From positions 1 through 64,000 of the forward strand of contig NZ_QVMN01000004.1 of assembly GCF_010501075.1 (NCBI RefSeq): 64,000 nt of DNA. Direction: 5' to 3'. This document shows, one piece after another, positions 1 through 64,000 of this stretch. A program made the translations under genes and the position numbers. The notes under the pieces were generated by a model. It saw only the letters and a program-made list of their open reading frames with translations, was not told where the DNA came from and searched no databases. This stretch comes from Dysgonomonas sp. 25. Lineage in GTDB: Bacteria > Bacteroidota > Bacteroidia > Bacteroidales > Dysgonomonadaceae. The stretch's first letter is position 1. Every line of letters starts with the position of its first letter.

Positions 1-201
1 GACAACTATCTCATAAATTATTAATATTTTTGTCTAATAAAACCTGTAACGGTTTTTTAGGACTAGTCACCTATCCATACTATTCCTTCCTTTCCTCCCA
101 TCCCGTTTATCCTTATAAGAAATATATGAAGATAAGTAGCCACTCTTTTTTGGCATCTAAAGGATCTTGATTACTTTAATTGCATAGGTATAGCTATACA
201 A

Positions 202-232
202 AAAAGGTCGAAGCGGAGAACTTCGACCTTTT
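202..232 (-). terminator. Rho-independent terminator of the beta-galactosidase gene
   Basis: A 12-bp perfect stem (AAAAGGTCGAAG / CTTCGACCTTTT) lies just past the stop of the leftward beta-galactosidase gene and is followed by a T run on that strand. It could act in both directions. The 250 bases at the left edge hold no other recognisable gene. Confidence 0.8.
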
Positions 233-250
233 ATTATTTAGTTATATTAT

Positions 251-3853
<3,603 letters not shown>

Positions 3854-4064
3854 TTATCAGTTTGATTGGGTAGAACTTACCCGTTAAATTAGGTTAATCG
3901 TATGGTGGTTCTTCGATGGGGTTAAAGGTACAATATATAATGAATAAAAAAGGCTATTCTTCGGGATGTTTACATATTTTAACATCCTGTTCTCCGTATG
4001 CTTGTTTATCTCCTTTGCTGATGCTGCTTTTCTGTGGATTTTAGTAAATAAAACAGCAAGTATG

Positions 4065-4095
4065 TTGTATTTGTCGCTAAATAAGAATATTTTTG
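4065..4095 (+). promoter_or_regulatory. Bacteroidetes-type promoter of psd-pssA
   Basis: TATTTTTG at 4088-4095 fits the Bacteroidetes -7 consensus TAnnTTTG, and a TTG at 4065-4067 lies 20 nt upstream, the normal -33 spacing. It sits 44 nt before the psd start. The 306-base stretch 3833-4138 otherwise holds only the divergent leader of the beta-galactosidase gene; I see no further gene in it. Confidence 0.55.
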
Positions 4096-4138
4096 CATAG
4101 CTTAATATGCATAATTCAATATTTAAGAGAATAAGAAT

Positions 4139-4807
4139 ATGAAAGTACACCACGAAGGGCGTGACGTTTTATTGATATACTTCGTTATATTATTATTGCT
4201 CAACGGAGCATTATTTTATTTTTTTAATTTGCCGATTCTGCAATATATTGTGTTGGCTGTATCCATCGTGCTGTTTGCGATAGCCGTAAATTTCTACCGC
4301 TGTCCGAACCGTAAGTTCGAAGGAAATACAGATGGGGCTGTAGTGGCTTCGGCAGATGGCAAAATCGTAGCAATAGAAGAAGTTTACGAAGAAGAATATT
4401 TTAAAGATAAACGGATTCAGGTTTCAATATTTATGTCGCCGTTTAATGTGCATGCCAACTGGTTTCCGGTGAATGGCAAAGTATTGCTGTCGAAGCATCA
4501 TAACGGACGCTTCAAAGCGGCATATCTTCCTAAATCGAGCACCGAGAACGAACGCTCGACGGTGGTTATGGAAACGGAATGCGGACAGCAAATCCTGCTT
4601 CGTCAGGTTGCCGGAGCATTGGCCAGACGTATTGTAACCTATGCCAAAGAAGGTGATGTAGCCCATATAGACGAGCATTTAGGCTTTATCAAATTGGGTT
4701 CGCGTGTGGATGTTTACCTGCCATTAGGGACGGAGATAACGGTCGAAATGGATCAGAAGGTGACAGGAAACCAAACGCTTATCGCCCGCTTAAAACCCAA
4801 TAAATGA
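4139..4807 (+). CDS. psd: Phosphatidylserine decarboxylase proenzyme
   Basis: Decarboxylates phosphatidylserine to phosphatidylethanolamine at the inner membrane. The 222-residue chain is the short form of the family. Two hydrophobic segments (about 10-50) anchor the N-terminus. The self-cleavage site that creates the pyruvoyl group is read in GFIKLGSRVDVYLP near residue 184, where Ser of the LGS motif becomes the cofactor. The stop overlaps the pssA start (ATGA), so the two consecutive pathway enzymes are translationally coupled. Confidence 0.93.
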   Translation: MKVHHEGRDVLLIYFVILLLLNGALFYFFNLPILQYIVLAVSIVLFAIAVNFYRCPNRKFEGNTDGAVVASADGKIVAIEEVYEEEYFKDKRIQVSIFMSPFNVHANWFPVNGKVLLSKHHNGRFKAAYLPKSSTENERSTVVMETECGQQILLRQVAGALARRIVTYAKEGDVAHIDEHLGFIKLGSRVDVYLPLGTEITVEMDQKVTGNQTLIARLKPNK

Positions 4808-5556
4808 GTATAAAGAAACATATCCCGAATACCCTTACCTCATGTAGCCTTTTGTCGGGTTGTATAGCTACGGTTATGGCCTTTAACGGGCAATACTGGT
4901 GGGTGGTGATATTTGTAATAATCGCGGCAATTTTCGACTTTTCCGACGGTTTCGCAGCCCGCCTGCTGAAAGCTTATTCACCGATGGGTAAAGAGCTGGA
5001 TTCGCTGTCGGATATGGTAAGCTTCGGGGTTGCCCCCAGTGTTATGATATTTCATTTTCTGAATGAAAATGTAGCTGCAATATCGCGAAATAGCTTGGTG
5101 CAGGAATACCTCCCCTACATAGCTTTCCTTATCGCTATATTTTCAGCGCTTAGGTTGGCTAAGTTTAATGTGGACGAACGGCAGTCCGATTCGTTTATCG
5201 GGTTGAATACGCCAGCCAATGCCCTGTTTTGGGTGAGTTTCTGTTGTGCGCTTTCGGGGCAGGACAGATTCCCTTCGGTTATGGATATTCAGCCTTATAT
5301 CTCGGGCGGACTTGTATATATTGTTATAGGTGCGGTGATTGTTTTCTCGACATTACTTACAGCAGAACTGCCTATGTTCTCGTTGAAGGTAAAAAGTTGG
5401 GGATTCAAAGGGAACGAACTGCGTTATTTCCTTGCCCTGTTTATGGTTGCGATGCTGATATTTTTCGGGATACTGGGTATCGCAGCAGGCATTCTGCTCT
5501 ATATTGCTTTGTCTATTCTTGACAATCGGAATAAAAAACTGGATTCGGCAGCATAG
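4804..5556 (+). CDS. pssA: CDP-diacylglycerol--serine O-phosphatidyltransferase
   Basis: Makes phosphatidylserine from CDP-diacylglycerol and serine, the substrate of the Psd encoded immediately upstream. The CDP-alcohol phosphatidyltransferase signature DGx2ARx8Gx3Dx3D is complete, running from DGFAARLLKAYS to GKELDSLSD near residues 48-70. Six to eight hydrophobic helices span the 250-residue protein. It overlaps psd by 4 bases and forms a two-gene operon with it. Confidence 0.93.
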   Translation: MSIKKHIPNTLTSCSLLSGCIATVMAFNGQYWWVVIFVIIAAIFDFSDGFAARLLKAYSPMGKELDSLSDMVSFGVAPSVMIFHFLNENVAAISRNSLVQEYLPYIAFLIAIFSALRLAKFNVDERQSDSFIGLNTPANALFWVSFCCALSGQDRFPSVMDIQPYISGGLVYIVIGAVIVFSTLLTAELPMFSLKVKSWGFKGNELRYFLALFMVAMLIFFGILGIAAGILLYIALSILDNRNKKLDSAA

Positions 5557-5632
5557 ATTTTCGCCGAAAAACTTGTGAGATTCGGTTAAAATCAGTAATA
5601 TTGCACCCGATTTAGGAAGAAAATCCAAATCC

Positions 5633-5706
5633 GGTCCTATAGCTCAGTTGGTTAGAGCACATGACTCATAATCATGGGGTCCTTGGTTCAAGCCCAAGTG
5701 GGACCA
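5633..5706 (+). tRNA. tRNA with CAT anticodon (elongator tRNA-Met, or tRNA-Ile2)
   Basis: A complete cloverleaf can be drawn: acceptor GGTCCTA pairs with TGGGACC, anticodon loop CTCATAA (CAT), T-arm CTTGG-TTCAAGC-CCAAG, discriminator A; CCA is not encoded. The D- and anticodon-arm sequence resembles elongator tRNA-Met of other bacteria, but a CAT tRNA modified to read AUA (Ile2) cannot be excluded. A TAATATTG box stands about 25 nt upstream. The 3' end doubles as the attachment site of the tandem elements that follow. Confidence 0.93.
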
Positions 5707-5710
5707 CAAA
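5698..5710 (+). repeat. Attachment-site repeat, copy 1 (tRNA 3' end)
   Basis: GTGGGACCACAAA overlaps the last nine bases of the tRNA gene. The same 13 bases recur at 24693 and the first 10 at 39839. This is the usual pattern when a tyrosine recombinase uses a tRNA 3' end as attB and restores the gene. Confidence 0.75.
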
Positions 5711-5741
5711 AGCCGAAGCCAAGATTCGGTCAAAATTAAGA

Positions 5742-5778
5742 AAAGCCTTCTAAATGTTTAATTTAGAGGGCTTTTTCA
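5742..5778 (+). terminator. Terminator behind the tRNA, brought in by element 1
   Basis: A 14-bp stem with one G-T pair (AAAGCCTTCTAAAT / ATTTAGAGGGCTTT) and a 5-nt loop is followed by TTTTT. It lies 35 nt inside the element and replaces the terminator displaced by integration. Confidence 0.85.
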
Positions 5779-5842
5779 GTTTTTATAAACTTCTCTTTGG
5801 TCATCTTTCAGACCCGAAAAAGTCAATCTAAAGTCAAAAACC

Positions 5843-5863
5843 GTTACTAAAACATTACCTATT
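5843..5863 (+). promoter_or_regulatory. Arm-type site candidate, left end of element 1
   Basis: Contains TTACTAAAACATTACC-TATT. Nearly the same string, TTACTAAACCATTAC-TATT, occurs at 24611-24629 near the other end, and each copy is followed by an inverted TA(G)GTAATG-like partner. The shared motif at both termini suggests binding sites for the element's integrase or an accessory factor. Confidence 0.45.
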
Positions 5864-5988
5864 TTCAAGATATAATTTAGGTAATGGATAAAGCAATAAA
5901 TATCTTATTTACTACAAGTTGTCGCAGAGTTGTCTGTCATTCTTCAAAGCGAAAAAACAAAAATTTGTAACTAAAAAATTGAAGAATT

Positions 5989-7197
5989 ATGAAGTCAACA
6001 TTCAGGACATTGTTTTATGTAAAGAAAAATCAACCTAAAGCAAATGGCAAAGTAGCTATAATGGCAAGAATAACCATTAATACAAAGGTTGCTCAACTAG
6101 GAACAAAATTAGAAGTCAATCTCGAAAATTGGGATGCAAAAGCAGGCAAAGCTATTGGTCGTACAAATGAAGTAGCAGAAATCAACAGGGCTCTACATGA
6201 CTTATCCTCAAAGATAACCAAAGCCTACAATCGAAGAATGGATGAAAATGGTTATGCTTTCCCCGATGAAATAAAAAATGATGTTTTGGGATTTGAGGCG
6301 TCCGCTAAGACACTAATCAGTTATTTCACGGAGCATAATAACCAATACAAAATGAAAGTCGGGAAACATACTACTCATAAAACTTATACCAGATATGAGC
6401 TCGCTAAAACCCGACTCATTGACTACATGAAAGAGAAACATGGAATTGAAGATATTTCAATAAGAGAACTCAACCTTGCATTCATCGAAAACTTTTACCT
6501 GTACCTTATGGATAAATGCAATCTTCATAACAATACAGCTATGAAGTGTGTACAACGATTCAGGCGGGTTATTAATTTTATCAAAGCGACCGGGGAAACG
6601 GTTAACGATCCTTTTATCAATTTTAGAATTCGATTTCAGGAGACAGATAGAGAAGTTTTGACACAAGATGAGATAGATCGAATCTGGAAAAAGAGTTTCA
6701 GAACCCCTAAACTAAATACAATCCGTGATATTTTTATATTCAGTGTATATACAGGACTTGCCTACGTTGACGTATCCAATCTGATGGAAACAAGTGTGCA
6801 AAAAGCTTTTGACGGCAATTTATGGATAATGATTAAAAGAACAAAGACTAATGTCAATTCAAATATACGTTTGCTGGATATTCCTAAGCAGATTTTAGAA
6901 AAGTATAAAGGGAAACAGAAAGACGGGAAATTATTACCTGTTATCTCTAATCAGAAGATAAATGAATACTTGAAGGATATAGGAGAACTATGTGATATAG
7001 ATAAACCGCTTTCATTCCACCTTGCAAGGCACTCGTTTGCAACGACAATCACCCTATCCAATGGAGTTCCAATAGAGACGGTGTCAAAAATGCTTGGACA
7101 TCGCAGTATTCGCACGACTCAAATATATGCAAAGATCACAGATTTGAAAATCAGTAAGGATATGGATGATTTGGCAAGGAGAATTGACAAAAGATAG
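5989..7197 (+). CDS. Tyrosine recombinase (IntDOT-like integrase) of element 1
   Basis: Site-specific recombinase of 402 residues, expected to integrate and excise element 1 at the tRNA 3' end. An arm-binding N-terminus (about 1-100) and a SAM-like core-binding domain (about 105-205) precede the catalytic domain. Lys286, His344-x-x-Arg347, His371 and Tyr380 are readable, the last in RTTQIYAKI. The first catalytic arginine is absent: the motif reads YTGLAYVDV with Ala258. The Bacteroides conjugative-transposon integrase IntDOT is also known to lack this arginine, so the gene is probably functional. It is the first gene after the tRNA and is transcribed inward. Confidence 0.92.
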   Translation: MKSTFRTLFYVKKNQPKANGKVAIMARITINTKVAQLGTKLEVNLENWDAKAGKAIGRTNEVAEINRALHDLSSKITKAYNRRMDENGYAFPDEIKNDVLGFEASAKTLISYFTEHNNQYKMKVGKHTTHKTYTRYELAKTRLIDYMKEKHGIEDISIRELNLAFIENFYLYLMDKCNLHNNTAMKCVQRFRRVINFIKATGETVNDPFINFRIRFQETDREVLTQDEIDRIWKKSFRTPKLNTIRDIFIFSVYTGLAYVDVSNLMETSVQKAFDGNLWIMIKRTKTNVNSNIRLLDIPKQILEKYKGKQKDGKLLPVISNQKINEYLKDIGELCDIDKPLSFHLARHSFATTITLSNGVPIETVSKMLGHRSIRTTQIYAKITDLKISKDMDDLARRIDKR

Positions 7198-7231
7198 AAA
7201 GATAGATTCCCAATCATGATATATCAAATTT

Positions 7232-7265
7232 AGAGAAGTTGATTTTTCAACTTCTCTTTTTTTAT
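7232..7265 (+). terminator. Terminator of the element 1 integrase gene
   Basis: Stem AGAGAAGTTGA / TCAACTTCTCT with a short T loop and a run of seven T, 35 nt past the integrase stop. Confidence 0.85.
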
Positions 7266-7514
7266 GCTTTATTTCAGCTGAACACAAAGAAATCTGAAAG
7301 AGAACAAAATGGCAAACTCACAGCCTTTTGGGTTTTATCGAAAATCTCCATCTTTCAGATAGTATTTTCTCAAAAAGTTTGCCCTATTTATTCTCTTCAA
7401 AAAAGAGGTGTTTATCAGTTGAAAAAAGGAAAATATATTTAATACTATCTTTATATAGGTAGAACAATCAATAGAACATTATATCTGTTATTATATCGAA
7501 CATTCTAACTTTCG

Positions 7515-7628
7515 ATAGATAGATTTATCTATGTTACTATCGTACTTTCGAACAAACGATAGAACGATAAAAGAATCTAACATTTCTACAAGCGTCGTAA
7601 CGTTAGTACGTTCCAACATGCTAACGTT
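7515..7628. repeat. Cluster of inverted repeats in the scar region of element 1
   Basis: Three perfect inverted repeats follow each other: ATAGATA/TATCTAT (7515-7532), CTATCG/CGATAG (7537-7562) and AACGTTAG/CTAACGTT (7599-7628). The last is also part of a degenerate direct repeat (AACGTT..ACGTTCCAAC..AACGTTCCAAC). No open frame crosses the region. It may be the remains of regulatory or coding DNA of the lost transfer module; I cannot assign a function. Confidence 0.5.
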
Positions 7629-7819
7629 CCAACACACAAACAAACGGCAAAACGACTGATTATTTAGTCTATCATAAATATGTTTATATGCTCGCTTGCA
7701 CTTTCGTATAGCAAATACTACAATGTTGCGAACAATAAAACATCATTTCTCAAGTTATCATTTTCTTTTACATGGTAGAGGTTGGCATCGGTTGGCGCAG
7801 GTAAGTTTCTATTTTATCT

Positions 7820-8017
7820 AACGTGAGTTCGAAATAAAAATATCTAAATATCAGTATATTATGTGTTTTTTTCTTGCGCCCTTTGTGTAAATCCTTGCGT
7901 ACCTTGCGGTTAAGCCTATATTTTTTTACCACAAAGAGTGCAAAGTAGAGCCGCAAAGGACGCAATTCGCCATATAATCATAACAGTATCAGCATCTTCT
8001 TATTTCGAACTCACGTT
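7820..8017. mobile_element. 198-bp MITE-like unit with 18-bp terminal inverted repeats
   Basis: The ends AACGTGAGTTCGAAATAA (7820-7837) and its exact complement (8000-8017) bound 198 bp, flanked on both sides by TATCT (7815-7819 and 8018-8022), which looks like a 5-bp target duplication. The inside holds the purine-rich CGCAAAGG/CGCAAGG words often seen in dispersed Bacteroidetes repeats, and no credible gene. This is the form of a non-autonomous, transposase-mobilized miniature element. No parent transposase is present in the window. Confidence 0.65.
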
Positions 8018-8058
8018 TATCTAATACATAGATTCTAATTTTGCAATGTAAATTTTGA

Positions 8059-8125
8059 TGCACGTCAGTGCATGGCAAGGTATGTTTTGAGTACACTCAA
8101 AACGTTTTAAGTGCCTTAAAACACC
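8059..8125 (+). other. Candidate transfer origin (oriT-like hairpins)
   Basis: Three perfect hairpins follow one another: TGCAC-GTCA-GTGCA (8059-8072), GTTTTGAGT-AC-ACTCAAAAC (8084-8103) and GTTTTAAG-TGC-CTTAAAAC (8104-8122). They stand about 80-150 bp before the start of a truncated mobilization gene. Bacteroides mobilizable elements keep their oriT just upstream of mob genes, which is why I read it this way. The nick site is not identifiable by eye. Confidence 0.45.
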
Positions 8126-8204
8126 TTGTCCACTCCTCTGAAAGTCGGGGGAAATTAACTCCGGAGTCGTCAATTTTGTAGAATAATAAAAACAACTAAA
8201 GTTT

Positions 8205-8312
8205 ATGGAAAGTAACAATCAAAGAAAATGGAAAAAGGGAGGGCGAAAACCAAAGTTAGATCCTGCGGTTTATTTTATTGGTATTCTAAAAATTTATAAT
8301 GAATTATTTTGA
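8205..8312 (+). pseudogene. Truncated mobilization gene (5' remnant, BmgB/MobB-like)
   Basis: An ATG frame of 35 codons begins MESNNQRKWKKGGRKPKLDP, with a basic, GGRKPKLDPA-type start typical of small relaxosome proteins of Bacteroides mobilizable elements. Similarity stops at about Tyr23 (8271-8273); the remaining residues read through the 3' flank of the opposite-strand sensor gene, whose coding sequence ends at 8304. The junction between element backbone and fructan cargo therefore lies within about 30 bp. The identification rests on recollection of the family motif. Confidence 0.55.
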
Positions 8313-11012
8313 CTTAATGAATTCTGTAGGGCTAACTTTATAAAATTCTTTAAAACATTTTGTAAAATAAGAAGCTGAAGAGAATCCAGATTTATATGCA
8401 ATTTCGGAGATTGGCGTACCTGAAATAATCATTTGGGCAGCATATTTTAGTCTCAATATTCGAATAAACTCATTGGGTGAATATTCTGTTATAGACTTTA
8501 TTTTCCGATATAATTGTGACCGGGACAAACCCATATATTGCGCAACTTCAACTATATTCATATCTGGGTCTGTTATATTATCTTCTACATATTTTTGGAA
8601 TTTATTAATAAAAGATTGCTCTATTTCCGCCAAAGTCGTTTTCTTTGAATCACTAAGTAAATTGTTTGTAAATGCGTCTTTTATCTTTTGCCTGTTTTCG
8701 ATTAATCGATCTATTCTTATTTTCAATAACTGTGCATTAAATGGTTTTGGTATATATGCGTCAGCACCACTTTTAAATCCTTGAGCTTTTTGTTCATCCA
8801 AAGAACAAGCTGTAAGCAAGATTATAGGGATATGACTTGTAAATATATTTTCTTTTAGAGTGTTACAGACCTCAAAACCATCTATGCCCGGCATCATTAT
8901 ATCACAAATAATAATATCGGGTAAGAACTTTATGGATAGCTCAATTCCTGTGCTTCCATTATCAGCTTCAATTATTGTATAGTCTTTGTGTAATATCAAT
9001 CGCATATAATTCCGCATATCGACATTGTCATCTATAAGCAGAATAATCTTTTTATCTTCACTTAATATATTCTCAACAAATATTTTTTCCTGCATTGACT
9101 CCGCATCCGTTAGGAGCAAAGATTCGGCACTCCTGATTGCATGAGTATCACCAGATACTACTATATCTGTTAAATCCTGTTCATATGGAAGTAGAACATC
9201 GAACACTGTTCCTTTTCCTTCTATGCTTTCTACAGATATTACACCTTTATGCAAATCAACAAGCGAGTTTGTAAGAGCCAATCCTATTCCGGTACCTGAA
9301 TCTGTCGGATTAACTTTGTAAAACCTATTAAATATATTATTTATTTTATCTGGAGGGATAGCTTCTCCATCATTAAATACTGATAGTTTAAAATAGTCTG
9401 CATCATTATATTGGATTTTTGTAATATTTATATGAATACTTCCATCTTTTCTAGTATGTTTAAATGCATTTGACAAAAGATTAAAATATATCTTCTCTAC
9501 CTTTTCTTTATCAAAAGGAATAATATAATTATCATCATCTGTGGTAAAAGTGAAGTTTATGTGTTTTCTCTCTGCATAATCTAAGAAGGCAATATTTAAA
9601 TCCTCCAGAAATAACTTAATATCACCTTTTACAAACTGAATGTCTAATTTCCCATTTTCATATTTCCGGAATTCGATAATTTGAGAAAGTAGATTTAAAA
9701 GACTGTTACTACTTCTTTGGATGATTTCCAGTAATGCTTTTTGTTTTGCAGAAATATTTCCGGAATTTAAAAGTGTGTCTATTGGTCCCAGAATCAGAGT
9801 AAGTGGAGTACGGAATTCATGAGATATGTTTGTAAAGAAGACCAGTTTTGCATTCGTTGCTTCTTCCAATTGTTTAGACAAAGAAACCAATTGATTCTTT
9901 TGTTCTTCCAATAATCTGTTTGATTTACTTTTGTTCCGATATGCAAGGGCAGATACGACAAGTAGAATTGAAATCAACAGAAGTACAAGAATAGTACCAT
10001 AGAAAAGAGTTTGTTGATTAGAATATTGTTTAAGGCTTTCGTCTAAAAGTTCATTTATACGCTCTACTTTTTCCTGATGGTTTGTTATTTGTTCAGTTTG
10101 TAATTGGAGTACTCTGACGTTACTTCTATCAACTACTGCTGTATGCAGGATGTTTTCTTTAAGATATGGCTTATTTTGTAATATCTTTAATGCCAGATCA
10201 ATTATCTTATCTCCTCCTGTAGGGTAAATAAATGAAGCATTTTGTATCCCTTTTTCTATATTTTCCATACCACCGCCTTCACCTGGCAATGCATCAATTC
10301 CTATGATAAAAGGGAAACGCCCACTATAATTAGAAACAGCCTCATGTACCCCTAATGCCATCGGGTCATTCATAGCAAATACAAGATCAATTTCTTTAAA
10401 TGAATTCAGTATCTTGGTCATCTCTTTTTCGGAATCTTCTTTTAAAAAGTTTCCTCGGCATTCTGCAATAATTTTTATATCAGGATAATTTCTGATTCCA
10501 TCGATGAAGCCTGCATGTCTCTCTGCATCAGAGGTTGAGCCATTCCAACCTCTCATTTCAACAATATTTCCCTTGTTATTCAGTATGCCCGCTGTATATA
10601 TGCCTGCTTCTTTACCAATTTGATAATTATCTGCTCCTATATAAGCAGTGTAGTCTTCTGTATCAATTTTTCGATCAACAAGGATGACAGGAATCCCCAT
10701 GTTATACGCTTTCTGTACAACGGAGGTTATTGCAGTAGACTCATTTGGGGAAACAACTAATAAATCGACACCATTCTTTATTAATTCTTCAATATCTCTT
10801 ATCTGCTGTTGTGTATCGTCCTTAACAGTTTTTATATCAACTTCGATATTTTGATTGATAGAGGCTTCCAGTAAGATTTCGTTGTTCATTGTCCGCCTCC
10901 ATAAATCATCGCTGCATTGTGAAACTCCAATGATGTATTTACTCTTTTCTTCTCTATTGCAGGAACATAAGAGACTAAGTATAAGTATGAGTATAAGACA
11001 GGTTTTGTTCAT
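8304..11012 (-). CDS. Hybrid two-component sensor-regulator with periplasmic sugar-binding domain
   Basis: A single-chain sensor and transcription activator of 902 residues. The lipoprotein-like start ends ..LLCSC. Residues about 25-310 form a type-1 periplasmic binding domain (RbsB-like), one membrane helix lies near 336-358, and the histidine kinase has His398 (ISHEFRTPL) and an ATPase with GTGIGLAL. A receiver domain follows with Asp704 (ICDIMMPG), and the last 100 residues are an AraC-type DNA-binding domain. This layout is that of Bacteroides thetaiotaomicron BT1754, which senses fructose, so it probably switches on the adjoining GH32/SusCD genes in response to fructose. Its 3' end abuts the truncated mob gene. 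Confidence 0.93.
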   Translation of the reverse strand: MNKTCLILILILSLLCSCNREEKSKYIIGVSQCSDDLWRRTMNNEILLEASINQNIEVDIKTVKDDTQQQIRDIEELIKNGVDLLVVSPNESTAITSVVQKAYNMGIPVILVDRKIDTEDYTAYIGADNYQIGKEAGIYTAGILNNKGNIVEMRGWNGSTSDAERHAGFIDGIRNYPDIKIIAECRGNFLKEDSEKEMTKILNSFKEIDLVFAMNDPMALGVHEAVSNYSGRFPFIIGIDALPGEGGGMENIEKGIQNASFIYPTGGDKIIDLALKILQNKPYLKENILHTAVVDRSNVRVLQLQTEQITNHQEKVERINELLDESLKQYSNQQTLFYGTILVLLLISILLVVSALAYRNKSKSNRLLEEQKNQLVSLSKQLEEATNAKLVFFTNISHEFRTPLTLILGPIDTLLNSGNISAKQKALLEIIQRSSNSLLNLLSQIIEFRKYENGKLDIQFVKGDIKLFLEDLNIAFLDYAERKHINFTFTTDDDNYIIPFDKEKVEKIYFNLLSNAFKHTRKDGSIHINITKIQYNDADYFKLSVFNDGEAIPPDKINNIFNRFYKVNPTDSGTGIGLALTNSLVDLHKGVISVESIEGKGTVFDVLLPYEQDLTDIVVSGDTHAIRSAESLLLTDAESMQEKIFVENILSEDKKIILLIDDNVDMRNYMRLILHKDYTIIEADNGSTGIELSIKFLPDIIICDIMMPGIDGFEVCNTLKENIFTSHIPIILLTACSLDEQKAQGFKSGADAYIPKPFNAQLLKIRIDRLIENRQKIKDAFTNNLLSDSKKTTLAEIEQSFINKFQKYVEDNITDPDMNIVEVAQYMGLSRSQLYRKIKSITEYSPNEFIRILRLKYAAQMIISGTPISEIAYKSGFSSASYFTKCFKEFYKVSPTEFIKSK

Positions 11013-11042
11013 GGTGGATTTAATATAATAGGCAAATCTATA

Positions 11043-11079
11043 AAAAGCATCGTAATTAAAAGTTAAATACGATGCTTTT
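11043..11079. terminator. Terminator between fructokinase and sensor genes
   Basis: Stem AAAAGCATCGTA / TACGATGCTTTT with a 13-nt loop lies in the 72-bp gap after the leftward fructokinase stop. It separates the metabolic operon from the sensor gene, which then needs its own promoter in the same gap. Confidence 0.7.
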
Positions 11080-11084
11080 ATATT

Positions 11085-11969
11085 TTATTTCCTAAATAAT
11101 TCCAGGTAAGCATCCGGCAATTTAGGCATAGCACCATGTTGTGTACATACATAGGCTGATACCTCAACGGCTAACTGATGTGCGTTTGTGAGTCGTTGAC
11201 CGTGCAAATATGATGCAACAAAAGCAGCTGTAAAAGAATCTCCGGCACCGACAGTGTCTGCTACATGTACTGTTGGTGTTGGTTGATATGATGTTTCTTT
11301 GGGTGTAAATACAAAACTACCATTTGTTCCTTTTGTTAATACTATAATATCAAGTTCGTATTCTTCGAGTAAACGTTTACAGATTTCCTGTTCATCATTT
11401 TCTTTGTATCCGTACAACTGTGCGACTAAAACAATTTCTTCGTCATTAATTTTTAACATATTTGAAAGTTGCAAAGATTCATGTATCAATTCCTTAGAAT
11501 AAAAATGCTGGCGAAGATTTATGTCAAATATCTTTAAGCTGTTTTCAGGCATGCTTTTCAGAAACCTTTTAATAGTTTCTCTCGATACGCTGTTTCTTTG
11601 TGCCAAAGATCCAAAAGATACTGTCCCCGTATTTTTTGCCAGATTTTCGGTCTTGGCAGTAAAAGGAATATTGTCCCATGCCACGTTTTCACATATCTCA
11701 TATTCAGGAATTCCTTCCTTATTCAGTTTCACATTTACTGTTCCGGTAGGGTAATCTGTAGTCTCTATCAGGTAATTCAATTCTTTTTTTGCCAGGCATT
11801 CCAATATTTCCTTACCTAACAAATCATCTCCTACGGCACTTACGGCGTGACCGTTATATCCGAACTGCGATACATGGTATGCAAAATTTGCGGGGGCACC
11901 ACCCATCACTTTTCTTTCTGGGAAAATATCCCATAATATTTCTCCAAGTCCTACAATTGTATTATTCAT
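11085..11969 (-). CDS. Fructokinase (PfkB family)
   Basis: Cytoplasmic ATP-dependent sugar kinase of 294 residues, expected to phosphorylate fructose taken up by the neighbouring permease. The PfkB signatures are present: GGAPANFAYH near residue 22 and DTVGAGDSFTAAF with the catalytic base Asp244. It is the last gene of a leftward operon GH32-permease-kinase with 20-21 bp gaps, matching the order of the B. thetaiotaomicron levan locus. Confidence 0.92.
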   Translation of the reverse strand: MNNTIVGLGEILWDIFPERKVMGGAPANFAYHVSQFGYNGHAVSAVGDDLLGKEILECLAKKELNYLIETTDYPTGTVNVKLNKEGIPEYEICENVAWDNIPFTAKTENLAKNTGTVSFGSLAQRNSVSRETIKRFLKSMPENSLKIFDINLRQHFYSKELIHESLQLSNMLKINDEEIVLVAQLYGYKENDEQEICKRLLEEYELDIIVLTKGTNGSFVFTPKETSYQPTPTVHVADTVGAGDSFTAAFVASYLHGQRLTNAHQLAVEVSAYVCTQHGAMPKLPDAYLELFRK

Positions 11970-11989
11970 CGTTTATTTCTTTATTAGAT

Positions 11990-13165
11990 TTATTCAATAG
12001 AATTCATTTTATCTTTAATTCTGGTTGCTAAGAACAGAAGATAAATAACCCCAATACTCATAACTATCAAAGCTCCTATTTGAGAATTATTTAATGCTTT
12101 AGTTGCCTGTCCCATGAAAAAAGGAAATATAGTTCCGCCAAACAAGCCCATTATCATAAGTCCCGATATTTCGTTTTTCTTATTAGGCATGTAAAGCATT
12201 GCACGCGACAATATAACGGAAAATACATTGGAATTTCCAAAACCAATCAAACCTATACATGCACACAAAATAATTTCACCTTGCAGGAAGTAAAGCCCTC
12301 CCATGCCCAAAGCTATACAGAGTACACTTAACCCGAAAAACTTTTTCGCTGAATAACGTGCCAAGATGAAAGTTCCAATAAAGCAACCTGCAGTACGAAA
12401 GGCAAAATAAACGCTTGTTGCGTAATTGGCATCATCGAGATTTGTCAAGCCTAATCTTTCCATTAATATACGGGGAGAAGTGACATTAGTCCCGACATCA
12501 ATTCCCACATGGCACATGATACCTAGAAAACAGAGCAATATAACCCCATTTCCAAGAAGCTTAAAACATTCGGAGAATGTCGCACCTTTACCTTCTTCTT
12601 TCTGTTCATCAATACGGGTCATACCAAGCCATAATACTGTTATCACCGAAATTAATAGAAATAAGGGATAAATCATGCGCCAGTCATCAAACATTAATGA
12701 GGCCTTTGTTGCTATTAGCGGAGCACTGAACGATGCTATTGCTTTTACGAACTGTCCGAAGGTTAGGGAACTTGCCAGTTTATCACCTTTTACAATACTC
12801 GACAACAGAGGATTCAACGAAACCTGCATCAGGGTATTGCCTATTCCCAATAAAGAAAAGGTTATAATAAGCGATGTCTTGTCATACCATACAAACGGGA
12901 TTATCATTGACAAGGCAGTTACCAATAAGCTGATAATTACTGTTTTTTTTCTCCCGATTCGGGACATTAGTATTCCTGTAGGAACGGAAAATATAAGGAA
13001 CCAAAAGAAAACCATAGACGGAAATATATTTGCCGTAGCATCATCCAGTCCCAAATCTTTTTGTGCATAGTTGGTGGCAGTACCTACCATGTCGACAAAT
13101 CCCATACAGAAGAATGCAAGCATTATGGGAAGAATCTTTGTGTAAAATCCTTTATTATTAGTCAT
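11990..13165 (-). CDS. MFS sugar permease, probably for fructose
   Basis: Major facilitator protein of 391 residues with about 12 hydrophobic helices and the loop signature GILMSRIGRKKT between helices 2 and 3. It probably imports the fructose released by the periplasmic GH32 enzyme and hands it to fructokinase. It lies between the GH32 and kinase genes with gaps of 21 and 20 bp. Specificity is inferred from context only. Confidence 0.88.
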   Translation of the reverse strand: MTNNKGFYTKILPIMLAFFCMGFVDMVGTATNYAQKDLGLDDATANIFPSMVFFWFLIFSVPTGILMSRIGRKKTVIISLLVTALSMIIPFVWYDKTSLIITFSLLGIGNTLMQVSLNPLLSSIVKGDKLASSLTFGQFVKAIASFSAPLIATKASLMFDDWRMIYPLFLLISVITVLWLGMTRIDEQKEEGKGATFSECFKLLGNGVILLCFLGIMCHVGIDVGTNVTSPRILMERLGLTNLDDANYATSVYFAFRTAGCFIGTFILARYSAKKFFGLSVLCIALGMGGLYFLQGEIILCACIGLIGFGNSNVFSVILSRAMLYMPNKKNEISGLMIMGLFGGTIFPFFMGQATKALNNSQIGALIVMSIGVIYLLFLATRIKDKMNSIE

Positions 13166-13186
13166 GATTTTAATTATTTCAAAATA

Positions 13187-15382
13187 TTATTTAATCTTAT
13201 GGATAGTTATATCCTTGACATTGATATTACCTTCAAATTTCAAAGAGTTATAAGGTTCTGATGGGAATATAATGTTTGTAGAAACCAGTTCACCATCATT
13301 AACAAACAGTTCTGAAGATGCATTATCTATAAAGAGACGAATCTTATAAGTATTCTTTTGGGCTAGAGGTGCTTTTATTACTTTTAGTGCAAATTTTTCA
13401 CTAAAATCAGCAACTCCGCTTTTCGACCTATCTGTTAGAAGTTCTCCATCTTTCAAATTGAAAGAATATTTCAGTTGTTCTTTTCTCCGGTTTTCGAGTG
13501 TAAAACTAAATTTTTTTGCACTTCCGGCTTCTAAGGTCATTTCTACCTCATATGCCCCATCATTTTTATCTAGAAGTTTATCAATGGTATAAGTACTTTC
13601 TACCTGAATATCTTGCACTTTCTTCGATTCATTTCTTAAATTGACTATTTCCTTTACAGGAGGATTACTTATAACTAAATGTTCGCCATTGTGTGTAAGT
13701 TTTAATTCGCGAGGCAAAGTACTGGCACTTTTAAAATTGACTGTCGGCACTTCTCTTGCATAATCCCAGTTATTCATCCATCCAATAAAAATCCGACGAT
13801 TATCCGGAGCATCATTCCAAATAACACCGGCATAGTTATCCCGTCCATAGTCAAGCCATATAGGATAAGATAGTTTATCGGCTTTAAACGTTTTTCCATC
13901 AAAATCACCGATAAAATACTGGGTGGCACTTCCTCCATTAGGACCGCCAGGATTGATACTGACAAATAGTACCCATTTAGTTTTTCCATTATAAGTTAAA
14001 GGGAACAGGTCAGGGCATTCCCAAACTCCATCATGTCCACCAAGCCCCTCTCCAAATTCGCTCAGTTTCTCCCATTCTTTCAAATTTTTTGAACCATAGA
14101 ATGTTATGGTCTGTGAAGTAGCCAATGACATGACCCATTTTTGTGAAACTTCATGCCAGAACACTTTCGGATCACGGAAATCAACAATATTGGAATCTGT
14201 AAGTACAGGGTTTCCATTATATTTTGTAAAAGTTTGTCCATTATCCAGACTATAAGCAATGCTCTGGGTTTGCCTTTCAGCTGCGGATGTATAAATAGCG
14301 ACCATCGCGTTTTTTCCAAAACCGGCAGTGTTATTCTTATCGATGACCGCACTTCCTGAGAAAATAGCCCCCAGTGAATCCGGTGTTATCCCTTCTTGTT
14401 GATGTTCCCATTTAATAAGATCCTTAGATTCCGCATGCCCCCAACTCAAATTACCCCATAAAGAGCCATAAGGGTTATGCTGATAATACAAGTGATATTT
14501 TCCATTATGGTATACCATACCGTTGGGATCGTTCATCCAGCCATATTTAGGTGTAAAATGGTATGTTGGACGATATTTTTCATTAACATTAAAATGAAAG
14601 TCATCCGATTGCTTAATTTGAGAATATCCTATACTATTCTTATCTATATAAGAGAATACTAAATCTATATTATCACCTTTGTATCTCTCTATGTCTATTG
14701 GGACCCAATAGGATACCTCCGATTGGGCAATATTAATGTTCATAGGCACACCTTCTGCTTGTCCATTCACTATTAGTTGTGTACTTATTTCCGGAGCGGA
14801 ATCATCAATTGGAACCAAAATATATTTTTTATCTGCCTTGAAAGAAATTTTATGATCAATCATAACCGAACTTTTTTCCATATTGCTCATTATAATTTGG
14901 TCTACAAGGATATGCCCCCATCCTCCATCATGGTTATCTGTAATAAGTATCTTGGCTTTTTGACCCTTATATTGCCTAACATCCCATGTAGTCCATTGTA
15001 AAGTCTCACTATTTACGAGCGGAGAATTTTTATATATACTTTTACCATCTACCAATAATTCGATATATATATCACTACTCTTCCCTCCTCCCAGTAAGAA
15101 ATTGATATATTCCCGCTCAATTTTGAATTCAGAAGAACTTAATGACCCTTTTAGTTGGTCTCCTCCATTATAACTATTAGCCAGAAATTTTCCATAGAAA
15201 CCGTTTACTTCCTGTTGATTGGGGTATTTCCCTTGAGCCGGAGTAGTACCAAAAGCAGTTCCTTCTATTGTCCATTTATCATATGTTCCCGATTCAAAAT
15301 CGTCAATGACAATATCTTCCGATGAGCATCCGGTCATTATTATCAGTGAAGTGCAAAAAAGTAATCCTATTTTTTTTTTCAT
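13187..15382 (-). CDS. GH32 fructan hydrolase lipoprotein with extra N-terminal domain
   Basis: Fructofuranosidase of 731 residues. The lipobox IIMTGCSS ends a signal peptide, so the protein is anchored in a membrane. Residues about 25-265 form a beta-rich N-terminal region resembling the extra domain (DUF4980-type) of exo-acting Bacteroides GH32 enzymes. The five-bladed propeller begins at GWMNDPNGMVY with nucleophile Asp285. FRDPKVFW and the acid/base Glu of WECPDLF follow, then the C-terminal beta-sandwich. Its catalytic part is very similar to the second GH32 of this locus at 21924. Exo-action on released fructo-oligosaccharides is likely but inferred. Confidence 0.92.
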   Translation of the reverse strand: MKKKIGLLFCTSLIIMTGCSSEDIVIDDFESGTYDKWTIEGTAFGTTPAQGKYPNQQEVNGFYGKFLANSYNGGDQLKGSLSSSEFKIEREYINFLLGGGKSSDIYIELLVDGKSIYKNSPLVNSETLQWTTWDVRQYKGQKAKILITDNHDGGWGHILVDQIIMSNMEKSSVMIDHKISFKADKKYILVPIDDSAPEISTQLIVNGQAEGVPMNINIAQSEVSYWVPIDIERYKGDNIDLVFSYIDKNSIGYSQIKQSDDFHFNVNEKYRPTYHFTPKYGWMNDPNGMVYHNGKYHLYYQHNPYGSLWGNLSWGHAESKDLIKWEHQQEGITPDSLGAIFSGSAVIDKNNTAGFGKNAMVAIYTSAAERQTQSIAYSLDNGQTFTKYNGNPVLTDSNIVDFRDPKVFWHEVSQKWVMSLATSQTITFYGSKNLKEWEKLSEFGEGLGGHDGVWECPDLFPLTYNGKTKWVLFVSINPGGPNGGSATQYFIGDFDGKTFKADKLSYPIWLDYGRDNYAGVIWNDAPDNRRIFIGWMNNWDYAREVPTVNFKSASTLPRELKLTHNGEHLVISNPPVKEIVNLRNESKKVQDIQVESTYTIDKLLDKNDGAYEVEMTLEAGSAKKFSFTLENRRKEQLKYSFNLKDGELLTDRSKSGVADFSEKFALKVIKAPLAQKNTYKIRLFIDNASSELFVNDGELVSTNIIFPSEPYNSLKFEGNINVKDITIHKIK

Positions 15383-15511
15383 GGTTTAATTAATAAGTTT
15401 ATAATATTGATTGAAGAAATTTTTAGCCAAAGATTTAAAGTCCTATCCTTCTTTACAAAGGAATAATTAATGCTACAATAATGCTATAACAGATGTTGCC
15501 AACGATTGTAG

Positions 15512-15553
15512 AAATGTTGCATCTATTTTATTTTCTCATGCATTGCAACATTT
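15512..15553. promoter_or_regulatory. Inverted-repeat operator candidate between the divergent fructan operons
   Basis: AAATGTTGCA (15512-15521) and TGCAACATTT (15544-15553) form a perfect 10-bp inverted repeat. A related GATGTTGCC lies at 15492. The site sits between the leftward GH32 operon and the rightward susC operon, where the AraC domain of the hybrid sensor would be expected to bind. Confidence 0.5.
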
Positions 15554-15601
15554 TTACATATATCTGAAACATCCCTTACATAAGGAAGACTTAATTCCAT
15601 A

Positions 15602-15609
15602 TAGTTTTG
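15602..15609 (+). promoter_or_regulatory. -7 box of the fructan susC operon
   Basis: TAGTTTTG fits TAnnTTTG. It argues against translation starting at a TTG at 15607 inside the box. A leader of about 40 nt would lead to the ATG at 15655. Confidence 0.5.
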
Positions 15610-15654
15610 TACAACCATGAAATTAATATGTTAAATAATAAATTTAATTACCAA

Positions 15655-18600
15655 ATGGAAAAACAAACTCACATTCTTAAATTGAAATGTTGTATTTCAA
15701 TATTTTTCTTATTTGTTCTTCCTTCACTTGCTTTTTCTCAAACAAAGGAAGTAACAGGGGTTGTTACTCTGGCAGAAGACGGTTTGGGTGCAATAGGAGT
15801 CAGTGTTGTTGAAAAGGGAACAACAAATGGAACAGTTACAGATATTGAAGGAAAGTATCGGATTCAATTAACAAAAGAATCAGCCACCCTGGTCTTCTCT
15901 ATGGTTGGAATGATAGCACAAGAAAAAACTGTTAGCCATGGAGACGTCGTTGATGTTGTTTTATCTGAAAACCAACAATTATTAAATGAGATAGTTGTAA
16001 CAGGGTATACATCTCAACGAAAAGCAGATCTGACAGGAGCTGTATCAGTTGTATCTATTGATGAGATAAAGAAAGTAGCTGAAAATAATCCTATGAAAGC
16101 TCTACAAGGAAAAGTTGCCGGTATGATGGTAACTACTGATGGTAATCCGAGTGGGGCTTCTACTATTCGTATACGTGGGATAGGCACATTGAACAATAAT
16201 GATCCCCTATATATAATAGATGGTGTGCCAACCAAAGCTGGCATGCATGAATTGAACTCTGCGGATATAGAAAGTATTCAGGTTCTTAAAGATGCTTCAT
16301 CAGCAAGTATATATGGTTCGCGAGCGGCCAATGGTGTTATAATTATCACAACCAAACAAGGGAAAAAGGGAAAAGTTAAGATCGATTTCAATGCAGGTGT
16401 TACCACCTCAAAATACACCACCAAGATGGATATGCTAAATACCCAAGAATATGGTCGGATGATGTGGCAAGCAGAAGTAAATGCAGGGAAAGATCCCAAT
16501 GCCAATGCGATAGGTTATACTTACGACTGGGGATATGATGCCAATGGAGTAGCAGTACTCAATAAAGTCATATTACCCGAATACGTAGTGGGAAGTGGAA
16601 ATATAATGCGTACAGCAAACACTGATTGGTTTGATCAAATAACAAGAACAGGTGTTATGCAGAACTATGATATGTCGGTAAGTAGCGGTACCGATAATGG
16701 TAGTTATTTCTTTTCGTTGGGATATCTTACTAATGAAGGGGTGATCAAAAATAGCGATTTCGACCGAATTTCAGCCCGCATGAATACTTCATACAAATTA
16801 TTCGACGGGATAGTAACAATAGGGGAAAACTTTACACTTAATAGAACCAGTGAGATACAAGCACCCGACGGTATTCTGAATACCGCATTACAAGCCTTGC
16901 CTATGTTACCCGTTTATACAGAATCGGGGGGATGGGGAGGTCCTGTGGGAGTAATGAATGACCGGCAAAATCCTGTAAGATTAGTTGAAGCCGTAAAAGA
17001 TAATAGATATTCATATTGGAGAACTTTTGGTAATGCATTTCTGGCCGTTAATCCAATTGAAGGATTGGATTTGAGAACTAATTTTGGGCTTGACTATGGG
17101 AATTATTATAAACGTGATCTTGTCCGAAAATATCAATCAGGGAAATTAGAGAGTGATGTTAATTCAGTAAACTTAAACCAAGGACATTGGCTAAAATGGA
17201 ATTGGAATGCGATTGCATCTTACAATATTACAGTAGGTAAACATAGAGCAGATGCAATGTTAGGAGTAGAAGCCTTTAGAGAAGAAAATGTCAATTTCAA
17301 CTCATATCGTGAAGGCTTTGAACTTGAAACACCTGAATATATGTGGCCTGATGTAGGTACAGGGAAATCAATTGCTGGCGGTAACTCTACAGCATATACC
17401 TTGTTATCCTTTTTTGGTAAGGTTAATTATTCATTCGATGATCGTTATCTTGCTTCGGTAACCTTGCGTCGCGATGGCTCATCACGTTTCGGTAAGAATA
17501 ATAAATATGGAACTTTTCCTGCATTTTCTTTAGGATGGCGTTTAAGCGAAGAAGCTTTCATCAAGAACAATATAAATAACATCTCGGATCTGAAGTTACG
17601 TTTAGGATGGGGACAAACAGGAAACCAAGAAATAAGCAATACAGCCATATATAATATATACGTACCTGATTATGGAACTGCTGATCCTACATGGGGAACG
17701 GTGCATAGTACATCTTATGACATTGGCGGAACAGGATCGGGACAATTACAGTCTGGATTTAAACGTACACAACTTGCTAATGATAACCTGAAATGGGAAA
17801 CAACTACACAAACCAATATTGGTCTCGACTTTGGTTTTTGGGAACAAAAACTTTACGGGTCAGCAGAATATTACATGAAGAAGACCAAAGATATCCTAGT
17901 GCTTCCACCCTATCTTGCTGCGATAGGAGAAGGTGGAAATCGTTGGGTAAATGGTGCTTCAATGCAAAACTGGGGAATGGAATATTCGGTAGGTTATCGA
18001 AACAAATTACCATTTGGTTTAGAATATGATATTACAGGTAATCTTTCTTTATATAGAAATGAAATGACTTATTTGCCCGAAGATGTAGAAAATAACTATG
18101 GAGGAGTAGCCGGAAATAATATATTGGGACATCCTATTAATTCTTTATTCGGATATGTTGCAGATGGATTATTTAAAACGCAGGAGGAGGTAGATAATGC
18201 CGCCCAGCAACCAGGAAAAGGACTCGGACGTATTCGTTACAAAGATCTAAATGGGGATGGAGTAATTGATAATGATGACAGGACATGGATTGGCGTACAA
18301 CATCCCGATTTTATGTATGGACTAAATGTCAACTTTAGTTATAAAGGCTTTGATTTAACTATGTTCTGGCAAGGAATCCATAACATAGACGTCGTAAATG
18401 ATCAAAAATACCATACTGATTTTTGGAGTGTAAGCGAAACAGGCTCCAATAAAGGACGCCGACTATTAAATGCATGGAGCCCAACAAATGTAAATAGCAA
18501 CATTCCGTCTGTGACATCTCTGAATACAAATGATGAAGGACGTTTTTCCACTTACTTCATAGAAAATGGTTCATATTTAAAATTAAGAATGTTACAAGTC

Positions 18601-18783
18601 GGATATACATTTCCTACACATATCACAAGAAAATTCTATGCAAACCATTTAAGACTGTATATAAGTGGACAAAATCTATGGACGATTAAAAGTAAAAGTT
18701 TCACAGGGGTAGATCCAGAAAGCCCTCAATTTGGTTATCCTATACCAAGAACGTTTACTGTCGGGTTAAATGTCTCATTCTAA
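15655..18783 (+). CDS. SusC-like TonB-dependent outer-membrane receptor (fructan locus)
   Basis: Outer-membrane importer of about 1042 residues. It has a signal peptide ending ..LAFSQ, a carboxypeptidase-regulatory-like domain (about 40-120), the plug with the conserved LYIIDGVP segment, and a beta-barrel ending in the aromatic strand FTVGLNVSF. It pairs with the SusD gene 22 bp downstream to take in fructo-oligosaccharides under TonB power. Two other in-frame starts exist (15607 and 15628). I chose 15655 because the following residues MEKQTHILKL give a clean signal peptide and the promoter box overlaps the earliest start. Confidence 0.93.
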   Translation: MEKQTHILKLKCCISIFFLFVLPSLAFSQTKEVTGVVTLAEDGLGAIGVSVVEKGTTNGTVTDIEGKYRIQLTKESATLVFSMVGMIAQEKTVSHGDVVDVVLSENQQLLNEIVVTGYTSQRKADLTGAVSVVSIDEIKKVAENNPMKALQGKVAGMMVTTDGNPSGASTIRIRGIGTLNNNDPLYIIDGVPTKAGMHELNSADIESIQVLKDASSASIYGSRAANGVIIITTKQGKKGKVKIDFNAGVTTSKYTTKMDMLNTQEYGRMMWQAEVNAGKDPNANAIGYTYDWGYDANGVAVLNKVILPEYVVGSGNIMRTANTDWFDQITRTGVMQNYDMSVSSGTDNGSYFFSLGYLTNEGVIKNSDFDRISARMNTSYKLFDGIVTIGENFTLNRTSEIQAPDGILNTALQALPMLPVYTESGGWGGPVGVMNDRQNPVRLVEAVKDNRYSYWRTFGNAFLAVNPIEGLDLRTNFGLDYGNYYKRDLVRKYQSGKLESDVNSVNLNQGHWLKWNWNAIASYNITVGKHRADAMLGVEAFREENVNFNSYREGFELETPEYMWPDVGTGKSIAGGNSTAYTLLSFFGKVNYSFDDRYLASVTLRRDGSSRFGKNNKYGTFPAFSLGWRLSEEAFIKNNINNISDLKLRLGWGQTGNQEISNTAIYNIYVPDYGTADPTWGTVHSTSYDIGGTGSGQLQSGFKRTQLANDNLKWETTTQTNIGLDFGFWEQKLYGSAEYYMKKTKDILVLPPYLAAIGEGGNRWVNGASMQNWGMEYSVGYRNKLPFGLEYDITGNLSLYRNEMTYLPEDVENNYGGVAGNNILGHPINSLFGYVADGLFKTQEEVDNAAQQPGKGLGRIRYKDLNGDGVIDNDDRTWIGVQHPDFMYGLNVNFSYKGFDLTMFWQGIHNIDVVNDQKYHTDFWSVSETGSNKGRRLLNAWSPTNVNSNIPSVTSLNTNDEGRFSTYFIENGSYLKLRMLQVGYTFPTHITRKFYANHLRLYISGQNLWTIKSKSFTGVDPESPQFGYPIPRTFTVGLNVSF

Positions 18784-18805
18784 ACAATCTAATAATAATA
18801 TAATT

Positions 18806-20491
18806 ATGAAAAAAATATATTTATCCATATTAGCCGTTTTATTTTTGGTCTTTAGCAGCTGCTCTGATTTTCTAAACGAAAAGCCAAATGGAATCTTAGA
18901 TGACGATGATATATCAGGGCTTGACCAGATTGAAAAAAATGTGATTTCAGCATATTCGATGTTAGGCAATGACCATTATGATACCCCATTCAATCTTTGG
19001 CCATATGGAAATGTGCGTTCCGATGATGCATATAAAGGTGGGCGTGACGAATCAGATATTCAAGCATTCCATTTCTACGAAACCTCAAGTAATATTGTTC
19101 CTACATTCGGAGAACCGGATGCTCTCTTCTATAATTGTTATATAGCTATTTCACGTATAAATAATGCTATACGTGTGCTCAATTCTGTATCAGAAAACGA
19201 GTTTGAAATGAAAAATAGGAGATTAGGCGAATGTCGTTTCCTTCGAGGACATTTCTATTTTTTACTGAAGACTATGTTTAAGAATGTACCTTACATTGAC
19301 GAAGCAGTACCAACCGATGCTTATGGTACAATATCGAATGTAGAACTTACAAATGATGAATCATGGGCGAAAATAGCAGCGGATTTTGAATTTGCTTATA
19401 AAAATTTGCCTGATGTGCAACCAGAGATAGGACGCGCAAACAAATATGCTGCTGCAGCTTACTTAGCGAAGGTATATTTATATAAAGCATATCGTCAAGA
19501 CGAAAAGCATAATGTTACAAGTATTGATACAGATGATTTGGATCAGGTATTAATATATACTGCCGCTGTAATAGGTTCATCATATGATCTTGCTCCCGAT
19601 TTTGCGCATAATTTTCTTCCTGGAAAAAATATATACGAAAATGGTATTGAAGCTCTTTTTTCTATTCAGTTTTCAAAGGATGATGGCACAAGTAAAGGCC
19701 GGTTAAATTTCAGTGATGCACTTAACGTACCCCTAAATACATCGGGCGCATGCGATTTTCAAAAGCCGAGTCAGAATCTGGTAAATGCGTTTAAAACGAA
19801 AAACGGATTACCTGATTTTAATTCATACAATTTAGCTGACTATGATGCAAGTACAGATAATGCAGATCCTCGCTTATATCATACGGTTGCAATGGTTGGA
19901 TACCCATATAAATACGATTTAGGAAATATCTTCGAGACAGGGCATAACAGAAATCCCGGCGTATATGGTTATTACTCTTCGTTGAAAGAAAATGTAAAGG
20001 TAGGAGACGAGTCATCAGTTCTGATTGATCCCTTCCGAGCAAATACAAAGAATAGAATAATTATTCGTTATGCAGATGTACTATTGATGCGTGCTGAAGC
20101 TTTGATAGAACTCAACAGGGAAGGGGAGGCTCTGCCACTGATAAATGAAGTAAGGATGCGTGCTAAAAACAGCATCGCTCTTATTCCTTATGCTACGAAT
20201 ATTGATATGGCATTATATGCTAACGATGCAACCTGGACAAACTCATATGCACGGACAGCCTTACGTTGGGAAAGACGCCTTGAGTTTGCCATGGAAGGAA
20301 GCCGCTTCTTTGATTTAGTTCGTTGGGGAATCGCGGATAGTGTGCTGAATGCATATTATGAAAACGAGAAATCAAAACGTCCTTATTATGAAGGTGCACA
20401 TTTCGATAAAAACAAAGAGGAGTATGTACCTATTCCTCAACAACAAATAAACTTCAGCAAGAATGTGTACAAACAAAATTATAACTATTAA
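18806..20491 (+). CDS. SusD-like surface glycan-binding lipoprotein (fructan locus)
   Basis: Lid protein of the SusC/SusD pair, 561 residues. The lipobox VFSSCSDF follows a short signal sequence. Helical TPR-like repeats and the RagB/SusD C-terminal block ALRWERRLEFAMEGSRFFDL are plain. It caps the receptor encoded just upstream and binds fructan chains at the cell surface. The start at 18806 was preferred over an upstream in-frame ATG at 18770 because it begins the signal peptide MKKIYLSILAV directly. Confidence 0.93.
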   Translation: MKKIYLSILAVLFLVFSSCSDFLNEKPNGILDDDDISGLDQIEKNVISAYSMLGNDHYDTPFNLWPYGNVRSDDAYKGGRDESDIQAFHFYETSSNIVPTFGEPDALFYNCYIAISRINNAIRVLNSVSENEFEMKNRRLGECRFLRGHFYFLLKTMFKNVPYIDEAVPTDAYGTISNVELTNDESWAKIAADFEFAYKNLPDVQPEIGRANKYAAAAYLAKVYLYKAYRQDEKHNVTSIDTDDLDQVLIYTAAVIGSSYDLAPDFAHNFLPGKNIYENGIEALFSIQFSKDDGTSKGRLNFSDALNVPLNTSGACDFQKPSQNLVNAFKTKNGLPDFNSYNLADYDASTDNADPRLYHTVAMVGYPYKYDLGNIFETGHNRNPGVYGYYSSLKENVKVGDESSVLIDPFRANTKNRIIIRYADVLLMRAEALIELNREGEALPLINEVRMRAKNSIALIPYATNIDMALYANDATWTNSYARTALRWERRLEFAMEGSRFFDLVRWGIADSVLNAYYENEKSKRPYYEGAHFDKNKEEYVPIPQQQINFSKNVYKQNYNY

Positions 20492-20503
20492 TATCTAAGA
20501 ATT

Positions 20504-21913
20504 ATGAAACTAAAATATTATGTGTTCAGTTTACTCTCGTTAGCTTTATTGCTGAGTGGGTGTTACGATCGTGACATTGATTCGGATGATGCCAAAGTAG
20601 CTCCATTATCCAATTTAGAATATCGAATAGATGATGATACTTTAAGAGTGGAATGGATTTTACCAAATCAGAATGATTTGAGTGTGAAAGTATCGTCAGA
20701 TGCCGAAACTAAAGTTATATCCAACAATCCTACATCCTATAAATATGGTGTAGTAAAGGTGGGAAAGGAATATAAATTCACATTTAATGTGCTTGATAAA
20801 GAAGGAAATATATCTACTGGGCAAACAATTTATTTTACACGCGAAGGAAGCTCATCTATCAATGGCCTAACGGCACGTCAAAAGGATGGCGCCAAGACAG
20901 TTGTATTAACATGGGAGCTTCCCGATGAAAAAATAAGTAAAATAGAAGTAAGATATGATGGTACTAAAATAGAGTTGCCGGGAAGTGCTACAACTTATTC
21001 TTTGGAAAACGCATCCGAAAAAGTGTACACAATAGGTGTAGTGAGTTTCGATGAAAAAGGTAATTCTTCCGAAACGGTTTATACTACTATCAGAGTAGGA
21101 AGTACCAAAATTGCGTTTCTGGGGGATGCCGCGACTTACAATATGTTTCTTGCTACTGCTGACGATGATGAAATAGCAGCAGGAAAATGGTTCTTTGAAA
21201 CCTATCCAACAGGAACCTATCTATCATTTGAGAATGTGAAAGCAGGAACTGATTTAACTCAATATCGTGTCATTTGGTGGATACGCGATGCTCAATCCCC
21301 GAGATCGTTATTGCCTGCAATATCTTTGGAGGAAACTGTAATTAGTGCAATGAAGAAATATTACACTGATGGAGGAAATTTGTTGTTGAACACACATGCA
21401 ACAAATTACTTGTGGACGATGGGACGCATGAAGTCTAATTTTAATTCAGAAATAGAAATGGGTGGAGGTTTTGACAATGGAGATGTATGGCATGTAAATG
21501 TTAGTATCGGAAAAGTTCATGATGAATCAGAACACCCTATATATAAAGGGTTGTCACATATTCTGTTAGATGGTAAAAAATGTATTCCGCTTATAGGTTC
21601 TGGATGGAAAGAAAATCATAATAATATATGGAAAGATATCTGTGATTTTTATGGATATGGCAATACTGATGAGAATGGATATATTAAGATATCAGAAGAT
21701 AATCAAATAAAAATACTGGGTACATGGGACGGTATAAATGACTATTGGATGATGGCTAATTTTGAAGCCTATCCAAATGCAGAGTTTAAAGGGACTTCTA
21801 TTGCTATTGGTATTGGAGCTTTTGAATGGAATCAAAATAATGGAAGAAATATCTATCAGGATAACATTGAGAAAATTACATATAATGCATTAGAGTATTT
21901 GAAAACTAAATAA
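20504..21913 (+). CDS. Surface glycan-binding lipoprotein (DUF4960-like, BT1761-type)
   Basis: Lipoprotein of 469 residues (lipobox LLLSGCYD). Two fibronectin/Ig-like repeats (about 30-110 and 115-200) are followed by a larger C-terminal domain (about 205-469) rich in Trp, Tyr and Asn, with IRDAQSP and GGFDNGDVWHV segments. It sits between SusD and the GH32 endo-enzyme, the position of the levan-binding protein BT1761 in B. thetaiotaomicron. Binding of fructan is inferred from position and general form; there is no catalytic motif. Confidence 0.75.
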   Translation: MKLKYYVFSLLSLALLLSGCYDRDIDSDDAKVAPLSNLEYRIDDDTLRVEWILPNQNDLSVKVSSDAETKVISNNPTSYKYGVVKVGKEYKFTFNVLDKEGNISTGQTIYFTREGSSSINGLTARQKDGAKTVVLTWELPDEKISKIEVRYDGTKIELPGSATTYSLENASEKVYTIGVVSFDEKGNSSETVYTTIRVGSTKIAFLGDAATYNMFLATADDDEIAAGKWFFETYPTGTYLSFENVKAGTDLTQYRVIWWIRDAQSPRSLLPAISLEETVISAMKKYYTDGGNLLLNTHATNYLWTMGRMKSNFNSEIEMGGGFDNGDVWHVNVSIGKVHDESEHPIYKGLSHILLDGKKCIPLIGSGWKENHNNIWKDICDFYGYGNTDENGYIKISEDNQIKILGTWDGINDYWMMANFEAYPNAEFKGTSIAIGIGAFEWNQNNGRNIYQDNIEKITYNALEYLKTK

Positions 21914-21923
21914 AATCGATATT

Positions 21924-23435
21924 ATGAAAGATAAAATTACTAATAGTCTCATGTTATCAATAATTGGGGTAATATGCTTTTTCTCATCCTGTTCTGATGA
22001 TTATTCAAATGACTATTATAAAGACAATAATACCTATAATGACGAACCATATCGTCCATCCATTCATTTTACACCAGAAAAATATTGGATGAACGATCCC
22101 AACGGAATGGTTTATTTGGATGGTGAATATCATCTCTTTTATCAATATAATCCATATCGCTCTTTTTGGGGAAATTTGAGTTGGGGACATGCTGTCAGTA
22201 AAAATCTTATCAACTGGGAGCATCTGCCAACAGCTCTTTTCCCTGATAAATCAGGGGATATATTCTCCGGTTCTGCGGTTATTGATAAAAATAATACTGC
22301 GGGTTTTGGAGAAAATGCGATGATTGCTATTTACACCTCTTCCGGGGCCAGACAAAATCAATCTCTTGCCTATAGTCTTGATAAAGGAAGGACTTTCACA
22401 AAATATGAAGCTAATCCTGTACTTACTGACGAAAATATCATAGATTTCCGTGATCCGAAAGTCTTCTGGCATAAAGAGACAAATAAATGGGTTATGTCAT
22501 TGGCTACTTCACAGACTATAACATTCTATGGTTCAAAGAACTTGAAAGAATGGGAAAAACTGAGTGAATTCGGAGATGGTATTGGTGGGCATGGAGGGGT
22601 CTGGGAATGCCCAGACTTGTTCCCATTGACTTATAACGGGCAAACAAAATGGGTGTTGTTAGTAAGCATAAATCCCGGAGCACCGAATGGAGGTTCAGGT
22701 ACGCAATATTTTATTGGAGACTTTAATGGAACTACATTTAAAGCAGATAATATGTCCTATCCGCTTTGGCTGGATTACGGCAAAGACAACTATGCAGGTG
22801 TTACATGGAATAATATTCCAGAAAGTGATGGCAGACGCATATTCATAGGATGGATGAGTAATTGGCAATATGCCGAGGCTGTACCAACAATGACATGGCG
22901 AAACGGGGCAACATTACCCCGAACTCTAACATTAAAATCTCATCCGGATGGTTATCCTGTACTAACGTCTGAGGTTGTGAGTGAATTAGATGAAATAAGT
23001 GAAGAATGGGTTCCCTTATCAAATTCTGAAGAGGCGTATCATTTAGATGTTGATAATAAAGCATATCAACTAGAGATTAATATGGCCATTCCTGCTTCAA
23101 ATACTACTATCCTTAAACTTTCAAATGATGCAAAGGAAGAGTTTGTTATAACAATAGATAGAGATGCGACTGAATTCAGGACAGATAGAACGAAATCGGG
23201 TAAAGTAAATTTTTCCAGCAATTTTCCAAGTATTAATACAGCTCCACTTTATGTTAATTCTGAAAATATTACATTGACATTAATTGTCGACAATAATTCT
23301 ATTGAAGCGTTTATAAATGGAGGTATAGTTCAACAAACAAATCTAATATTTCCACAAAAGCTTTATAATGCCATCAATATATCAGGAACAACATCACATT
23401 CTTTAAAAATTAAGAAGTTTAATTCTATTTATTAA
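21924..23435 (+). CDS. GH32 fructanase lipoprotein, probably surface endo-levanase-like
   Basis: Lipoprotein of 503 residues (lipobox ICFFSSCSDD) made of a GH32 propeller and beta-sandwich without an extra N-terminal domain. The nucleophile is Asp58 (YWMNDPNGM), FRDPKVFW holds the transition-state stabiliser, and the acid/base is Glu228 (WECPDLF). It has the same length and position as the B. thetaiotaomicron endo-levanase BT1760, so it probably cuts long fructan at the cell surface before SusCD import. Levan versus inulin cannot be decided by eye. It is a paralogue of the GH32 at 13187. Confidence 0.9.
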   Translation: MKDKITNSLMLSIIGVICFFSSCSDDYSNDYYKDNNTYNDEPYRPSIHFTPEKYWMNDPNGMVYLDGEYHLFYQYNPYRSFWGNLSWGHAVSKNLINWEHLPTALFPDKSGDIFSGSAVIDKNNTAGFGENAMIAIYTSSGARQNQSLAYSLDKGRTFTKYEANPVLTDENIIDFRDPKVFWHKETNKWVMSLATSQTITFYGSKNLKEWEKLSEFGDGIGGHGGVWECPDLFPLTYNGQTKWVLLVSINPGAPNGGSGTQYFIGDFNGTTFKADNMSYPLWLDYGKDNYAGVTWNNIPESDGRRIFIGWMSNWQYAEAVPTMTWRNGATLPRTLTLKSHPDGYPVLTSEVVSELDEISEEWVPLSNSEEAYHLDVDNKAYQLEINMAIPASNTTILKLSNDAKEEFVITIDRDATEFRTDRTKSGKVNFSSNFPSINTAPLYVNSENITLTLIVDNNSIEAFINGGIVQQTNLIFPQKLYNAINISGTTSHSLKIKKFNSIY

Positions 23436-23539
23436 GCTCAGTTATCAAACAATTAAGACAGAACTACAATAGTTTTGATACTCTATATAAAATGGAGCTC
23501 TTTCACTCTTTGATATCTAATTATTGAATATAAGTTCAA

Positions 23540-23563
23540 GGCAGTTGTAATATTACAACTGCC
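23540..23563 (+). terminator. Hairpin at the end of the fructan locus
   Basis: Perfect 11-bp stem GGCAGTTGTAA / TTACAACTGCC, 105 nt past the last GH32 stop and just before the RteC-like remnant. There is no long T run, so termination strength is uncertain. Confidence 0.6.
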
Positions 23564-23590
23564 TATTTACTAATATAAATATTCAAGATT

Positions 23591-24227
23591 ATGAAACAAT
23601 TAATGAATTCGAGATTATTTCTACTATTAACGAAAGCCTCAAAAGAGAAAGATGTATTAACGGAGTTAACAAAAGCCTATGACGAATTTGCACTAAAGTT
23701 ATTAGACAAACTACAGATTGAATCAAACATCGCAAAGCTGTATTATCACCTTGGCTTTGTACGTTTGGAACTTGTCGGAATACGAGACGGGTTATCCGAT
23801 AAGGAGGAAAAAAAATGCCTTAAAATATACAATCAAGGCAATCTCTCTTATTGATATAGAACTGAGGATTTTGCAATGGCAATTACAGAATAATAGCAAT
23901 AAAGGAAATCAAAAAGAAAAAAAATCAGAACAAGACCTTCATTGGACCGGAACGGCTGCCGATTTGGTAGAATTTGCATATGGTGCTCTGGAAACTAAGA
24001 AATTTGAGAATGGGGAAATAGATATTAATCTATTGATTGAAATCCTCTGTCAACTATTCTCTTTTGAAGTAAAAGATTGTTACGATACTTTCCGTGCTAT
24101 TCGACGAAGAGTCGGAAGCCGTACTCTCTTTCTTGATGAAATGATTGAAAAGTTAAACGAAAGAATGGATAATATGGATAACGGTATTTTTAAGAAAAAG
24201 AAGATCCGAAGAAAAATAAATGATTGA
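23591..24227 (+). pseudogene. RteC-like regulator, frameshifted at an A8 tract
   Basis: Two overlapping frames make one protein: residues to about 78 are in the first frame (MKQLMNSRLFLLL..), and the rest continues in the +1 frame as LKYTIKAISLIDIELRIL. The switch coincides with eight A at about 23809-23816. The C-terminal half (LHWTGTAADLVEFAYG.. to SRTLFLDEMIEKLNERMD) matches the pattern of RteC, which controls excision and transfer genes of CTnDOT-like elements. It is shorter at the N-terminus than RteC. A sequencing error, phase-variable tract or true decay are all possible. Confidence 0.7.
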
Positions 24228-24340
24228 TACGTTAATATGACTGAACTTTAAACTGCATATTCTTCATTTTCTCTATGAATAGAAAACTGGTAATTTTTGA
24301 ATTTACAAACGAGAAAATAGGAAATACCATTCATGCTTAT

Positions 24341-24414
24341 AAAGTGTGGATTATTTTTCCTGTTTGTAAAGGTATACCAGTGCCTCTGTTCCGGGAAAAA
24401 TGACTCCACACTTT
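24341..24414. repeat. Long imperfect inverted repeat near the right end of element 1
   Basis: The 20-nt arm 24341-24360 (AAAGTGTGGA..TTTTTCC) pairs with 24394-24414 (GGAAAAA..TCCACACTTT) with one 1-nt bulge and one mismatch. An outer AAATAGG/CCTATTT pair extends it. There is no open frame in 24228-24690. It could be a recombination accessory site or a terminator-like structure; I cannot decide which. Confidence 0.6.
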
Positions 24415-24608
24415 TTCCTATTTGCCCATTCTACAAAGAATTCCTTTAATCTGCACTTTAAATCATACTTTATAAAATATCTCACTTCGTATGAGATAGA
24501 AATAAGACTTCACAATTGGATATCTCACCCTTATTTTATATATTTGAATCACATAAAAGAATGAGGTCAACTTCAAGCCAAAAGTGGTATTTAAGAGACA
24601 TTCGAATA

Positions 24609-24629
24609 CATTACTAAACCATTACTATT
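24609..24629 (+). promoter_or_regulatory. Arm-type site candidate, right end of element 1
   Basis: Contains TTACTAAACCATTAC-TATT, matching the motif at 5843-5863 near the left end except for a single C/A change and a 1-nt indel. It lies 64 nt inside the right attachment repeat and is followed by the inverted partner TAGAGTAATG. Confidence 0.45.
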
Positions 24630-24692
24630 GAAATAGAGTAATGTTATAAACAGTTGAAATAATAACATTTAGAAAATATAAAGTGGAACCAG

Positions 24693-24705
24693 GTGGGACC
24701 ACAAA
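24693..24705 (+). repeat. Attachment-site repeat, copy 2 (junction of elements 1 and 2)
   Basis: GTGGGACCACAAA is identical to copy 1 over 13 bases. With the bases before it, CAGGTGGGACCAC (24690-24702) is identical over 13 bases to copy 3 at 39836-39848. It is therefore the shared boundary of both elements. The rest of the tRNA is not duplicated here. Confidence 0.75.
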
Positions 24706-24714
24706 TAAGTATCG

Positions 24715-24755
24715 AAAACCCTTGTAAGACAAGATCTTGCGAGGGTTTTTCTTTT
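24715..24755 (+). terminator. Terminator just inside element 2
   Basis: AAAACCCTTG (24715-24724) pairs with CGAGGGTTTT (24740-24749), enclosing the palindrome CAAGATCTTG and followed by a T-rich run. As at the other two att copies, a terminator follows the attachment core within about 50 nt. Confidence 0.75.
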
Positions 24756-24767
24756 TTAGTGACCACG

Positions 24768-24782
24768 TCCGTGCCCTTTTTT
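24768..24782 (+). repeat. End repeat of element 2, left copy
   Basis: TCCGTGCCCTTTTTT lies 65 nt inside the left boundary. TCCAGTGCCCTTTTT occurs at 39708-39722 near the right boundary. This is a possible recombinase arm site. The rest of 24783-25196 holds no gene I can support. Confidence 0.4.
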
Positions 24783-25196
24783 GAAATCTCCAAATATTCG
24801 CATTATGTGCTGTAATATAGCTTTTTACAGACTAAAATACTCTAATATCCTTTCTTTTCGAATAAGTTAGGCAGTTTGGCTTATGTTGGTAATGAAGCAT
24901 TAATTTGGGGGCTCTCTCGGAGACCGCAGTGCCCAAAAGAGTGGAATGTAGTTCCCTTTCCTCTTTCCTTCCCCCTCCCTTCAAAACCATGCATGAATAT
25001 CCTCACACATACAAGCAGGTCACGTTTTCGGGCTCTTTGTTTGTTTACTTTTAAGAGCTTGATTGTTAACAAGGAGTTTCAATAGCTGGTTAAGGTCTAT
25101 ATCGAGATATAACTGCAAGCTGAACTAACTCTGTCCTATCAAGTTAGGTTCTGGTATTCAATCAGGCAACTGATGCTGATAAATATTGAAAAAGAC

Positions 25197-26204
25197 ATGA
25201 AATCAGCTACTCCTCTTACATTTGATACTGTTCGGTTAGTTACTAAGACAAAATACCTCTCTAACCCCAATAAAGACCTTTTTAAGCATGATGTTGATAC
25301 TACAACGGGCGAGCTCATTTCTGTTGAATATCAGCCTCACAAACATGCAGACATTACACCCTTTGAGTTGTACATAAGAGCCAATTATCGCTCTAATCGA
25401 ATGACCATAGAATTTTCATCTAAACTGCTTCTTAATGATTACGCTTTACTAATCTCCTCAGAAACATTTCGAAAATGCCTATCCAATATTGAAAGGCTTG
25501 GTATCTGCCTGTTAGAAATTGATGCCATAATAAATGATTGCTATTTCAATAAGATTTACATAACCAAAGATGTTAATTTAGAATTGACTACTGATATTTT
25601 AAACAGACTAAATCAATGTACAGGCGATTATCGCAGATATAAGTGGTATCGCTATCAAGATGCGATCCTTTTTACAAGAGATGTCAAAGCGGAAGATTGT
25701 AGGGAGTCTATCAGCATTTATAATAAGGAAGTGGAAATCAATCTTTCCCGAAACAAGCCATTCCTTAATAAAATAGGCAATGCAGCGTCCATACTTGATT
25801 ATTTCCAAGGTAAGACTCGTTTTGAAGTGAAGCTGGAAAATAAGCGCAAAATCCAAAAGGAATTAGGCATTGAGAATACTGATTATTATTCCGTAATGAG
25901 TGCCTCTAAAAATATGATCCTTACCCAATTTGATAAAATATTCACTTCCAGCATTCCTCAATCCGATACCATGCAGATAAACAACATAGTTGATTATGGT
26001 CTATGGTGCATTATCCGTTATCACAACTTCGATTTGAAGAGCATTGAACAGGAAATTAAAGACATGAAGCTTTATGAAGAGAAAACAAAGGGCGCAATGG
26101 GCAAGCAAATGAAAAAAATACGGGCAATGATGCAGGCGTACCTTAATCAGAATCATGATGCGGACACAGTTATTGAGGGGATAAGAAAGATGCTAAAAGA
26201 TTAA
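25197..26204 (+). CDS. Replication-initiation-like protein
   Basis: Protein of 335 residues without signal or membrane segments. Its order of blocks (FELYIRANYRSNRMTIEFSS early, YRRYKWYRYQDAILFTRD in the middle, YFQGKTRFEVKLENKRKIQK later) resembles replication initiators of small phages, plasmids and integrative elements of the filamentous-phage gene II type. I did not identify the catalytic tyrosine with certainty. An in-frame ATG at 25173 exists; 25197 was preferred because AAAAGAC precedes it closely. It is the first gene of element 2, and palindromes at 26221 and 26360 follow it. Confidence 0.6.
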   Translation: MKSATPLTFDTVRLVTKTKYLSNPNKDLFKHDVDTTTGELISVEYQPHKHADITPFELYIRANYRSNRMTIEFSSKLLLNDYALLISSETFRKCLSNIERLGICLLEIDAIINDCYFNKIYITKDVNLELTTDILNRLNQCTGDYRRYKWYRYQDAILFTRDVKAEDCRESISIYNKEVEINLSRNKPFLNKIGNAASILDYFQGKTRFEVKLENKRKIQKELGIENTDYYSVMSASKNMILTQFDKIFTSSIPQSDTMQINNIVDYGLWCIIRYHNFDLKSIEQEIKDMKLYEEKTKGAMGKQMKKIRAMMQAYLNQNHDADTVIEGIRKMLKD

Positions 26205-26220
26205 GCTCTCTTGTTAAATC

Positions 26221-26233
26221 TGACGCCCTGTCA
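26221..26233. promoter_or_regulatory. Palindrome TGACGnnnCGTCA, copy 1
   Basis: TGACGCCCTGTCA, one mismatch from the perfect palindrome, lies 17 bp after the Rep-like gene, in the gap between two convergent genes. It cannot be a promoter operator for either of them. Confidence 0.4.
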
Positions 26234-26359
26234 TGTCCTTAATTTGACAATTAACCTCTTATATTCAAATTATTTGCCAGCAATCGAAACTGATACCTGA
26301 CTCATACAAGAGAATGTTTGTTAACTTATTTTCCTTAATAGTGCTGACTGACAGATTAT

Positions 26360-26372
26360 TGACAAAGCGTCA
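26360..26372. promoter_or_regulatory. Palindrome TGACGnnnCGTCA, copy 2
   Basis: TGACAAAGCGTCA, one mismatch from perfect, lies in the same convergent gap, 127 bp after copy 1. An AT-rich stretch separates the two, as in a small replication origin. Confidence 0.4.
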
Positions 26373-26446
26373 TGCCCTTTCCAAATGGAGTAATGCTTGA
26401 AAATAATTGGGTATGAGTAAGAAGCAAAACAAATCGCCTCCTGTGG

Positions 26447-26683
26447 TTAAGGATTCTCGGGAATTGTTGGGGGGAAGAAATCAGCAATGGAACATTCAAA
26501 CTCCTTTGCTATTTGATAAATCTGATAAACGCTGTACTTGGTTTCATAGTTCGGACTTTCAACCTGACCGATAAATCCGACAGAGCAATGCAAAAACTCG
26601 GTCATCCCTCGTTGAGAGAAGCCTTTTTCTTTCCGCATTTCCCGAATCCTATTAATTACGAACTTATCAATATCGGTTTTCAT
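26447..26683 (-). CDS. XRE-family HTH regulator
   Basis: DNA-binding protein of 78 residues. The HTH reads RIREMRKEKGFSQRGMTEFL followed by SVGFIGQVE, the standard Cro/C1 fold. The longer frame to 26800 would add an N-terminus with no family match, so the start MKTDIDKF at 26683 was chosen. It is divergent from the exported-protein genes at 26778 and 27246. The palindrome CTTAG-N5-CTAAG in between is its likely operator. Confidence 0.75.
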   Translation of the reverse strand: MKTDIDKFVINRIREMRKEKGFSQRGMTEFLHCSVGFIGQVESPNYETKYSVYQIYQIAKEFECSIADFFPPTIPENP

Positions 26684-26724
26684 AAAACAACCTGTAAATA
26701 CATGATAAATTAACAAAAAGGTTT

Positions 26725-26749
26725 TATATTTGCGCTTAGTTATACTAAG
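26725..26749 (+). promoter_or_regulatory. Promoter with overlapping palindromic operator
   Basis: TATATTTG at 26725-26732 fits the Bacteroidetes -7 box. CTTAG-TTATA-CTAAG follows at 26735-26749, at the expected transcription start of the exported-protein gene. An XRE protein bound there would block transcription. Confidence 0.5.
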
Positions 26750-26777
26750 TATCATTTGAGTTAAGGCATCTGAAAAC

Positions 26778-27215
26778 ATGAAGAAATTATTATTAATCAC
26801 ATTATTAGCAACTGCTTCATTTTCCGTATGGGGGCAGACATTCGATGTATTGGAAGCAATGCGTTTGCAGGAAAAGGACGGCAGTTATTCCTACTTCGAT
26901 TTTGACAACTTTATCAAACAAGGGGATGAACTCTTTATGGACATGAGCTATGAGAATGAAGAGAAAGACGATTGGGACGACTATAGCGTGCAAGTAAAAG
27001 GAAAATCAATCCTTGTCGTTGGGCTGACATCGGATAAGGCGGAATTGTCAGTTACTCCTATTATCTCCATGCTGATAAAGGATAACAATTTGATCGTGCA
27101 TCGGATGATTAATGGCGATTATCTGCTGGTAACAACCTACTTGATACAGTATTTAAAAAATAAGAAAGCCTTGATAGGCAAGTATAAAACTCATAAAATA
27201 ATCAGTACATATTAA
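26778..27215 (+). CDS. Exported protein of unknown function
   Basis: 145 residues with a signal peptide MKKLLLITLLATASFSVWGQ and no lipobox. The mature part begins with an acidic stretch (YENEEKDDWDDYSVQV) and is otherwise alpha/beta-like, with no motif I recognise. It lies 30 bp before a lipoprotein gene and probably forms an operon with it, under the promoter and palindrome at 26725. Carriage on an integrated element next to an XRE regulator suggests an accessory surface or periplasmic role. Confidence 0.6.
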   Translation: MKKLLLITLLATASFSVWGQTFDVLEAMRLQEKDGSYSYFDFDNFIKQGDELFMDMSYENEEKDDWDDYSVQVKGKSILVVGLTSDKAELSVTPIISMLIKDNNLIVHRMINGDYLLVTTYLIQYLKNKKALIGKYKTHKIISTY

Positions 27216-27245
27216 CCATTTAAACAAATTAAAAACAAAAGTATT

Positions 27246-28064
27246 ATGAAGCTAAAAACATTGTTCGCAATTGCAATTATTGCGATATTGGCATTCTCCT
27301 CTTGCTCTGGAAACAAGAAAGATAAAGTAGAAGAACAACCTAAAGAACTGACACCTTATGATACCACTGTAAAAGGATATTTGTCTAAAGTCTTTCAGGT
27401 TAAGGAAGGGAGCTACAAATTGGAAATACCTAAAGAAACATTCAGGAAGGTATTTATTCAAGTGAAGATTGTATCCATAGAAAAAGGGGATACTGACGAT
27501 TATAGTTTCGAAAGCCAACATCGTGGACCACTTTATTTGAGTGTGTGCAATAAAGATGGTCAACCTATTGCAAACTATTCCAATATTCCATGTGAATACC
27601 AAATGGGCACCTTATTGAAAGGAATGGCTGAAAATGTTGGCGAGGAGAACTGGATTTTGTTCGAAGAATATAATGATTACGAAATGCCAAAAGATGCAGC
27701 AACATTCATTATAACTAGTAAAAAAATCGAAAGACCAAGGGGAACATCATCATCTTCAAATACTGAATCAGACAATGACTTCGAGAAAGAGGAAAAGTCT
27801 TCCTCAACTTCAAACAGTAAAGACTGGGATAAAATATTGGATGACTATGAAGCTTATATAGATAAAAGCATAAAACTATATAAGAAGTTAGAAGATAACG
27901 ATATGAGTGCCGTTGCTGAGTATGCTGATTTGATGGGAAAAGCTGAGGATCTACAAAAAAGTCTTGATGAAGCGGATAGAAATGATGATTTATCTGCCAA
28001 ACAACTTGGTCGTATGCTAAAGATACAAACTAAGATGATGGAGGCAGCAAAAGATATGAAATAA
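27246..28064 (+). CDS. Lipoprotein of unknown function with C-terminal coiled coil
   Basis: 272 residues. The lipobox LAFSSCSG ends the signal peptide. Residues about 45-165 look like a beta-rich domain. A low-complexity Ser/Glu/Lys linker (about 165-192) follows, then a helical, charged C-terminus (about 195-272) that could form a coiled coil. No enzymatic motif is visible. It is the second gene of the pair with the exported protein at 26778. Confidence 0.65.
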   Translation: MKLKTLFAIAIIAILAFSSCSGNKKDKVEEQPKELTPYDTTVKGYLSKVFQVKEGSYKLEIPKETFRKVFIQVKIVSIEKGDTDDYSFESQHRGPLYLSVCNKDGQPIANYSNIPCEYQMGTLLKGMAENVGEENWILFEEYNDYEMPKDAATFIITSKKIERPRGTSSSSNTESDNDFEKEEKSSSTSNSKDWDKILDDYEAYIDKSIKLYKKLEDNDMSAVAEYADLMGKAEDLQKSLDEADRNDDLSAKQLGRMLKIQTKMMEAAKDMK

Positions 28065-28088
28065 GTTAATTAAGCCGTCAATACAAAG

Positions 28089-28123
28089 ACCGTTACGGAG
28101 ATAATCTGTAACGGTTATTTTTT
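28089..28123 (+). terminator. Terminator after the lipoprotein gene
   Basis: Stem ACCGTTAC / GTAACGGT followed by TATTTTTTTG, 25 nt past the lipoprotein stop. Confidence 0.85.
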
Positions 28124-28155
28124 TGCCAAATTTTTAACAATAAACAGAGAATCAC

Positions 28156-28494
28156 ATGGAAACGAAGAAATATTTTAAACTAAAAATACTCGATAGCAGT
28201 ACAGGAGAATCAATTATCATAACACTGGACTACACCTATCTGACAACCATCGGAATACAAAAAGCACTACCTCTCTGCATGAAGATAGTAACCAATGGAG
28301 ACAGCCAGCTAATCTTCATCGGCGACAAGAACAGCAAGTTGGAACTGGAAACCCTATACAATTTTGCTTCCCTTATCCAGTCCATGCTGTCGGATTCACT
28401 CACTTGGGACATCATAGATGAAATTCTGCCAGAAGATAAGCATTTGGAAGACCTCAATGCTTATCTGATATTAAACACAGATAAACAAGGTTAA
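28156..28494 (+). CDS. Small cytoplasmic protein of unknown function
   Basis: 112 residues without signal or membrane segment; mixed beta and helical composition, acidic C-terminus (ILPEDKHLEDLNAY). No family is recognised. The gene is preceded by AGAGAATC at ribosome-binding distance and followed after 43 bp by the DUF4406-like gene, so the two may be co-transcribed. Confidence 0.5.
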   Translation: METKKYFKLKILDSSTGESIIITLDYTYLTTIGIQKALPLCMKIVTNGDSQLIFIGDKNSKLELETLYNFASLIQSMLSDSLTWDIIDEILPEDKHLEDLNAYLILNTDKQG

Positions 28495-28537
28495 ATGATA
28501 GATAATTTAAAGCATTAATCATTAGAATAGATTGAAA

Positions 28538-28879
28538 ATGAGAAAATTAAAGATTACTAAAGGTCGCCCTGCGAATGGTCAATTGGTTTACATCTCGGGA
28601 CAGATAACAGGATTGGAGTTGAAAGAAGCTAAAGCCAATTTCGATAAAGCGGAAGCCTTGTTGGTGGAGAAAGGTTTCACGCCACTGAACCCGATGAAAA
28701 TTAACCCTCCTATGTCAGCAAAGAATTGGAAAGAATACATGCGAGACGACATTGTTCAGTTGTTTAAGTGTGATGCCATCTACTTGCTGGATAACTGGCA
28801 AGATTCTAAGGGAGCCAGAATTGAGCGCTTCATCGCCCAGGAACTGGGGCTGATGACATTAACCGAAAATGATCTGTAA
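28538..28879 (+). CDS. DUF4406-like (nucleoside 2-deoxyribosyltransferase-like) protein
   Basis: 113 residues. The pattern VYISGQITG near the start, AEALLVEKGFTPLNPM in the middle and CDAIYLLDNWQDSKGARIE near the end is that of DUF4406, a Rossmann-like relative of nucleoside deoxyribosyltransferases often found on phages and mobile elements. The substrate is unknown. The ATG at 28538 was chosen over an in-frame TTG six bases earlier. Confidence 0.75.
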   Translation: MRKLKITKGRPANGQLVYISGQITGLELKEAKANFDKAEALLVEKGFTPLNPMKINPPMSAKNWKEYMRDDIVQLFKCDAIYLLDNWQDSKGARIERFIAQELGLMTLTENDL

Positions 28880-29004
28880 CTCAAATACAGCATAGGCAGG
28901 TTATCATCACGACTACCTGCCTGCCTACATGAAAAACTTAAAAGTATTCGAAAATGATAGAATCAAAATCGTCCTCTTATAGTATTTATCAAGCACACAC
29001 AATC

Positions 29005-29017
29005 TGACGATGCGTCA
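29005..29017. promoter_or_regulatory. Palindrome TGACGnnnCGTCA, copy 3 (perfect)
   Basis: TGACGATGCGTCA is a perfect 5-3-5 palindrome about 120 bp upstream of the HU gene. Partial copies follow at 29037 (TGACG) and 29058-29070 (TGACGATCTGTCT), giving a cluster in the leader region of HU-ardA. Confidence 0.5.
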
Positions 29018-29135
29018 TAGTCTGACAACAAGGCTATGACGCTTCAATGTAAAGATATGACGATCTGTCTAATTGAAATTCAACGGAATAACTCTTGAAA
29101 ATAGTTACTGAATATTAACTAAATATCAATTGATT

Positions 29136-29456
29136 ATGAATAAGAAAGAGCTAGTAGATGCAGTATCTGAAATGACAGGGTTCAGCAAAATAGACATTAA
29201 GAAAACACTGGAAGCCATTACTGAAGCCATCAGTGCCGAAATGCAGAAAAATGAAAAGGTAATCATTTTAGGTTTTGGTACATTCTCCGTGAAAGACAAA
29301 GCTGCCCGTATGAGCATCCATCCGCAGACTATGCAAGCCTTGGAGCTGCCAGCTAAGAAAGTAGTTCGCTTCAAGCCGAGCCAATATCTAAACAATCTCT
29401 TAGTCCAAAAGAAGAAGCGAGGTCGTCCAAGAATAGAGAAAGGAGCAGAACAATGA
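29136..29456 (+). CDS. HU/IHF-family DNA-bending protein with AT-hook-like tail
   Basis: 106 residues. The HU fold runs from MNKKELVDAVSEM, through the hinge VIILGFGTFSVKDKAARMS, to the DNA-binding arm. The C-terminus adds a basic extension ending KKKRGRPRIEK, an AT-hook-like RGRP motif absent from standard 90-residue HU. It probably shapes nucleoprotein complexes for recombination or replication of the element. The start at 29136 (ATG) is preferred over TTG at 29130. Its stop overlaps the ArdA start. Confidence 0.85.
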   Translation: MNKKELVDAVSEMTGFSKIDIKKTLEAITEAISAEMQKNEKVIILGFGTFSVKDKAARMSIHPQTMQALELPAKKVVRFKPSQYLNNLLVQKKKRGRPRIEKGAEQ

Positions 29457-29977
29457 TAGATATACAGGAAGCTCAAATTTATGTGGGTACTTATGCCAAA
29501 TACAACGATGGTTCCCTCTTTGGCAAGTGGATACAGTTGTCTGACTACTCGGACTTGGAAGAGTTTATCGAAGCCTGTAAGGTGTTGCACAAGGACGAAG
29601 AAGACCCCGAGTTAATGTTTCAAGATTGGGAGGAAATACCCGAGGGGCTGATTAGCGAATGTTGGTTGAGCGAGAACTTTTTCGATCTTCGGGATGCGAT
29701 GGAGAGTCTCAAAGATGACAATCAAGAGGCGTTTATGGTTTGGTGTTCTCACGGCAGTTATGATATTTCAAGGGAAGATACGCATGTTTTACTTTCTAAA
29801 TTCTGGGACAAATATCACGGGAAATATGACAGTGAAGAGGACTTTGTCTATCGATATGTGGTCGATTGTTATGACTTACCTGAGTTCGCTCAGACTTATT
29901 TCGATTATGAAAAATTTGCCAATGAGCTTTTCTCTACTGATTATTGGTTTGAGGATGGATTTGTGTTTAGGAGGTAA
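29453..29977 (+). CDS. ArdA-family antirestriction protein
   Basis: 174 residues, strongly acidic, in keeping with the DNA-mimic ArdA family that blocks type I restriction enzymes. Typical blocks are IYVGTYAKYNDGSLFGKWI at the start, the acidic middle FQDWEEIP and a Phe/Tyr-rich end. It overlaps the HU gene by 4 bases and is translationally coupled to it. It probably protects the element on entering a new host. The same element carries its own methylase-nuclease at 36399. Confidence 0.85.
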   Translation: MIDIQEAQIYVGTYAKYNDGSLFGKWIQLSDYSDLEEFIEACKVLHKDEEDPELMFQDWEEIPEGLISECWLSENFFDLRDAMESLKDDNQEAFMVWCSHGSYDISREDTHVLLSKFWDKYHGKYDSEEDFVYRYVVDCYDLPEFAQTYFDYEKFANELFSTDYWFEDGFVFRR

Positions 29978-29987
29978 TAGAGATAAG

Positions 29988-30016
29988 TTGTGACAGCCTT
30001 TTAATGGCTGCCACAA
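29988..30016. terminator. Bidirectional hairpin between convergent genes
   Basis: TTGTGACAGCC pairs with GGCTGCCACAA with one mismatch, between the ArdA stop and the stop of the leftward gene at 30026. There is no strong T run. Confidence 0.5.
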
Positions 30017-30025
30017 CCCAATCTG

Positions 30026-30364
30026 TTAAGAGTAATAGTCATCGACCTCTTCCTCTGTGAAAAAGTCATAGCACCTGTTGGGTAGAGCCCATTCATCACG
30101 GATAGCCATAAGCAAGCCTTCGTCCTGAGAAACGATATATCTCCTCAAGTTAAGACCAATGTCAATCGCTTCATCTTTAGGAAAACCATTTCTTTTTCCA
30201 GCTATATTACGAATATATGGTTGAATCGACTTCGGAGGTTGCGTTATCTGCCCTTTTGAGCCCAAGCAATAGTAGTTTTGGTATTTTCGGGAATCATCAG
30301 CTCCATCTGATAATTTCTTTCCTTTACGAGACTCGTAGAAATGGTCATATAAATTTAGTATCAT
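30026..30364 (-). CDS. Small protein of unknown function
   Basis: 112 residues, no signal or membrane segment. A basic, Tyr-rich N-terminal half (YESRKGKKLSD) and an acidic C-terminus (FFTEEEVDDYYS). It follows the leftward replication-type genes by 54 bp and is probably the last gene of that operon. No family is recognised. Confidence 0.45.
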   Translation of the reverse strand: MILNLYDHFYESRKGKKLSDGADDSRKYQNYYCLGSKGQITQPPKSIQPYIRNIAGKRNGFPKDEAIDIGLNLRRYIVSQDEGLLMAIRDEWALPNRCYDFFTEEEVDDYYS

Positions 30365-30418
30365 GATTATATTAATTTTTTGGCAGGAACTAAGTCCTGC
30401 CAGGTTATTACTTTATTT

Positions 30419-31321
30419 TTATTTCAGTTTACCTTCGCTCTCTACCATATCGGTAAGCCAGCTAAGAGCCAAATTGTGGCGATCCAGCACCTTCTCATAC
30501 GCCTCCTTATACGGAACACCTCGTTTAATTTCAGCTATCACGTAATCGCTCAGGTCGTCGCCTTTTTGTTTACCCTCATATTCGACTGTTTCCATGAAGC
30601 GACTGGTTTTAACATTGACACCTTGTGCCCTGATAGCAAGCTCAATCTCTTTTGCTTTTTCGTACAATCCAGCACCTGGACATAGAATCATCTCTTTCAA
30701 AATTTGGAAATGCTTCAATATTTCGGGATTCAGGAGGTCATTGCCTGTTATGTTACTATCTCCTGTTGCCAGCCAAACTGGACTGTTGAAGTCTTTGTAC
30801 GCACATATGTTGAGAATTATTGCAGGAACAACATCTTTAACAATGGCAAAAGGTCTAGTGTAACCAGCGTGGGAGAAGCACTGTTCTTTCCCAAACAGAC
30901 ACGGCTTCGGTTCATATATGATTTGGTGCTGTGGGTTGTGAAGAATCTGCTTTTCGGTCATGGACACCTTGTTGCCCTTAGGCGCAGAATAATAAATGGC
31001 GTTTGGTTTGAGGGTATCGGTCATTTCAGCACGAGCATCGCCATCCCTAAGTACTTTACCAGTTTCGGGGTCTATACACACTTCCATAACCCGTGAAGGA
31101 TTTCTGTAATCTGTAAATTTGAATAATGCACCGAACTTTCCATCGCAACGGAAGCGATAGGTAGCCATCACATCCAGCCATTGCAACACGCTTTGGACAA
31201 GGTCAGCAGGAAAATACTTGCATAGAAAGCTAAATAAAGCGATTGATTCATCCATTTTGTAAAATGGAGACATGTACTTTCCGAAATAATTATTCGGAAC
31301 AAAATCTTTTTTTATAACCAT
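30419..31321 (-). CDS. DUF6371-like, putative toprim/primase-type replication protein
   Basis: 300 residues, no export signal. The N-terminal half carries an FRCDGKFGALFKFTDY-type domain, and the middle segment (VPAIILNICAYKDFNSPVWL.. to MILCPGAG) resembles a toprim-like fold. This pattern is shared by DUF6371 proteins found beside DUF3987 proteins on Bacteroidetes mobile elements. A role in priming or replication of the element is inferred from this pairing with the gene at 31453. Confidence 0.6.
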   Translation of the reverse strand: MVIKKDFVPNNYFGKYMSPFYKMDESIALFSFLCKYFPADLVQSVLQWLDVMATYRFRCDGKFGALFKFTDYRNPSRVMEVCIDPETGKVLRDGDARAEMTDTLKPNAIYYSAPKGNKVSMTEKQILHNPQHQIIYEPKPCLFGKEQCFSHAGYTRPFAIVKDVVPAIILNICAYKDFNSPVWLATGDSNITGNDLLNPEILKHFQILKEMILCPGAGLYEKAKEIELAIRAQGVNVKTSRFMETVEYEGKQKGDDLSDYVIAEIKRGVPYKEAYEKVLDRHNLALSWLTDMVESEGKLK

Positions 31322-31370
31322 GTTATTATGATTTTTATGTTAATAATTTTTCGGCTCTTGTGGCTCTTGA

Positions 31371-31441
31371 CGGCACTGGGTTAAAGTTTTCCAGCCCCCG
31401 TAACACGAGGTCTGCAATTCTTCCAGTGCCGAAGTGCTCAA
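31371..31441. repeat. Inverted repeat between the two replication-type genes
   Basis: CGGCACTGG (31371-31379) and CCAGTGCCG (31433-31441) are perfect complements 53 nt apart, with further AGTGC words beside them. They lie in the 131-bp gap of a leftward operon and could attenuate or process the transcript. Confidence 0.4.
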
Positions 31442-31452
31442 GTGCCAGTGAT

Positions 31453-32772
31453 TTAATCGTTTATTTCTTCGAAACGTTTAGTGTAATTACCTTTACTCGT
31501 ACGAATGAAGTACTCCTTTATTCGTACAAACTTTTTCAGTTGATCTCTAGTAAATCCTGCTTTGTCCTGAACAAGGTCGTACATATCACTTATACAAAAG
31601 CTACTGGGAAGAGTCGCAAACACTGTACGTTGTTGTTCTGTCATTTTTAGTATGAGGTTTTTTCCATATACAAAATCATGAACAAGCAGTATTTGAGTTT
31701 CAAAATATTCTATTTGAGCAATAGAATTGTTAACTGAAATCAAGTCGACAGCATCCAAGTCTGCTTCTTCTGCAATAAATCGCATAGCTTGATTTAGAAG
31801 AGAGAATTTAAGCAAGTAAATTGGTAGTTTGGTCATCGAATCTTGATAGCTCTGTCCTCGGTCTTCTCGTTCGATCTTCTTAGCAAATTCTGATTGCCAA
31901 GCAATTACAGCAGATTTGGCTTCATTGGTAAATTCTATGATATGGCTTATAGGGTTCCCATCTTCATCTAACTCTAAATTCGTATCGAGCAACTGGTTTA
32001 TCATCTGTTCATATTGTTGCCTCATTTGTGAATCATGTTCAATATTCGTCCAAAGAGGTATTGGCAGGTCTTTAGGAAAAGCTGGAAGAAAGCGTGCTGT
32101 GCCTCCATTTTTTGCTTTATCTTTTGAATACATCTCAGTCAACATAGCTGGCTGGGTTGTTCCTATAATAGTCAGACAAGGAGTAGGGCAATACAAAGGT
32201 TCGGAGCTTACTCTTGTTTTATAGATTGGGATATTGCTGAATATTTCGTTAAGTTGTTCGGACAAAGATGCGCCATTATAACGGCTGGCATTTTTGAACA
32301 TAGCCATCAGTTCATCGATTATTGCGGCAAGTCCATTGGGATTGTTACACAGCTCTTTAATTAAAGACTCTGGCGTAAAGTCTTTTATAATAAGTCCTTT
32401 AAAAACAGGCTCTTTTAAGCGTTCTTTGCCTTTTTTGCCAGCATTCTCGATTAAGAATGAGTCGTAGTCTGCCCGATGCTGCTTTAAAGCCATCTGATGC
32501 CGTTTGAGTATAGGAGAAAACATCCATGAGATCGGGTGGCTCTTCGCAGTGCCTGGGTCGGAAATAAAATAGCAATAAATGTTTCCGAAGACCTCAAAGC
32601 CCTGCTTGAATCGTAACTTTAGAGTTGTTCCCATTGCCGTTGCCACAGCAGCAATCAATGCTATAGCCGAGTATGGTATAGGATAAGAAAAGGATGAATT
32701 AAGAGACAAAATGATCTCTTGAAATACTTTTGAGAGTGTTTCCAATGGAAACTGATGTTTTTGATTTTCCAT
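31453..32772 (-). CDS. DUF3987 family P-loop protein (helicase/replication type)
   Basis: 439 residues, cytoplasmic. The P-loop reads SDPGTAKSHP at residues 71-80, a modified Walker A, and LAAIIDELMAMF is a Walker B-like strand. The family (DUF3987) is common on phage and mobile elements and is thought to act as a replicative helicase or primase-helicase partner. It lies 2 bp after the excisionase-like gene and upstream of the DUF6371-like gene, forming a leftward operon. Confidence 0.8.
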   Translation of the reverse strand: MENQKHQFPLETLSKVFQEIILSLNSSFSYPIPYSAIALIAAVATAMGTTLKLRFKQGFEVFGNIYCYFISDPGTAKSHPISWMFSPILKRHQMALKQHRADYDSFLIENAGKKGKERLKEPVFKGLIIKDFTPESLIKELCNNPNGLAAIIDELMAMFKNASRYNGASLSEQLNEIFSNIPIYKTRVSSEPLYCPTPCLTIIGTTQPAMLTEMYSKDKAKNGGTARFLPAFPKDLPIPLWTNIEHDSQMRQQYEQMINQLLDTNLELDEDGNPISHIIEFTNEAKSAVIAWQSEFAKKIEREDRGQSYQDSMTKLPIYLLKFSLLNQAMRFIAEEADLDAVDLISVNNSIAQIEYFETQILLVHDFVYGKNLILKMTEQQRTVFATLPSSFCISDMYDLVQDKAGFTRDQLKKFVRIKEYFIRTSKGNYTKRFEEIND

Positions 32773-32774
32773 AA

Positions 32775-33047
32775 TTATTTGTTTAATTTGATTAGTACAT
32801 CGTTTAATTCACTGGCTTTAAAAAAGCTCCTAGCACCGATTTTGTAACATTTCATGCTACCATCAGCGACTCTACGTGTAAGGCTTGACATAGATATTTT
32901 CAGAATCTTGCATACCTGATCTCTGGTTAAATACTCTTCGGTTTTGGCTTTTTGCTTCTCTGCCAACTTTGCATCCTCGAATGCGTTTACTACTGCTGCG
33001 TTGATTAGCTCTCGCAATTCATCAGCGCTGGTTAAAATTATTTCCAT
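32775..33047 (-). CDS. Excisionase-like MerR/HTH_17 DNA-binding protein
   Basis: 90 residues. A helical N-terminus precedes the winged-helix signature EEYLTRDQVCKILKISMSSL and GSMKCYKIGARSFFKASELN, the helix-turn-helix 17 fold of excisionases and replication regulators. The start MEIILTSADEL at 33047 was chosen over a longer frame whose first 26 residues match nothing. It heads the replication-type operon and could also serve as directionality factor for the element. Confidence 0.8.
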   Translation of the reverse strand: MEIILTSADELRELINAAVVNAFEDAKLAEKQKAKTEEYLTRDQVCKILKISMSSLTRRVADGSMKCYKIGARSFFKASELNDVLIKLNK

Positions 33048-33200
33048 TTTATACGATTTAGTTACTCCCTTTCTTCGTGAAAAGGATCTACCTATATAAT
33101 TAGGATCGCTCTTGTGAGGTCGCACAAGTGTAGTTTGTACAATATAATAATCAAATTATCAGTTGACTACATGATTTTATAAATCACTATAATTCATGCT

Positions 33201-33242
33201 AATCACGGTGATTTTCGTATGATTTTATCAATTCGTATGATT
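33201..33242. promoter_or_regulatory. Palindrome and direct repeats in a divergent control region
   Basis: AATCAC-G-GTGATT (33201-33213) is a perfect palindrome. TTCGTATGATT is repeated at 33214 and 33232 with an 18-bp period. All lie between the leftward excisionase-like operon and the rightward zinc-ribbon genes, a natural place for a shared operator. Confidence 0.5.
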
Positions 33243-33314
33243 ATAATATCTTTTCTATTAAAATATGACATATCTTTACTTCCGATATAAAAACATACAG
33301 CAACATTAAAGAAT

Positions 33315-33794
33315 ATGGAACAAACAAGTACCTCAAAAGAGGTTAAATGCCCTAAGTGCAAGTCTGATACAGTAAAGAATGGGAAAGACTCTGGGAAACA
33401 GCGTTATAGATGTAAAAAGCAGAAGTGTAGGTGCAATTTCAGAAGATCTATACCTCCCACATCCACAAATCATGAAGTAGAAAGAAAATGTATGATGATG
33501 TATTTGGCTGGAGTGTCCGTGCTAGATATTCATGCAACTTTTCCTAAAATAGACCAACAGACCATAAGAAGGTGGATAAAAAAATATGGCTCATCGTTAG
33601 AGCCGATAGTAAACAAGAACAGATATGGATTCCAACAAATGAAAGCGACATATTTATCTGAGGAAAATATTGAAACAGAAATTAGAACTGGGCTTGTTTT
33701 TGTTGAAAAGTTCGAAAGAGTCATTATATCTCCTCTTGATAAAACGCCAATCTTTTTTTATAAAAGGAGAAAAGAAGCAAAGCATAGAAAATGA
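33315..33794 (+). CDS. Zinc-ribbon/HTH protein resembling IS1 InsA, no catalytic domain
   Basis: 159 residues. The zinc ribbon has CPKC near residue 13 and YRCKKQKC near residue 35, followed by a helix-turn-helix (VLDIHATFPKIDQQTIRRWI, about 75-95), the N-terminal architecture of IS1-type transposases. The last 60 residues are unrelated to a DDE domain, and no transposase inverted repeats flank the gene. It overlaps the next gene by 4 bases (ATGA). A DNA-binding regulator or directionality role is possible but unproven. Confidence 0.65.
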   Translation: MEQTSTSKEVKCPKCKSDTVKNGKDSGKQRYRCKKQKCRCNFRRSIPPTSTNHEVERKCMMMYLAGVSVLDIHATFPKIDQQTIRRWIKKYGSSLEPIVNKNRYGFQQMKATYLSEENIETEIRTGLVFVEKFERVIISPLDKTPIFFYKRRKEAKHRK

Positions 33795-34315
33795 AAAAAA
33801 CAACAGATATAAAAAAATGCCCTCTTTGCAACAGTACTACCAAAAAATTTGTAAAGAATGGTTATATGGTATTGAAATCACTGCCTGTTGAAATTCAGGA
33901 GATACCAAAGCTAAAATGCAAAGACTGTGAAGGTTCGTTTTATGATAAATCGGTAAGAGATGTACGAGAATACAATTATCATACTGCTATAAAGAGAATT
34001 GCCCTACATCTATATATTGAGGGGTATTCTATTCAAGAAATCTACAAATATATGAGGAATGAGAGCTTTAAAGTTGTTTTAGAAGATATTACAAAATTCC
34101 TTGAACCGTATCAGACTATACTTGCCGAAGTTAGACCCATGAAGAAAAGAGTTCGATACACAAAAGACTCTTCAAAATTTCAGAAAAGAGACGCATACAC
34201 GTTTTCTCTGTTAATTCAAGAGAGGGATGAGTATATAATATCAGACTTACTTAGAGGCTTTCACGAATACATCAAATGTGTAAAATATGCAACAAAAACG
34301 AAGCCTGACTTTTAG
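33791..34315 (+). CDS. Second zinc-ribbon/HTH protein, coupled to the first
   Basis: 174 residues. CPLC near residue 10 and CKDC near residue 43 form a zinc ribbon, followed by a helical segment with an HTH-like block (RIALHLYIEGYSIQEIYKYM). There is no DDE catalytic triad. The arrangement parallels the upstream protein without close sequence identity, so the two are probably partners or distant duplicates. It is convergent with the recombinase gene at 34330. Confidence 0.6.
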   Translation: MKKTTDIKKCPLCNSTTKKFVKNGYMVLKSLPVEIQEIPKLKCKDCEGSFYDKSVRDVREYNYHTAIKRIALHLYIEGYSIQEIYKYMRNESFKVVLEDITKFLEPYQTILAEVRPMKKRVRYTKDSSKFQKRDAYTFSLLIQERDEYIISDLLRGFHEYIKCVKYATKTKPDF

Positions 34316-34329
34316 TGCTCTATGCTGAT

Positions 34330-35679
34330 TTACTCAAAGAACTTATGGTCTTGAATTAATTGAGCATTCTCTTCCTTGCTGATGCGAATGTACTTCATAA
34401 AGCTGGTTTCGGTTTTATGACCTGTCATAGCCATGATTGACAAAGGAGATACTTTCTGCATGAACGCATTGGTGGCAAAACTTCTGCGTGCTGTATGAGT
34501 CGTTACTTTTTCGAATTTACGGAATGTGCACTCTTTACGTGTTCCGCCAGCCATCTCGGTGTAGCTTATCAATTCTGTGATGCCAGCTTGTTCACATAGT
34601 TTTTTGAGCATCCGATTAGTTGCCTGATTACATTGTGTTTGGGGTGGTCGCCAGTTATATTTTTTCAGAATTTCCCGAACCCTTTTGCGCATCGGTATGA
34701 CAACCTTAGTATTGGTTTTATAGGTAATAAGGGTTATCATTTTTGTCTCCATGTTAATATGCCTTCGACTCAACGCTGAAATATCAGAATACCTCAATCC
34801 AGTATCGCAAGCAATAAGGAAACAGTCTCGGACTTCCGCTTGATTCGGAGGCAATTCCAAAGCGTACAAAGCATCCAATTCCTTTTCCGACAAATAGATG
34901 GTATTCGCATCTTCTCGCAACACTCTAAAGTCCCTCTTCAAAGAGCTTTTATTGGTGGTAAAATTGTTTTCAAGGGCATGTCCCATTATCACCTTGATAA
35001 TTTTAATGAACTTACCTATCGAATTAGCCTTGTATTCCCCTTTGTTGTGCTTGGTCTCGTACAAAAAATTGATGAAGTCTTTTCGGAATTCACCTGTAAT
35101 ACTATCAAATGAAAGTACCACGTTACGAGCAGCAGCATATTTTTTGAGAATATTTTTCGTTGATTTGTAAGTGGCGAGTGTTCCTTCACTTATTCTTGTA
35201 CTGCTATCTATGTTCAGTATCTTTCCTTGCTTACACAAGTCAATATAATAGTCGATATAGGACATAAAGTCTGGAAAAAAAGGTTTTTCTTCCTCTTGCT
35301 TACCTTTGTATTTAAGTTGCTTACGCAGTTCATCTTGAAGAATGCTTGCGGTAGGTGTTATATTCTGGCTTCTATAAGTCTCAATAATATCAATAAGAGC
35401 AGAGGCTGTTTTTTCAATTTCCCTGTTAATGTTTTGGAGAGAGACAACCAATCGGGGATTACCTTTAAGGTCTTTGTGCTGTTTGGCTGTTTCAAAGGCT
35501 CTTTTGGCATCTTTATCCCAATAGTCGGTTTTAATTTTGTAATCCGCAGGCAGGCAATAACTGAAACGCACACCATTGACCGTCATTCTCAATCGAATAA
35601 GCGAGAACTCTTCGGTGGCGTTCTTCAAAGAAAACTTGATTTGACTTCTTGTAAAAATGTTCTTGTTACTCATATTCAT
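34330..35679 (-). CDS. Tyrosine recombinase of element 2
   Basis: 449 residues. An arm-type N-terminal domain and SAM-like core-binding domain (about 135-240) precede a catalytic domain with the full set Arg296 (CDTGLRYSDI), His395-x-x-Arg398, His421 and Tyr430 (SFMKYIRIS). It belongs to the Bacteroidetes element integrases and probably moves element 2. Unlike the recombinase of element 1 it keeps the first catalytic arginine, and it lies away from the att core, pointing inward. A second ATG at 35673 could also be the start. Confidence 0.92.
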   Translation of the reverse strand: MNMSNKNIFTRSQIKFSLKNATEEFSLIRLRMTVNGVRFSYCLPADYKIKTDYWDKDAKRAFETAKQHKDLKGNPRLVVSLQNINREIEKTASALIDIIETYRSQNITPTASILQDELRKQLKYKGKQEEEKPFFPDFMSYIDYYIDLCKQGKILNIDSSTRISEGTLATYKSTKNILKKYAAARNVVLSFDSITGEFRKDFINFLYETKHNKGEYKANSIGKFIKIIKVIMGHALENNFTTNKSSLKRDFRVLREDANTIYLSEKELDALYALELPPNQAEVRDCFLIACDTGLRYSDISALSRRHINMETKMITLITYKTNTKVVIPMRKRVREILKKYNWRPPQTQCNQATNRMLKKLCEQAGITELISYTEMAGGTRKECTFRKFEKVTTHTARRSFATNAFMQKVSPLSIMAMTGHKTETSFMKYIRISKEENAQLIQDHKFFE

Positions 35680-35782
35680 TTAAGTTTTATGTTTCAAGAA
35701 CTTTCTTTCAAAGCTCGTTCCGTGAGACATAGACCTTAACTTCTGTTTTCAAGTTATTTGCCGTAAATGGGGCTCTGCAACA

Positions 35783-35795
35783 TGACGAAGCGTCA
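35783..35795. promoter_or_regulatory. Palindrome TGACGnnnCGTCA, copy 4 (perfect)
   Basis: TGACGAAGCGTCA lies between the divergent recombinase gene (starts 35679) and the small gene at 35892, with another CGTCA half-site at 35801. It has the same 5-3-5 form as the copies at 26221, 26360 and 29005. Confidence 0.5.
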
Positions 35796-35891
35796 GTGTC
35801 CGTCAAAGTTAAACAATTATTGTACCACTGGCAGCGAAAAAGTTAAATCAAGTCCTTATTTTTTCATACATTTACAGAAAATATCAAGATT

Positions 35892-36218
35892 ATGACCGTA
35901 ATAACTCTAACAGATAAGGAAACAGCGATCAGAGAAAAGCTAATCAAGGCTGCATCCGAGGGCAAAAAGGTGTATTATTCGGATTTGATAGAAGATGATG
36001 CTTCTATAGTGCGTAGTCTTGGAGCGATATTAGAAAAGATTACCCGATACGATATTGAGAACAAACAGCCTATCTTGGCATCTATCGTTATCGCTAAATC
36101 GACAGGCTTACCCAATGAGGGCTTCTTTGAGATGTGTGATACGCTGAATATAGATGCTTATTTAAGTGATATGCAGGAAGATTGTTTTGAGTGGTGGGGA
36201 GATAGACAACAAGTATAA
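35892..36218 (+). CDS. Small protein of unknown function upstream of the restriction enzyme
   Basis: 108 residues, acidic, no signal. Helical blocks (TAIREKLIKAASEGKKVYYSD; ASIVRSLGAILEKITRYDIE) suggest a small helical or winged-helix protein. The C-terminus ends CFEWWGDRQQV. No family is recognised. It lies 180 bp before the nuclease-methylase gene but has its own leader, so a regulatory link is only a guess from proximity. Confidence 0.5.
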   Translation: MTVITLTDKETAIREKLIKAASEGKKVYYSDLIEDDASIVRSLGAILEKITRYDIENKQPILASIVIAKSTGLPNEGFFEMCDTLNIDAYLSDMQEDCFEWWGDRQQV

Positions 36219-36357
36219 CTTTTTAGCAGTTTGTTATCTTAGCTAGATAGTTATATACTTTGGAAGACCACAAACATAATACATTCAATGCTATCTTTTT
36301 AACGTCCTCGATTTGGTATTATCGATTATTTTTTATAAAATAACCGATTAAAATATC

Positions 36358-36380
36358 TATTTTTGTAACAAATATGTTAC
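36358..36380 (+). promoter_or_regulatory. Promoter with palindromic operator of the restriction-modification gene
   Basis: TATTTTTG at 36358-36365 is a -7 box. The perfect palindrome GTAACA-AATA-TGTTAC spans 36365-36380, covering the expected transcription start, 18 bp before the ATG. A protein bound there would shut off the gene. Confidence 0.55.
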
Positions 36381-36398
36381 TGAAATTGTTATACCTGT

Positions 36399-39300
36399 AT
36401 GGATAATAAGAAGTTAATCAGCAAGATAGGGTTCATCCCTAAAGATAATACAGTAGGTGTATTTTTTAAAAAATATACTCGCTGTGATGGCTATTCTATT
36501 GAGGTTGATTTTGAAAATGAGATTATTAACTACGGAGATAAAATTGAAAGCAACAATAAATCAACACAAAACTTTAAACAACCAGAAAATTGGGTTGTTT
36601 TAGAGTGTGTTGATCGTCTTTTAGAAAAAGGATATAAACCTCAAAATATTATCTTAGAGAAAACATGGAATGCAGGTCATGGCACTTCTGGTCGATTGGA
36701 TGTATGTGTTACACATGATGATGGTTCTGAGTATTTACTAATAGAATGCAAAACATATGGGAAAGAATTCGACAAAGCTCTTAACCGTATGTGTAAGGAT
36801 GGAGGACAGCTATTTACCTACTTCAAATTTAGTAATAAAGCTGATATTATTATGCTTTATTCTTCTGAGCTAAAGCAGAATAAGGTTGTTTACAAAAATG
36901 AAATTGTTAAAATTGAGGATGATTACCGCTCTGGAGATGTAAAAGACTTCTATGAAAAATGGAATAAGCTAACAAAAGATAATGGTGTATTCGATAATTG
37001 GGTACAACCATACTCTTTTGAAAGTAAGGCTCTTACAATAAATGAACTTGAAGAGATTAAGCCAGAAGATAGTAGCTTCATATTCAATCGTTTTCTTGAA
37101 ATTTTACGCCACAATGTAGTTTCTGATAAGCCAAATGCATTCAATAAGATTTTTACATTATTCCTTTGCAAGATCTATGATGAAAAGGTAAACGAGGGGA
37201 CAACAAAAGAGCTTGATTTTCAGTGGAAAGAGGGCGTTGATGATGATATATCTTTTCAACTAAGACTTACAGACCTTTATAAAAATGGGATGTATGAATT
37301 TCTGCAAAAAAATGTCACTGATTTTTCAGAAGAAGAGTTTGAAAGCAAATATACGAATCTTGATGATAGCGTAAAGACTGAATTATTACATGAATTCAAA
37401 AAAATTCGCTTAGAGAAAAATAATGAATTTGCGATTAAAGAGGTATATGATGAAAAATCATTTAAAGAGAATGGCAAAGTAGTTAAACAGGTTGTTGAAC
37501 TATTGCAAAAATATAAAATACGTTATGCGCAAAAACAACAATACCTTTCTGATTTTTTCGAGCTACTATTAACAACGGGATTAAAACAAGAAGCTGGTCA
37601 ATTTTTTACACCAGTGCCTATTGCTCAATTTATTTTGAAAAGTTTACCTATTGATGATTTAGTAAAGCGAAAACTTGAAGAGGGTAAAAGAGATGAACTG
37701 TTGCCATATGTAATAGACTATGCCTCTGGCAGTGGTCATTTCATAACAGAAAGCATGCATGAAATTCAACAAATTCTTGGAAAATATGATATAAGTAATC
37801 TTCGAGTGGATGCCAAGAAATTTGTAGAGATTGCTAGAATAAGCCATTTTGATTGGGCTTTACAGTATGTATATGGAATAGAAAAAGATTATCGACTAGT
37901 TAAGGTCGGAAAGGTTGGATGTTATTTACATGGGGATGGATTAGCTAATGTAATTCATAGTGATGGATTAGCTTCTTTTGAACATCAAGACTATAAAGGT
38001 AAACTGAGAGAAAGAAATAAAGACTTTCCGCAGGAGAATAAGCAATTTGACATTATTGTATCTAATCCTCCTTATGCTATAGAGGCTTTTAGAAATTCGT
38101 CAAGAGAATACTATACAGAAAAAGATTTCGAGTTGTATGAAAATCTTACAGATAATAGCTCCGAAATTGAAGTCCTTTTTGTAGAAAGAACAAAACAGTT
38201 GCTTAAAGATGAAGGAGTAGGGGGTGTCATTTTGCCTGCGGCAATTCTTGGGAAAAAGGGTGTTTTCGTTAAAGCAAGGGAGCTTATTCTAAAATATTTT
38301 GAAATAGTTGCAATCGCAGAACTTGGCTCTAATACTTTCATGGCTACAGGTATAAATACTGTTGTCTTTTTTATCAAAAGAAGAAATAATTACATAATTA
38401 CTAATTTAGAAAAAAAAGTAGAAAAGTTCTTTTCTAATTGGCAAGATGTAACACTTAATGGTATTGAATATCCGATATCAAAATATGTATCTCACACATG
38501 GGGAAATATCCATTATAATGATTACATAAATTTACTTAAAGGAAACATCTCTCAATGTATTGAAAACCACGATTTATTCCAAGACTATAAAGAAAAAATA
38601 AAAGCAGATTCTTTCAAAGAGTTAATTGAAGAGATTTGCAATATTGAGAAGGAAAAGATAATTTACTTTATTTTGGCTTACCCTCAACAAGTAGTATTAG
38701 TTAAAACGGGAGAGAAAGAGAAGGAAAAAAGATTTCTTGGATATAAATTCTCAGAAAAAAGAGGACGAGAGGGAATTCATCCAATTGAAAAATCAAAAAC
38801 AATCGAAAAATGCACAAAGCTATTTGATAGCAATAGCTATGATAATCCTTTGAAAGCTAGTACATATATATATAACGCTTTTAAAGGAGATTTATCTACC
38901 CCAATTGATGAATCTTTAAAAGACAATGTTTCTCGAATAGAAATGGTTGATATGCTTGATTTTACGAGATCTGATTTTGATAAAAATATATCCCTTACAG
39001 TTAAGAATAAAATAATTATCAAAAGTAAATATCCCCAAGAAAAAATTGAAAAATTGTTCATTGAAATAAAAAATGGAAGAAATGTTAATCAAATAGATAC
39101 TCAAGGTAAATATAGGGTATCTCGGATAGAGTCTATTGCTGATGCAACATTTAATTTAAATGCGACAAAATGGACTAACGATGATATTAACGAAAATGAT
39201 TTTCTTCAAAAAGGAGATATTCTATTTAGCCATATTAACAGTGTAAAGCATTTAGGAAAAACTGCTTATTTTGAGGAAGATGAACTTATCGTTCATGGAA

Positions 39301-39590
39301 TTAATCTATTAAGACTAAGACCCAATCAAGAGAAAGTTAGACCTAAATTTATATCTGAAATATTAAAACTTCCAATATTTATATCTGAGGTTCAAAAGTA
39401 TGCAATAAAGGCTGCAAATCAGGCTAGTATAAACATTTCAAATCTTCAATCATTGAGGGTTCCATTACCTCCAGATGATATTCAATTGAAGATAATTACA
39501 GAAATAGAACAAATAGAGAAAAACTCTAAATCTATTGTTATAAATGATATGGGTAAACTTAAAGAAGGAATATTTAATAAATACTTATGA
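36399..39590 (+). CDS. Single-chain restriction-modification enzyme (type IIG-like)
   Basis: 1063 residues with three functions in one chain. Residues about 60-180 form an HsdR-N-type nuclease with Asp101 and Glu116-x-Lys118 (LIECKTYG). The N6-adenine methylase (about 360-700) has QFFTPVPIAQFI, motif I DYASGSGHF starting at Asp440, and motif IV NPPY at 556. Residues about 880-1063 resemble half of an HsdS specificity subunit, including FLQKGDILFSHINS. There is no helicase domain, so this is not a type I HsdR. The enzyme probably methylates and cuts at its own site, giving the element defence or self-retention. The gene stands alone and is visibly AT-rich. Confidence 0.88.
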   Translation: MDNKKLISKIGFIPKDNTVGVFFKKYTRCDGYSIEVDFENEIINYGDKIESNNKSTQNFKQPENWVVLECVDRLLEKGYKPQNIILEKTWNAGHGTSGRLDVCVTHDDGSEYLLIECKTYGKEFDKALNRMCKDGGQLFTYFKFSNKADIIMLYSSELKQNKVVYKNEIVKIEDDYRSGDVKDFYEKWNKLTKDNGVFDNWVQPYSFESKALTINELEEIKPEDSSFIFNRFLEILRHNVVSDKPNAFNKIFTLFLCKIYDEKVNEGTTKELDFQWKEGVDDDISFQLRLTDLYKNGMYEFLQKNVTDFSEEEFESKYTNLDDSVKTELLHEFKKIRLEKNNEFAIKEVYDEKSFKENGKVVKQVVELLQKYKIRYAQKQQYLSDFFELLLTTGLKQEAGQFFTPVPIAQFILKSLPIDDLVKRKLEEGKRDELLPYVIDYASGSGHFITESMHEIQQILGKYDISNLRVDAKKFVEIARISHFDWALQYVYGIEKDYRLVKVGKVGCYLHGDGLANVIHSDGLASFEHQDYKGKLRERNKDFPQENKQFDIIVSNPPYAIEAFRNSSREYYTEKDFELYENLTDNSSEIEVLFVERTKQLLKDEGVGGVILPAAILGKKGVFVKARELILKYFEIVAIAELGSNTFMATGINTVVFFIKRRNNYIITNLEKKVEKFFSNWQDVTLNGIEYPISKYVSHTWGNIHYNDYINLLKGNISQCIENHDLFQDYKEKIKADSFKELIEEICNIEKEKIIYFILAYPQQVVLVKTGEKEKEKRFLGYKFSEKRGREGIHPIEKSKTIEKCTKLFDSNSYDNPLKASTYIYNAFKGDLSTPIDESLKDNVSRIEMVDMLDFTRSDFDKNISLTVKNKIIIKSKYPQEKIEKLFIEIKNGRNVNQIDTQGKYRVSRIESIADATFNLNATKWTNDDINENDFLQKGDILFSHINSVKHLGKTAYFEEDELIVHGINLLRLRPNQEKVRPKFISEILKLPIFISEVQKYAIKAANQASINISNLQSLRVPLPPDDIQLKIITEIEQIEKNSKSIVINDMGKLKEGIFNKYL

Positions 39591-39707
39591 TTGGGAAAAG
39601 AGACTGAAGTCTTTTTATGAAAAATATAGCTTAATGCCTATCAAATAGAGGAAATTAATTATATGGGAGACCATAAAAATTATACGATACTCAAAACTGG
39701 TGCCCAA

Positions 39708-39722
39708 TCCAGTGCCCTTTTT
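39708..39722 (+). repeat. End repeat of element 2, right copy
   Basis: TCCAGTGCCCTTTTT corresponds to TCCGTGCCCTTTTTT at 24768-24782. A further TGGTGCCCAA lies just before it. The distances to the attachment cores are 65 and 117 nt. The rest of 39591-39838 holds no gene. Confidence 0.4.
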
Positions 39723-39835
39723 AGCGCTTCTCCATGACTATTGTAGCCTCGCATAGCTTCTTAATTCACATCTTGTAAGGAATTGATAGAGTCCACACAA
39801 AACAGCGAAAATCATTTCAATTCATGGTTAACTCA

Positions 39836-39848
39836 CAGGTGGGACCAC
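39836..39848 (+). repeat. Attachment-site repeat, copy 3 (right end of element 2)
   Basis: CAGGTGGGACCAC is identical to 24690-24702 and differs by one base from the tRNA end CAAGTGGGACCAC. It marks the return to ordinary chromosome and is followed at once by a tRNA-type terminator. Confidence 0.7.
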
Positions 39849-39858
39849 GCAGAAGATG

Positions 39859-39888
39859 AAAGACTTACATGAAAATGTAGGTCTTTTT
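39859..39888 (+). terminator. Original terminator of the tRNA gene, displaced by the elements
   Basis: Stem AAAGACTTACAT / ATGTAGGTCTTT followed by TTTTT begins 10 nt after the third attachment core. Removal of both elements would place it directly behind the tRNA. Confidence 0.7.
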
Positions 39889-39908
39889 CCTTATTCAATG
39901 GATTAGCC

Positions 39909-40904
39909 TCAATCCAAAATTTCGATTGTATAAGAGGTCACAAAATTCTCCGAAGGGGCGAGTTGTTGTGTCCATTCCCGTTGACCGAATTCGCCTTCGG
40001 TGTCTACCTTTCCTTCCTTACCCCACCATGGTTCGATGCATATATAGGGTGCATTCTTATGCGAAAGAGACCATAGCCCGAAAACAGGAATTTCGAATTC
40101 CATCGAGAGGTAAGGCGTTTTGTTCCTATCCAACAGCGTAACCTTGCGCACCTGATAATCTTCGAAGGTGAGCGAGTCATCTTTAAACAGTTGCTGAGTG
40201 ATGGGCAGAAGTCCATCTTTATTCAATGCTAACCGATGTCTCTCAGGATTGGCGCTGAAAAAATAATTCTTCTCCTTGACCGAGAAATATATCTCATCTT
40301 CTATCGTGTTGAAAGACAAATACCCATTGCAGTCAGCCGTCTCGTCAAAATCGGGATACTGGAATCCGGGATGTCCTCCTATCTGGAAAGGCATTGTCCG
40401 GGTATCGGTATTTTTTACGTTCCAAACCACTTTCAGGCGCTTCCCGTCTAAAATATATCCTATAATCAATTCGAACCGGAAAGGATATTTTTCTGAAGTC
40501 GTTTCATCGCTTTTTAGCCTGAACCATGCTTCGTTTTCTTTCTTAGCTATCACATCGAATACATATCGTTGCGCAAAACCATGCGCTTCCATTTTATATT
40601 GTTTCCCGTCGATGCGATATTCATTCTTCCAGAGGCGGCCGACCACAGGAAAAAGGATAGGCGAACGATCGTGCCAGAAAGAAGGATCGCCCTGCCACAG
40701 ATATTCCCTGCCGGTTTGTTGTGCCGTGATATTCCACAATTCAGCGCCGGAAGTATTGATGTTTACAGATAATTGTTTGTTTCCGATGCTTATAATTTCG
40801 GACTTGTTTTTCGATGCCTTTTGATTTTGCGAGCATATTGCCGGTATATGCAATAACAGAAAAAGTAAGATAAAAAGAAATCTTTGGTGAGAGGTTGTTT
40901 TCAT
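39909..40904 (-). CDS. Exported aldose 1-epimerase-like (GalM/LacX family) protein
   Basis: 331 residues with a signal peptide ending ..PAICSQ. The galactose-mutarotase-like fold is indicated by the LacX-type blocks ISIGNKQLSVNINTSGAELW, SPILFPVVGRL, YKMEAHGFAQ with a catalytic-type His, and GGHPGFQYP. It probably interconverts anomers of a sugar or acts on a related sugar outside the cytoplasm. It lies 40 bp after the histidine kinase gene and is the third gene of that leftward unit, though a functional link is unclear. Confidence 0.85.
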   Translation of the reverse strand: MKTTSHQRFLFILLFLLLHIPAICSQNQKASKNKSEIISIGNKQLSVNINTSGAELWNITAQQTGREYLWQGDPSFWHDRSPILFPVVGRLWKNEYRIDGKQYKMEAHGFAQRYVFDVIAKKENEAWFRLKSDETTSEKYPFRFELIIGYILDGKRLKVVWNVKNTDTRTMPFQIGGHPGFQYPDFDETADCNGYLSFNTIEDEIYFSVKEKNYFFSANPERHRLALNKDGLLPITQQLFKDDSLTFEDYQVRKVTLLDRNKTPYLSMEFEIPVFGLWSLSHKNAPYICIEPWWGKEGKVDTEGEFGQREWTQQLAPSENFVTSYTIEILD

Positions 40905-40944
40905 GTTGTAGGTTTTAGAGAGGTTTCGGGGGTTGTTTTTTATA

Positions 40945-42240
40945 TCATATACGTATGTAGAATGTGCTTCCTTTCTCGGCTTGCGAAGTTACGGTCAACG
41001 TTCCGCCGTGCAGATCTATTATCTGCCGGCAAATACTCAATCCTATGCCCGAGCCGTTGAGTTTAGTCGTATAAAAAGGCATAAAAATTCTTTCTGTCGT
41101 TTCGGGTGACATGCCTTGTCCGTTGTCCGCAATGGAAATGATTATCCGATTGTTCGAATCTTCCATTGCGGTGATTTGTATCTCGGGTTTATCCTTATCG
41201 GCACAAGCTTCCGAAGCATTCTTTATCAGGTTGATCAATACCTGTTCCATCTGCCCCCTGTCGGCATATATTGCGATATTATCCGATGTGATAATATATT
41301 CGGCTTCTATGCCTTGTGACTTTAACAGGCTCAACACATCCTCCAATATCTCTTTGACCGACACATATTCCCGCCGGGGGATAGGTATCTGCGTGAGTTT
41401 TTTATAATTGCTGATAAATTCGAGCAAACCTTCGCTACGGCGGTGAATCGTTTGCATTGCTTTGGCCATCATGGCAGGATCTTGTTCGGCTTCAACATCC
41501 GAAAAGGTATCGGAAAGCGAGATGATCGGGGTGAGCGAATTCATCATTTCATGTGTCAGCACACTCACCAATTGCATCCACGCCGACTGTTCGGTTTCTT
41601 CCACTACCGGCTGAACATCTTTCAGACTGTATATTTTCAGCGGAGAGCCATTTACATAGACGGTAGATAACGTGACGGCCAAATAGCGGGATTTGCCCTC
41701 GCGGTGCAACCTAACTATCTTCATCGTTTTTGGCAGCAAGGTGTTGAACGCATCGAACAGATCGTCCGATATATTTTTCAGTGCCTCGATGTGGGTTATT
41801 TTCGGCCTGCCCAAAAGGTCTAATGCCGCCTTGTTTATCCACTTTACGGCTTGTTTCTCATCGGCAATGATTACGGCAAAGTCTATCCGGTTGAGTAGGT
41901 TATTGTAAAAGTTTAGTTCCGCTTCTCGCTTTTGAGTTAGCGTATTGAACTTTTCGAGCGCTTTGTGCAGGCTATCGTGATAGGCGCGATAACGCTCGTT
42001 TTTTATGGTAGAACCGAAAGATATATTACTTTCCGAAAACTTGATTGATTCTGCAAAATGTTGGAATTGCTCCGTCGTTTTCATGTTGAGCCGGTACAAC
42101 CCATAACCCAGATAAATAATCACAGGCAGCACGCACACAGCTATCCAGAAGGCATGATATGCCAATGCAATGCCTGCGCCGATGGCAAGCAGTACAATAA
42201 AGCCTATGCTGATAGCGATTTTAGTCGGTAACCTGTTCAT
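40945..42240 (-). CDS. NtrB-like membrane sensor histidine kinase
   Basis: 431 residues. Two N-terminal membrane helices (about 8-50) are followed by a PAS-like domain (about 105-215), a phosphoacceptor helix with His near residue 230 (VSVLTHEMMNSLTPI), and an ATPase domain with DNGQGMSP and GSGIGLSICRQI. It partners the sigma-54 activator encoded immediately upstream; the two genes overlap by 4 bases. The signal sensed is unknown. Confidence 0.9.
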   Translation of the reverse strand: MNRLPTKIAISIGFIVLLAIGAGIALAYHAFWIAVCVLPVIIYLGYGLYRLNMKTTEQFQHFAESIKFSESNISFGSTIKNERYRAYHDSLHKALEKFNTLTQKREAELNFYNNLLNRIDFAVIIADEKQAVKWINKAALDLLGRPKITHIEALKNISDDLFDAFNTLLPKTMKIVRLHREGKSRYLAVTLSTVYVNGSPLKIYSLKDVQPVVEETEQSAWMQLVSVLTHEMMNSLTPIISLSDTFSDVEAEQDPAMMAKAMQTIHRRSEGLLEFISNYKKLTQIPIPRREYVSVKEILEDVLSLLKSQGIEAEYIITSDNIAIYADRGQMEQVLINLIKNASEACADKDKPEIQITAMEDSNNRIIISIADNGQGMSPETTERIFMPFYTTKLNGSGIGLSICRQIIDLHGGTLTVTSQAEKGSTFYIRI

Positions 42241-43592
42241 TTTTTATTTATTTTCCTGTATAGTGCAAAACGGCTTATCCCCAACATTTCCGCTGCCTTA
42301 TTCATATTCCCTTCGCTCAACGCGAGAGCCTTTTCGATGGCTTGTTGCTCCAATTCTTCCAGATTCAGCACATCGGTACTCTTCAATTTGGTGGATTTGT
42401 TGTTGGATAGATTGAAATCGTTTGCTTGCAACGACCTTCCCTGCGAAAGGATTACAGCCCGTTCTATCACATTCTGTAATTCGCGGACATTGCCGGGCCA
42501 ATTATAGGTGGTTAACTTCTTTTTCGCTTCTAAAGATAAACCTTTTATTTCTTTTTTGTATTTATTACCGAATTTATTGAGGAAAAAATCGGCAAGGAGA
42601 ATAATATCATTTCCCCGTTCGCGCAGAGGCGGAAGACAGATTTCGATAGTGTTGATGCGGTAGAGTAAATCCTGTCTGAAAAGTCCGTCCTCTACGGCTT
42701 TGTAAATATCCGTGTTGGTGGCGGCAATGAAGCGTACATCGACAGCTATATTCTGCACCGAGCCTAATCGACTGATATATTTTTTCTCGATGGTTGTCAA
42801 CAATTTGGCTTGCATAGCCGGAGATAAATTCCCTATTTCGTCGAGGAAAAGCGTGCCACCCGATGCAACCTCTATGCGTCCTTGCTTTTCTTTTTTAGCG
42901 TCGGTGAAGGCTCCTTTTTCATGCCCGAACAGTTCGCTTTCGAAAAGTGATTCGGATATGCTGCCGAGGTCGATGGTGGCAAATACCTTCTCAGCCCGCG
43001 GAGAATTGTTGTGAATCGTGCGGGCGACCAAGTCTTTGCCTGTTCCGTTCTCGCCGAGGATAAGGATGTTGGCTTCCGTGGCGGACATTCTTTCTATCAG
43101 GTCAAAAATTGCCTGCATCTGCTCCGATTCGCCTATTATCTCGCCCGTTTGCTCGTTATTCAGCGCCTGTAGTTGTTTTTTCAATCCTGCCACTTCGTTT
43201 TGCGAATCTTTGAGCCGCATAGCAGAATTGATTGTCGCCAATAGTTTTTCTTTTTCCCACGGCTTAGGTATAAAATCCGTCGCGCCCGCTTTAATAGCCT
43301 GCACAGCCTTGTCGGTGTCGGCATAGGCGGTCATCATGATGACGATAGCGTTCGGGTCTGCTTGCAGGATTTTCTCTAACCAGAAGAATCCCTCTTTTCC
43401 GCTCGACATTTCTTTGCTGAAATTCATATCCAGTAAAATAATATCGGGCTGAAACTCACTCATAAAGCGAAGCGCGTTCTCGGGCTTGGTGCTGACTTTT
43501 ACTTTCTCCGTATACTTGGCGAGCAAAGCATTAAGAGCGAACAAAATATCTTCGTTATCGTCGATTATTAAAATCTTGCCCTTTTTGTCCAT
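42237..43592 (-). CDS. NtrC-family sigma-54-dependent response regulator
   Basis: 451 residues. The receiver carries Asp55 (IILLDMNFS). The AAA+ domain has Walker A GENGTGKD, Walker B GGTLFLDEIG, and the sigma-54 contact loop reads GAFTDA instead of the classical GAFTGA. A Fis-type HTH ends the protein (MNKAAEMLGISRFALYRKI). The start MDKKGKIL at 43592 was chosen because the 43 residues before it in the open frame match nothing. It is divergent from the export operon at 43788, whose promoter has a sigma-54 box and two palindromes, so it probably activates that operon. Confidence 0.93.
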   Translation of the reverse strand: MDKKGKILIIDDNEDILFALNALLAKYTEKVKVSTKPENALRFMSEFQPDIILLDMNFSKEMSSGKEGFFWLEKILQADPNAIVIMMTAYADTDKAVQAIKAGATDFIPKPWEKEKLLATINSAMRLKDSQNEVAGLKKQLQALNNEQTGEIIGESEQMQAIFDLIERMSATEANILILGENGTGKDLVARTIHNNSPRAEKVFATIDLGSISESLFESELFGHEKGAFTDAKKEKQGRIEVASGGTLFLDEIGNLSPAMQAKLLTTIEKKYISRLGSVQNIAVDVRFIAATNTDIYKAVEDGLFRQDLLYRINTIEICLPPLRERGNDIILLADFFLNKFGNKYKKEIKGLSLEAKKKLTTYNWPGNVRELQNVIERAVILSQGRSLQANDFNLSNNKSTKLKSTDVLNLEELEQQAIEKALALSEGNMNKAAEMLGISRFALYRKINKK

Positions 43593-43651
43593 CTGCTTAT
43601 TCTTTGAATTGGTAGTGATAGCAAATATACATATTAATTCTTTCCGAAACG

Positions 43652-43688
43652 GTGCGTATTCGCACATGTGAAGTGTGCTTTTGCACGC
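43652..43688. promoter_or_regulatory. Paired upstream activator palindromes
   Basis: GTGCG-TATT-CGCAC (43652-43665, perfect) and GTGTGC-TTTT-GCACGC (43673-43688, one mismatch) have centres 22 bp apart, two helical turns, and lie about 60-90 bp before the sigma-54 box. That is the expected spacing for binding of two NtrC-type dimers. Confidence 0.7.
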
Positions 43689-43742
43689 TTTCTGTGCGGG
43701 TGCTGTATGCGTATATTGCATATAATTAATGCTTTATGATGG

Positions 43743-43758
43743 TGGCATGTTTGTTGTT
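43743..43758 (+). promoter_or_regulatory. Sigma-54 promoter of the export operon
   Basis: TGGCATG-TTTG-TTGTT matches the -24/-12 consensus TGGCACG-N4-TTGCW except at two positions. It ends 29 bp before the TolC-like start codon. Confidence 0.65.
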
Positions 43759-43787
43759 TATTCTTTTCTGCAAAAACGCTGATACAA

Positions 43788-45269
43788 ATGAAATTCATAA
43801 TGCTGATACTTTTTTCTTTAATCTTCACATTGCCGGTATGCAGTCGGTCGCAAGAGGGAGATACTTTGCGATTGACTGTTGTGTCGGCTATTGAGGTGGC
43901 CAGAACCCAGTCGCCGGATGTGCTTGTGGCGCGTCACAGCTTCCGTTCGTCCTATTGGAATTATTGCTATTATAAAGCAAACTATAAGCCGAGCCTGGCA
44001 TTCACGTCTACTCCTTATTTCAATAATCAGATAAATATTATTACAATGGAGGACGGTACTTCTAAATATATCCGTCAGAAGCAGTTAAGAACCGACGGAG
44101 GCTTGTCCCTGACACAAAACATTCCGTGGACGGGCGGAGCTATCTCGCTTAATACAAGCTTGCAACGGCTCGATATATTGGGCGACGAGAATAAGCATAC
44201 CTACCGCAGCAACCCTGTTACCTTAACTTTCCAGCAATCCATCTTCGGATATAATTCGTTGAAGTGGGATAAAAAGCTCGAGCCGTTACGTTTCGAGGAA
44301 GCCAAAAGGGAATATGTAGAGACATTGGAATTGGTTTCCGTCAAGGCTATAACAAAGTTTTTTAACCTTGCCCGCGCACAGTCGAACCTTCAGATAGCGA
44401 AAACCAATTTTGCCAATGCCGATACGTTGTACACCTTTGCCAAAGGGCGCTACAATATAGGTACGATAACCGAGAACGAAATGCTGCAACTCGAAATCAA
44501 CCGGCTGACCGAAGAAAGTAATATGTTAAATGCCGGAATCGAAGTGGATGATGCGATGGAGGATTTACGTGTTTATCTGGGTATTACGGAGGCTGTTGTC
44601 ATCGAAACAGATGTCACGCATCAACTGTCGGAATTGCAGGTCGATTGGCAGGATGCATTGAACAAAGCTTTGAATAATAGCCCGGACATCATCAATATGG
44701 AGCGGCGAAAGCGCGAAAGCGACGGTAATGTGGCATATGCCCGTTCGCAGACGGGGCTGAAAGCAGATATTTATGCGCAAGTGGGGTTGACGCAAACCAA
44801 TGATAAATTCAATAAGGCTTATCAGGATTTGCAGAACCAGCAATATGTAGAAGTCGGCATACGCATCCCTATCCTCGACTGGGGACGGGCGAAAGGACGG
44901 ATAAGTGTTGCCAAATCGAACCGCGATATGGTTTATACACAAGTGGGGCAGGACAGAACCAATTTCGAGCAGAATATCGTGAAACTGGTCAAGCAGTTCA
45001 ACCTGCAATCAAACCGGGTGAGGGTGGCTGCCAAAACCAATTATACGGCAAGCCGCCGAAACGATGTCGCCCGCAGGCTCTATATTCTGGGGCGCTCTTC
45101 GGTATTGGATATGAATGCCGCTATATCGGAGCAGAATGCTGCCTGCCAAAATTACATCAATACATTATTCAACTACTGGCAACTATATTATACCATCCGG
45201 AGTATCACATTGTATGACTTCGAAAAGGATATATTGTTGACAGAAGATTATGATTCGCTGATAAAATAA
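43788..45269 (+). CDS. TolC-family outer-membrane efflux protein
   Basis: 493 residues with signal peptide MKFIMLILFSLIFTLPVCSRS. The outer-membrane-efflux repeats contain long helices and heptad-rich segments. The block GRYNIGTITENEMLQLEINR and its repeat-like counterpart RRLYILGRSSVLDMNAAISE are typical. It is the first gene of the operon TolC-HlyD-ABC-FtsX and supplies the outer-membrane channel. Confidence 0.9.
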   Translation: MKFIMLILFSLIFTLPVCSRSQEGDTLRLTVVSAIEVARTQSPDVLVARHSFRSSYWNYCYYKANYKPSLAFTSTPYFNNQINIITMEDGTSKYIRQKQLRTDGGLSLTQNIPWTGGAISLNTSLQRLDILGDENKHTYRSNPVTLTFQQSIFGYNSLKWDKKLEPLRFEEAKREYVETLELVSVKAITKFFNLARAQSNLQIAKTNFANADTLYTFAKGRYNIGTITENEMLQLEINRLTEESNMLNAGIEVDDAMEDLRVYLGITEAVVIETDVTHQLSELQVDWQDALNKALNNSPDIINMERRKRESDGNVAYARSQTGLKADIYAQVGLTQTNDKFNKAYQDLQNQQYVEVGIRIPILDWGRAKGRISVAKSNRDMVYTQVGQDRTNFEQNIVKLVKQFNLQSNRVRVAAKTNYTASRRNDVARRLYILGRSSVLDMNAAISEQNAACQNYINTLFNYWQLYYTIRSITLYDFEKDILLTEDYDSLIK

Positions 45270-45274
45270 CTACG

Positions 45275-46525
45275 ATGGATATACAAATAAAAAAGAAGCC
45301 TTTTTTGCTGAGGTATAAATATTATATACTTGGGGCGGCAGTTTTGTTTCTGCTTCTCATCTATCTCTTAGGTGCGTCGGTTGGGCCGTCCAAGTTGAGG
45401 CAGGATATCGAAAATCTGCAAATATCCGAGGTGAAAGAGGGGAAATTCCTCGAATATCTCGATGTGGAAGGTATTGCACAGCCAAAGCTGACAGTCAAGC
45501 TGAACAGCCTCGAATCCGGCATCGTGGAGCGCATTGTGGCCGAAGACGGTAGCATGTTGAAAAAGGGTGATACGATACTGGTATTGATAAATCCCGAATT
45601 GCTGCGTACCATTGACGATGAGCGCGATAATCTGGAGAAACAGCGTATCTCTCAGCGCGAGAAGTTGTTGCAAATGGAGCAGAAAACATCCGAATTGAAG
45701 CGGAGTACCATGAAAACCGTTTACGATCTCAACCGTTTGAGCAAGCAATACGAATTAGACAAGGAAGAATATGCCATCGGCATCCGCAGCAAAGCTCAAT
45801 TGGATGTCTCGGCGGACGAATATGCTTATAATCAGAAAAATGCCCGCTTACTATTGGAAGAACTCAAACAGGACTCTGCCAAAAATGCGATTCAGCGCGA
45901 CCTGCTTCGAAACGATATGGAACGCGAAGAGAAAAAATACCTGCGCAGCAAAGAACGGCTCGATAATTTGGTTGTCCGCGCACCGATAGACGGTCAGTTG
46001 AGTTTCCTGAACGTTATCCCGGGCGAACGGGTGAATGCCGGAACGAACATAGGCGAACAGAAGGAAATGGAAAATATGAAAGTGACGGCGGCCGTGAGCG
46101 AATATTATATCGACCGTATCTCGTTGGGCTTGCCCGCTTCCATTACGTATAAGAATGAGAAATATCCGTTAGTCATATCCAAAATAAATCCCGAGATAAA
46201 GGAACGCAACTTCGACGTGGATTTCCTCTTTACAGATAAAGTGCCTGATAATGTGCGTATAGGTAAAACCTATCGCCTGCAGATAGAAATGGGGCAGCCC
46301 GAAGATGCCCTTGTTATCAACAAAGGGAATTTCTACCAATCGACGGGTGGGCAATGGATTTTCAAGCTGAATAAGGATAAGACAAGAGCCGTGAGAACCA
46401 ACATCGTCATCGGGCGGCAGAATCCGTTGCAATATGAGGTTCTGGATGGTTTGAAACCGGGTGACCAAGTCATTATTTCGGGTTACAACAATTTTGGCGA
46501 TGTGCAGGAATTAGTATTAGAATAA
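45275..46525 (+). CDS. HlyD/MacA-type periplasmic adaptor protein
   Basis: 416 residues. One membrane helix (about 14-34) anchors the protein. A lipoyl-type half domain (VERIVAEDGSMLKKGDTIL), a long coiled coil (about 110-230), the second half (LVVRAPIDGQLSFLNVIPG) and beta-barrel domains follow. It bridges the inner-membrane ABC/FtsX unit and the TolC-like channel. It lies 5 bp after the TolC gene. Confidence 0.9.
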   Translation: MDIQIKKKPFLLRYKYYILGAAVLFLLLIYLLGASVGPSKLRQDIENLQISEVKEGKFLEYLDVEGIAQPKLTVKLNSLESGIVERIVAEDGSMLKKGDTILVLINPELLRTIDDERDNLEKQRISQREKLLQMEQKTSELKRSTMKTVYDLNRLSKQYELDKEEYAIGIRSKAQLDVSADEYAYNQKNARLLLEELKQDSAKNAIQRDLLRNDMEREEKKYLRSKERLDNLVVRAPIDGQLSFLNVIPGERVNAGTNIGEQKEMENMKVTAAVSEYYIDRISLGLPASITYKNEKYPLVISKINPEIKERNFDVDFLFTDKVPDNVRIGKTYRLQIEMGQPEDALVINKGNFYQSTGGQWIFKLNKDKTRAVRTNIVIGRQNPLQYEVLDGLKPGDQVIISGYNNFGDVQELVLE

Positions 46526-46547
46526 TATACAATAAAAATAGTAAGCT

Positions 46548-47216
46548 ATGATTAAGACAGAAAATTTGCAAAAGGTTTTCCGGACAGAGGAAGTCGAAAC
46601 GTGGGCATTGAAAAATGTCAGCCTGAATATAAAAGAAGGGGAATTTGTTGCCATTATGGGGCCTTCGGGTTGTGGTAAGTCTACGCTTCTGAATATTTTC
46701 GGTTTACTCGATACGCCTACGGGCGGCAAATACATCCTCAACAATACGGATGTAAGTGATTTCAGCGAGGGAGAGCTCACCAAATTAAGAAAAGGGCTGG
46801 TCGGGTTCGTATTTCAGAGCTTCAACCTGATAGACGAGTTGACCGTATTCGAGAATATCGAGCTGCCGCTGCTATATATGGGCATATCCGCATCGGAACG
46901 GAAAAACCGTGTGAATGAAGCGATGGACAGGATGCAGATTTCGCATCGGGCAAAACACTTTCCGCAACAATTGTCCGGCGGACAGCAGCAACGTGTGGCG
47001 ATTGCCCGTGCCGTAGTGGCTAACCCCAAACTGATATTGGCCGATGAGCCTACCGGAAATCTCGATTCGCGCACGGGTGAGGAAGTGATGAATCTGTTGA
47101 CCGAACTGAACAACGATGGAACTACTATTGTGATGGTGACGCATAGCCCGCACGATGCCGAATATGCCGGACGAATCATTAACCTGTTCGACGGGCAAAT
47201 AATTATGGAGTCATAA
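46548..47216 (+). CDS. ABC transporter ATPase (MacB/LolD type)
   Basis: 222 residues. Walker A is GPSGCGKST (about 39-47), the signature LSGGQQQR, Walker B LILADEP and the switch histidine is in MVTHSPHD. It powers the FtsX-type permease encoded next. Proteins of this type drive mechanotransmission-based export of peptides, lipoproteins or drugs through TolC-like exits. Confidence 0.93.
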   Translation: MIKTENLQKVFRTEEVETWALKNVSLNIKEGEFVAIMGPSGCGKSTLLNIFGLLDTPTGGKYILNNTDVSDFSEGELTKLRKGLVGFVFQSFNLIDELTVFENIELPLLYMGISASERKNRVNEAMDRMQISHRAKHFPQQLSGGQQQRVAIARAVVANPKLILADEPTGNLDSRTGEEVMNLLTELNNDGTTIVMVTHSPHDAEYAGRIINLFDGQIIMES

Positions 47217-47233
47217 ATATAAAAAAGAATATT

Positions 47234-49588
47234 ATGCTCAAACATTATCTGATAATAACGCTGCGAGGACTATCCAAAGACAGGATTTTTTCTGTTATCA
47301 ACATCTTGGGATTGTCTATTGCCATAGCTTGCTGTTTCTTGTTGCTTTTCTGGGTTAAGTTCGAGTTGAGTTTCGAAGATACATATCCGAATGCCCACCG
47401 TACGTATAAGCTGATAGAGACGGAGAACAGAAAAGACGGTATCCACCATAATGTTTACATGAGGGATATGACTAAAAAGCTGAAAAACACTTTCCCTCAG
47501 ATTTCGGCAGCTACGGTTGTTGTGAACGAATATACATCTCTTACGCGCGAAGGTGATGAGGGTGACGGTATCATGCTGAATTATACCGCGGCATCGCCCG
47601 ATTTTCTGCGCATATTCGCCTACGAATATGTCGAGGGTTCGCCGCAGGGGGTGATACAAGAGGGTGGCTGTATCATAACAGAAGAAGCTGCCCGGAAAGT
47701 TTTTGGCGATGAATCTCCCGTCGGGAAGAAGTTGATGCGCTTCATGGATGGGTATACGATTAGCGCTGTGGTGAAAATGCCGGCCAATACACAAGTCCGC
47801 TTCGATATATTGAATGTGAACGCAAGGGTGATGGATAGCGGCAGCCACTATATTATGTTGGAAGAAGGAACACCTATGACGCGGGCTTTAGAAAAGCAGC
47901 TATCCGAGTTTTTATCCACTCTTGGAGATACTAAAAATACCTTGACTGTTCAACCGCTCAAAGACGTGCATTTGCATTCGCCCCAAGACATCACTACGAT
48001 AGAACGCTTCGGCTTCAAAGAGATATATGGCAATTATGCGCAGATTATCTTTTTCACGGTCGCAGTACTCCTTATCCTGTTGATGGCGATTATCAACTAT
48101 ATCAATACATCTATTGCCCGTGCCATGAACCGCATGAAAGAGGTCGGCGTGCGCAAGGTGACCGGAGCTACCCGCCGGAATCTTGTCGAGCGTTTCCTCT
48201 TCGAGTCGTTTATCATATCGCTTATCGCTGTTTTTGTCTCTTTGGTCTTTACCAAATATATTTTCCCCGAGTTCAGTGAGATTATGGGGAATAAGATTGC
48301 ACTCAGTTTCGACTGGCAAACGATTGTAATAGCTATCGCCGTTTGTATTTTGATTTCTATCCTTTCGGGCGGCTATGCAGCATTCTACCTCTCCTCCTAT
48401 AATCCGGCCTCTATACTGAAAGGCGGCTCCAAAAGCGGTTCGAAAGAACGGATGCGGAAAGCCCTTGTCGGCTTGCAGTTTTTCCTGTCCATCTCCATTT
48501 TGGTGAGTACGGTATTTATTTACAAGCAGATAACGGCCATTTTCAATGACGAGACAGGGATGAGCCGAAAGAATATTATCGTTTTAGATACGAACCTCTG
48601 GTACGAAGCCGAAGACTATATCAATATCATTAAAAAGGAAAACCCGAATGTGATAGACGCTACCATAGCTAATTGCCCGCCATACAATGCTCCTTGGTCG
48701 CATACAGGCGTGACGTGGGAAGGCAAACCGGAAGATCTGGGCGAAATGGCCTTTACGCAAATATTCTGTGATCACAATTATGCCGGCACTTTTGGTCTCG
48801 AAGTGTTGCAAGGCGAATTTATTCCGTCCGGCTTGTCGTGGTGGCAGGATAGCGACGATAAATCGTTCGATATAGTTGTGAATGAATCGTTTGTGAAATT
48901 GATGGATGTCGATAATCCGCTGGGATATATCGTAAGTTACGGTTATGCCAAAGGGCGAATCATCGGTGTTGTAAAAGACTTCAATTTCAAGCCGTTGAAA
49001 GAGCCTGTTGCACCTCTGTTTATGTCATTCAATCCCGAAGCCAGCACTAAGCTATATGTGAAGACAACAGGACGTGACAAGCAGCAGACACTCGAATATA
49101 TCCTTGCCAAGTATAAGGAAATGAAACCGGACTGGGCGAATCGCCCTGTAATGTATCACACCGTGGAGGATGAATACAACAAGATGTACGAAGATGAATT
49201 GCGTACGCTCAAAGTGCTATCTGTCTTTTCTGTAATATCTTTCTTGCTTTCCCTGATGGGTGTTATCAGTATGGTGTCGTTTATGATAGAGAAACGGACG
49301 AAAGAGATTGCTATCCGCAAGATAAACGGTGCCGGAATAGTCGATATCGTCAAACTTTTCTGCAAGGATATACTGAAAATAGCCTGTGTAGCTGCTGTAC
49401 TCTCCATCCCGACTTGCTATATACTGATGAGCAAATGGCTCGAAGGGTATGTCTATCGTACCACGCTCAGTTGGTGGGTATTTTTGCTTGTGCCTCTTTG
49501 CCTGATGGTGATAACAAGCCTTGTTGTCGGCTTGCAGGTATGGTTGACGGCACGGAAAAGACCTGTCGATTCGTTGAGGAGCGAATAA
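47234..49588 (+). CDS. FtsX/MacB-type ABC permease
   Basis: 784 residues with an 8-helix layout: one N-terminal helix (about 20-42), a periplasmic domain, three helices (about 275-400), a second helix near 420, a second periplasmic domain, and three C-terminal helices (about 665-775). The FtsX signature is duplicated (AMNRMKEVGVRKVTGATRRN and EKRTKEIAIRKINGAGIVDI). This fused double-FtsX form is common in Bacteroidetes. It works with the ATPase 17 bp upstream. Confidence 0.9.
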   Translation: MLKHYLIITLRGLSKDRIFSVINILGLSIAIACCFLLLFWVKFELSFEDTYPNAHRTYKLIETENRKDGIHHNVYMRDMTKKLKNTFPQISAATVVVNEYTSLTREGDEGDGIMLNYTAASPDFLRIFAYEYVEGSPQGVIQEGGCIITEEAARKVFGDESPVGKKLMRFMDGYTISAVVKMPANTQVRFDILNVNARVMDSGSHYIMLEEGTPMTRALEKQLSEFLSTLGDTKNTLTVQPLKDVHLHSPQDITTIERFGFKEIYGNYAQIIFFTVAVLLILLMAIINYINTSIARAMNRMKEVGVRKVTGATRRNLVERFLFESFIISLIAVFVSLVFTKYIFPEFSEIMGNKIALSFDWQTIVIAIAVCILISILSGGYAAFYLSSYNPASILKGGSKSGSKERMRKALVGLQFFLSISILVSTVFIYKQITAIFNDETGMSRKNIIVLDTNLWYEAEDYINIIKKENPNVIDATIANCPPYNAPWSHTGVTWEGKPEDLGEMAFTQIFCDHNYAGTFGLEVLQGEFIPSGLSWWQDSDDKSFDIVVNESFVKLMDVDNPLGYIVSYGYAKGRIIGVVKDFNFKPLKEPVAPLFMSFNPEASTKLYVKTTGRDKQQTLEYILAKYKEMKPDWANRPVMYHTVEDEYNKMYEDELRTLKVLSVFSVISFLLSLMGVISMVSFMIEKRTKEIAIRKINGAGIVDIVKLFCKDILKIACVAAVLSIPTCYILMSKWLEGYVYRTTLSWWVFLLVPLCLMVITSLVVGLQVWLTARKRPVDSLRSE

Positions 49589-49621
49589 ATAATACTGAAT
49601 CATAATGAAAACAAATAGTAT

Positions 49622-51070
49622 ATGAAAAAGAATTTATCTATAATTATTCTGTCTTTCTGCCTATTGTCGGTGGCTTGTTCAGGCTCAAAAAAGCAGTCGC
49701 TGGAAGAGGAAAAAAAGAAAGAAGAAACAGCAGTTGCAGCAGACATACCAGCGCAATTGGTTATCGATACGGTTGCCCCGAAACAGGGTATTAAATACAA
49801 AGAAATACGAAAAGTAGATCCGGCAAACCCTCCGGTTACGATAAACCTCGAAGGGACGCAGGAGAAGAAGGTGTTCGATCTGGCGGATTATTATTCGTCG
49901 GTGAAATATGTGGTACTCGATTTCCCCCATAAGGATGAGTTTCCCGGCTTTTTCGGGGATGCGAAATTTACGGTTACATACGAGACGAATATGATGTCGG
50001 GCAGTGGGCTCAATTCGGAAATTACACTTCTGGATAAAGCCATCATAGCAGGCGATGCTTATCTCGGTTATTATCAGTACGATGATAGCGGGACATTTGT
50101 AACAGACGTGGCAAAGCCGAAAGAATATCCTGACTATGATAAAACAAAGAACAGCATAGATGTAGAACGGACGCCGGAGAGCGAGTTTTTTATCGGTAAA
50201 GCCCAAGCGTATGGAGATATGCTTATTGTATCTGATGTGAAAGCACAGAAAGCCTATGCCAATTATTACAGTATCAGCAACCGGAGGATGTACCATACTG
50301 CCCTCATCCGCATGGGCATACCGATTCCTATCAACGGGAAAGAGATGATGTCTTATAACTACAGGCCTGTCGAACTGGAGCAAAAGCCGATTATGTATTC
50401 CTATGCTATCAATGGCGATACCTTGTGCCGGTTTATGAACTATAATCCGTTGAACCCCAAGCAAATTACCAGAGCCTATACAAATCCCGAGGGAGTGGAT
50501 ATGTTTTACTATGGCGGTAAACTGAATGTCCGTCAGGCATACAATGATACGGTTTACAGTTTCAAATCTTCGAACGAACTGACACCGAGGTATGTACTGA
50601 GTTATAAGCAGCATAAGCCATCTATAGAAACAGCCCTCACGGGAAACAAAGCAGGCAAATATTTTATATATAGCCTGAAGGAGACAGACCGGTTTTTGTA
50701 TATCGTTTATACGGTTAATTACGACTGCCCGAACAACCGGAAGGACGGGTCGGTGAAATTCTATTATTCGCTATACGACAAAAATGATAAGAAAATTTAT
50801 CGTGTGGAAGAAAGTAAGTTTCCCGAAGATTGGAATAAATTCCCCGAAGATATGCTATTCAACAATAGTATTCCGGACGGGATACCTATAAATCTGTCTC
50901 GGGCAAAGACATCGGGCAACAAACTATATGTAGGCTATTCCAAATCGCAATTGAAAAAGATAATAGACAGCAAAGACTTCTCAACCTACTCAACCGAACA
51001 ACAACAAAAGATGGAATCTTTATATGCTGATATGCCGGACGGCTCTTTGTTGGCGATAATTATAGAATAA
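49622..51070 (+). CDS. Lipoprotein of unknown function (DUF4933-like) at the end of the export operon
   Basis: 482 residues, lipobox LLSVACSGS followed by a charged Glu/Lys stretch. The body is beta-rich with many Tyr and Asp, and starts with FDLADYYSSVKYVVLDFP, like the opening of Bacteroides six-bladed-propeller or DUF4933 lipoproteins. No active site is seen. It follows the permease by 33 bp, so it may be cargo, receptor or accessory factor of the exporter. Confidence 0.65.
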   Translation: MKKNLSIIILSFCLLSVACSGSKKQSLEEEKKKEETAVAADIPAQLVIDTVAPKQGIKYKEIRKVDPANPPVTINLEGTQEKKVFDLADYYSSVKYVVLDFPHKDEFPGFFGDAKFTVTYETNMMSGSGLNSEITLLDKAIIAGDAYLGYYQYDDSGTFVTDVAKPKEYPDYDKTKNSIDVERTPESEFFIGKAQAYGDMLIVSDVKAQKAYANYYSISNRRMYHTALIRMGIPIPINGKEMMSYNYRPVELEQKPIMYSYAINGDTLCRFMNYNPLNPKQITRAYTNPEGVDMFYYGGKLNVRQAYNDTVYSFKSSNELTPRYVLSYKQHKPSIETALTGNKAGKYFIYSLKETDRFLYIVYTVNYDCPNNRKDGSVKFYYSLYDKNDKKIYRVEESKFPEDWNKFPEDMLFNNSIPDGIPINLSRAKTSGNKLYVGYSKSQLKKIIDSKDFSTYSTEQQQKMESLYADMPDGSLLAIIIE

Positions 51071-51097
51071 GCTGGAATAGAACGGTATATAAAACTC

Positions 51098-51121
51098 AAG
51101 GCTGCCTTTTGGGGCAGCCTT
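51098..51121. terminator. Bidirectional terminator
   Basis: Stem AAGGCTGCC / GGCAGCCTT with a short loop between the convergent lipoprotein gene and the copper operon. Confidence 0.8.
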
Positions 51122-51133
51122 TGTCACGTTTTG

Positions 51134-51342
51134 TTATTTCTCTGATAGTTTGTATTCCCCTGCCTCGGACAATGCTTGCTGCAGCTCGCCGATGCTTTTC
51201 TCTCCCTCGCTGAATTCTACCGTTGCTACGGGAGGATCGAGTGTTACGGTGGCATGTACGCCCGCTATGCCGTTTAGTGCTTTTCGACATGCATACGGCA
51301 ATGGTTGCACATCATTCCTTCTACGTTGAATTGCTTTGTCAT
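51134..51342 (-). pseudogene. CopZ-like HMA copper-chaperone domain, frameshifted
   Basis: From ATG at 51342 the frame reads MTKQFNVEGMMCNHCRMHVEK, a heavy-metal-associated domain with the copper ligands of MMCNHC. After VEK one base is missing at the GAAAAG run (51280-51285). The correct continuation lies in the neighbouring frame as ALNGIAGVHATVTLDPPVA and runs to a stop at 51134, restoring a chaperone of about 69 residues. As written, the upstream CopA frame runs into this domain without a stop and ends at 51274. A sequencing error or a true frameshift are both possible. Confidence 0.75.
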
Positions 51343-53577
51343 AACTGTTCTTTCTTTTAGTGAATTATTGAGTTTCTTTGTTTTTAGCCGCAGACTGTTC
51401 GTTACCACACTCATGCTGCTGAGCGCCATGGCTGCTCCCGCTATCATCGGGTTGAGGAGGAATCCGCTTATCGGGTAAAGGACTCCTGCAGCCACCGGCA
51501 CACCTATGAGGTTGTATATAAATGCCCAGAAGAGATTCTGCTTGATAGTCCTCACTGTCAGTTTCGACAATTTTATCGCTTCCGGTATCTTCGTCAGGTC
51601 GGAGGAGATAATCGTCATCTTGGCTACATCCATGGCAATGTCGCTGCCTTTTCCCATGGCAATGCTCAGGTCGGCCTGTGCAAGCGCGGCGCTGTCGTTG
51701 ATGCCGTCGCCTACCATGCCGACTTTTTTTCCTTTCGATTGCAGTTGGCGGATAAATTCTGCTTTCCCCTGAGGCAGTGTTTCGGATTGATAATGGTCGA
51801 TTCCCGCTTTCGATGCTATTTCTTTGGCTGTCGCCTCATTGTCGCCTGTGAGCATATACACCTCAATGCCTGATGCTTTCAGCTGTTTGATAGCTTGTAC
51901 CGATGTTTCTTTTATTTTGTCGCTGATGGCGGCTATTGCAAGTGCTCTTTCGCTGTCGGCAAACCAGATAACCGTCTTCGATTCGCTTGCGAAACGTTTA
52001 GTCTCCGCATCTAACGTTTTGTCGATATGTATCTTGTTTTCGTCTAATAATTTACGATTTCCGGCATAATAGGCTTGCTTATTAGCATCGCCTTTTATCC
52101 CTTTGCCTGTAATACTTTCGAAACTGGTGATGTCTGCCGGAGGTATCTCTCCGAAATGGCTGACAACCGCTTCGGCCAAGGGATGTTCCGATAGCTTCTC
52201 CAGATTGTAAAAGACCGATTTTTGGCTGTCGTCATTTCCGAGCCATAAAAGATTGGTTGCGACAGGCTTTCCTTCGGTGATAGTGCCTGTTTTGTCCAGA
52301 ACGATGGCATCTATCTTTTGGGCGATTTCGAGGCTTTCGGCATCTTTGATGAGGATGCCGTTTTCTGCACCCTTACCTATCCCCACCATAATGGCGGTGG
52401 GTGTAGCCAGTCCCAAAGCGCAAGGGCAAGCAATGATGAGTACGGTAACCATAGCCAACAAGCCGTGCGTGATACCATTCGCGGAATCGAGGATAAACCA
52501 AAGAACAAACGAAAGGATAGCTATGCTGATGATGACGGGCACGAATATCCCTGCTATTTTATCCACCAACCGTTGCACAGGCGCTTTACTTCCCTGTGCG
52601 TCCTGCACCAGACGGATGATTTGCGAGAGCATGGTATCGCTTCCTACCTTTTCTGCCCGAAAACGGAAACTGCCTTTCTGATTAAGTGTTCCGGCAAAAA
52701 CTTTTGCTCCCGCTTCTTTCAATACAGGTACAGGCTCACCGCTGAGGGTGCTTTCGTCTACGTATGAACTGCCTGCTGTCACCTGCCCGTCTACGGCAAT
52801 GCGTTCGCCCGGTTTCACTATCAGTATGTTCCCCTTTTCTATCTGGTCGATGGGTATTTCGATGAAGGCATTATGTTTTCCCGTTATGGTAACCGTTTGA
52901 GGTTGTAATCCCATCAGCTTTTTGATGGCAGACGAAGTATTTCCTTTTGCTTTTTCTTCGAGCAAGCGGCCTAACAGGATGAAAGCGATGATTACGCTTG
53001 CCGCTTCGAAGTATACGTGAGGCTCGATACCCCTCGAAAGCCATACCTGCGGAAACAGCATATTAAACAAACTGAACAGGTAGGCAATACTTGTACTTAA
53101 TGCGACGAGCGTATCCATGTTGGCCGAGCCGTGGCGGAGTTGCTTCCACGCACTTACGAAGAAACTTCGTCCGAGCCAGAATACGACAGGAGTGGAAAGT
53201 GCGCACATTATCTCGTTGGCATAGGGCATATGCATGAAGAACATGCCTATTATCGCTACCGGTATGGAAAGGACGATAGCCCAGATGGTGCGCCGTTTGA
53301 GTTGCTTGAATTTGCTGAGGTGCGCTTCTTCCAGCTCGTCTGCTGTATTCTCCTCTTTTTCAATGACGAGGTCGTAGCCCGCATCCTGTAAAGCGGCGCG
53401 GAGAGCTTCGGGTGAAGTGACCTGTGGATTGTACTCTACAGATGCGGTTGCAGCAGCAAAATTGACGGATGCCTCTTTTACTCCCTCCTGCTTGTTGAGC
53501 GTTTTGTCTACGCGTGTAGCGCAAGCGGCGCAACTCATCTCCAATACGGGGAATGTATCTTTTATTGTCTTAGCCAT
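51274..53577 (-). CDS. copA: Copper-exporting P1B-type ATPase
   Basis: 767 residues. An N-terminal HMA domain with MSCAAC (about residue 14), eight membrane helices, CPCALG near residue 384, the phosphorylated Asp428 in DKTGT, SEHPLAEA, MLTGDN and MVGDGINDSAAL are all present, so the pump is complete. It moves Cu(I) out of the cytoplasm. The last 22 residues belong to the downstream HMA chaperone reading frame, fused because no stop separates them. It is transcribed behind an operator-like inverted repeat and downstream of a metal-sensing AraC regulator. Confidence 0.95.
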   Translation of the reverse strand: MAKTIKDTFPVLEMSCAACATRVDKTLNKQEGVKEASVNFAAATASVEYNPQVTSPEALRAALQDAGYDLVIEKEENTADELEEAHLSKFKQLKRRTIWAIVLSIPVAIIGMFFMHMPYANEIMCALSTPVVFWLGRSFFVSAWKQLRHGSANMDTLVALSTSIAYLFSLFNMLFPQVWLSRGIEPHVYFEAASVIIAFILLGRLLEEKAKGNTSSAIKKLMGLQPQTVTITGKHNAFIEIPIDQIEKGNILIVKPGERIAVDGQVTAGSSYVDESTLSGEPVPVLKEAGAKVFAGTLNQKGSFRFRAEKVGSDTMLSQIIRLVQDAQGSKAPVQRLVDKIAGIFVPVIISIAILSFVLWFILDSANGITHGLLAMVTVLIIACPCALGLATPTAIMVGIGKGAENGILIKDAESLEIAQKIDAIVLDKTGTITEGKPVATNLLWLGNDDSQKSVFYNLEKLSEHPLAEAVVSHFGEIPPADITSFESITGKGIKGDANKQAYYAGNRKLLDENKIHIDKTLDAETKRFASESKTVIWFADSERALAIAAISDKIKETSVQAIKQLKASGIEVYMLTGDNEATAKEIASKAGIDHYQSETLPQGKAEFIRQLQSKGKKVGMVGDGINDSAALAQADLSIAMGKGSDIAMDVAKMTIISSDLTKIPEAIKLSKLTVRTIKQNLFWAFIYNLIGVPVAAGVLYPISGFLLNPMIAGAAMALSSMSVVTNSLRLKTKKLNNSLKERTVMTKQFNVEGMMCNHCRMHVEKH

Positions 53578-53582
53578 TATGC

Positions 53583-53620
53583 AGTTATCTTTTGTTGAAT
53601 CTTACCATACAAAGATAACT
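53583..53620 (-). promoter_or_regulatory. Inverted-repeat operator and promoter of copA
   Basis: AGTTATCTTT (53583-53592) and AAAGATAACT (53611-53620) are perfect complements. Read leftward, the right arm contains TATCTTTG, a -7 box, so the repeat overlaps the copA promoter. A single AGATAACT half-site recurs at 54369 between the regulator and sigma genes. Confidence 0.6.
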
Positions 53621-53671
53621 TACGTCTTATCGAAAAATGTTATATAATTATGGATTTGAGTTATAAGATTT

Positions 53672-54259
53672 TTATACCTCGTCGAGAGGCTTCCGTTTGT
53701 TGTCTTTTACTTTTTTGAAATGGCTCGGTGTGAGGCCCGTAACAGTCTTGAACTGTGCGCTCAGATGTGCTACGCTCGAATAATTGAGCCTGTCGGCAAT
53801 CTCTTTCAGCGATAGCTCGTCGTAGACGAGGAGTTCCTTTACCCGTTCTATCTTCTGGGCGATAAAGTATTTTTCGATGGTCGTATTCGTCACTTCCGAA
53901 AAGAGTTTACTGAGGTAGCTGTAGTCGTGTGAGAGTTTCTGCGCGATATGTTCCGACAGGTTTACTTTCAGTCCGTCGCCGTCGCTGTAGTGAACCAGTT
54001 CGATTATTATCTTCTTTATATGTTCGATAATTCGGATTTTCTTATCCTCAATCAATTCAAATCCTATGGCCTCTAATGCGTTTCTCAACGTTTCTTTTTG
54101 CTCTTTGTCAAGCTTTTCGGAAAGCACTACTTCTCCTAATCCGACAGATACGGGCTCTATCTCCATGTTGCGCAACAAGCTATCCACAGCCATAATGCAG
54201 CGGTTGCACACCATATTTTTTATATATAATTTTTCTTCTTTTTCGCCCATCGAATTCAT
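53672..54259 (-). CDS. AraC-family regulator with N-terminal HMA metal-binding domain
   Basis: 195 residues. Residues about 8-70 resemble an HMA fold with the metal-ligand motif KNMVCNRCIMAV. The last 100 residues are an AraC DNA-binding domain (LSLKEIADRLNYSSVAHLSA; GLTPSHFKK). This fusion suggests direct copper sensing and control of copA 95 bp downstream. The start MNSMGEKEE at 54259 was chosen because the longer frame adds 46 residues upstream without family similarity; the Met at 54250 is also possible. Confidence 0.88.
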   Translation of the reverse strand: MNSMGEKEEKLYIKNMVCNRCIMAVDSLLRNMEIEPVSVGLGEVVLSEKLDKEQKETLRNALEAIGFELIEDKKIRIIEHIKKIIIELVHYSDGDGLKVNLSEHIAQKLSHDYSYLSKLFSEVTNTTIEKYFIAQKIERVKELLVYDELSLKEIADRLNYSSVAHLSAQFKTVTGLTPSHFKKVKDNKRKPLDEV

Positions 54260-54357
54260 TTCACTAATGTAGTGAAAAAAGGAAAGTAATTTTGGTATTT
54301 TGTGGCTAATAAAACATAAGAAATAGTAAATTTCGCGGAATTTTCTATTAATAATAT

Positions 54358-54365
54358 TACATTTG
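54358..54365 (+). promoter_or_regulatory. -7 box of the ECF sigma gene
   Basis: TACATTTG fits TAnnTTTG, 48 bp before the sigma factor start. Confidence 0.45.
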
Positions 54366-54412
54366 TATAGATAACTATCAGAAGAATAAGTAACCAATAA
54401 CTGAAAAGTCTA

Positions 54413-54979
54413 ATGCAGGCGGCTGATTTACAGCTTTTTAACGAATTGTATGCGAAAAACTATTCAAAGTTTGTTCGTTTCGCCTATAGCTATGTGAGAG
54501 ACATACCTACCGCCGAGGATTTTGTTACCGAAGCGTTTATGGCCTATTGGAATAATAGGCATTCGCTGAAAGAAGGCGCTAATATACAGGCATATATCCT
54601 GACGATAATTAAGAATAAAAGCCTCAACTACCTCCGCGATACCGAGTTGCGGAGAGGGATTATAGAAAAAATAGGCAAGCAGGCCGAGTGGGAGATAGGC
54701 ATGCGCATAACTACGCTCGAGGCGTGTGACCCAAATGAAATATTCTCGAACGAAGTGCAGGAAATTATCGATAAAGCGTTGGCTTCGATGCCCCTCAAGA
54801 CGCTTGAAGTTTTCATGTTGAGCAGATATAAAGATAAGACATATAAAGAGATATCGGAAGAAATGGACGTCTCTGTCAAGACCGTCGAATTCCACATGTC
54901 CAAAGCGCTGACCATATTGAAAAAAGAGCTCAAAGATTATTTGCCCGCCATCCTTTATATATCCTTTTTTATTTCGTAA
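54413..54979 (+). CDS. ECF-type RNA polymerase sigma factor
   Basis: 188 residues. Region 2 (LYAKNYSKFVRFAYSYVRD.. EDFVTEAFMAYW) and region 4 (YKEISEEMDVSVKTVEFHMS) are clear, as in the Bacteroidetes sigma factors paired with FecR-type anti-sigma proteins. Here the FecR gene lies 5.7 kb downstream, beyond the sulfatase and GH20 genes, instead of adjacent. It probably recognises the repeated GGGGAAA motif found before the sulfatase, fecR and receptor genes. Confidence 0.92.
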   Translation: MQAADLQLFNELYAKNYSKFVRFAYSYVRDIPTAEDFVTEAFMAYWNNRHSLKEGANIQAYILTIIKNKSLNYLRDTELRRGIIEKIGKQAEWEIGMRITTLEACDPNEIFSNEVQEIIDKALASMPLKTLEVFMLSRYKDKTYKEISEEMDVSVKTVEFHMSKALTILKKELKDYLPAILYISFFIS

Positions 54980-54991
54980 GCTATTTTTTGA

Positions 54992-55036
54992 TTAGGGGAA
55001 ACTCTCTCTTATGTGTTTTATATATAACGGAAGAAC
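54992..55036 (+). promoter_or_regulatory. Repeated ECF-type promoter motif, copy 1 (sulfatase operon)
   Basis: TTAGGGGAAA, 9 nt, ATGTGTTTTA, then ATATAACG matches copy 2 at 60600 in order and spacing. It lies 155 bp before the first sulfatase start and 13 bp after the sigma gene. Confidence 0.6.
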
Positions 55037-55191
55037 ATAACCATTTAGAGAAGAGAGAACACCACTTCTACAGAATTGTAGGTACCATGAAATTTTTGTA
55101 TTCGTTTTTCTCCTCTTATTATTCTTGTTGAAGCAAAGAATATCTAATGTTTGAAAACACGTAAATCCGAAATATAATAAATTATAACACT

Positions 55192-56619
55192 ATGAACAAG
55201 AATAGTTTACTCGTATTAGGTGCGCTGGGGCTCTCTGCGGTAAGTGGATGGGCAAAAGAGAAGCCTACCAATATCATTCTCATCAATCTTGATGATGTCG
55301 GCTACGGAGATTTTTCGTTCAACGGGGCAATCGGTTACAAAACGCCGAATATCGACCGCATGGCTGCCGAAGGCATGCGCTTTACGCATTTTTTGGCCGG
55401 GCAACCTATCAGTGGCGCTTCGCGTGCCGGATTGCTGACAGGATGCTATCCCAACAGGGTAGGATTTGCCGGAGCTCCCGGGCCTGACTCCGACTATGGC
55501 ATCAATCCGGAGGAAATGACAATGGGTGAACTATTGAAACAGAAACAATATCAAACAGCCATATATGGCAAATGGCATTTGGGTGATGCCAAACCATTCA
55601 TGCCGTTGCAGAACGGATTCGACGAATATTACGGGTTGCCATATTCCAATGATATGTGGCCGTTCCACCCGCAACAGGGCGAAATTTTCGACTTCCCCGA
55701 TTTGCCTACTTTCGAAGGGAATAAAATAATCGGCTATAATACCGACCAGACAAAGTTCACGACCGATTATACCAATCGGGCAGTAAATTTTATCAAGAAG
55801 AATAAGAATAAACCATTCTTTATCTATCTCGCACACTCTATGCCGCATGTGCCGTTAGCCGTTTCGGACAAATTCAAGGGAAAAAGCGAACAGGGCTTGT
55901 ATGGCGATGTGATGATGGAAATAGACTGGAGCATAGGACAGGTTTTGCAGACACTTCGCGAGCAGGGACTTGAAGAAAATACGTTGGTGATACTGACTTC
56001 CGACAACGGTCCTTGGGCGAATTATGGCAACCATGCCGGTTCGGCAGGAGGATTGCGCGAAGCGAAGGCTACCACTTTCGACGGCGGAAACCGCATTCCG
56101 TGTGTAATGTATTGGAAAGGGCAAATCACGCCGGGAACGACTTGCAATAAGCTGGCTTCGAATATAGACTTATTCTCCACTTTTGCCGAAATAACAGGTG
56201 CTCCTCTACCAAATCGCAAAATAGATAGTGTCAGCCTGTTGCCATTGATGAAAGGCGATGAAACGGCTAATCCGCGCGAATCGTTTGTTTATTATTTCAA
56301 GAAAAACGACTTGGAGGCGGTGACGGATGGTACATTCAAACTTGTTTTTCCGCATCGTTATACTACCTATGGCGATTACGTCCCGGGTAACGACGGGCAA
56401 CCGGGTAAGCTAAACGATTTTGCAGAGGTGACGAAGTGTGAATTATATGACCTTCGCCGCGATCCGGGTGAACGTTACGATGTTATCAGCCAATATCCCG
56501 AAGTGGCTATGAAGTTGATGCAGGTAGCGAACGAAATGCGTGAGGATCTGGGTGACAACCTGACGCGGAAGCAAGGTACAGGAAGACGAGCACCGGGTTT
56601 GACAAAAGATTACAAGTAA
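55192..56619 (+). CDS. Exported serine-type sulfatase
   Basis: 475 residues with signal peptide to about Ala21. The alkaline-phosphatase-like sulfatase core has the metal site INLDDVGYGD and the maturation motif S-x-A-x-R at Ser74-Arg78 (ISGASRAGLLTG), so Ser74 must be converted to formylglycine by an anaerobic sulfatase-maturating enzyme, which is not in this window. YGKWHLGD and LTSDNGPW are further core motifs. It removes sulfate from a glycan in the periplasm. Its stop overlaps the start of the second sulfatase. Confidence 0.92.
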   Translation: MNKNSLLVLGALGLSAVSGWAKEKPTNIILINLDDVGYGDFSFNGAIGYKTPNIDRMAAEGMRFTHFLAGQPISGASRAGLLTGCYPNRVGFAGAPGPDSDYGINPEEMTMGELLKQKQYQTAIYGKWHLGDAKPFMPLQNGFDEYYGLPYSNDMWPFHPQQGEIFDFPDLPTFEGNKIIGYNTDQTKFTTDYTNRAVNFIKKNKNKPFFIYLAHSMPHVPLAVSDKFKGKSEQGLYGDVMMEIDWSIGQVLQTLREQGLEENTLVILTSDNGPWANYGNHAGSAGGLREAKATTFDGGNRIPCVMYWKGQITPGTTCNKLASNIDLFSTFAEITGAPLPNRKIDSVSLLPLMKGDETANPRESFVYYFKKNDLEAVTDGTFKLVFPHRYTTYGDYVPGNDGQPGKLNDFAEVTKCELYDLRRDPGERYDVISQYPEVAMKLMQVANEMREDLGDNLTRKQGTGRRAPGLTKDYK

Positions 56620-58202
56620 TGAAATTGAGAAAAGGATTCTTGTTGCCGGTTGGGCTGATCTGCGGATTTACTCCATTGATAGCACAATCAGCTCCTCAGC
56701 CATCAACCGGGGGAAAGGAACGCCCTAATATTCTTTTCATCCTGTCGGACGACCATACCTCGCAAGCTTGGGGTATTTATGGCGGGGTTTTGGGCGATTA
56801 TGTCAGGAATGATAATATAAGACGCCTTGCCGAAGAGGGGTGTACGTTAGATAATACTTTCTGTACTAACTCGATATCGGTACCCAGCAGAGCCGCTATC
56901 CTGACAGGCGCATATAGCCAGAATAATGGAGTGTATACACTGGAAGACGCTCTGTATCCCGAAGCTGATAATATTGCCAAGCAATTGCAGATGAGTGGTT
57001 ATCAAACAGCTTTATTTGGTAAATGGCATTTGAAGAAGAAGCCTGCAGGCTTTGATGACTTTTGTGTTTTTCATGATCAGGGAGAATATTATAATCCTAT
57101 AATGAAAACAGAGCGGAACTGGGTAGATGATGATATTGCTAAGGCTGGAGATACGATATCCGGCTTTTCGACGGATATTGTGACCGGCATGACGATAGAC
57201 TGGATAAAGAACAGGGATAAGGATAAACCTTTTATGATGTTCTGCCACTTTAAGGCAACGCACGAGCCTTGGGATTTTCCTGAACGCTTCAGGTATTTAT
57301 ATGACGATGTTGTGTTTCCTGAGCCGGAAAGTATGATGGAATTCGGGCCTGAACAATCAGGACGTACTTATGAAGGGCGGCAGTTGGAAAACATGGCATG
57401 GAGATGGGAAAATACCTCCAAAGATCCTGCAGCCTGGTGGTGTCTCTATCCGGAACTTCCATTCTCAATTCAGGGATTGGATAAAACAGAAGCGCGGAAG
57501 AAGACTTATCAAAAATTGGTTAAGGACTATTTGCGTTGTGGCGCAGCAATTGACGACAATATAGGGCGCTTACTCGACACACTCGATAAAGAAGGATTAG
57601 CCGAAAATACAATCGTTGTTTATGTATCCGATCAAGGATATTTCCTTGGAGAGCATGGATTCTTTGATAAGCGGATGATGTTGGAAGAGTCGCTTCGTAT
57701 GCCTTTTGTGATCCGCTATCCGAAAGAAATACCGGCAGGAACGCGTAACGATGATATTATACTGAATGTAGACTTTGCTGCCTTGTTGGCGGATTATGCC
57801 GGGGCAAACGTTCCGGAGAAATCGCAGGGAAGGAGTTTCCGCGAAAACCTGAAAGGAGATACTCCGGCAGATTGGCGTCAGTCGATGTATTACAGGTACT
57901 GGACACATCATACCATACGTCCGGCGCATATGGGCATCCGGAGCCGTGATTACAAACTGATGTTTCTTTATGGAGATCCTTTAGGGATGGATGGCTCGGA
58001 CATGGAAGCGAAGCTCCCCGAGTGGGAATTTTATGACTTGAAAACTGATCCTTATGAGAATCATAATCAGTACAACAACCCTGAATATAAAGATATTATT
58101 TATCGGATGAAAAGGGAAATGCTGAACCTGAGGTATGAAGTGCAGGACACGGATAAAGATAATCCAAGGATGGAGGAGATCCTACAGTCTTATTATTGGT
58201 GA
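56619..58202 (+). CDS. Exported serine-type sulfatase
   Basis: 527 residues, signal peptide ending ..PLIAQS. Core motifs are ILSDDHTSQA, maturation motif Ser87-V-P-S-Arg91 (SISVPSRAAILTG), FGKWHLKKKP and VYVSDQGYFLGEHG. It is clearly distinct from the first sulfatase. Some features recall amino-sugar 6-O-sulfatases, and the GH20 gene 33 bp downstream fits removal of sulfate from N-acetylhexosamine, but the specificity is inferred. It overlaps the upstream sulfatase by one base. Confidence 0.92.
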   Translation: MKLRKGFLLPVGLICGFTPLIAQSAPQPSTGGKERPNILFILSDDHTSQAWGIYGGVLGDYVRNDNIRRLAEEGCTLDNTFCTNSISVPSRAAILTGAYSQNNGVYTLEDALYPEADNIAKQLQMSGYQTALFGKWHLKKKPAGFDDFCVFHDQGEYYNPIMKTERNWVDDDIAKAGDTISGFSTDIVTGMTIDWIKNRDKDKPFMMFCHFKATHEPWDFPERFRYLYDDVVFPEPESMMEFGPEQSGRTYEGRQLENMAWRWENTSKDPAAWWCLYPELPFSIQGLDKTEARKKTYQKLVKDYLRCGAAIDDNIGRLLDTLDKEGLAENTIVVYVSDQGYFLGEHGFFDKRMMLEESLRMPFVIRYPKEIPAGTRNDDIILNVDFAALLADYAGANVPEKSQGRSFRENLKGDTPADWRQSMYYRYWTHHTIRPAHMGIRSRDYKLMFLYGDPLGMDGSDMEAKLPEWEFYDLKTDPYENHNQYNNPEYKDIIYRMKREMLNLRYEVQDTDKDNPRMEEILQSYYW

Positions 58203-58235
58203 AATAATGATTTATTTATATAATTATATAACTTT

Positions 58236-60506
58236 ATGAAAAAGATATTATTAGGTGTTTTTATAGCGGTATTCAGTTTTTGTTCGCTACAGGCAAAAGG
58301 AGAACCGCAATTGCCCATTATTCCTTACCCGGCCAATATTCAGCTATTGGATGGGAGTTTCGAATTGAACGGGAATGTATCTATCGTAGTGACAGATACT
58401 AAACGATTCGGCAATGAGGCATCGTATTTGCAATCTTTGTTACAAAGTGTGCTCGGCAAAAATGTTTCGGTTTCGAAAAAAGCGAAAAAGAATGGCATCG
58501 AAATCCGTTACGACGCGGCCTTGTCTTCGGATGAGTCCTACAAACTGGATATAGCATCGGATAAAGTTATCATTCGTGCCAAGGACGGCAAAGGTGCTTT
58601 CTATGCCATACAAACCTTGAGGCAGCTGCTTCCGTTTGATATGCAAAATGCCGTGATGCTCCCCAATCTCAAAATAGAAGATACCCCGGGTTTCACTTGG
58701 CGGGGAATGCATCTGGACGTATCGCGCCATTTCTACACGATGGATTATCTGAGGAAGCATATCGACCGTTTGGCATACTACAAATTCAATAAATTCCATA
58801 TCCACCTGACCGACGATCAGGGCTGGCGGATAGAGATAAAACAATATCCTAAACTGACTTCGGAGGGTGCATGGCGTACACTCAAGAATAAGCACGATTC
58901 GACCTGTATCGCGCGCTCGAAAGACAATCCGAACTTCGAAATCGATCCGCGCTTTATCCGCGAGAAGGATGGCGAGGAAATATACGGCGGCTTCTATACA
59001 CAAGAAGAAATGAAAGACCTGATTGCTTATGCTCAGGCAAGACACGTCGAAATCGTTCCCGAGGTAGACATGCCGGGGCATATGATGGCAGCTATCAACG
59101 CCTATCCTTTCCTGTTGGATGGTGAAGCCGGATGGGGAGAGTTGTTTTCTACGCCTATTTGCCCGTGCAAGGAAGATGTATATACATTTGCCAAAAATGT
59201 GCTTAGCGAGATAGCCGATTTGTTTCCGTCGGAATATTTGCACATCGGCGGAGATGAGGTAGACATGGAAACATGGAAAGAATCAGAAAACTGTCAGCGG
59301 TTTATGAAAGAGCATAATCTGGAAGATGTGCATAAATTGCATAGCTACTTTATCCGCGAGATGCAAAGTTTCCTCGAATCGAAAGGGAAAAAGACTATTG
59401 CATGGGACGAGCTCCTTGATGGAGGAACAAATTCGAAAACGATAATCATGTATTGGCGAGGATGGGTGAAAGATGCTTCCCTGAAAGCTGTGGAGAATGG
59501 CAACGAGGTGATTATGACCCCTACCAATCCGCTGTACTTCGACTATGCCAATAACAATACCAGTACGTACAACGTCTACACGATGGATGTCGTATATCCT
59601 GATATCCCCGCAGATAAGAAGCACCTGATATTGGGTGCGCAAGCCAATCTTTGGGCGGAATATATACCTAACGAAAGGCAAGCCGAATATCAGATGTATC
59701 CGCGTATGCTGGCATTAGCCGAAAGGGTATGGACAAATGATCCGCACCATTACGACGATTTCTATGCCCGTTTGTTGCAGCACTATCCTAAACTGGATGC
59801 GATGGGCGTAAATTATAGATTGCCCGATATCGAAGGATTTGCCTTGGAAAATGTTTATGTAGGCTCAACTCAATTCAAGGTGAATAGCCCGTTACCGGAT
59901 ATGACGATTCATTACACGTTGGACGGCAGCGTGCCGGAACGGACATCTACAGAACTATCGTCACCGGTCTCTATTGCTACCCCTACAACATTGAAGATGG
60001 CGCTATTCAGCCCGGGGGGCGTAAGAGGTGAAATCTATAGCTTGAATTTCAAACCGAGCGAGATGAAGGAAGCCGTTAAGGTAGAGAATCCAAAAGCAGG
60101 TTTACAATGCAGCTTCTTTGACGGAGCCTATAAGACGACTAAAGAGATGGCCGGTAAGACGCCGGATGAGGTATTTGTCGTTTCCAGCATCAAAGCACCA
60201 AAGGAAACCAAACAATTCGGGCTAATATTCGATGGCTATATTGATGTGCCTGAAACCGGTATCTATAGCTTCTTCTATACGTGCGACGACGGAGGTGTGT
60301 TGTATATAGACAACGAATTGGTTATCGACAACGATGGCTGGCATTCCGCTATCCTGCAGAGCGGGCAGTCTGCAATGAAAAAAGGGTTGCATCCATTCAA
60401 ACTCGACTTTGTAGAAGGTGGAGGCGGCTATACGTTGAGGCTTCAATATAGCTTTAACGGAAGTGCACCGAAAGATATTCCGGATAGCTGGTTCAAACAT
60501 AAATAA
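58236..60506 (+). CDS. GH20 beta-N-acetylhexosaminidase with PA14-like domain
   Basis: 756 residues, signal peptide ending ..LQAKG. An N-terminal GH20b domain (about 25-150) precedes the barrel with HLTDDQGWRIE and the catalytic pair Asp340-Glu341 (HIGGDEVDMETW). A chitobiase-type C-terminal segment (about 540-610) and a PA14-like domain (GIYSFFYTCDDGGVLYIDN) follow. It removes terminal GlcNAc or GalNAc, presumably after the sulfatases have acted. It is the third gene of the sulfatase operon. Confidence 0.93.
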   Translation: MKKILLGVFIAVFSFCSLQAKGEPQLPIIPYPANIQLLDGSFELNGNVSIVVTDTKRFGNEASYLQSLLQSVLGKNVSVSKKAKKNGIEIRYDAALSSDESYKLDIASDKVIIRAKDGKGAFYAIQTLRQLLPFDMQNAVMLPNLKIEDTPGFTWRGMHLDVSRHFYTMDYLRKHIDRLAYYKFNKFHIHLTDDQGWRIEIKQYPKLTSEGAWRTLKNKHDSTCIARSKDNPNFEIDPRFIREKDGEEIYGGFYTQEEMKDLIAYAQARHVEIVPEVDMPGHMMAAINAYPFLLDGEAGWGELFSTPICPCKEDVYTFAKNVLSEIADLFPSEYLHIGGDEVDMETWKESENCQRFMKEHNLEDVHKLHSYFIREMQSFLESKGKKTIAWDELLDGGTNSKTIIMYWRGWVKDASLKAVENGNEVIMTPTNPLYFDYANNNTSTYNVYTMDVVYPDIPADKKHLILGAQANLWAEYIPNERQAEYQMYPRMLALAERVWTNDPHHYDDFYARLLQHYPKLDAMGVNYRLPDIEGFALENVYVGSTQFKVNSPLPDMTIHYTLDGSVPERTSTELSSPVSIATPTTLKMALFSPGGVRGEIYSLNFKPSEMKEAVKVENPKAGLQCSFFDGAYKTTKEMAGKTPDEVFVVSSIKAPKETKQFGLIFDGYIDVPETGIYSFFYTCDDGGVLYIDNELVIDNDGWHSAILQSGQSAMKKGLHPFKLDFVEGGGGYTLRLQYSFNGSAPKDIPDSWFKHK

Positions 60507-60508
60507 GC

Positions 60509-60570
60509 AGGGATTCCCGATCGAGAGCGGGATATTCCCATGGGGCATCTTCTAAAGATGCCCTGCTTTT
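60509..60570 (+). terminator. Terminator of the sulfatase-GH20 operon
   Basis: GGGCATCTT / AAGATGCCC with a 3-nt loop is nested inside a GCAGGG / CCCTGC outer stem and followed by TTTT. Confidence 0.75.
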
Positions 60571-60599
60571 GTTAAAATTATAAATAATTGACTTTTTTG

Positions 60600-60644
60600 T
60601 TAGGGGAAATCAATTTTCATGTGTTTTAAATATAACGAGAAGAT
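60600..60644 (+). promoter_or_regulatory. Repeated ECF-type promoter motif, copy 2 (fecR)
   Basis: TTAGGGGAAA, 9 nt, ATGTGTTTTA, then ATATAACG, followed by GAGAAGA, nearly identical to copy 1. It lies just before the anti-sigma gene. Confidence 0.6.
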
Positions 60645-60685
60645 AATTATAATAACGAAAAAAAAGTATCAAGCAACTGGCAGAC

Positions 60686-61651
60686 ATGAATCAGGAAACA
60701 TTATATAGATTTTTTAATGGGCAAACATCCGAAGAAGAGAACGCTCTTCTCGAAAAATGGATTGGTGAAAGTCCGGATAACGAACGTACGTTTCTTGAGC
60801 AACGAAAATTGTTTGATTCGATACTGCTGTTGAAAGACGAGCACGATATTCAGTCTATTCTCGCAGACAAAAAAGAAGAAGCCGCCTTGTATCCGAAGCG
60901 TAGGTATAATCTTTTTAGAGAGGTGCTGAAAATTGCGTCTGTTGCGGTGATAGCCTTTTTCGTAACCTATTTTCTGATAGAGAAGCCGGAAGAGCCTAAT
61001 TATACGGCTATGCAAACGATAACTGTTCCTGCCGGACAGCGTATAAATATTGTATTGCCGGATGGGACGAATGCATGGCTCAATGCCCGCACGACGATTC
61101 AATATCCCGTTTCATTTAATGCTAAAGAGCGTTTTGTGAAATTGGATGGTCAGGCATACTTCGATGTTTATCATGATGAGGAAATCCCTTTTATTGTGGA
61201 GACAGAAAAGGGAAGAATACAGGTGTTAGGGACACAATTTGATGTATTAGACTATTCTGGTGCCCATTCCTTCGAGACGGCATTGATGGATGGTTCGGTG
61301 AAAGTATCTTTGCATGCCGACCCAAAACAGGAAATGATCCTTTCGCCCGATAACAAAGTGTTTCTTGCCGATGGGAGATTGCAGCAGGTAGCGCTGACCG
61401 ATTATAATTCGTATCGCTGGAAAGAAGGATTGATTTCGTTTGTCAATAACCCTTTTGTCGATATAATGAAAGAATTTGAGAAAAGTTATGGTATCGAAAT
61501 AGTTATTCATAATAATACAGTGTCGGACTATTCGTACACAGGTAAATTTAGAATAACAGACGGTATCGATTACGCCCTGAGAGTTTTGCAAAAGGATTTA
61601 CATTTTACTTATACGCGGGATACCGAAAACAATATAATATACATCAAGTGA
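60686..61651 (+). CDS. FecR-family anti-sigma factor
   Basis: 321 residues. An N-terminal cytoplasmic sigma-binding domain (about 1-80), one membrane helix (about 89-107), the FecR domain (TVPAGQRINIVLPDGTNAWL.. LGTQFDVLDY) and a C-terminal DUF4974 domain (about 245-321). It holds the ECF sigma factor until the receptor encoded downstream signals through its STN domain. It follows promoter copy 2 by 40 bp. Confidence 0.93.
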   Translation: MNQETLYRFFNGQTSEEENALLEKWIGESPDNERTFLEQRKLFDSILLLKDEHDIQSILADKKEEAALYPKRRYNLFREVLKIASVAVIAFFVTYFLIEKPEEPNYTAMQTITVPAGQRINIVLPDGTNAWLNARTTIQYPVSFNAKERFVKLDGQAYFDVYHDEEIPFIVETEKGRIQVLGTQFDVLDYSGAHSFETALMDGSVKVSLHADPKQEMILSPDNKVFLADGRLQQVALTDYNSYRWKEGLISFVNNPFVDIMKEFEKSYGIEIVIHNNTVSDYSYTGKFRITDGIDYALRVLQKDLHFTYTRDTENNIIYIK

Positions 61652-61656
61652 ATTGA

Positions 61657-61680
61657 TAGGGGGAAACTAAGTTTCCATAC
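61657..61680 (+). promoter_or_regulatory. Repeated ECF-type promoter motif, copy 3 (receptor), diverged
   Basis: TAGGGGGAAACTAAGTTTCCATAC keeps the GGGGAAA block and part of the spacing, 211 bp before the receptor start. Its downstream half is less conserved than in copies 1 and 2. The 61681-61890 leader holds no gene. Confidence 0.4.
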
Positions 61681-61890
61681 AGAATGAACCGTTACCGGAA
61701 TTGAATCTAATTGAATGAATATATAAAATGAATATATAAGGAGTAGAAAAACAAAAAAAACAGGAATGCTTATGAAAAACAACAACTAAAATGGATAAAA
61801 AAAATGCCAAAAAATGCGGCAACATTCTTTGGCATAGCTGAAAAAATCAATACAAAAATATCGTATTAACTTTATTATCATTACAAATCT

Positions 61891-64000
61891 ATGAAAAATA
61901 ACGATTTGCCAGATGTTTTTCCCAAAAAATATCATTCGGCTAAACAATTCCTTAGAATTATGAGAACAGCAATTCTGCTATTACTATGTAGTGTACAGTT
62001 TTTGTATGCAGGAAATTCGTATTCTCAGACATCGAGAGTATCGATAAAAATGAAGAATGTTCAGTTAGATAAAATACTGACTGAAATTGAAACTCAAACC
62101 GACTATTTGTTTATCTACAACAATAAGGTAGAGGCTAAACAAAAGCTCTCTGTTAATGTGGTAGATAAACCGGTAAACTCTCTTCTATCCGAATTGTTCA
62201 GTAGTACAGATATCACTTACTCTATGGAAGGGAATCATATTATTCTCTCGAAAAAAGAAGTAAATGCTGCACAACAATCAAAAACGATTTCGGGGACGAT
62301 TGTAGATAAAACGGGCGAACCGCTTATCGGCGTTAGTGTTGCCGTCAAAGGGACGACCAATGGAGCACAAACGGATATCGACGGTAAATTCACATTGAAT
62401 GTCAATGACGGAGACATAATTGTCATTTCCTATGTTGGCTATAAATCGCAGGAATTATCGGTCGGAAACCGTACAGTATTTAATATCACTCTCGAAGAAA
62501 GCAATATCGCTCTGGAAGAGGTTGTTGTAACGGCTCTGGGTATTAAAAGGTCAGAGAAAGCATTGAGTTACAATGTACAACAAATAAACTCCGACGATTT
62601 GACTACCGTAAAAGATGCCAACTTCATGAACTCTCTCTCGGGAAAGGTTGCAGGGGTTAACATCAACGCATCTGCTACAGGTATCGGTGGTGCTACACGT
62701 GTGGTGATGCGTGGTACAAAATCGATAACGAAAGACAATAATGCTTTCTATGTAATAGATGGTATTCCGATTATGAATACTAACAAGGGTTCATTAGAAC
62801 ATAATAACGAATATAACCTTCAGCCACGTGGTGAAGCTATTGCTGATTTGAACCCGGAAGATATCGAAAGCATTACAGTGCTGACAGGTCCTTCGGCTGC
62901 TGCCCTTTACGGGTCTGATGCTGCAAATGGAGCAATTGTGATTACTACTAAAAAAGGGAAAGTAGGAAAACCTCAGATTACTTACTCTAACCAAACGACT
63001 TTCTCCAAACCATTTATAATGCCGGAGTTTCAACGTACATACGGAAATAAACCGAATGCTTATGCGAGCTGGTCGGATGAGAAACTGACTACTCCTTCAA
63101 GCTTCAGTCCGAGAGATTTCTTCAATACCGGTAGCAACGTGCAAAACTCATTGAGTATGTCAGTCGGTAGCGAAAGAAGCCAGACTTATGCTTCGCTATC
63201 GGATACAAGAGCCGAAGGTATCATCCCAAATAATACATTCGAGCGTACGAATGTGACGTTGAGAAATACGACCAACTTCCTGAACGAAAAAATGACATTG
63301 GATTTCTCCTTGTCATATGTTCGTCAGAAAGATAACAATATGCTTGCACAAGGACAATATTTCAACCCGTTAGTGCCTCTTTATACTTTCCCTCGCGGAG
63401 AAGATTTCAATGCTGTAAGAACGTACGAAGATTATAACTCGACACGTGAGATTTACGAACAGCAATGGGCTTGGGGCGACCAGGGCTATAACATGCAGAA
63501 TCCATATTGGTTAGCATATCGTAACAATCAAGGGACTAAAAAGTCGAGATACATGGCAAATGTTAGTCTCCAATACGATATTCTTGATTGGTTGAATGTA
63601 AAAGGACGTGCCCGTATCGACGAATCGTCAGGAACTTTTACCCGCAAATTGAATGCGACAACAATCGAACTGTTCTCGGGAGAAGAAGGTTTCTATCGCG
63701 CTCAAAAAGAACAGGACAGACAGAGCTATGCTGACTTGATTGCGACTGTTAATAAGCGCTGGGATGATTATACATTGTTTATGAATGTCGGAACAAGTAT
63801 CATGGACTCCAAACTGAGTACATTAGGTGTTCAGGGTCCTTTGCAAGTTATCCCGAACTTCTTTACAGCGCAGAATATCGACCCTAACGGCCGTAGTGCA
63901 ATGTATATAGACGAAGGAACCCGTATTCAGACTCAATCTGTTTTTGCAAGTGTCGAAGCAGGCTGGAAAAGCATGTTATATCTGACGTTGACCGGTAGAA
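61891..64000 (+). CDS. SusC-like TonB-dependent receptor with STN signalling domain (partial, runs off the end)
   Basis: The first 703 codons of a long receptor open to the window edge. An unusually long N-terminus precedes the hydrophobic signal segment (RTAILLLLCSVQFLYAG). The STN domain (about 50-125, VQLDKILTEIETQTDYLFIY) passes the ligand signal to FecR. A carboxypeptidase-regulatory-like domain (TISGTIVDKTGEPLIGVSV) and the plug with FYVIDGIPIM and the TTKKGK end follow, then barrel strands. It is expected to import oligosaccharides made by the sulfatases and GH20; a susD gene should follow beyond the window. Confidence 0.92.
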   Translation, partial: MKNNDLPDVFPKKYHSAKQFLRIMRTAILLLLCSVQFLYAGNSYSQTSRVSIKMKNVQLDKILTEIETQTDYLFIYNNKVEAKQKLSVNVVDKPVNSLLSELFSSTDITYSMEGNHIILSKKEVNAAQQSKTISGTIVDKTGEPLIGVSVAVKGTTNGAQTDIDGKFTLNVNDGDIIVISYVGYKSQELSVGNRTVFNITLEESNIALEEVVVTALGIKRSEKALSYNVQQINSDDLTTVKDANFMNSLSGKVAGVNINASATGIGGATRVVMRGTKSITKDNNAFYVIDGIPIMNTNKGSLEHNNEYNLQPRGEAIADLNPEDIESITVLTGPSAAALYGSDAANGAIVITTKKGKVGKPQITYSNQTTFSKPFIMPEFQRTYGNKPNAYASWSDEKLTTPSSFSPRDFFNTGSNVQNSLSMSVGSERSQTYASLSDTRAEGIIPNNTFERTNVTLRNTTNFLNEKMTLDFSLSYVRQKDNNMLAQGQYFNPLVPLYTFPRGEDFNAVRTYEDYNSTREIYEQQWAWGDQGYNMQNPYWLAYRNNQGTKKSRYMANVSLQYDILDWLNVKGRARIDESSGTFTRKLNATTIELFSGEEGFYRAQKEQDRQSYADLIATVNKRWDDYTLFMNVGTSIMDSKLSTLGVQGPLQVIPNFFTAQNIDPNGRSAMYIDEGTRIQTQSVFASVEAGWKSMLYLTLTGR

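Follow-up and report, generated by a model that had tools for sequence, protein, structure and literature searches.

A fructan utilization locus as the probable cargo of a compact integrative element at a tRNA-Met gene of Dysgonomonas

Introduction

A set of genes for the use of fructan, found beside a tRNA gene in Dysgonomonas sp. 25, raises two questions: whether it has travelled between species as the cargo of an integrative element, and which fructan it serves. We addressed both in a single stretch of DNA of 64,000 nucleotides (contig NZ_QVMN01000004.1, positions 1 to 64,000), which we call the window; the segment holding the locus is referred to as element A. Carriage of polysaccharide utilization loci (PULs) on integrative elements is already known, since porphyran, agarose and carrageenan PULs are described on integrative or mobilizable elements in the available text of PMC8845570, and 47 SusC/SusD loci on elements in that of PMC6907783; a preliminary description of the window likened the horizontal carriage of this PUL to such cases in principle. 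Three genomes are named throughout by code: G000, the window's own (Dysgonomonas sp. 25), G024, a second species, and G013, a third.

Results

Gene content of the locus

The eight locus genes listed in the preliminary description were all recovered among the ORFs and by Pfam, as follows.

8304..11012, minus strand: hybrid two-component sensor/AraC regulator (HTCS) with a periplasmic sugar-binding domain (Pfam; PDB 2x7x, E 1.3e-88)
11085..11969, minus strand: PfkB-family kinase, probable fructokinase (Pfam; inside a Dysgonomonas-family clade)
11990..13165, minus strand: MFS permease, probable fructose importer (Pfam; 86% to G018)
13187..15382, minus strand: GH32a, a GH32 enzyme with DUF4980 (Pfam; among Dysgonomonas-family enzymes in FastTree)
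15607..18783, plus strand: SusC-like transporter, BT1763 homologue, with its start probably further in (PDB 5t3r_D, 1332 bits)
18770..20491, plus strand: SusD-like protein, BT1762 homologue, likely start 18806 (PDB 5lx8_A, 494 bits)
20504..21913, plus strand: surface glycan-binding protein (SGBP) with fn3 and DUF4960 (Pfam; PDB 8aa2_T, 64 bits)
21924..23435, plus strand: GH32b, a second GH32 with a lipoprotein-type start and without the BT1760-like C-terminal domain (Pfam, FastTree)

The susC-susD-SGBP-GH32 block is thus divergent from the GH32-MFS-kinase-HTCS block. On the model of B. thetaiotaomicron, the surface proteins would bind and cut fructan, SusC and SusD would import the oligosaccharides, GH32 would release fructose, and the permease and kinase would take it into the cell, while the sensor would switch the locus on as periplasmic fructose rises. 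At E<=1e-60 the window's SusD has one match in G000, namely itself, and one further strong GH32 (249 bits) lies elsewhere in that genome, so that the island may be its only route to polymeric fructan. G024 carries an extra locus on contig C102, where a SusD (47%) is accompanied by two GH32 genes, one strong and the other of 90 bits, a score near the 98-112 bits of BT1760-type enzymes.

Comparison with levan and inulin PULs

The locus had been described as the same set as the BT1754-BT1765 levan PUL of B. thetaiotaomicron. We compared the two through PDB chains only, since among the 80 loci retained from a scan of genome contigs with two short peptide patterns none was titled B. thetaiotaomicron, and took 2x7x to be the BT1754 sensor and 8aa2_T to be BT1761. 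The equation stands only in part: an HTCS with a fructose-sensor-like domain, a kinase, a permease, GH32, SusC, SusD and a DUF4960 surface protein are common to element A and the levan PUL of strain VPI-5482, as described in the available parts of PMC5967196 and PMC7782687. It breaks down over the enzymes and the arrangement, as the levan PUL has three GH32 genes (BT1759, BT1760 and BT1765; PMC5967196, available text), whereas element A has two, lacks a BT1760-type surface endo-levanase, follows another, divergent order in two blocks, has altered pocket residues in SusD and SusC and is located on an integrative element. PF16346, the domain of BT1760-type endo-levanases, was absent by Pfam from both GH32 proteins of element A and present in 4/4 enzymes of relatives that were scanned, and in a FastTree phylogeny GH32b fell outside the branch of 17 BT1760-type rows and grouped with enzymes from Marinilabilia and Paludibacter. 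As for gene order, eight loci of the Dysgonomonas family (G002, G006, G011, G018, G045, G046, G048 and G050) are one-stranded as far as fetched, reading SusC-SusD-SGBP-BT1760-type GH32-GH32a-MFS-PfkB-HTCS. Two further loci, L056 and L078 (labelled Bacteroides sp. 214 and 51), have the divergent GH32-permease-kinase / SusC layout of element A and retain the BT1760-type enzyme.

Gray et al. (PMC7782687, in the portion available) list D41, N43, D67, W85, C298, C299, R368 and Y395 as the contacts of BT1762 with levan oligosaccharide, and the residues named there fall on matching letters of the solved transporter chains. The window SusD has H, D, D, G, A, C, R and F at these eight positions; the first residue of its vicinal cysteine pair, equivalent to C298, is therefore alanine in element A. 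Among 92 SusD rows (three contigs counted twice, and row L042 a poor match), 31 have the same letters as the window except for Cys in place of this Ala, and 87 keep the vicinal pair, of which 38 have a BT1760-type gene nearby and 49 do not. Judged from these rows, loss of the pair in the two element A copies is unusual and is no marker of substrate class. In the same source (PMC7782687, available text), the C298A substitution in BT1762 abolished levan binding in vitro, and W85A likewise abolished binding yet caused no growth defect, so that the effect of the Cys-to-Ala change is not predictable. In SusC of element A, Gln stands for D383 and Glu for N901, a combination also present in the loci of Anaerophaga and Marinilabilia; position 901 is Asp in 9/9 other Dysgonomonas-family loci for which it was printed. 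Three candidate markers were discarded in the course of this comparison: the vicinal pair as a sign of a levan locus, since it is kept with and without BT1760-type genes; W85, which is not conserved in most of the 92 rows; and the 383Q/901E combination of SusC, which also occurs both with and without BT1760-type genes.

Could the cargo nonetheless be a levan locus equivalent to BT1754-BT1765? The features expected of such a locus include a fructose-sensing HTCS, for which the sensor's closest PDB relative, 2x7x, speaks (the sensing itself being predicted), and a SusD and SusC like BT1762 and BT1763, which element A has, with the solved levan transporter chains as their closest PDB matches at 494 and 1332 bits. 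Set against these, the BT1760-type endo-levanase is absent, the DUF4960 surface protein is distant from its solved levan-system counterpart (64 bits to 8aa2_T), the Cys298 equivalent is alanine and SusC residues 383 and 901 differ, and on this balance we consider a levan locus of that kind rather unlikely.

An inulin PUL offers a second comparison. Joglekar et al. (PMC5967196) report, in the text available, that the SusC/SusD pair of B. thetaiotaomicron strain 8736 confers inulin use on the type strain, that earlier work found a surface levanase to be critical for levan, and that the 8736 inulin PUL is without orthologues of BT1760 and BT1761. Element A resembles the latter in being a fructan PUL without a BT1760 orthologue, but has a DUF4960 protein and a lipoprotein-type GH32, a distinction drawn from the published description of the 8736 PUL. 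With a 2x7x-like sensor, a SusC and SusD resembling levan transporters and two GH32 enzymes, fructan is the likely substrate class; levan use by the locus is doubtful, and an inulin-type fructan is a fair guess at the substrate.

Origin of the cargo genes

Gene phylogenies, proposed in the preliminary description as a check on horizontal origin, covered PfkB, MFS, the GH32 enzymes, SusC and SusD and gave a divided answer. PfkB, MFS and GH32a fall among sequences of the Dysgonomonas family (GH32a in FastTree). SusC and SusD are nearest by identity to Anaerophaga (63-64%) and fall outside the main Dysgonomonas clade (for SusC in FastTree only); in the SusD tree most Dysgonomonas-family loci form a clade that leaves out the window and G024, but an AU test, with the group named after the tree had been seen, does not reject their placement within that clade (p 0.25). 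This pattern hints that the locus may be mosaic in origin or simply old. Integrase-like genes also lie near fructan loci of Draconibacterium orientale (L131 208-1383) and of Flavobacteriaceae UBA6231 (L073 17138-20900), and no tRNA was found in either stretch.

Element A and its near-identical copy in a second species

Outside the locus genes, element A and its integration site comprise the following features.

5633..5707, plus strand: tRNA-Met(CAT), the integration site, whose 3' end is the left att core (ARAGORN, Rfam; also found in relatives)
5698..5707, plus strand: att core copy 1, left end of element A (exact 10-mer; identity with G024 begins here)
5740..5776, plus strand: terminator-like hairpin just inside the left end of element A (consensus scan)
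5989..7197, plus strand: tyrosine recombinase of element A, with arm-binding, SAM-like and catalytic domains (Pfam; adjoins the left end)
8205..8312, plus strand: mobC remnant, gene start only (homology with the intact MobC_2 gene of G013)
23591..24227, plus strand: rteC, split over two frames (Pfam RteC; alignment; identical split in G013)
24693..24702, plus strand: att core copy 2, right end of element A and left end of element B (identity with G024 contig C133 stops here)

Element A is bounded by directly repeated copies of the 3' end of the tRNA, at 5698 and 24693; it extends over 19.0 kb (about 5698-24702) and comprises the recombinase, the mobC remnant, the fructan locus and rteC. The psd (phosphatidylserine decarboxylase) gene and a CDP-alcohol phosphatidyltransferase gene lie upstream of the tRNA-Met, which is the only structured RNA that Rfam found in the window at gathering scores.

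When 101 genomes of the family were searched with the SusD, 31 gave a match at E<=1e-60; besides the window's own protein, only that of G024 reached 99%, the next best standing at 61%. Window positions 5691-23540 aligned with G024 contig C14 at 99.2% over 17,863 columns, and positions 23565-24702 with the start of contig C133 at 1,135/1,138 identical bases (3 differences). Identity between G000 and G024 starts and stops at the cores, and the sequence directly outside them differs. Both G024 contigs break in IS-like sequence with inverted ends. In G024 the copy lies 18.7 kb downstream of the same tRNA, with another element, element X, in between, and its right core is followed by sequence which, judged by eye, resembles what flanks the tRNA in G010 and G021. 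Element X (~18.7 kb; L039 3176-20000 and L040 1-1829; contig C14) has an integrase-like gene, a gene with a protein kinase domain and one with DUF5053 that also matches a methylase weakly; left ends resembling its own come after the tRNA in G016 and G013 as well.

The two host genes beside the tRNA share 72.6% and 62.3% DNA identity between G000 and G024 (dS 2.35 and 2.88), and a 20-kb stretch of the window's chromosome matched G024 at 66-81% in the pieces found, some of which are possibly paralogues. For nine genes of element A, in contrast, pS was 0.026, pN 0.0025 and pN/pS 0.095, with 88 synonymous and 31 other changes; all nine ORFs are full length in both copies (SusD counted from its second start), and the substitution pattern fits purifying selection. 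Simple vertical inheritance is ruled out by the contrast between a host dS of 2.3-2.9 and an element pS of 0.026, and the earlier proposal that the locus has moved horizontally as a unit gains support from a copy at 99.2% downstream of the same tRNA in hosts so far diverged. Taken with the anatomy of its ends, the copy makes it very probable that element A is a compact integrative element carrying the fructan utilization locus as cargo.

The two copies differ by 138 substitutions and a 13-base indel. These SNPs are unevenly spread, with 27 in the left 9.5 kb and 111 in the right 8.35 kb, and their density steps up near 15.2 kb (about 15190), by the divergent promoter region; parts of element A would thus differ in age, recombination also having acted. 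The same abrupt change could be read as a sign that the locus was passed on through homologous recombination, either between chromosomes or between att arrays, with the integrase a bystander, and large chromosomal transfer between Bacteroides is described in the available text of PMC8845570. Such an origin is nevertheless improbable, as G000 and G024 differ in sequence immediately beyond the cores and the breakpoints fall within the cores at both ends, and an integrative element remains our preferred reading.

Two elements in tandem

The locus had been assigned to a single tRNA-integrated island. It does lie downstream of tRNA-Met in low-GC DNA (0.309-0.397 per 2-kb window from 6 to 40 kb vs 0.389-0.473 outside), but the 10 terminal tRNA-Met bases occur in three exact copies in the window (5698, 24693 and 39839), on the plus strand only, and because of this threefold repeat the island is to be seen as two tandem elements, with the fructan locus inside the first. 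The features of the second are given below.

24703..39838, no strand assigned: element B, second in tandem (cores on both sides)
24714..24750, plus strand: terminator-like hairpin just inside the left end of element B (consensus scan)
29453-29977, plus strand: ArdA
34330-35679, minus strand: recombinase of element B
36399-39590, plus strand: type IIG restriction-methyltransferase
39839..39848, plus strand: att core copy 3 (tRNA-Met flank-like sequence of relatives resumes after it)

Element B also has a DUF6591 gene, DUF3987 and HTH_17 matches and a weak InsA-like match below the cut-off. Beyond the third core, the sequence resembles the tRNA-Met flank of G019 and G003. In both elements, the hairpin near the left end occupies the place of the tRNA's own terminator. 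Terminator-like sites were little in excess of shuffled sequence (14 vs 10.5), so that these two hairpins rest on position and shape; promoter-like sites in the same comparison were no commoner than in shuffles (86 vs 84.8).

A single 34-kb island (5.7-39.85 kb), its middle repeat a chance match, would agree with the unbroken low GC, and in G013 the 54 bases past the right core are similar to the beginning of element B. It is very improbable and was rejected, since the middle core is exact, the identity with G024 stops there and gives way to other sequence, the long near-identical match to 23.4-39.85 kb among the G024 matches ends at this core, and the third core and a G024 copy of element A without element B adjoining it both speak for two elements. 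That the G024 copy is an assembly artefact or cross-contamination between two draft genomes, each the only one of its species examined, is scarcely credible given the 138 substitutions and the indel, the joining of each copy to its own host's tRNA region on contigs of 312 kb and 256 kb, and the extra insertion in G024.

Distribution and a sister element with another cargo

The integrase of element A is 100% identical in G024 and 94% in G013, the next in the 101 family genomes standing at 65%, and no further one above 65% at E<=1e-130 was found in 393 genomes drawn from the order (G013 not among these). NCBIfam gave no named match above cut-off for this protein. At 10 other tRNA-Met loci of the genus, one exact core only is present, followed by other sequence (stretches of 0.2 to 19 kb), which in G016 is the left end of another element. 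The preliminary description had held that finding the locus at the same place without repeats and integrase in all relatives, with congruent phylogeny, would count against it; what relatives display is an integrase at >=94% identity in 3/101 genomes and single cores at those 10 loci. Element A has a recombinase at one end and flanking repeats and is present or absent as a unit, in the manner of a tRNA-integrated element.

The G013 sister element has a 94% identical integrase, rteC and a MobC_2 gene that, at 146 aa, is intact there; its right end is like that of element A and runs to a core at 20711 of contig C4. At the DNA level, the two are 87% identical in the integrase region, 95.5% at the mobC start, 85% and 76% in the rteC segment and 91% at the right end. 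The cargo in G013 is another PUL, with a sigma factor, FecR, SusC, SusD, a SusE-like surface protein, GH53, GH2 and further genes, and by its GH53 and GH2 looks like a galactan locus. The rteC segment is inverted between the elements, and probably the whole interior is as well; the same split of rteC in both suggests that their common ancestor probably already had it. The left core in G013 follows a 3' fragment of tRNA-Met and not the whole gene (ARAGORN found no tRNA there), and the intact tRNA-Met lies on contig C79, followed by an element X-like left end 1.5 kb before the contig ends; a tandem placement at the same tRNA-Met is likely for this element.

No SusC or SusD was detected in 22 loci around integrases at 50-65% identity (five of them under 9 kb), while TraG or TraM, from a protein picked by length, was confirmed in 8/8 loci of relatives at 50-56%. 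Carriage of a PUL thus appears to mark the close integrase group (3/3 members found, a small number), and since G013 shares the backbone but has another PUL, the unit is, as far as these genomes indicate, a small integrative element with exchangeable PUL cargo.

Backbone genes and mobility

Mobilization-gene debris had been noted at both borders of the locus. On the left this is borne out by the start of mobC at 8205, whose homology to the intact G013 gene fades by ~8.3 kb; the debris on the right is rteC and not a mobilization gene. RteC is a regulator of transfer. Its gene is split alike in the window (23591-24227) and in G013 (L164 2999-3638), with an unusually conserved stretch around the split, which can be read either as shared decay or as a programmed shift. 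Between the integrase and mobC, in a stretch with little homology to G013, a 24-base inverted repeat, its arms 150 apart (7820-8017), looks like a small MITE.

Our library scan of 5.7-24.7 kb covered ORFs of at least 100 aa. These comprise the integrase, rteC, the eight genes of the locus and two ORFs that lie antisense within locus genes, and no relaxase, conjugation or type IV secretion genes were found among them. Element A has neither the type IV secretion and relaxase of an integrative conjugative element nor the relaxase of an integrative mobilizable element, the window holding the start of mobC only, and none of 12 scanned proteins of the G013 element, which has a full mobC, was a relaxase. 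With a truncated mobC, a split rteC and no relaxase, element A may now be immobile. Four full-length TraG genes lie elsewhere in G000 (contigs C11, C7 and C58), so that several conjugative elements appear to be present there, one lies in G024, and G013 has pieces; these genes make transfer of element A in trans possible, and as it has no relaxase or transfer genes of its own, this is probably how it moved. Near-match searches with element A gave one 94-base match in plasmids and none in phages, and one scan of viral contigs with the integrase found a single relative, at 54%.

From this anatomy, the recombinase would insert the element, as a circle, at the 3' end of tRNA-Met or, alternatively, at a core left there by an earlier element; integration would keep the tRNA whole and supply a new terminator. 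Passage from cell to cell would be effected in trans by Tra-type conjugative elements of the same genomes.

Discussion

The data presented here provide a clear case of the recent passage of a whole fructan locus from one species to another at a defined tRNA site, and elements of this type can pass whole diets between bacteria. Exchange of cargo between integrative elements thereby becomes directly testable outside human Bacteroides, and the altered SusC and SusD, together with the replaced endo-enzyme, amount to a natural experiment on levan versus inulin specificity. A broader interpretation, possible but held tentatively, is that element A and its G013 sister are minimal PUL shuttles, with a fixed backbone (recombinase, mobC, decayed rteC and tRNA-Met cores) and a swapped interior, mobilized in trans by resident conjugative elements; Dysgonomonas species would thereby share a pool of diets that are interchangeable at tRNA-Met. 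The version with the fructan locus would then add a transporter for a different fructan linkage to hosts that perhaps have a levan-type locus of their own, as seems to be the case for G024. In the literature examined, we met no small tRNA-element backbone with two different whole PULs and no report of an integrative element with a fructan locus in Dysgonomonas, the latter a weak negative as subscription papers lay mostly outside the coverage.

Among known systems, the CTnDOT-type conjugative transposons of Bacteroidales have the same class of tyrosine recombinase, rteC and mobC as element A, which, unlike them, is without tra genes or relaxase and has a split rteC and a truncated mobC. Like the PULs described in the available text of PMC8845570 and PMC6907783, element A carries a whole PUL as the cargo of an integrative element in Bacteroidota; it differs from those described there in its size of 19 kb, its lack of transfer genes, its host, Dysgonomonas, and the occurrence of two PULs on one backbone.
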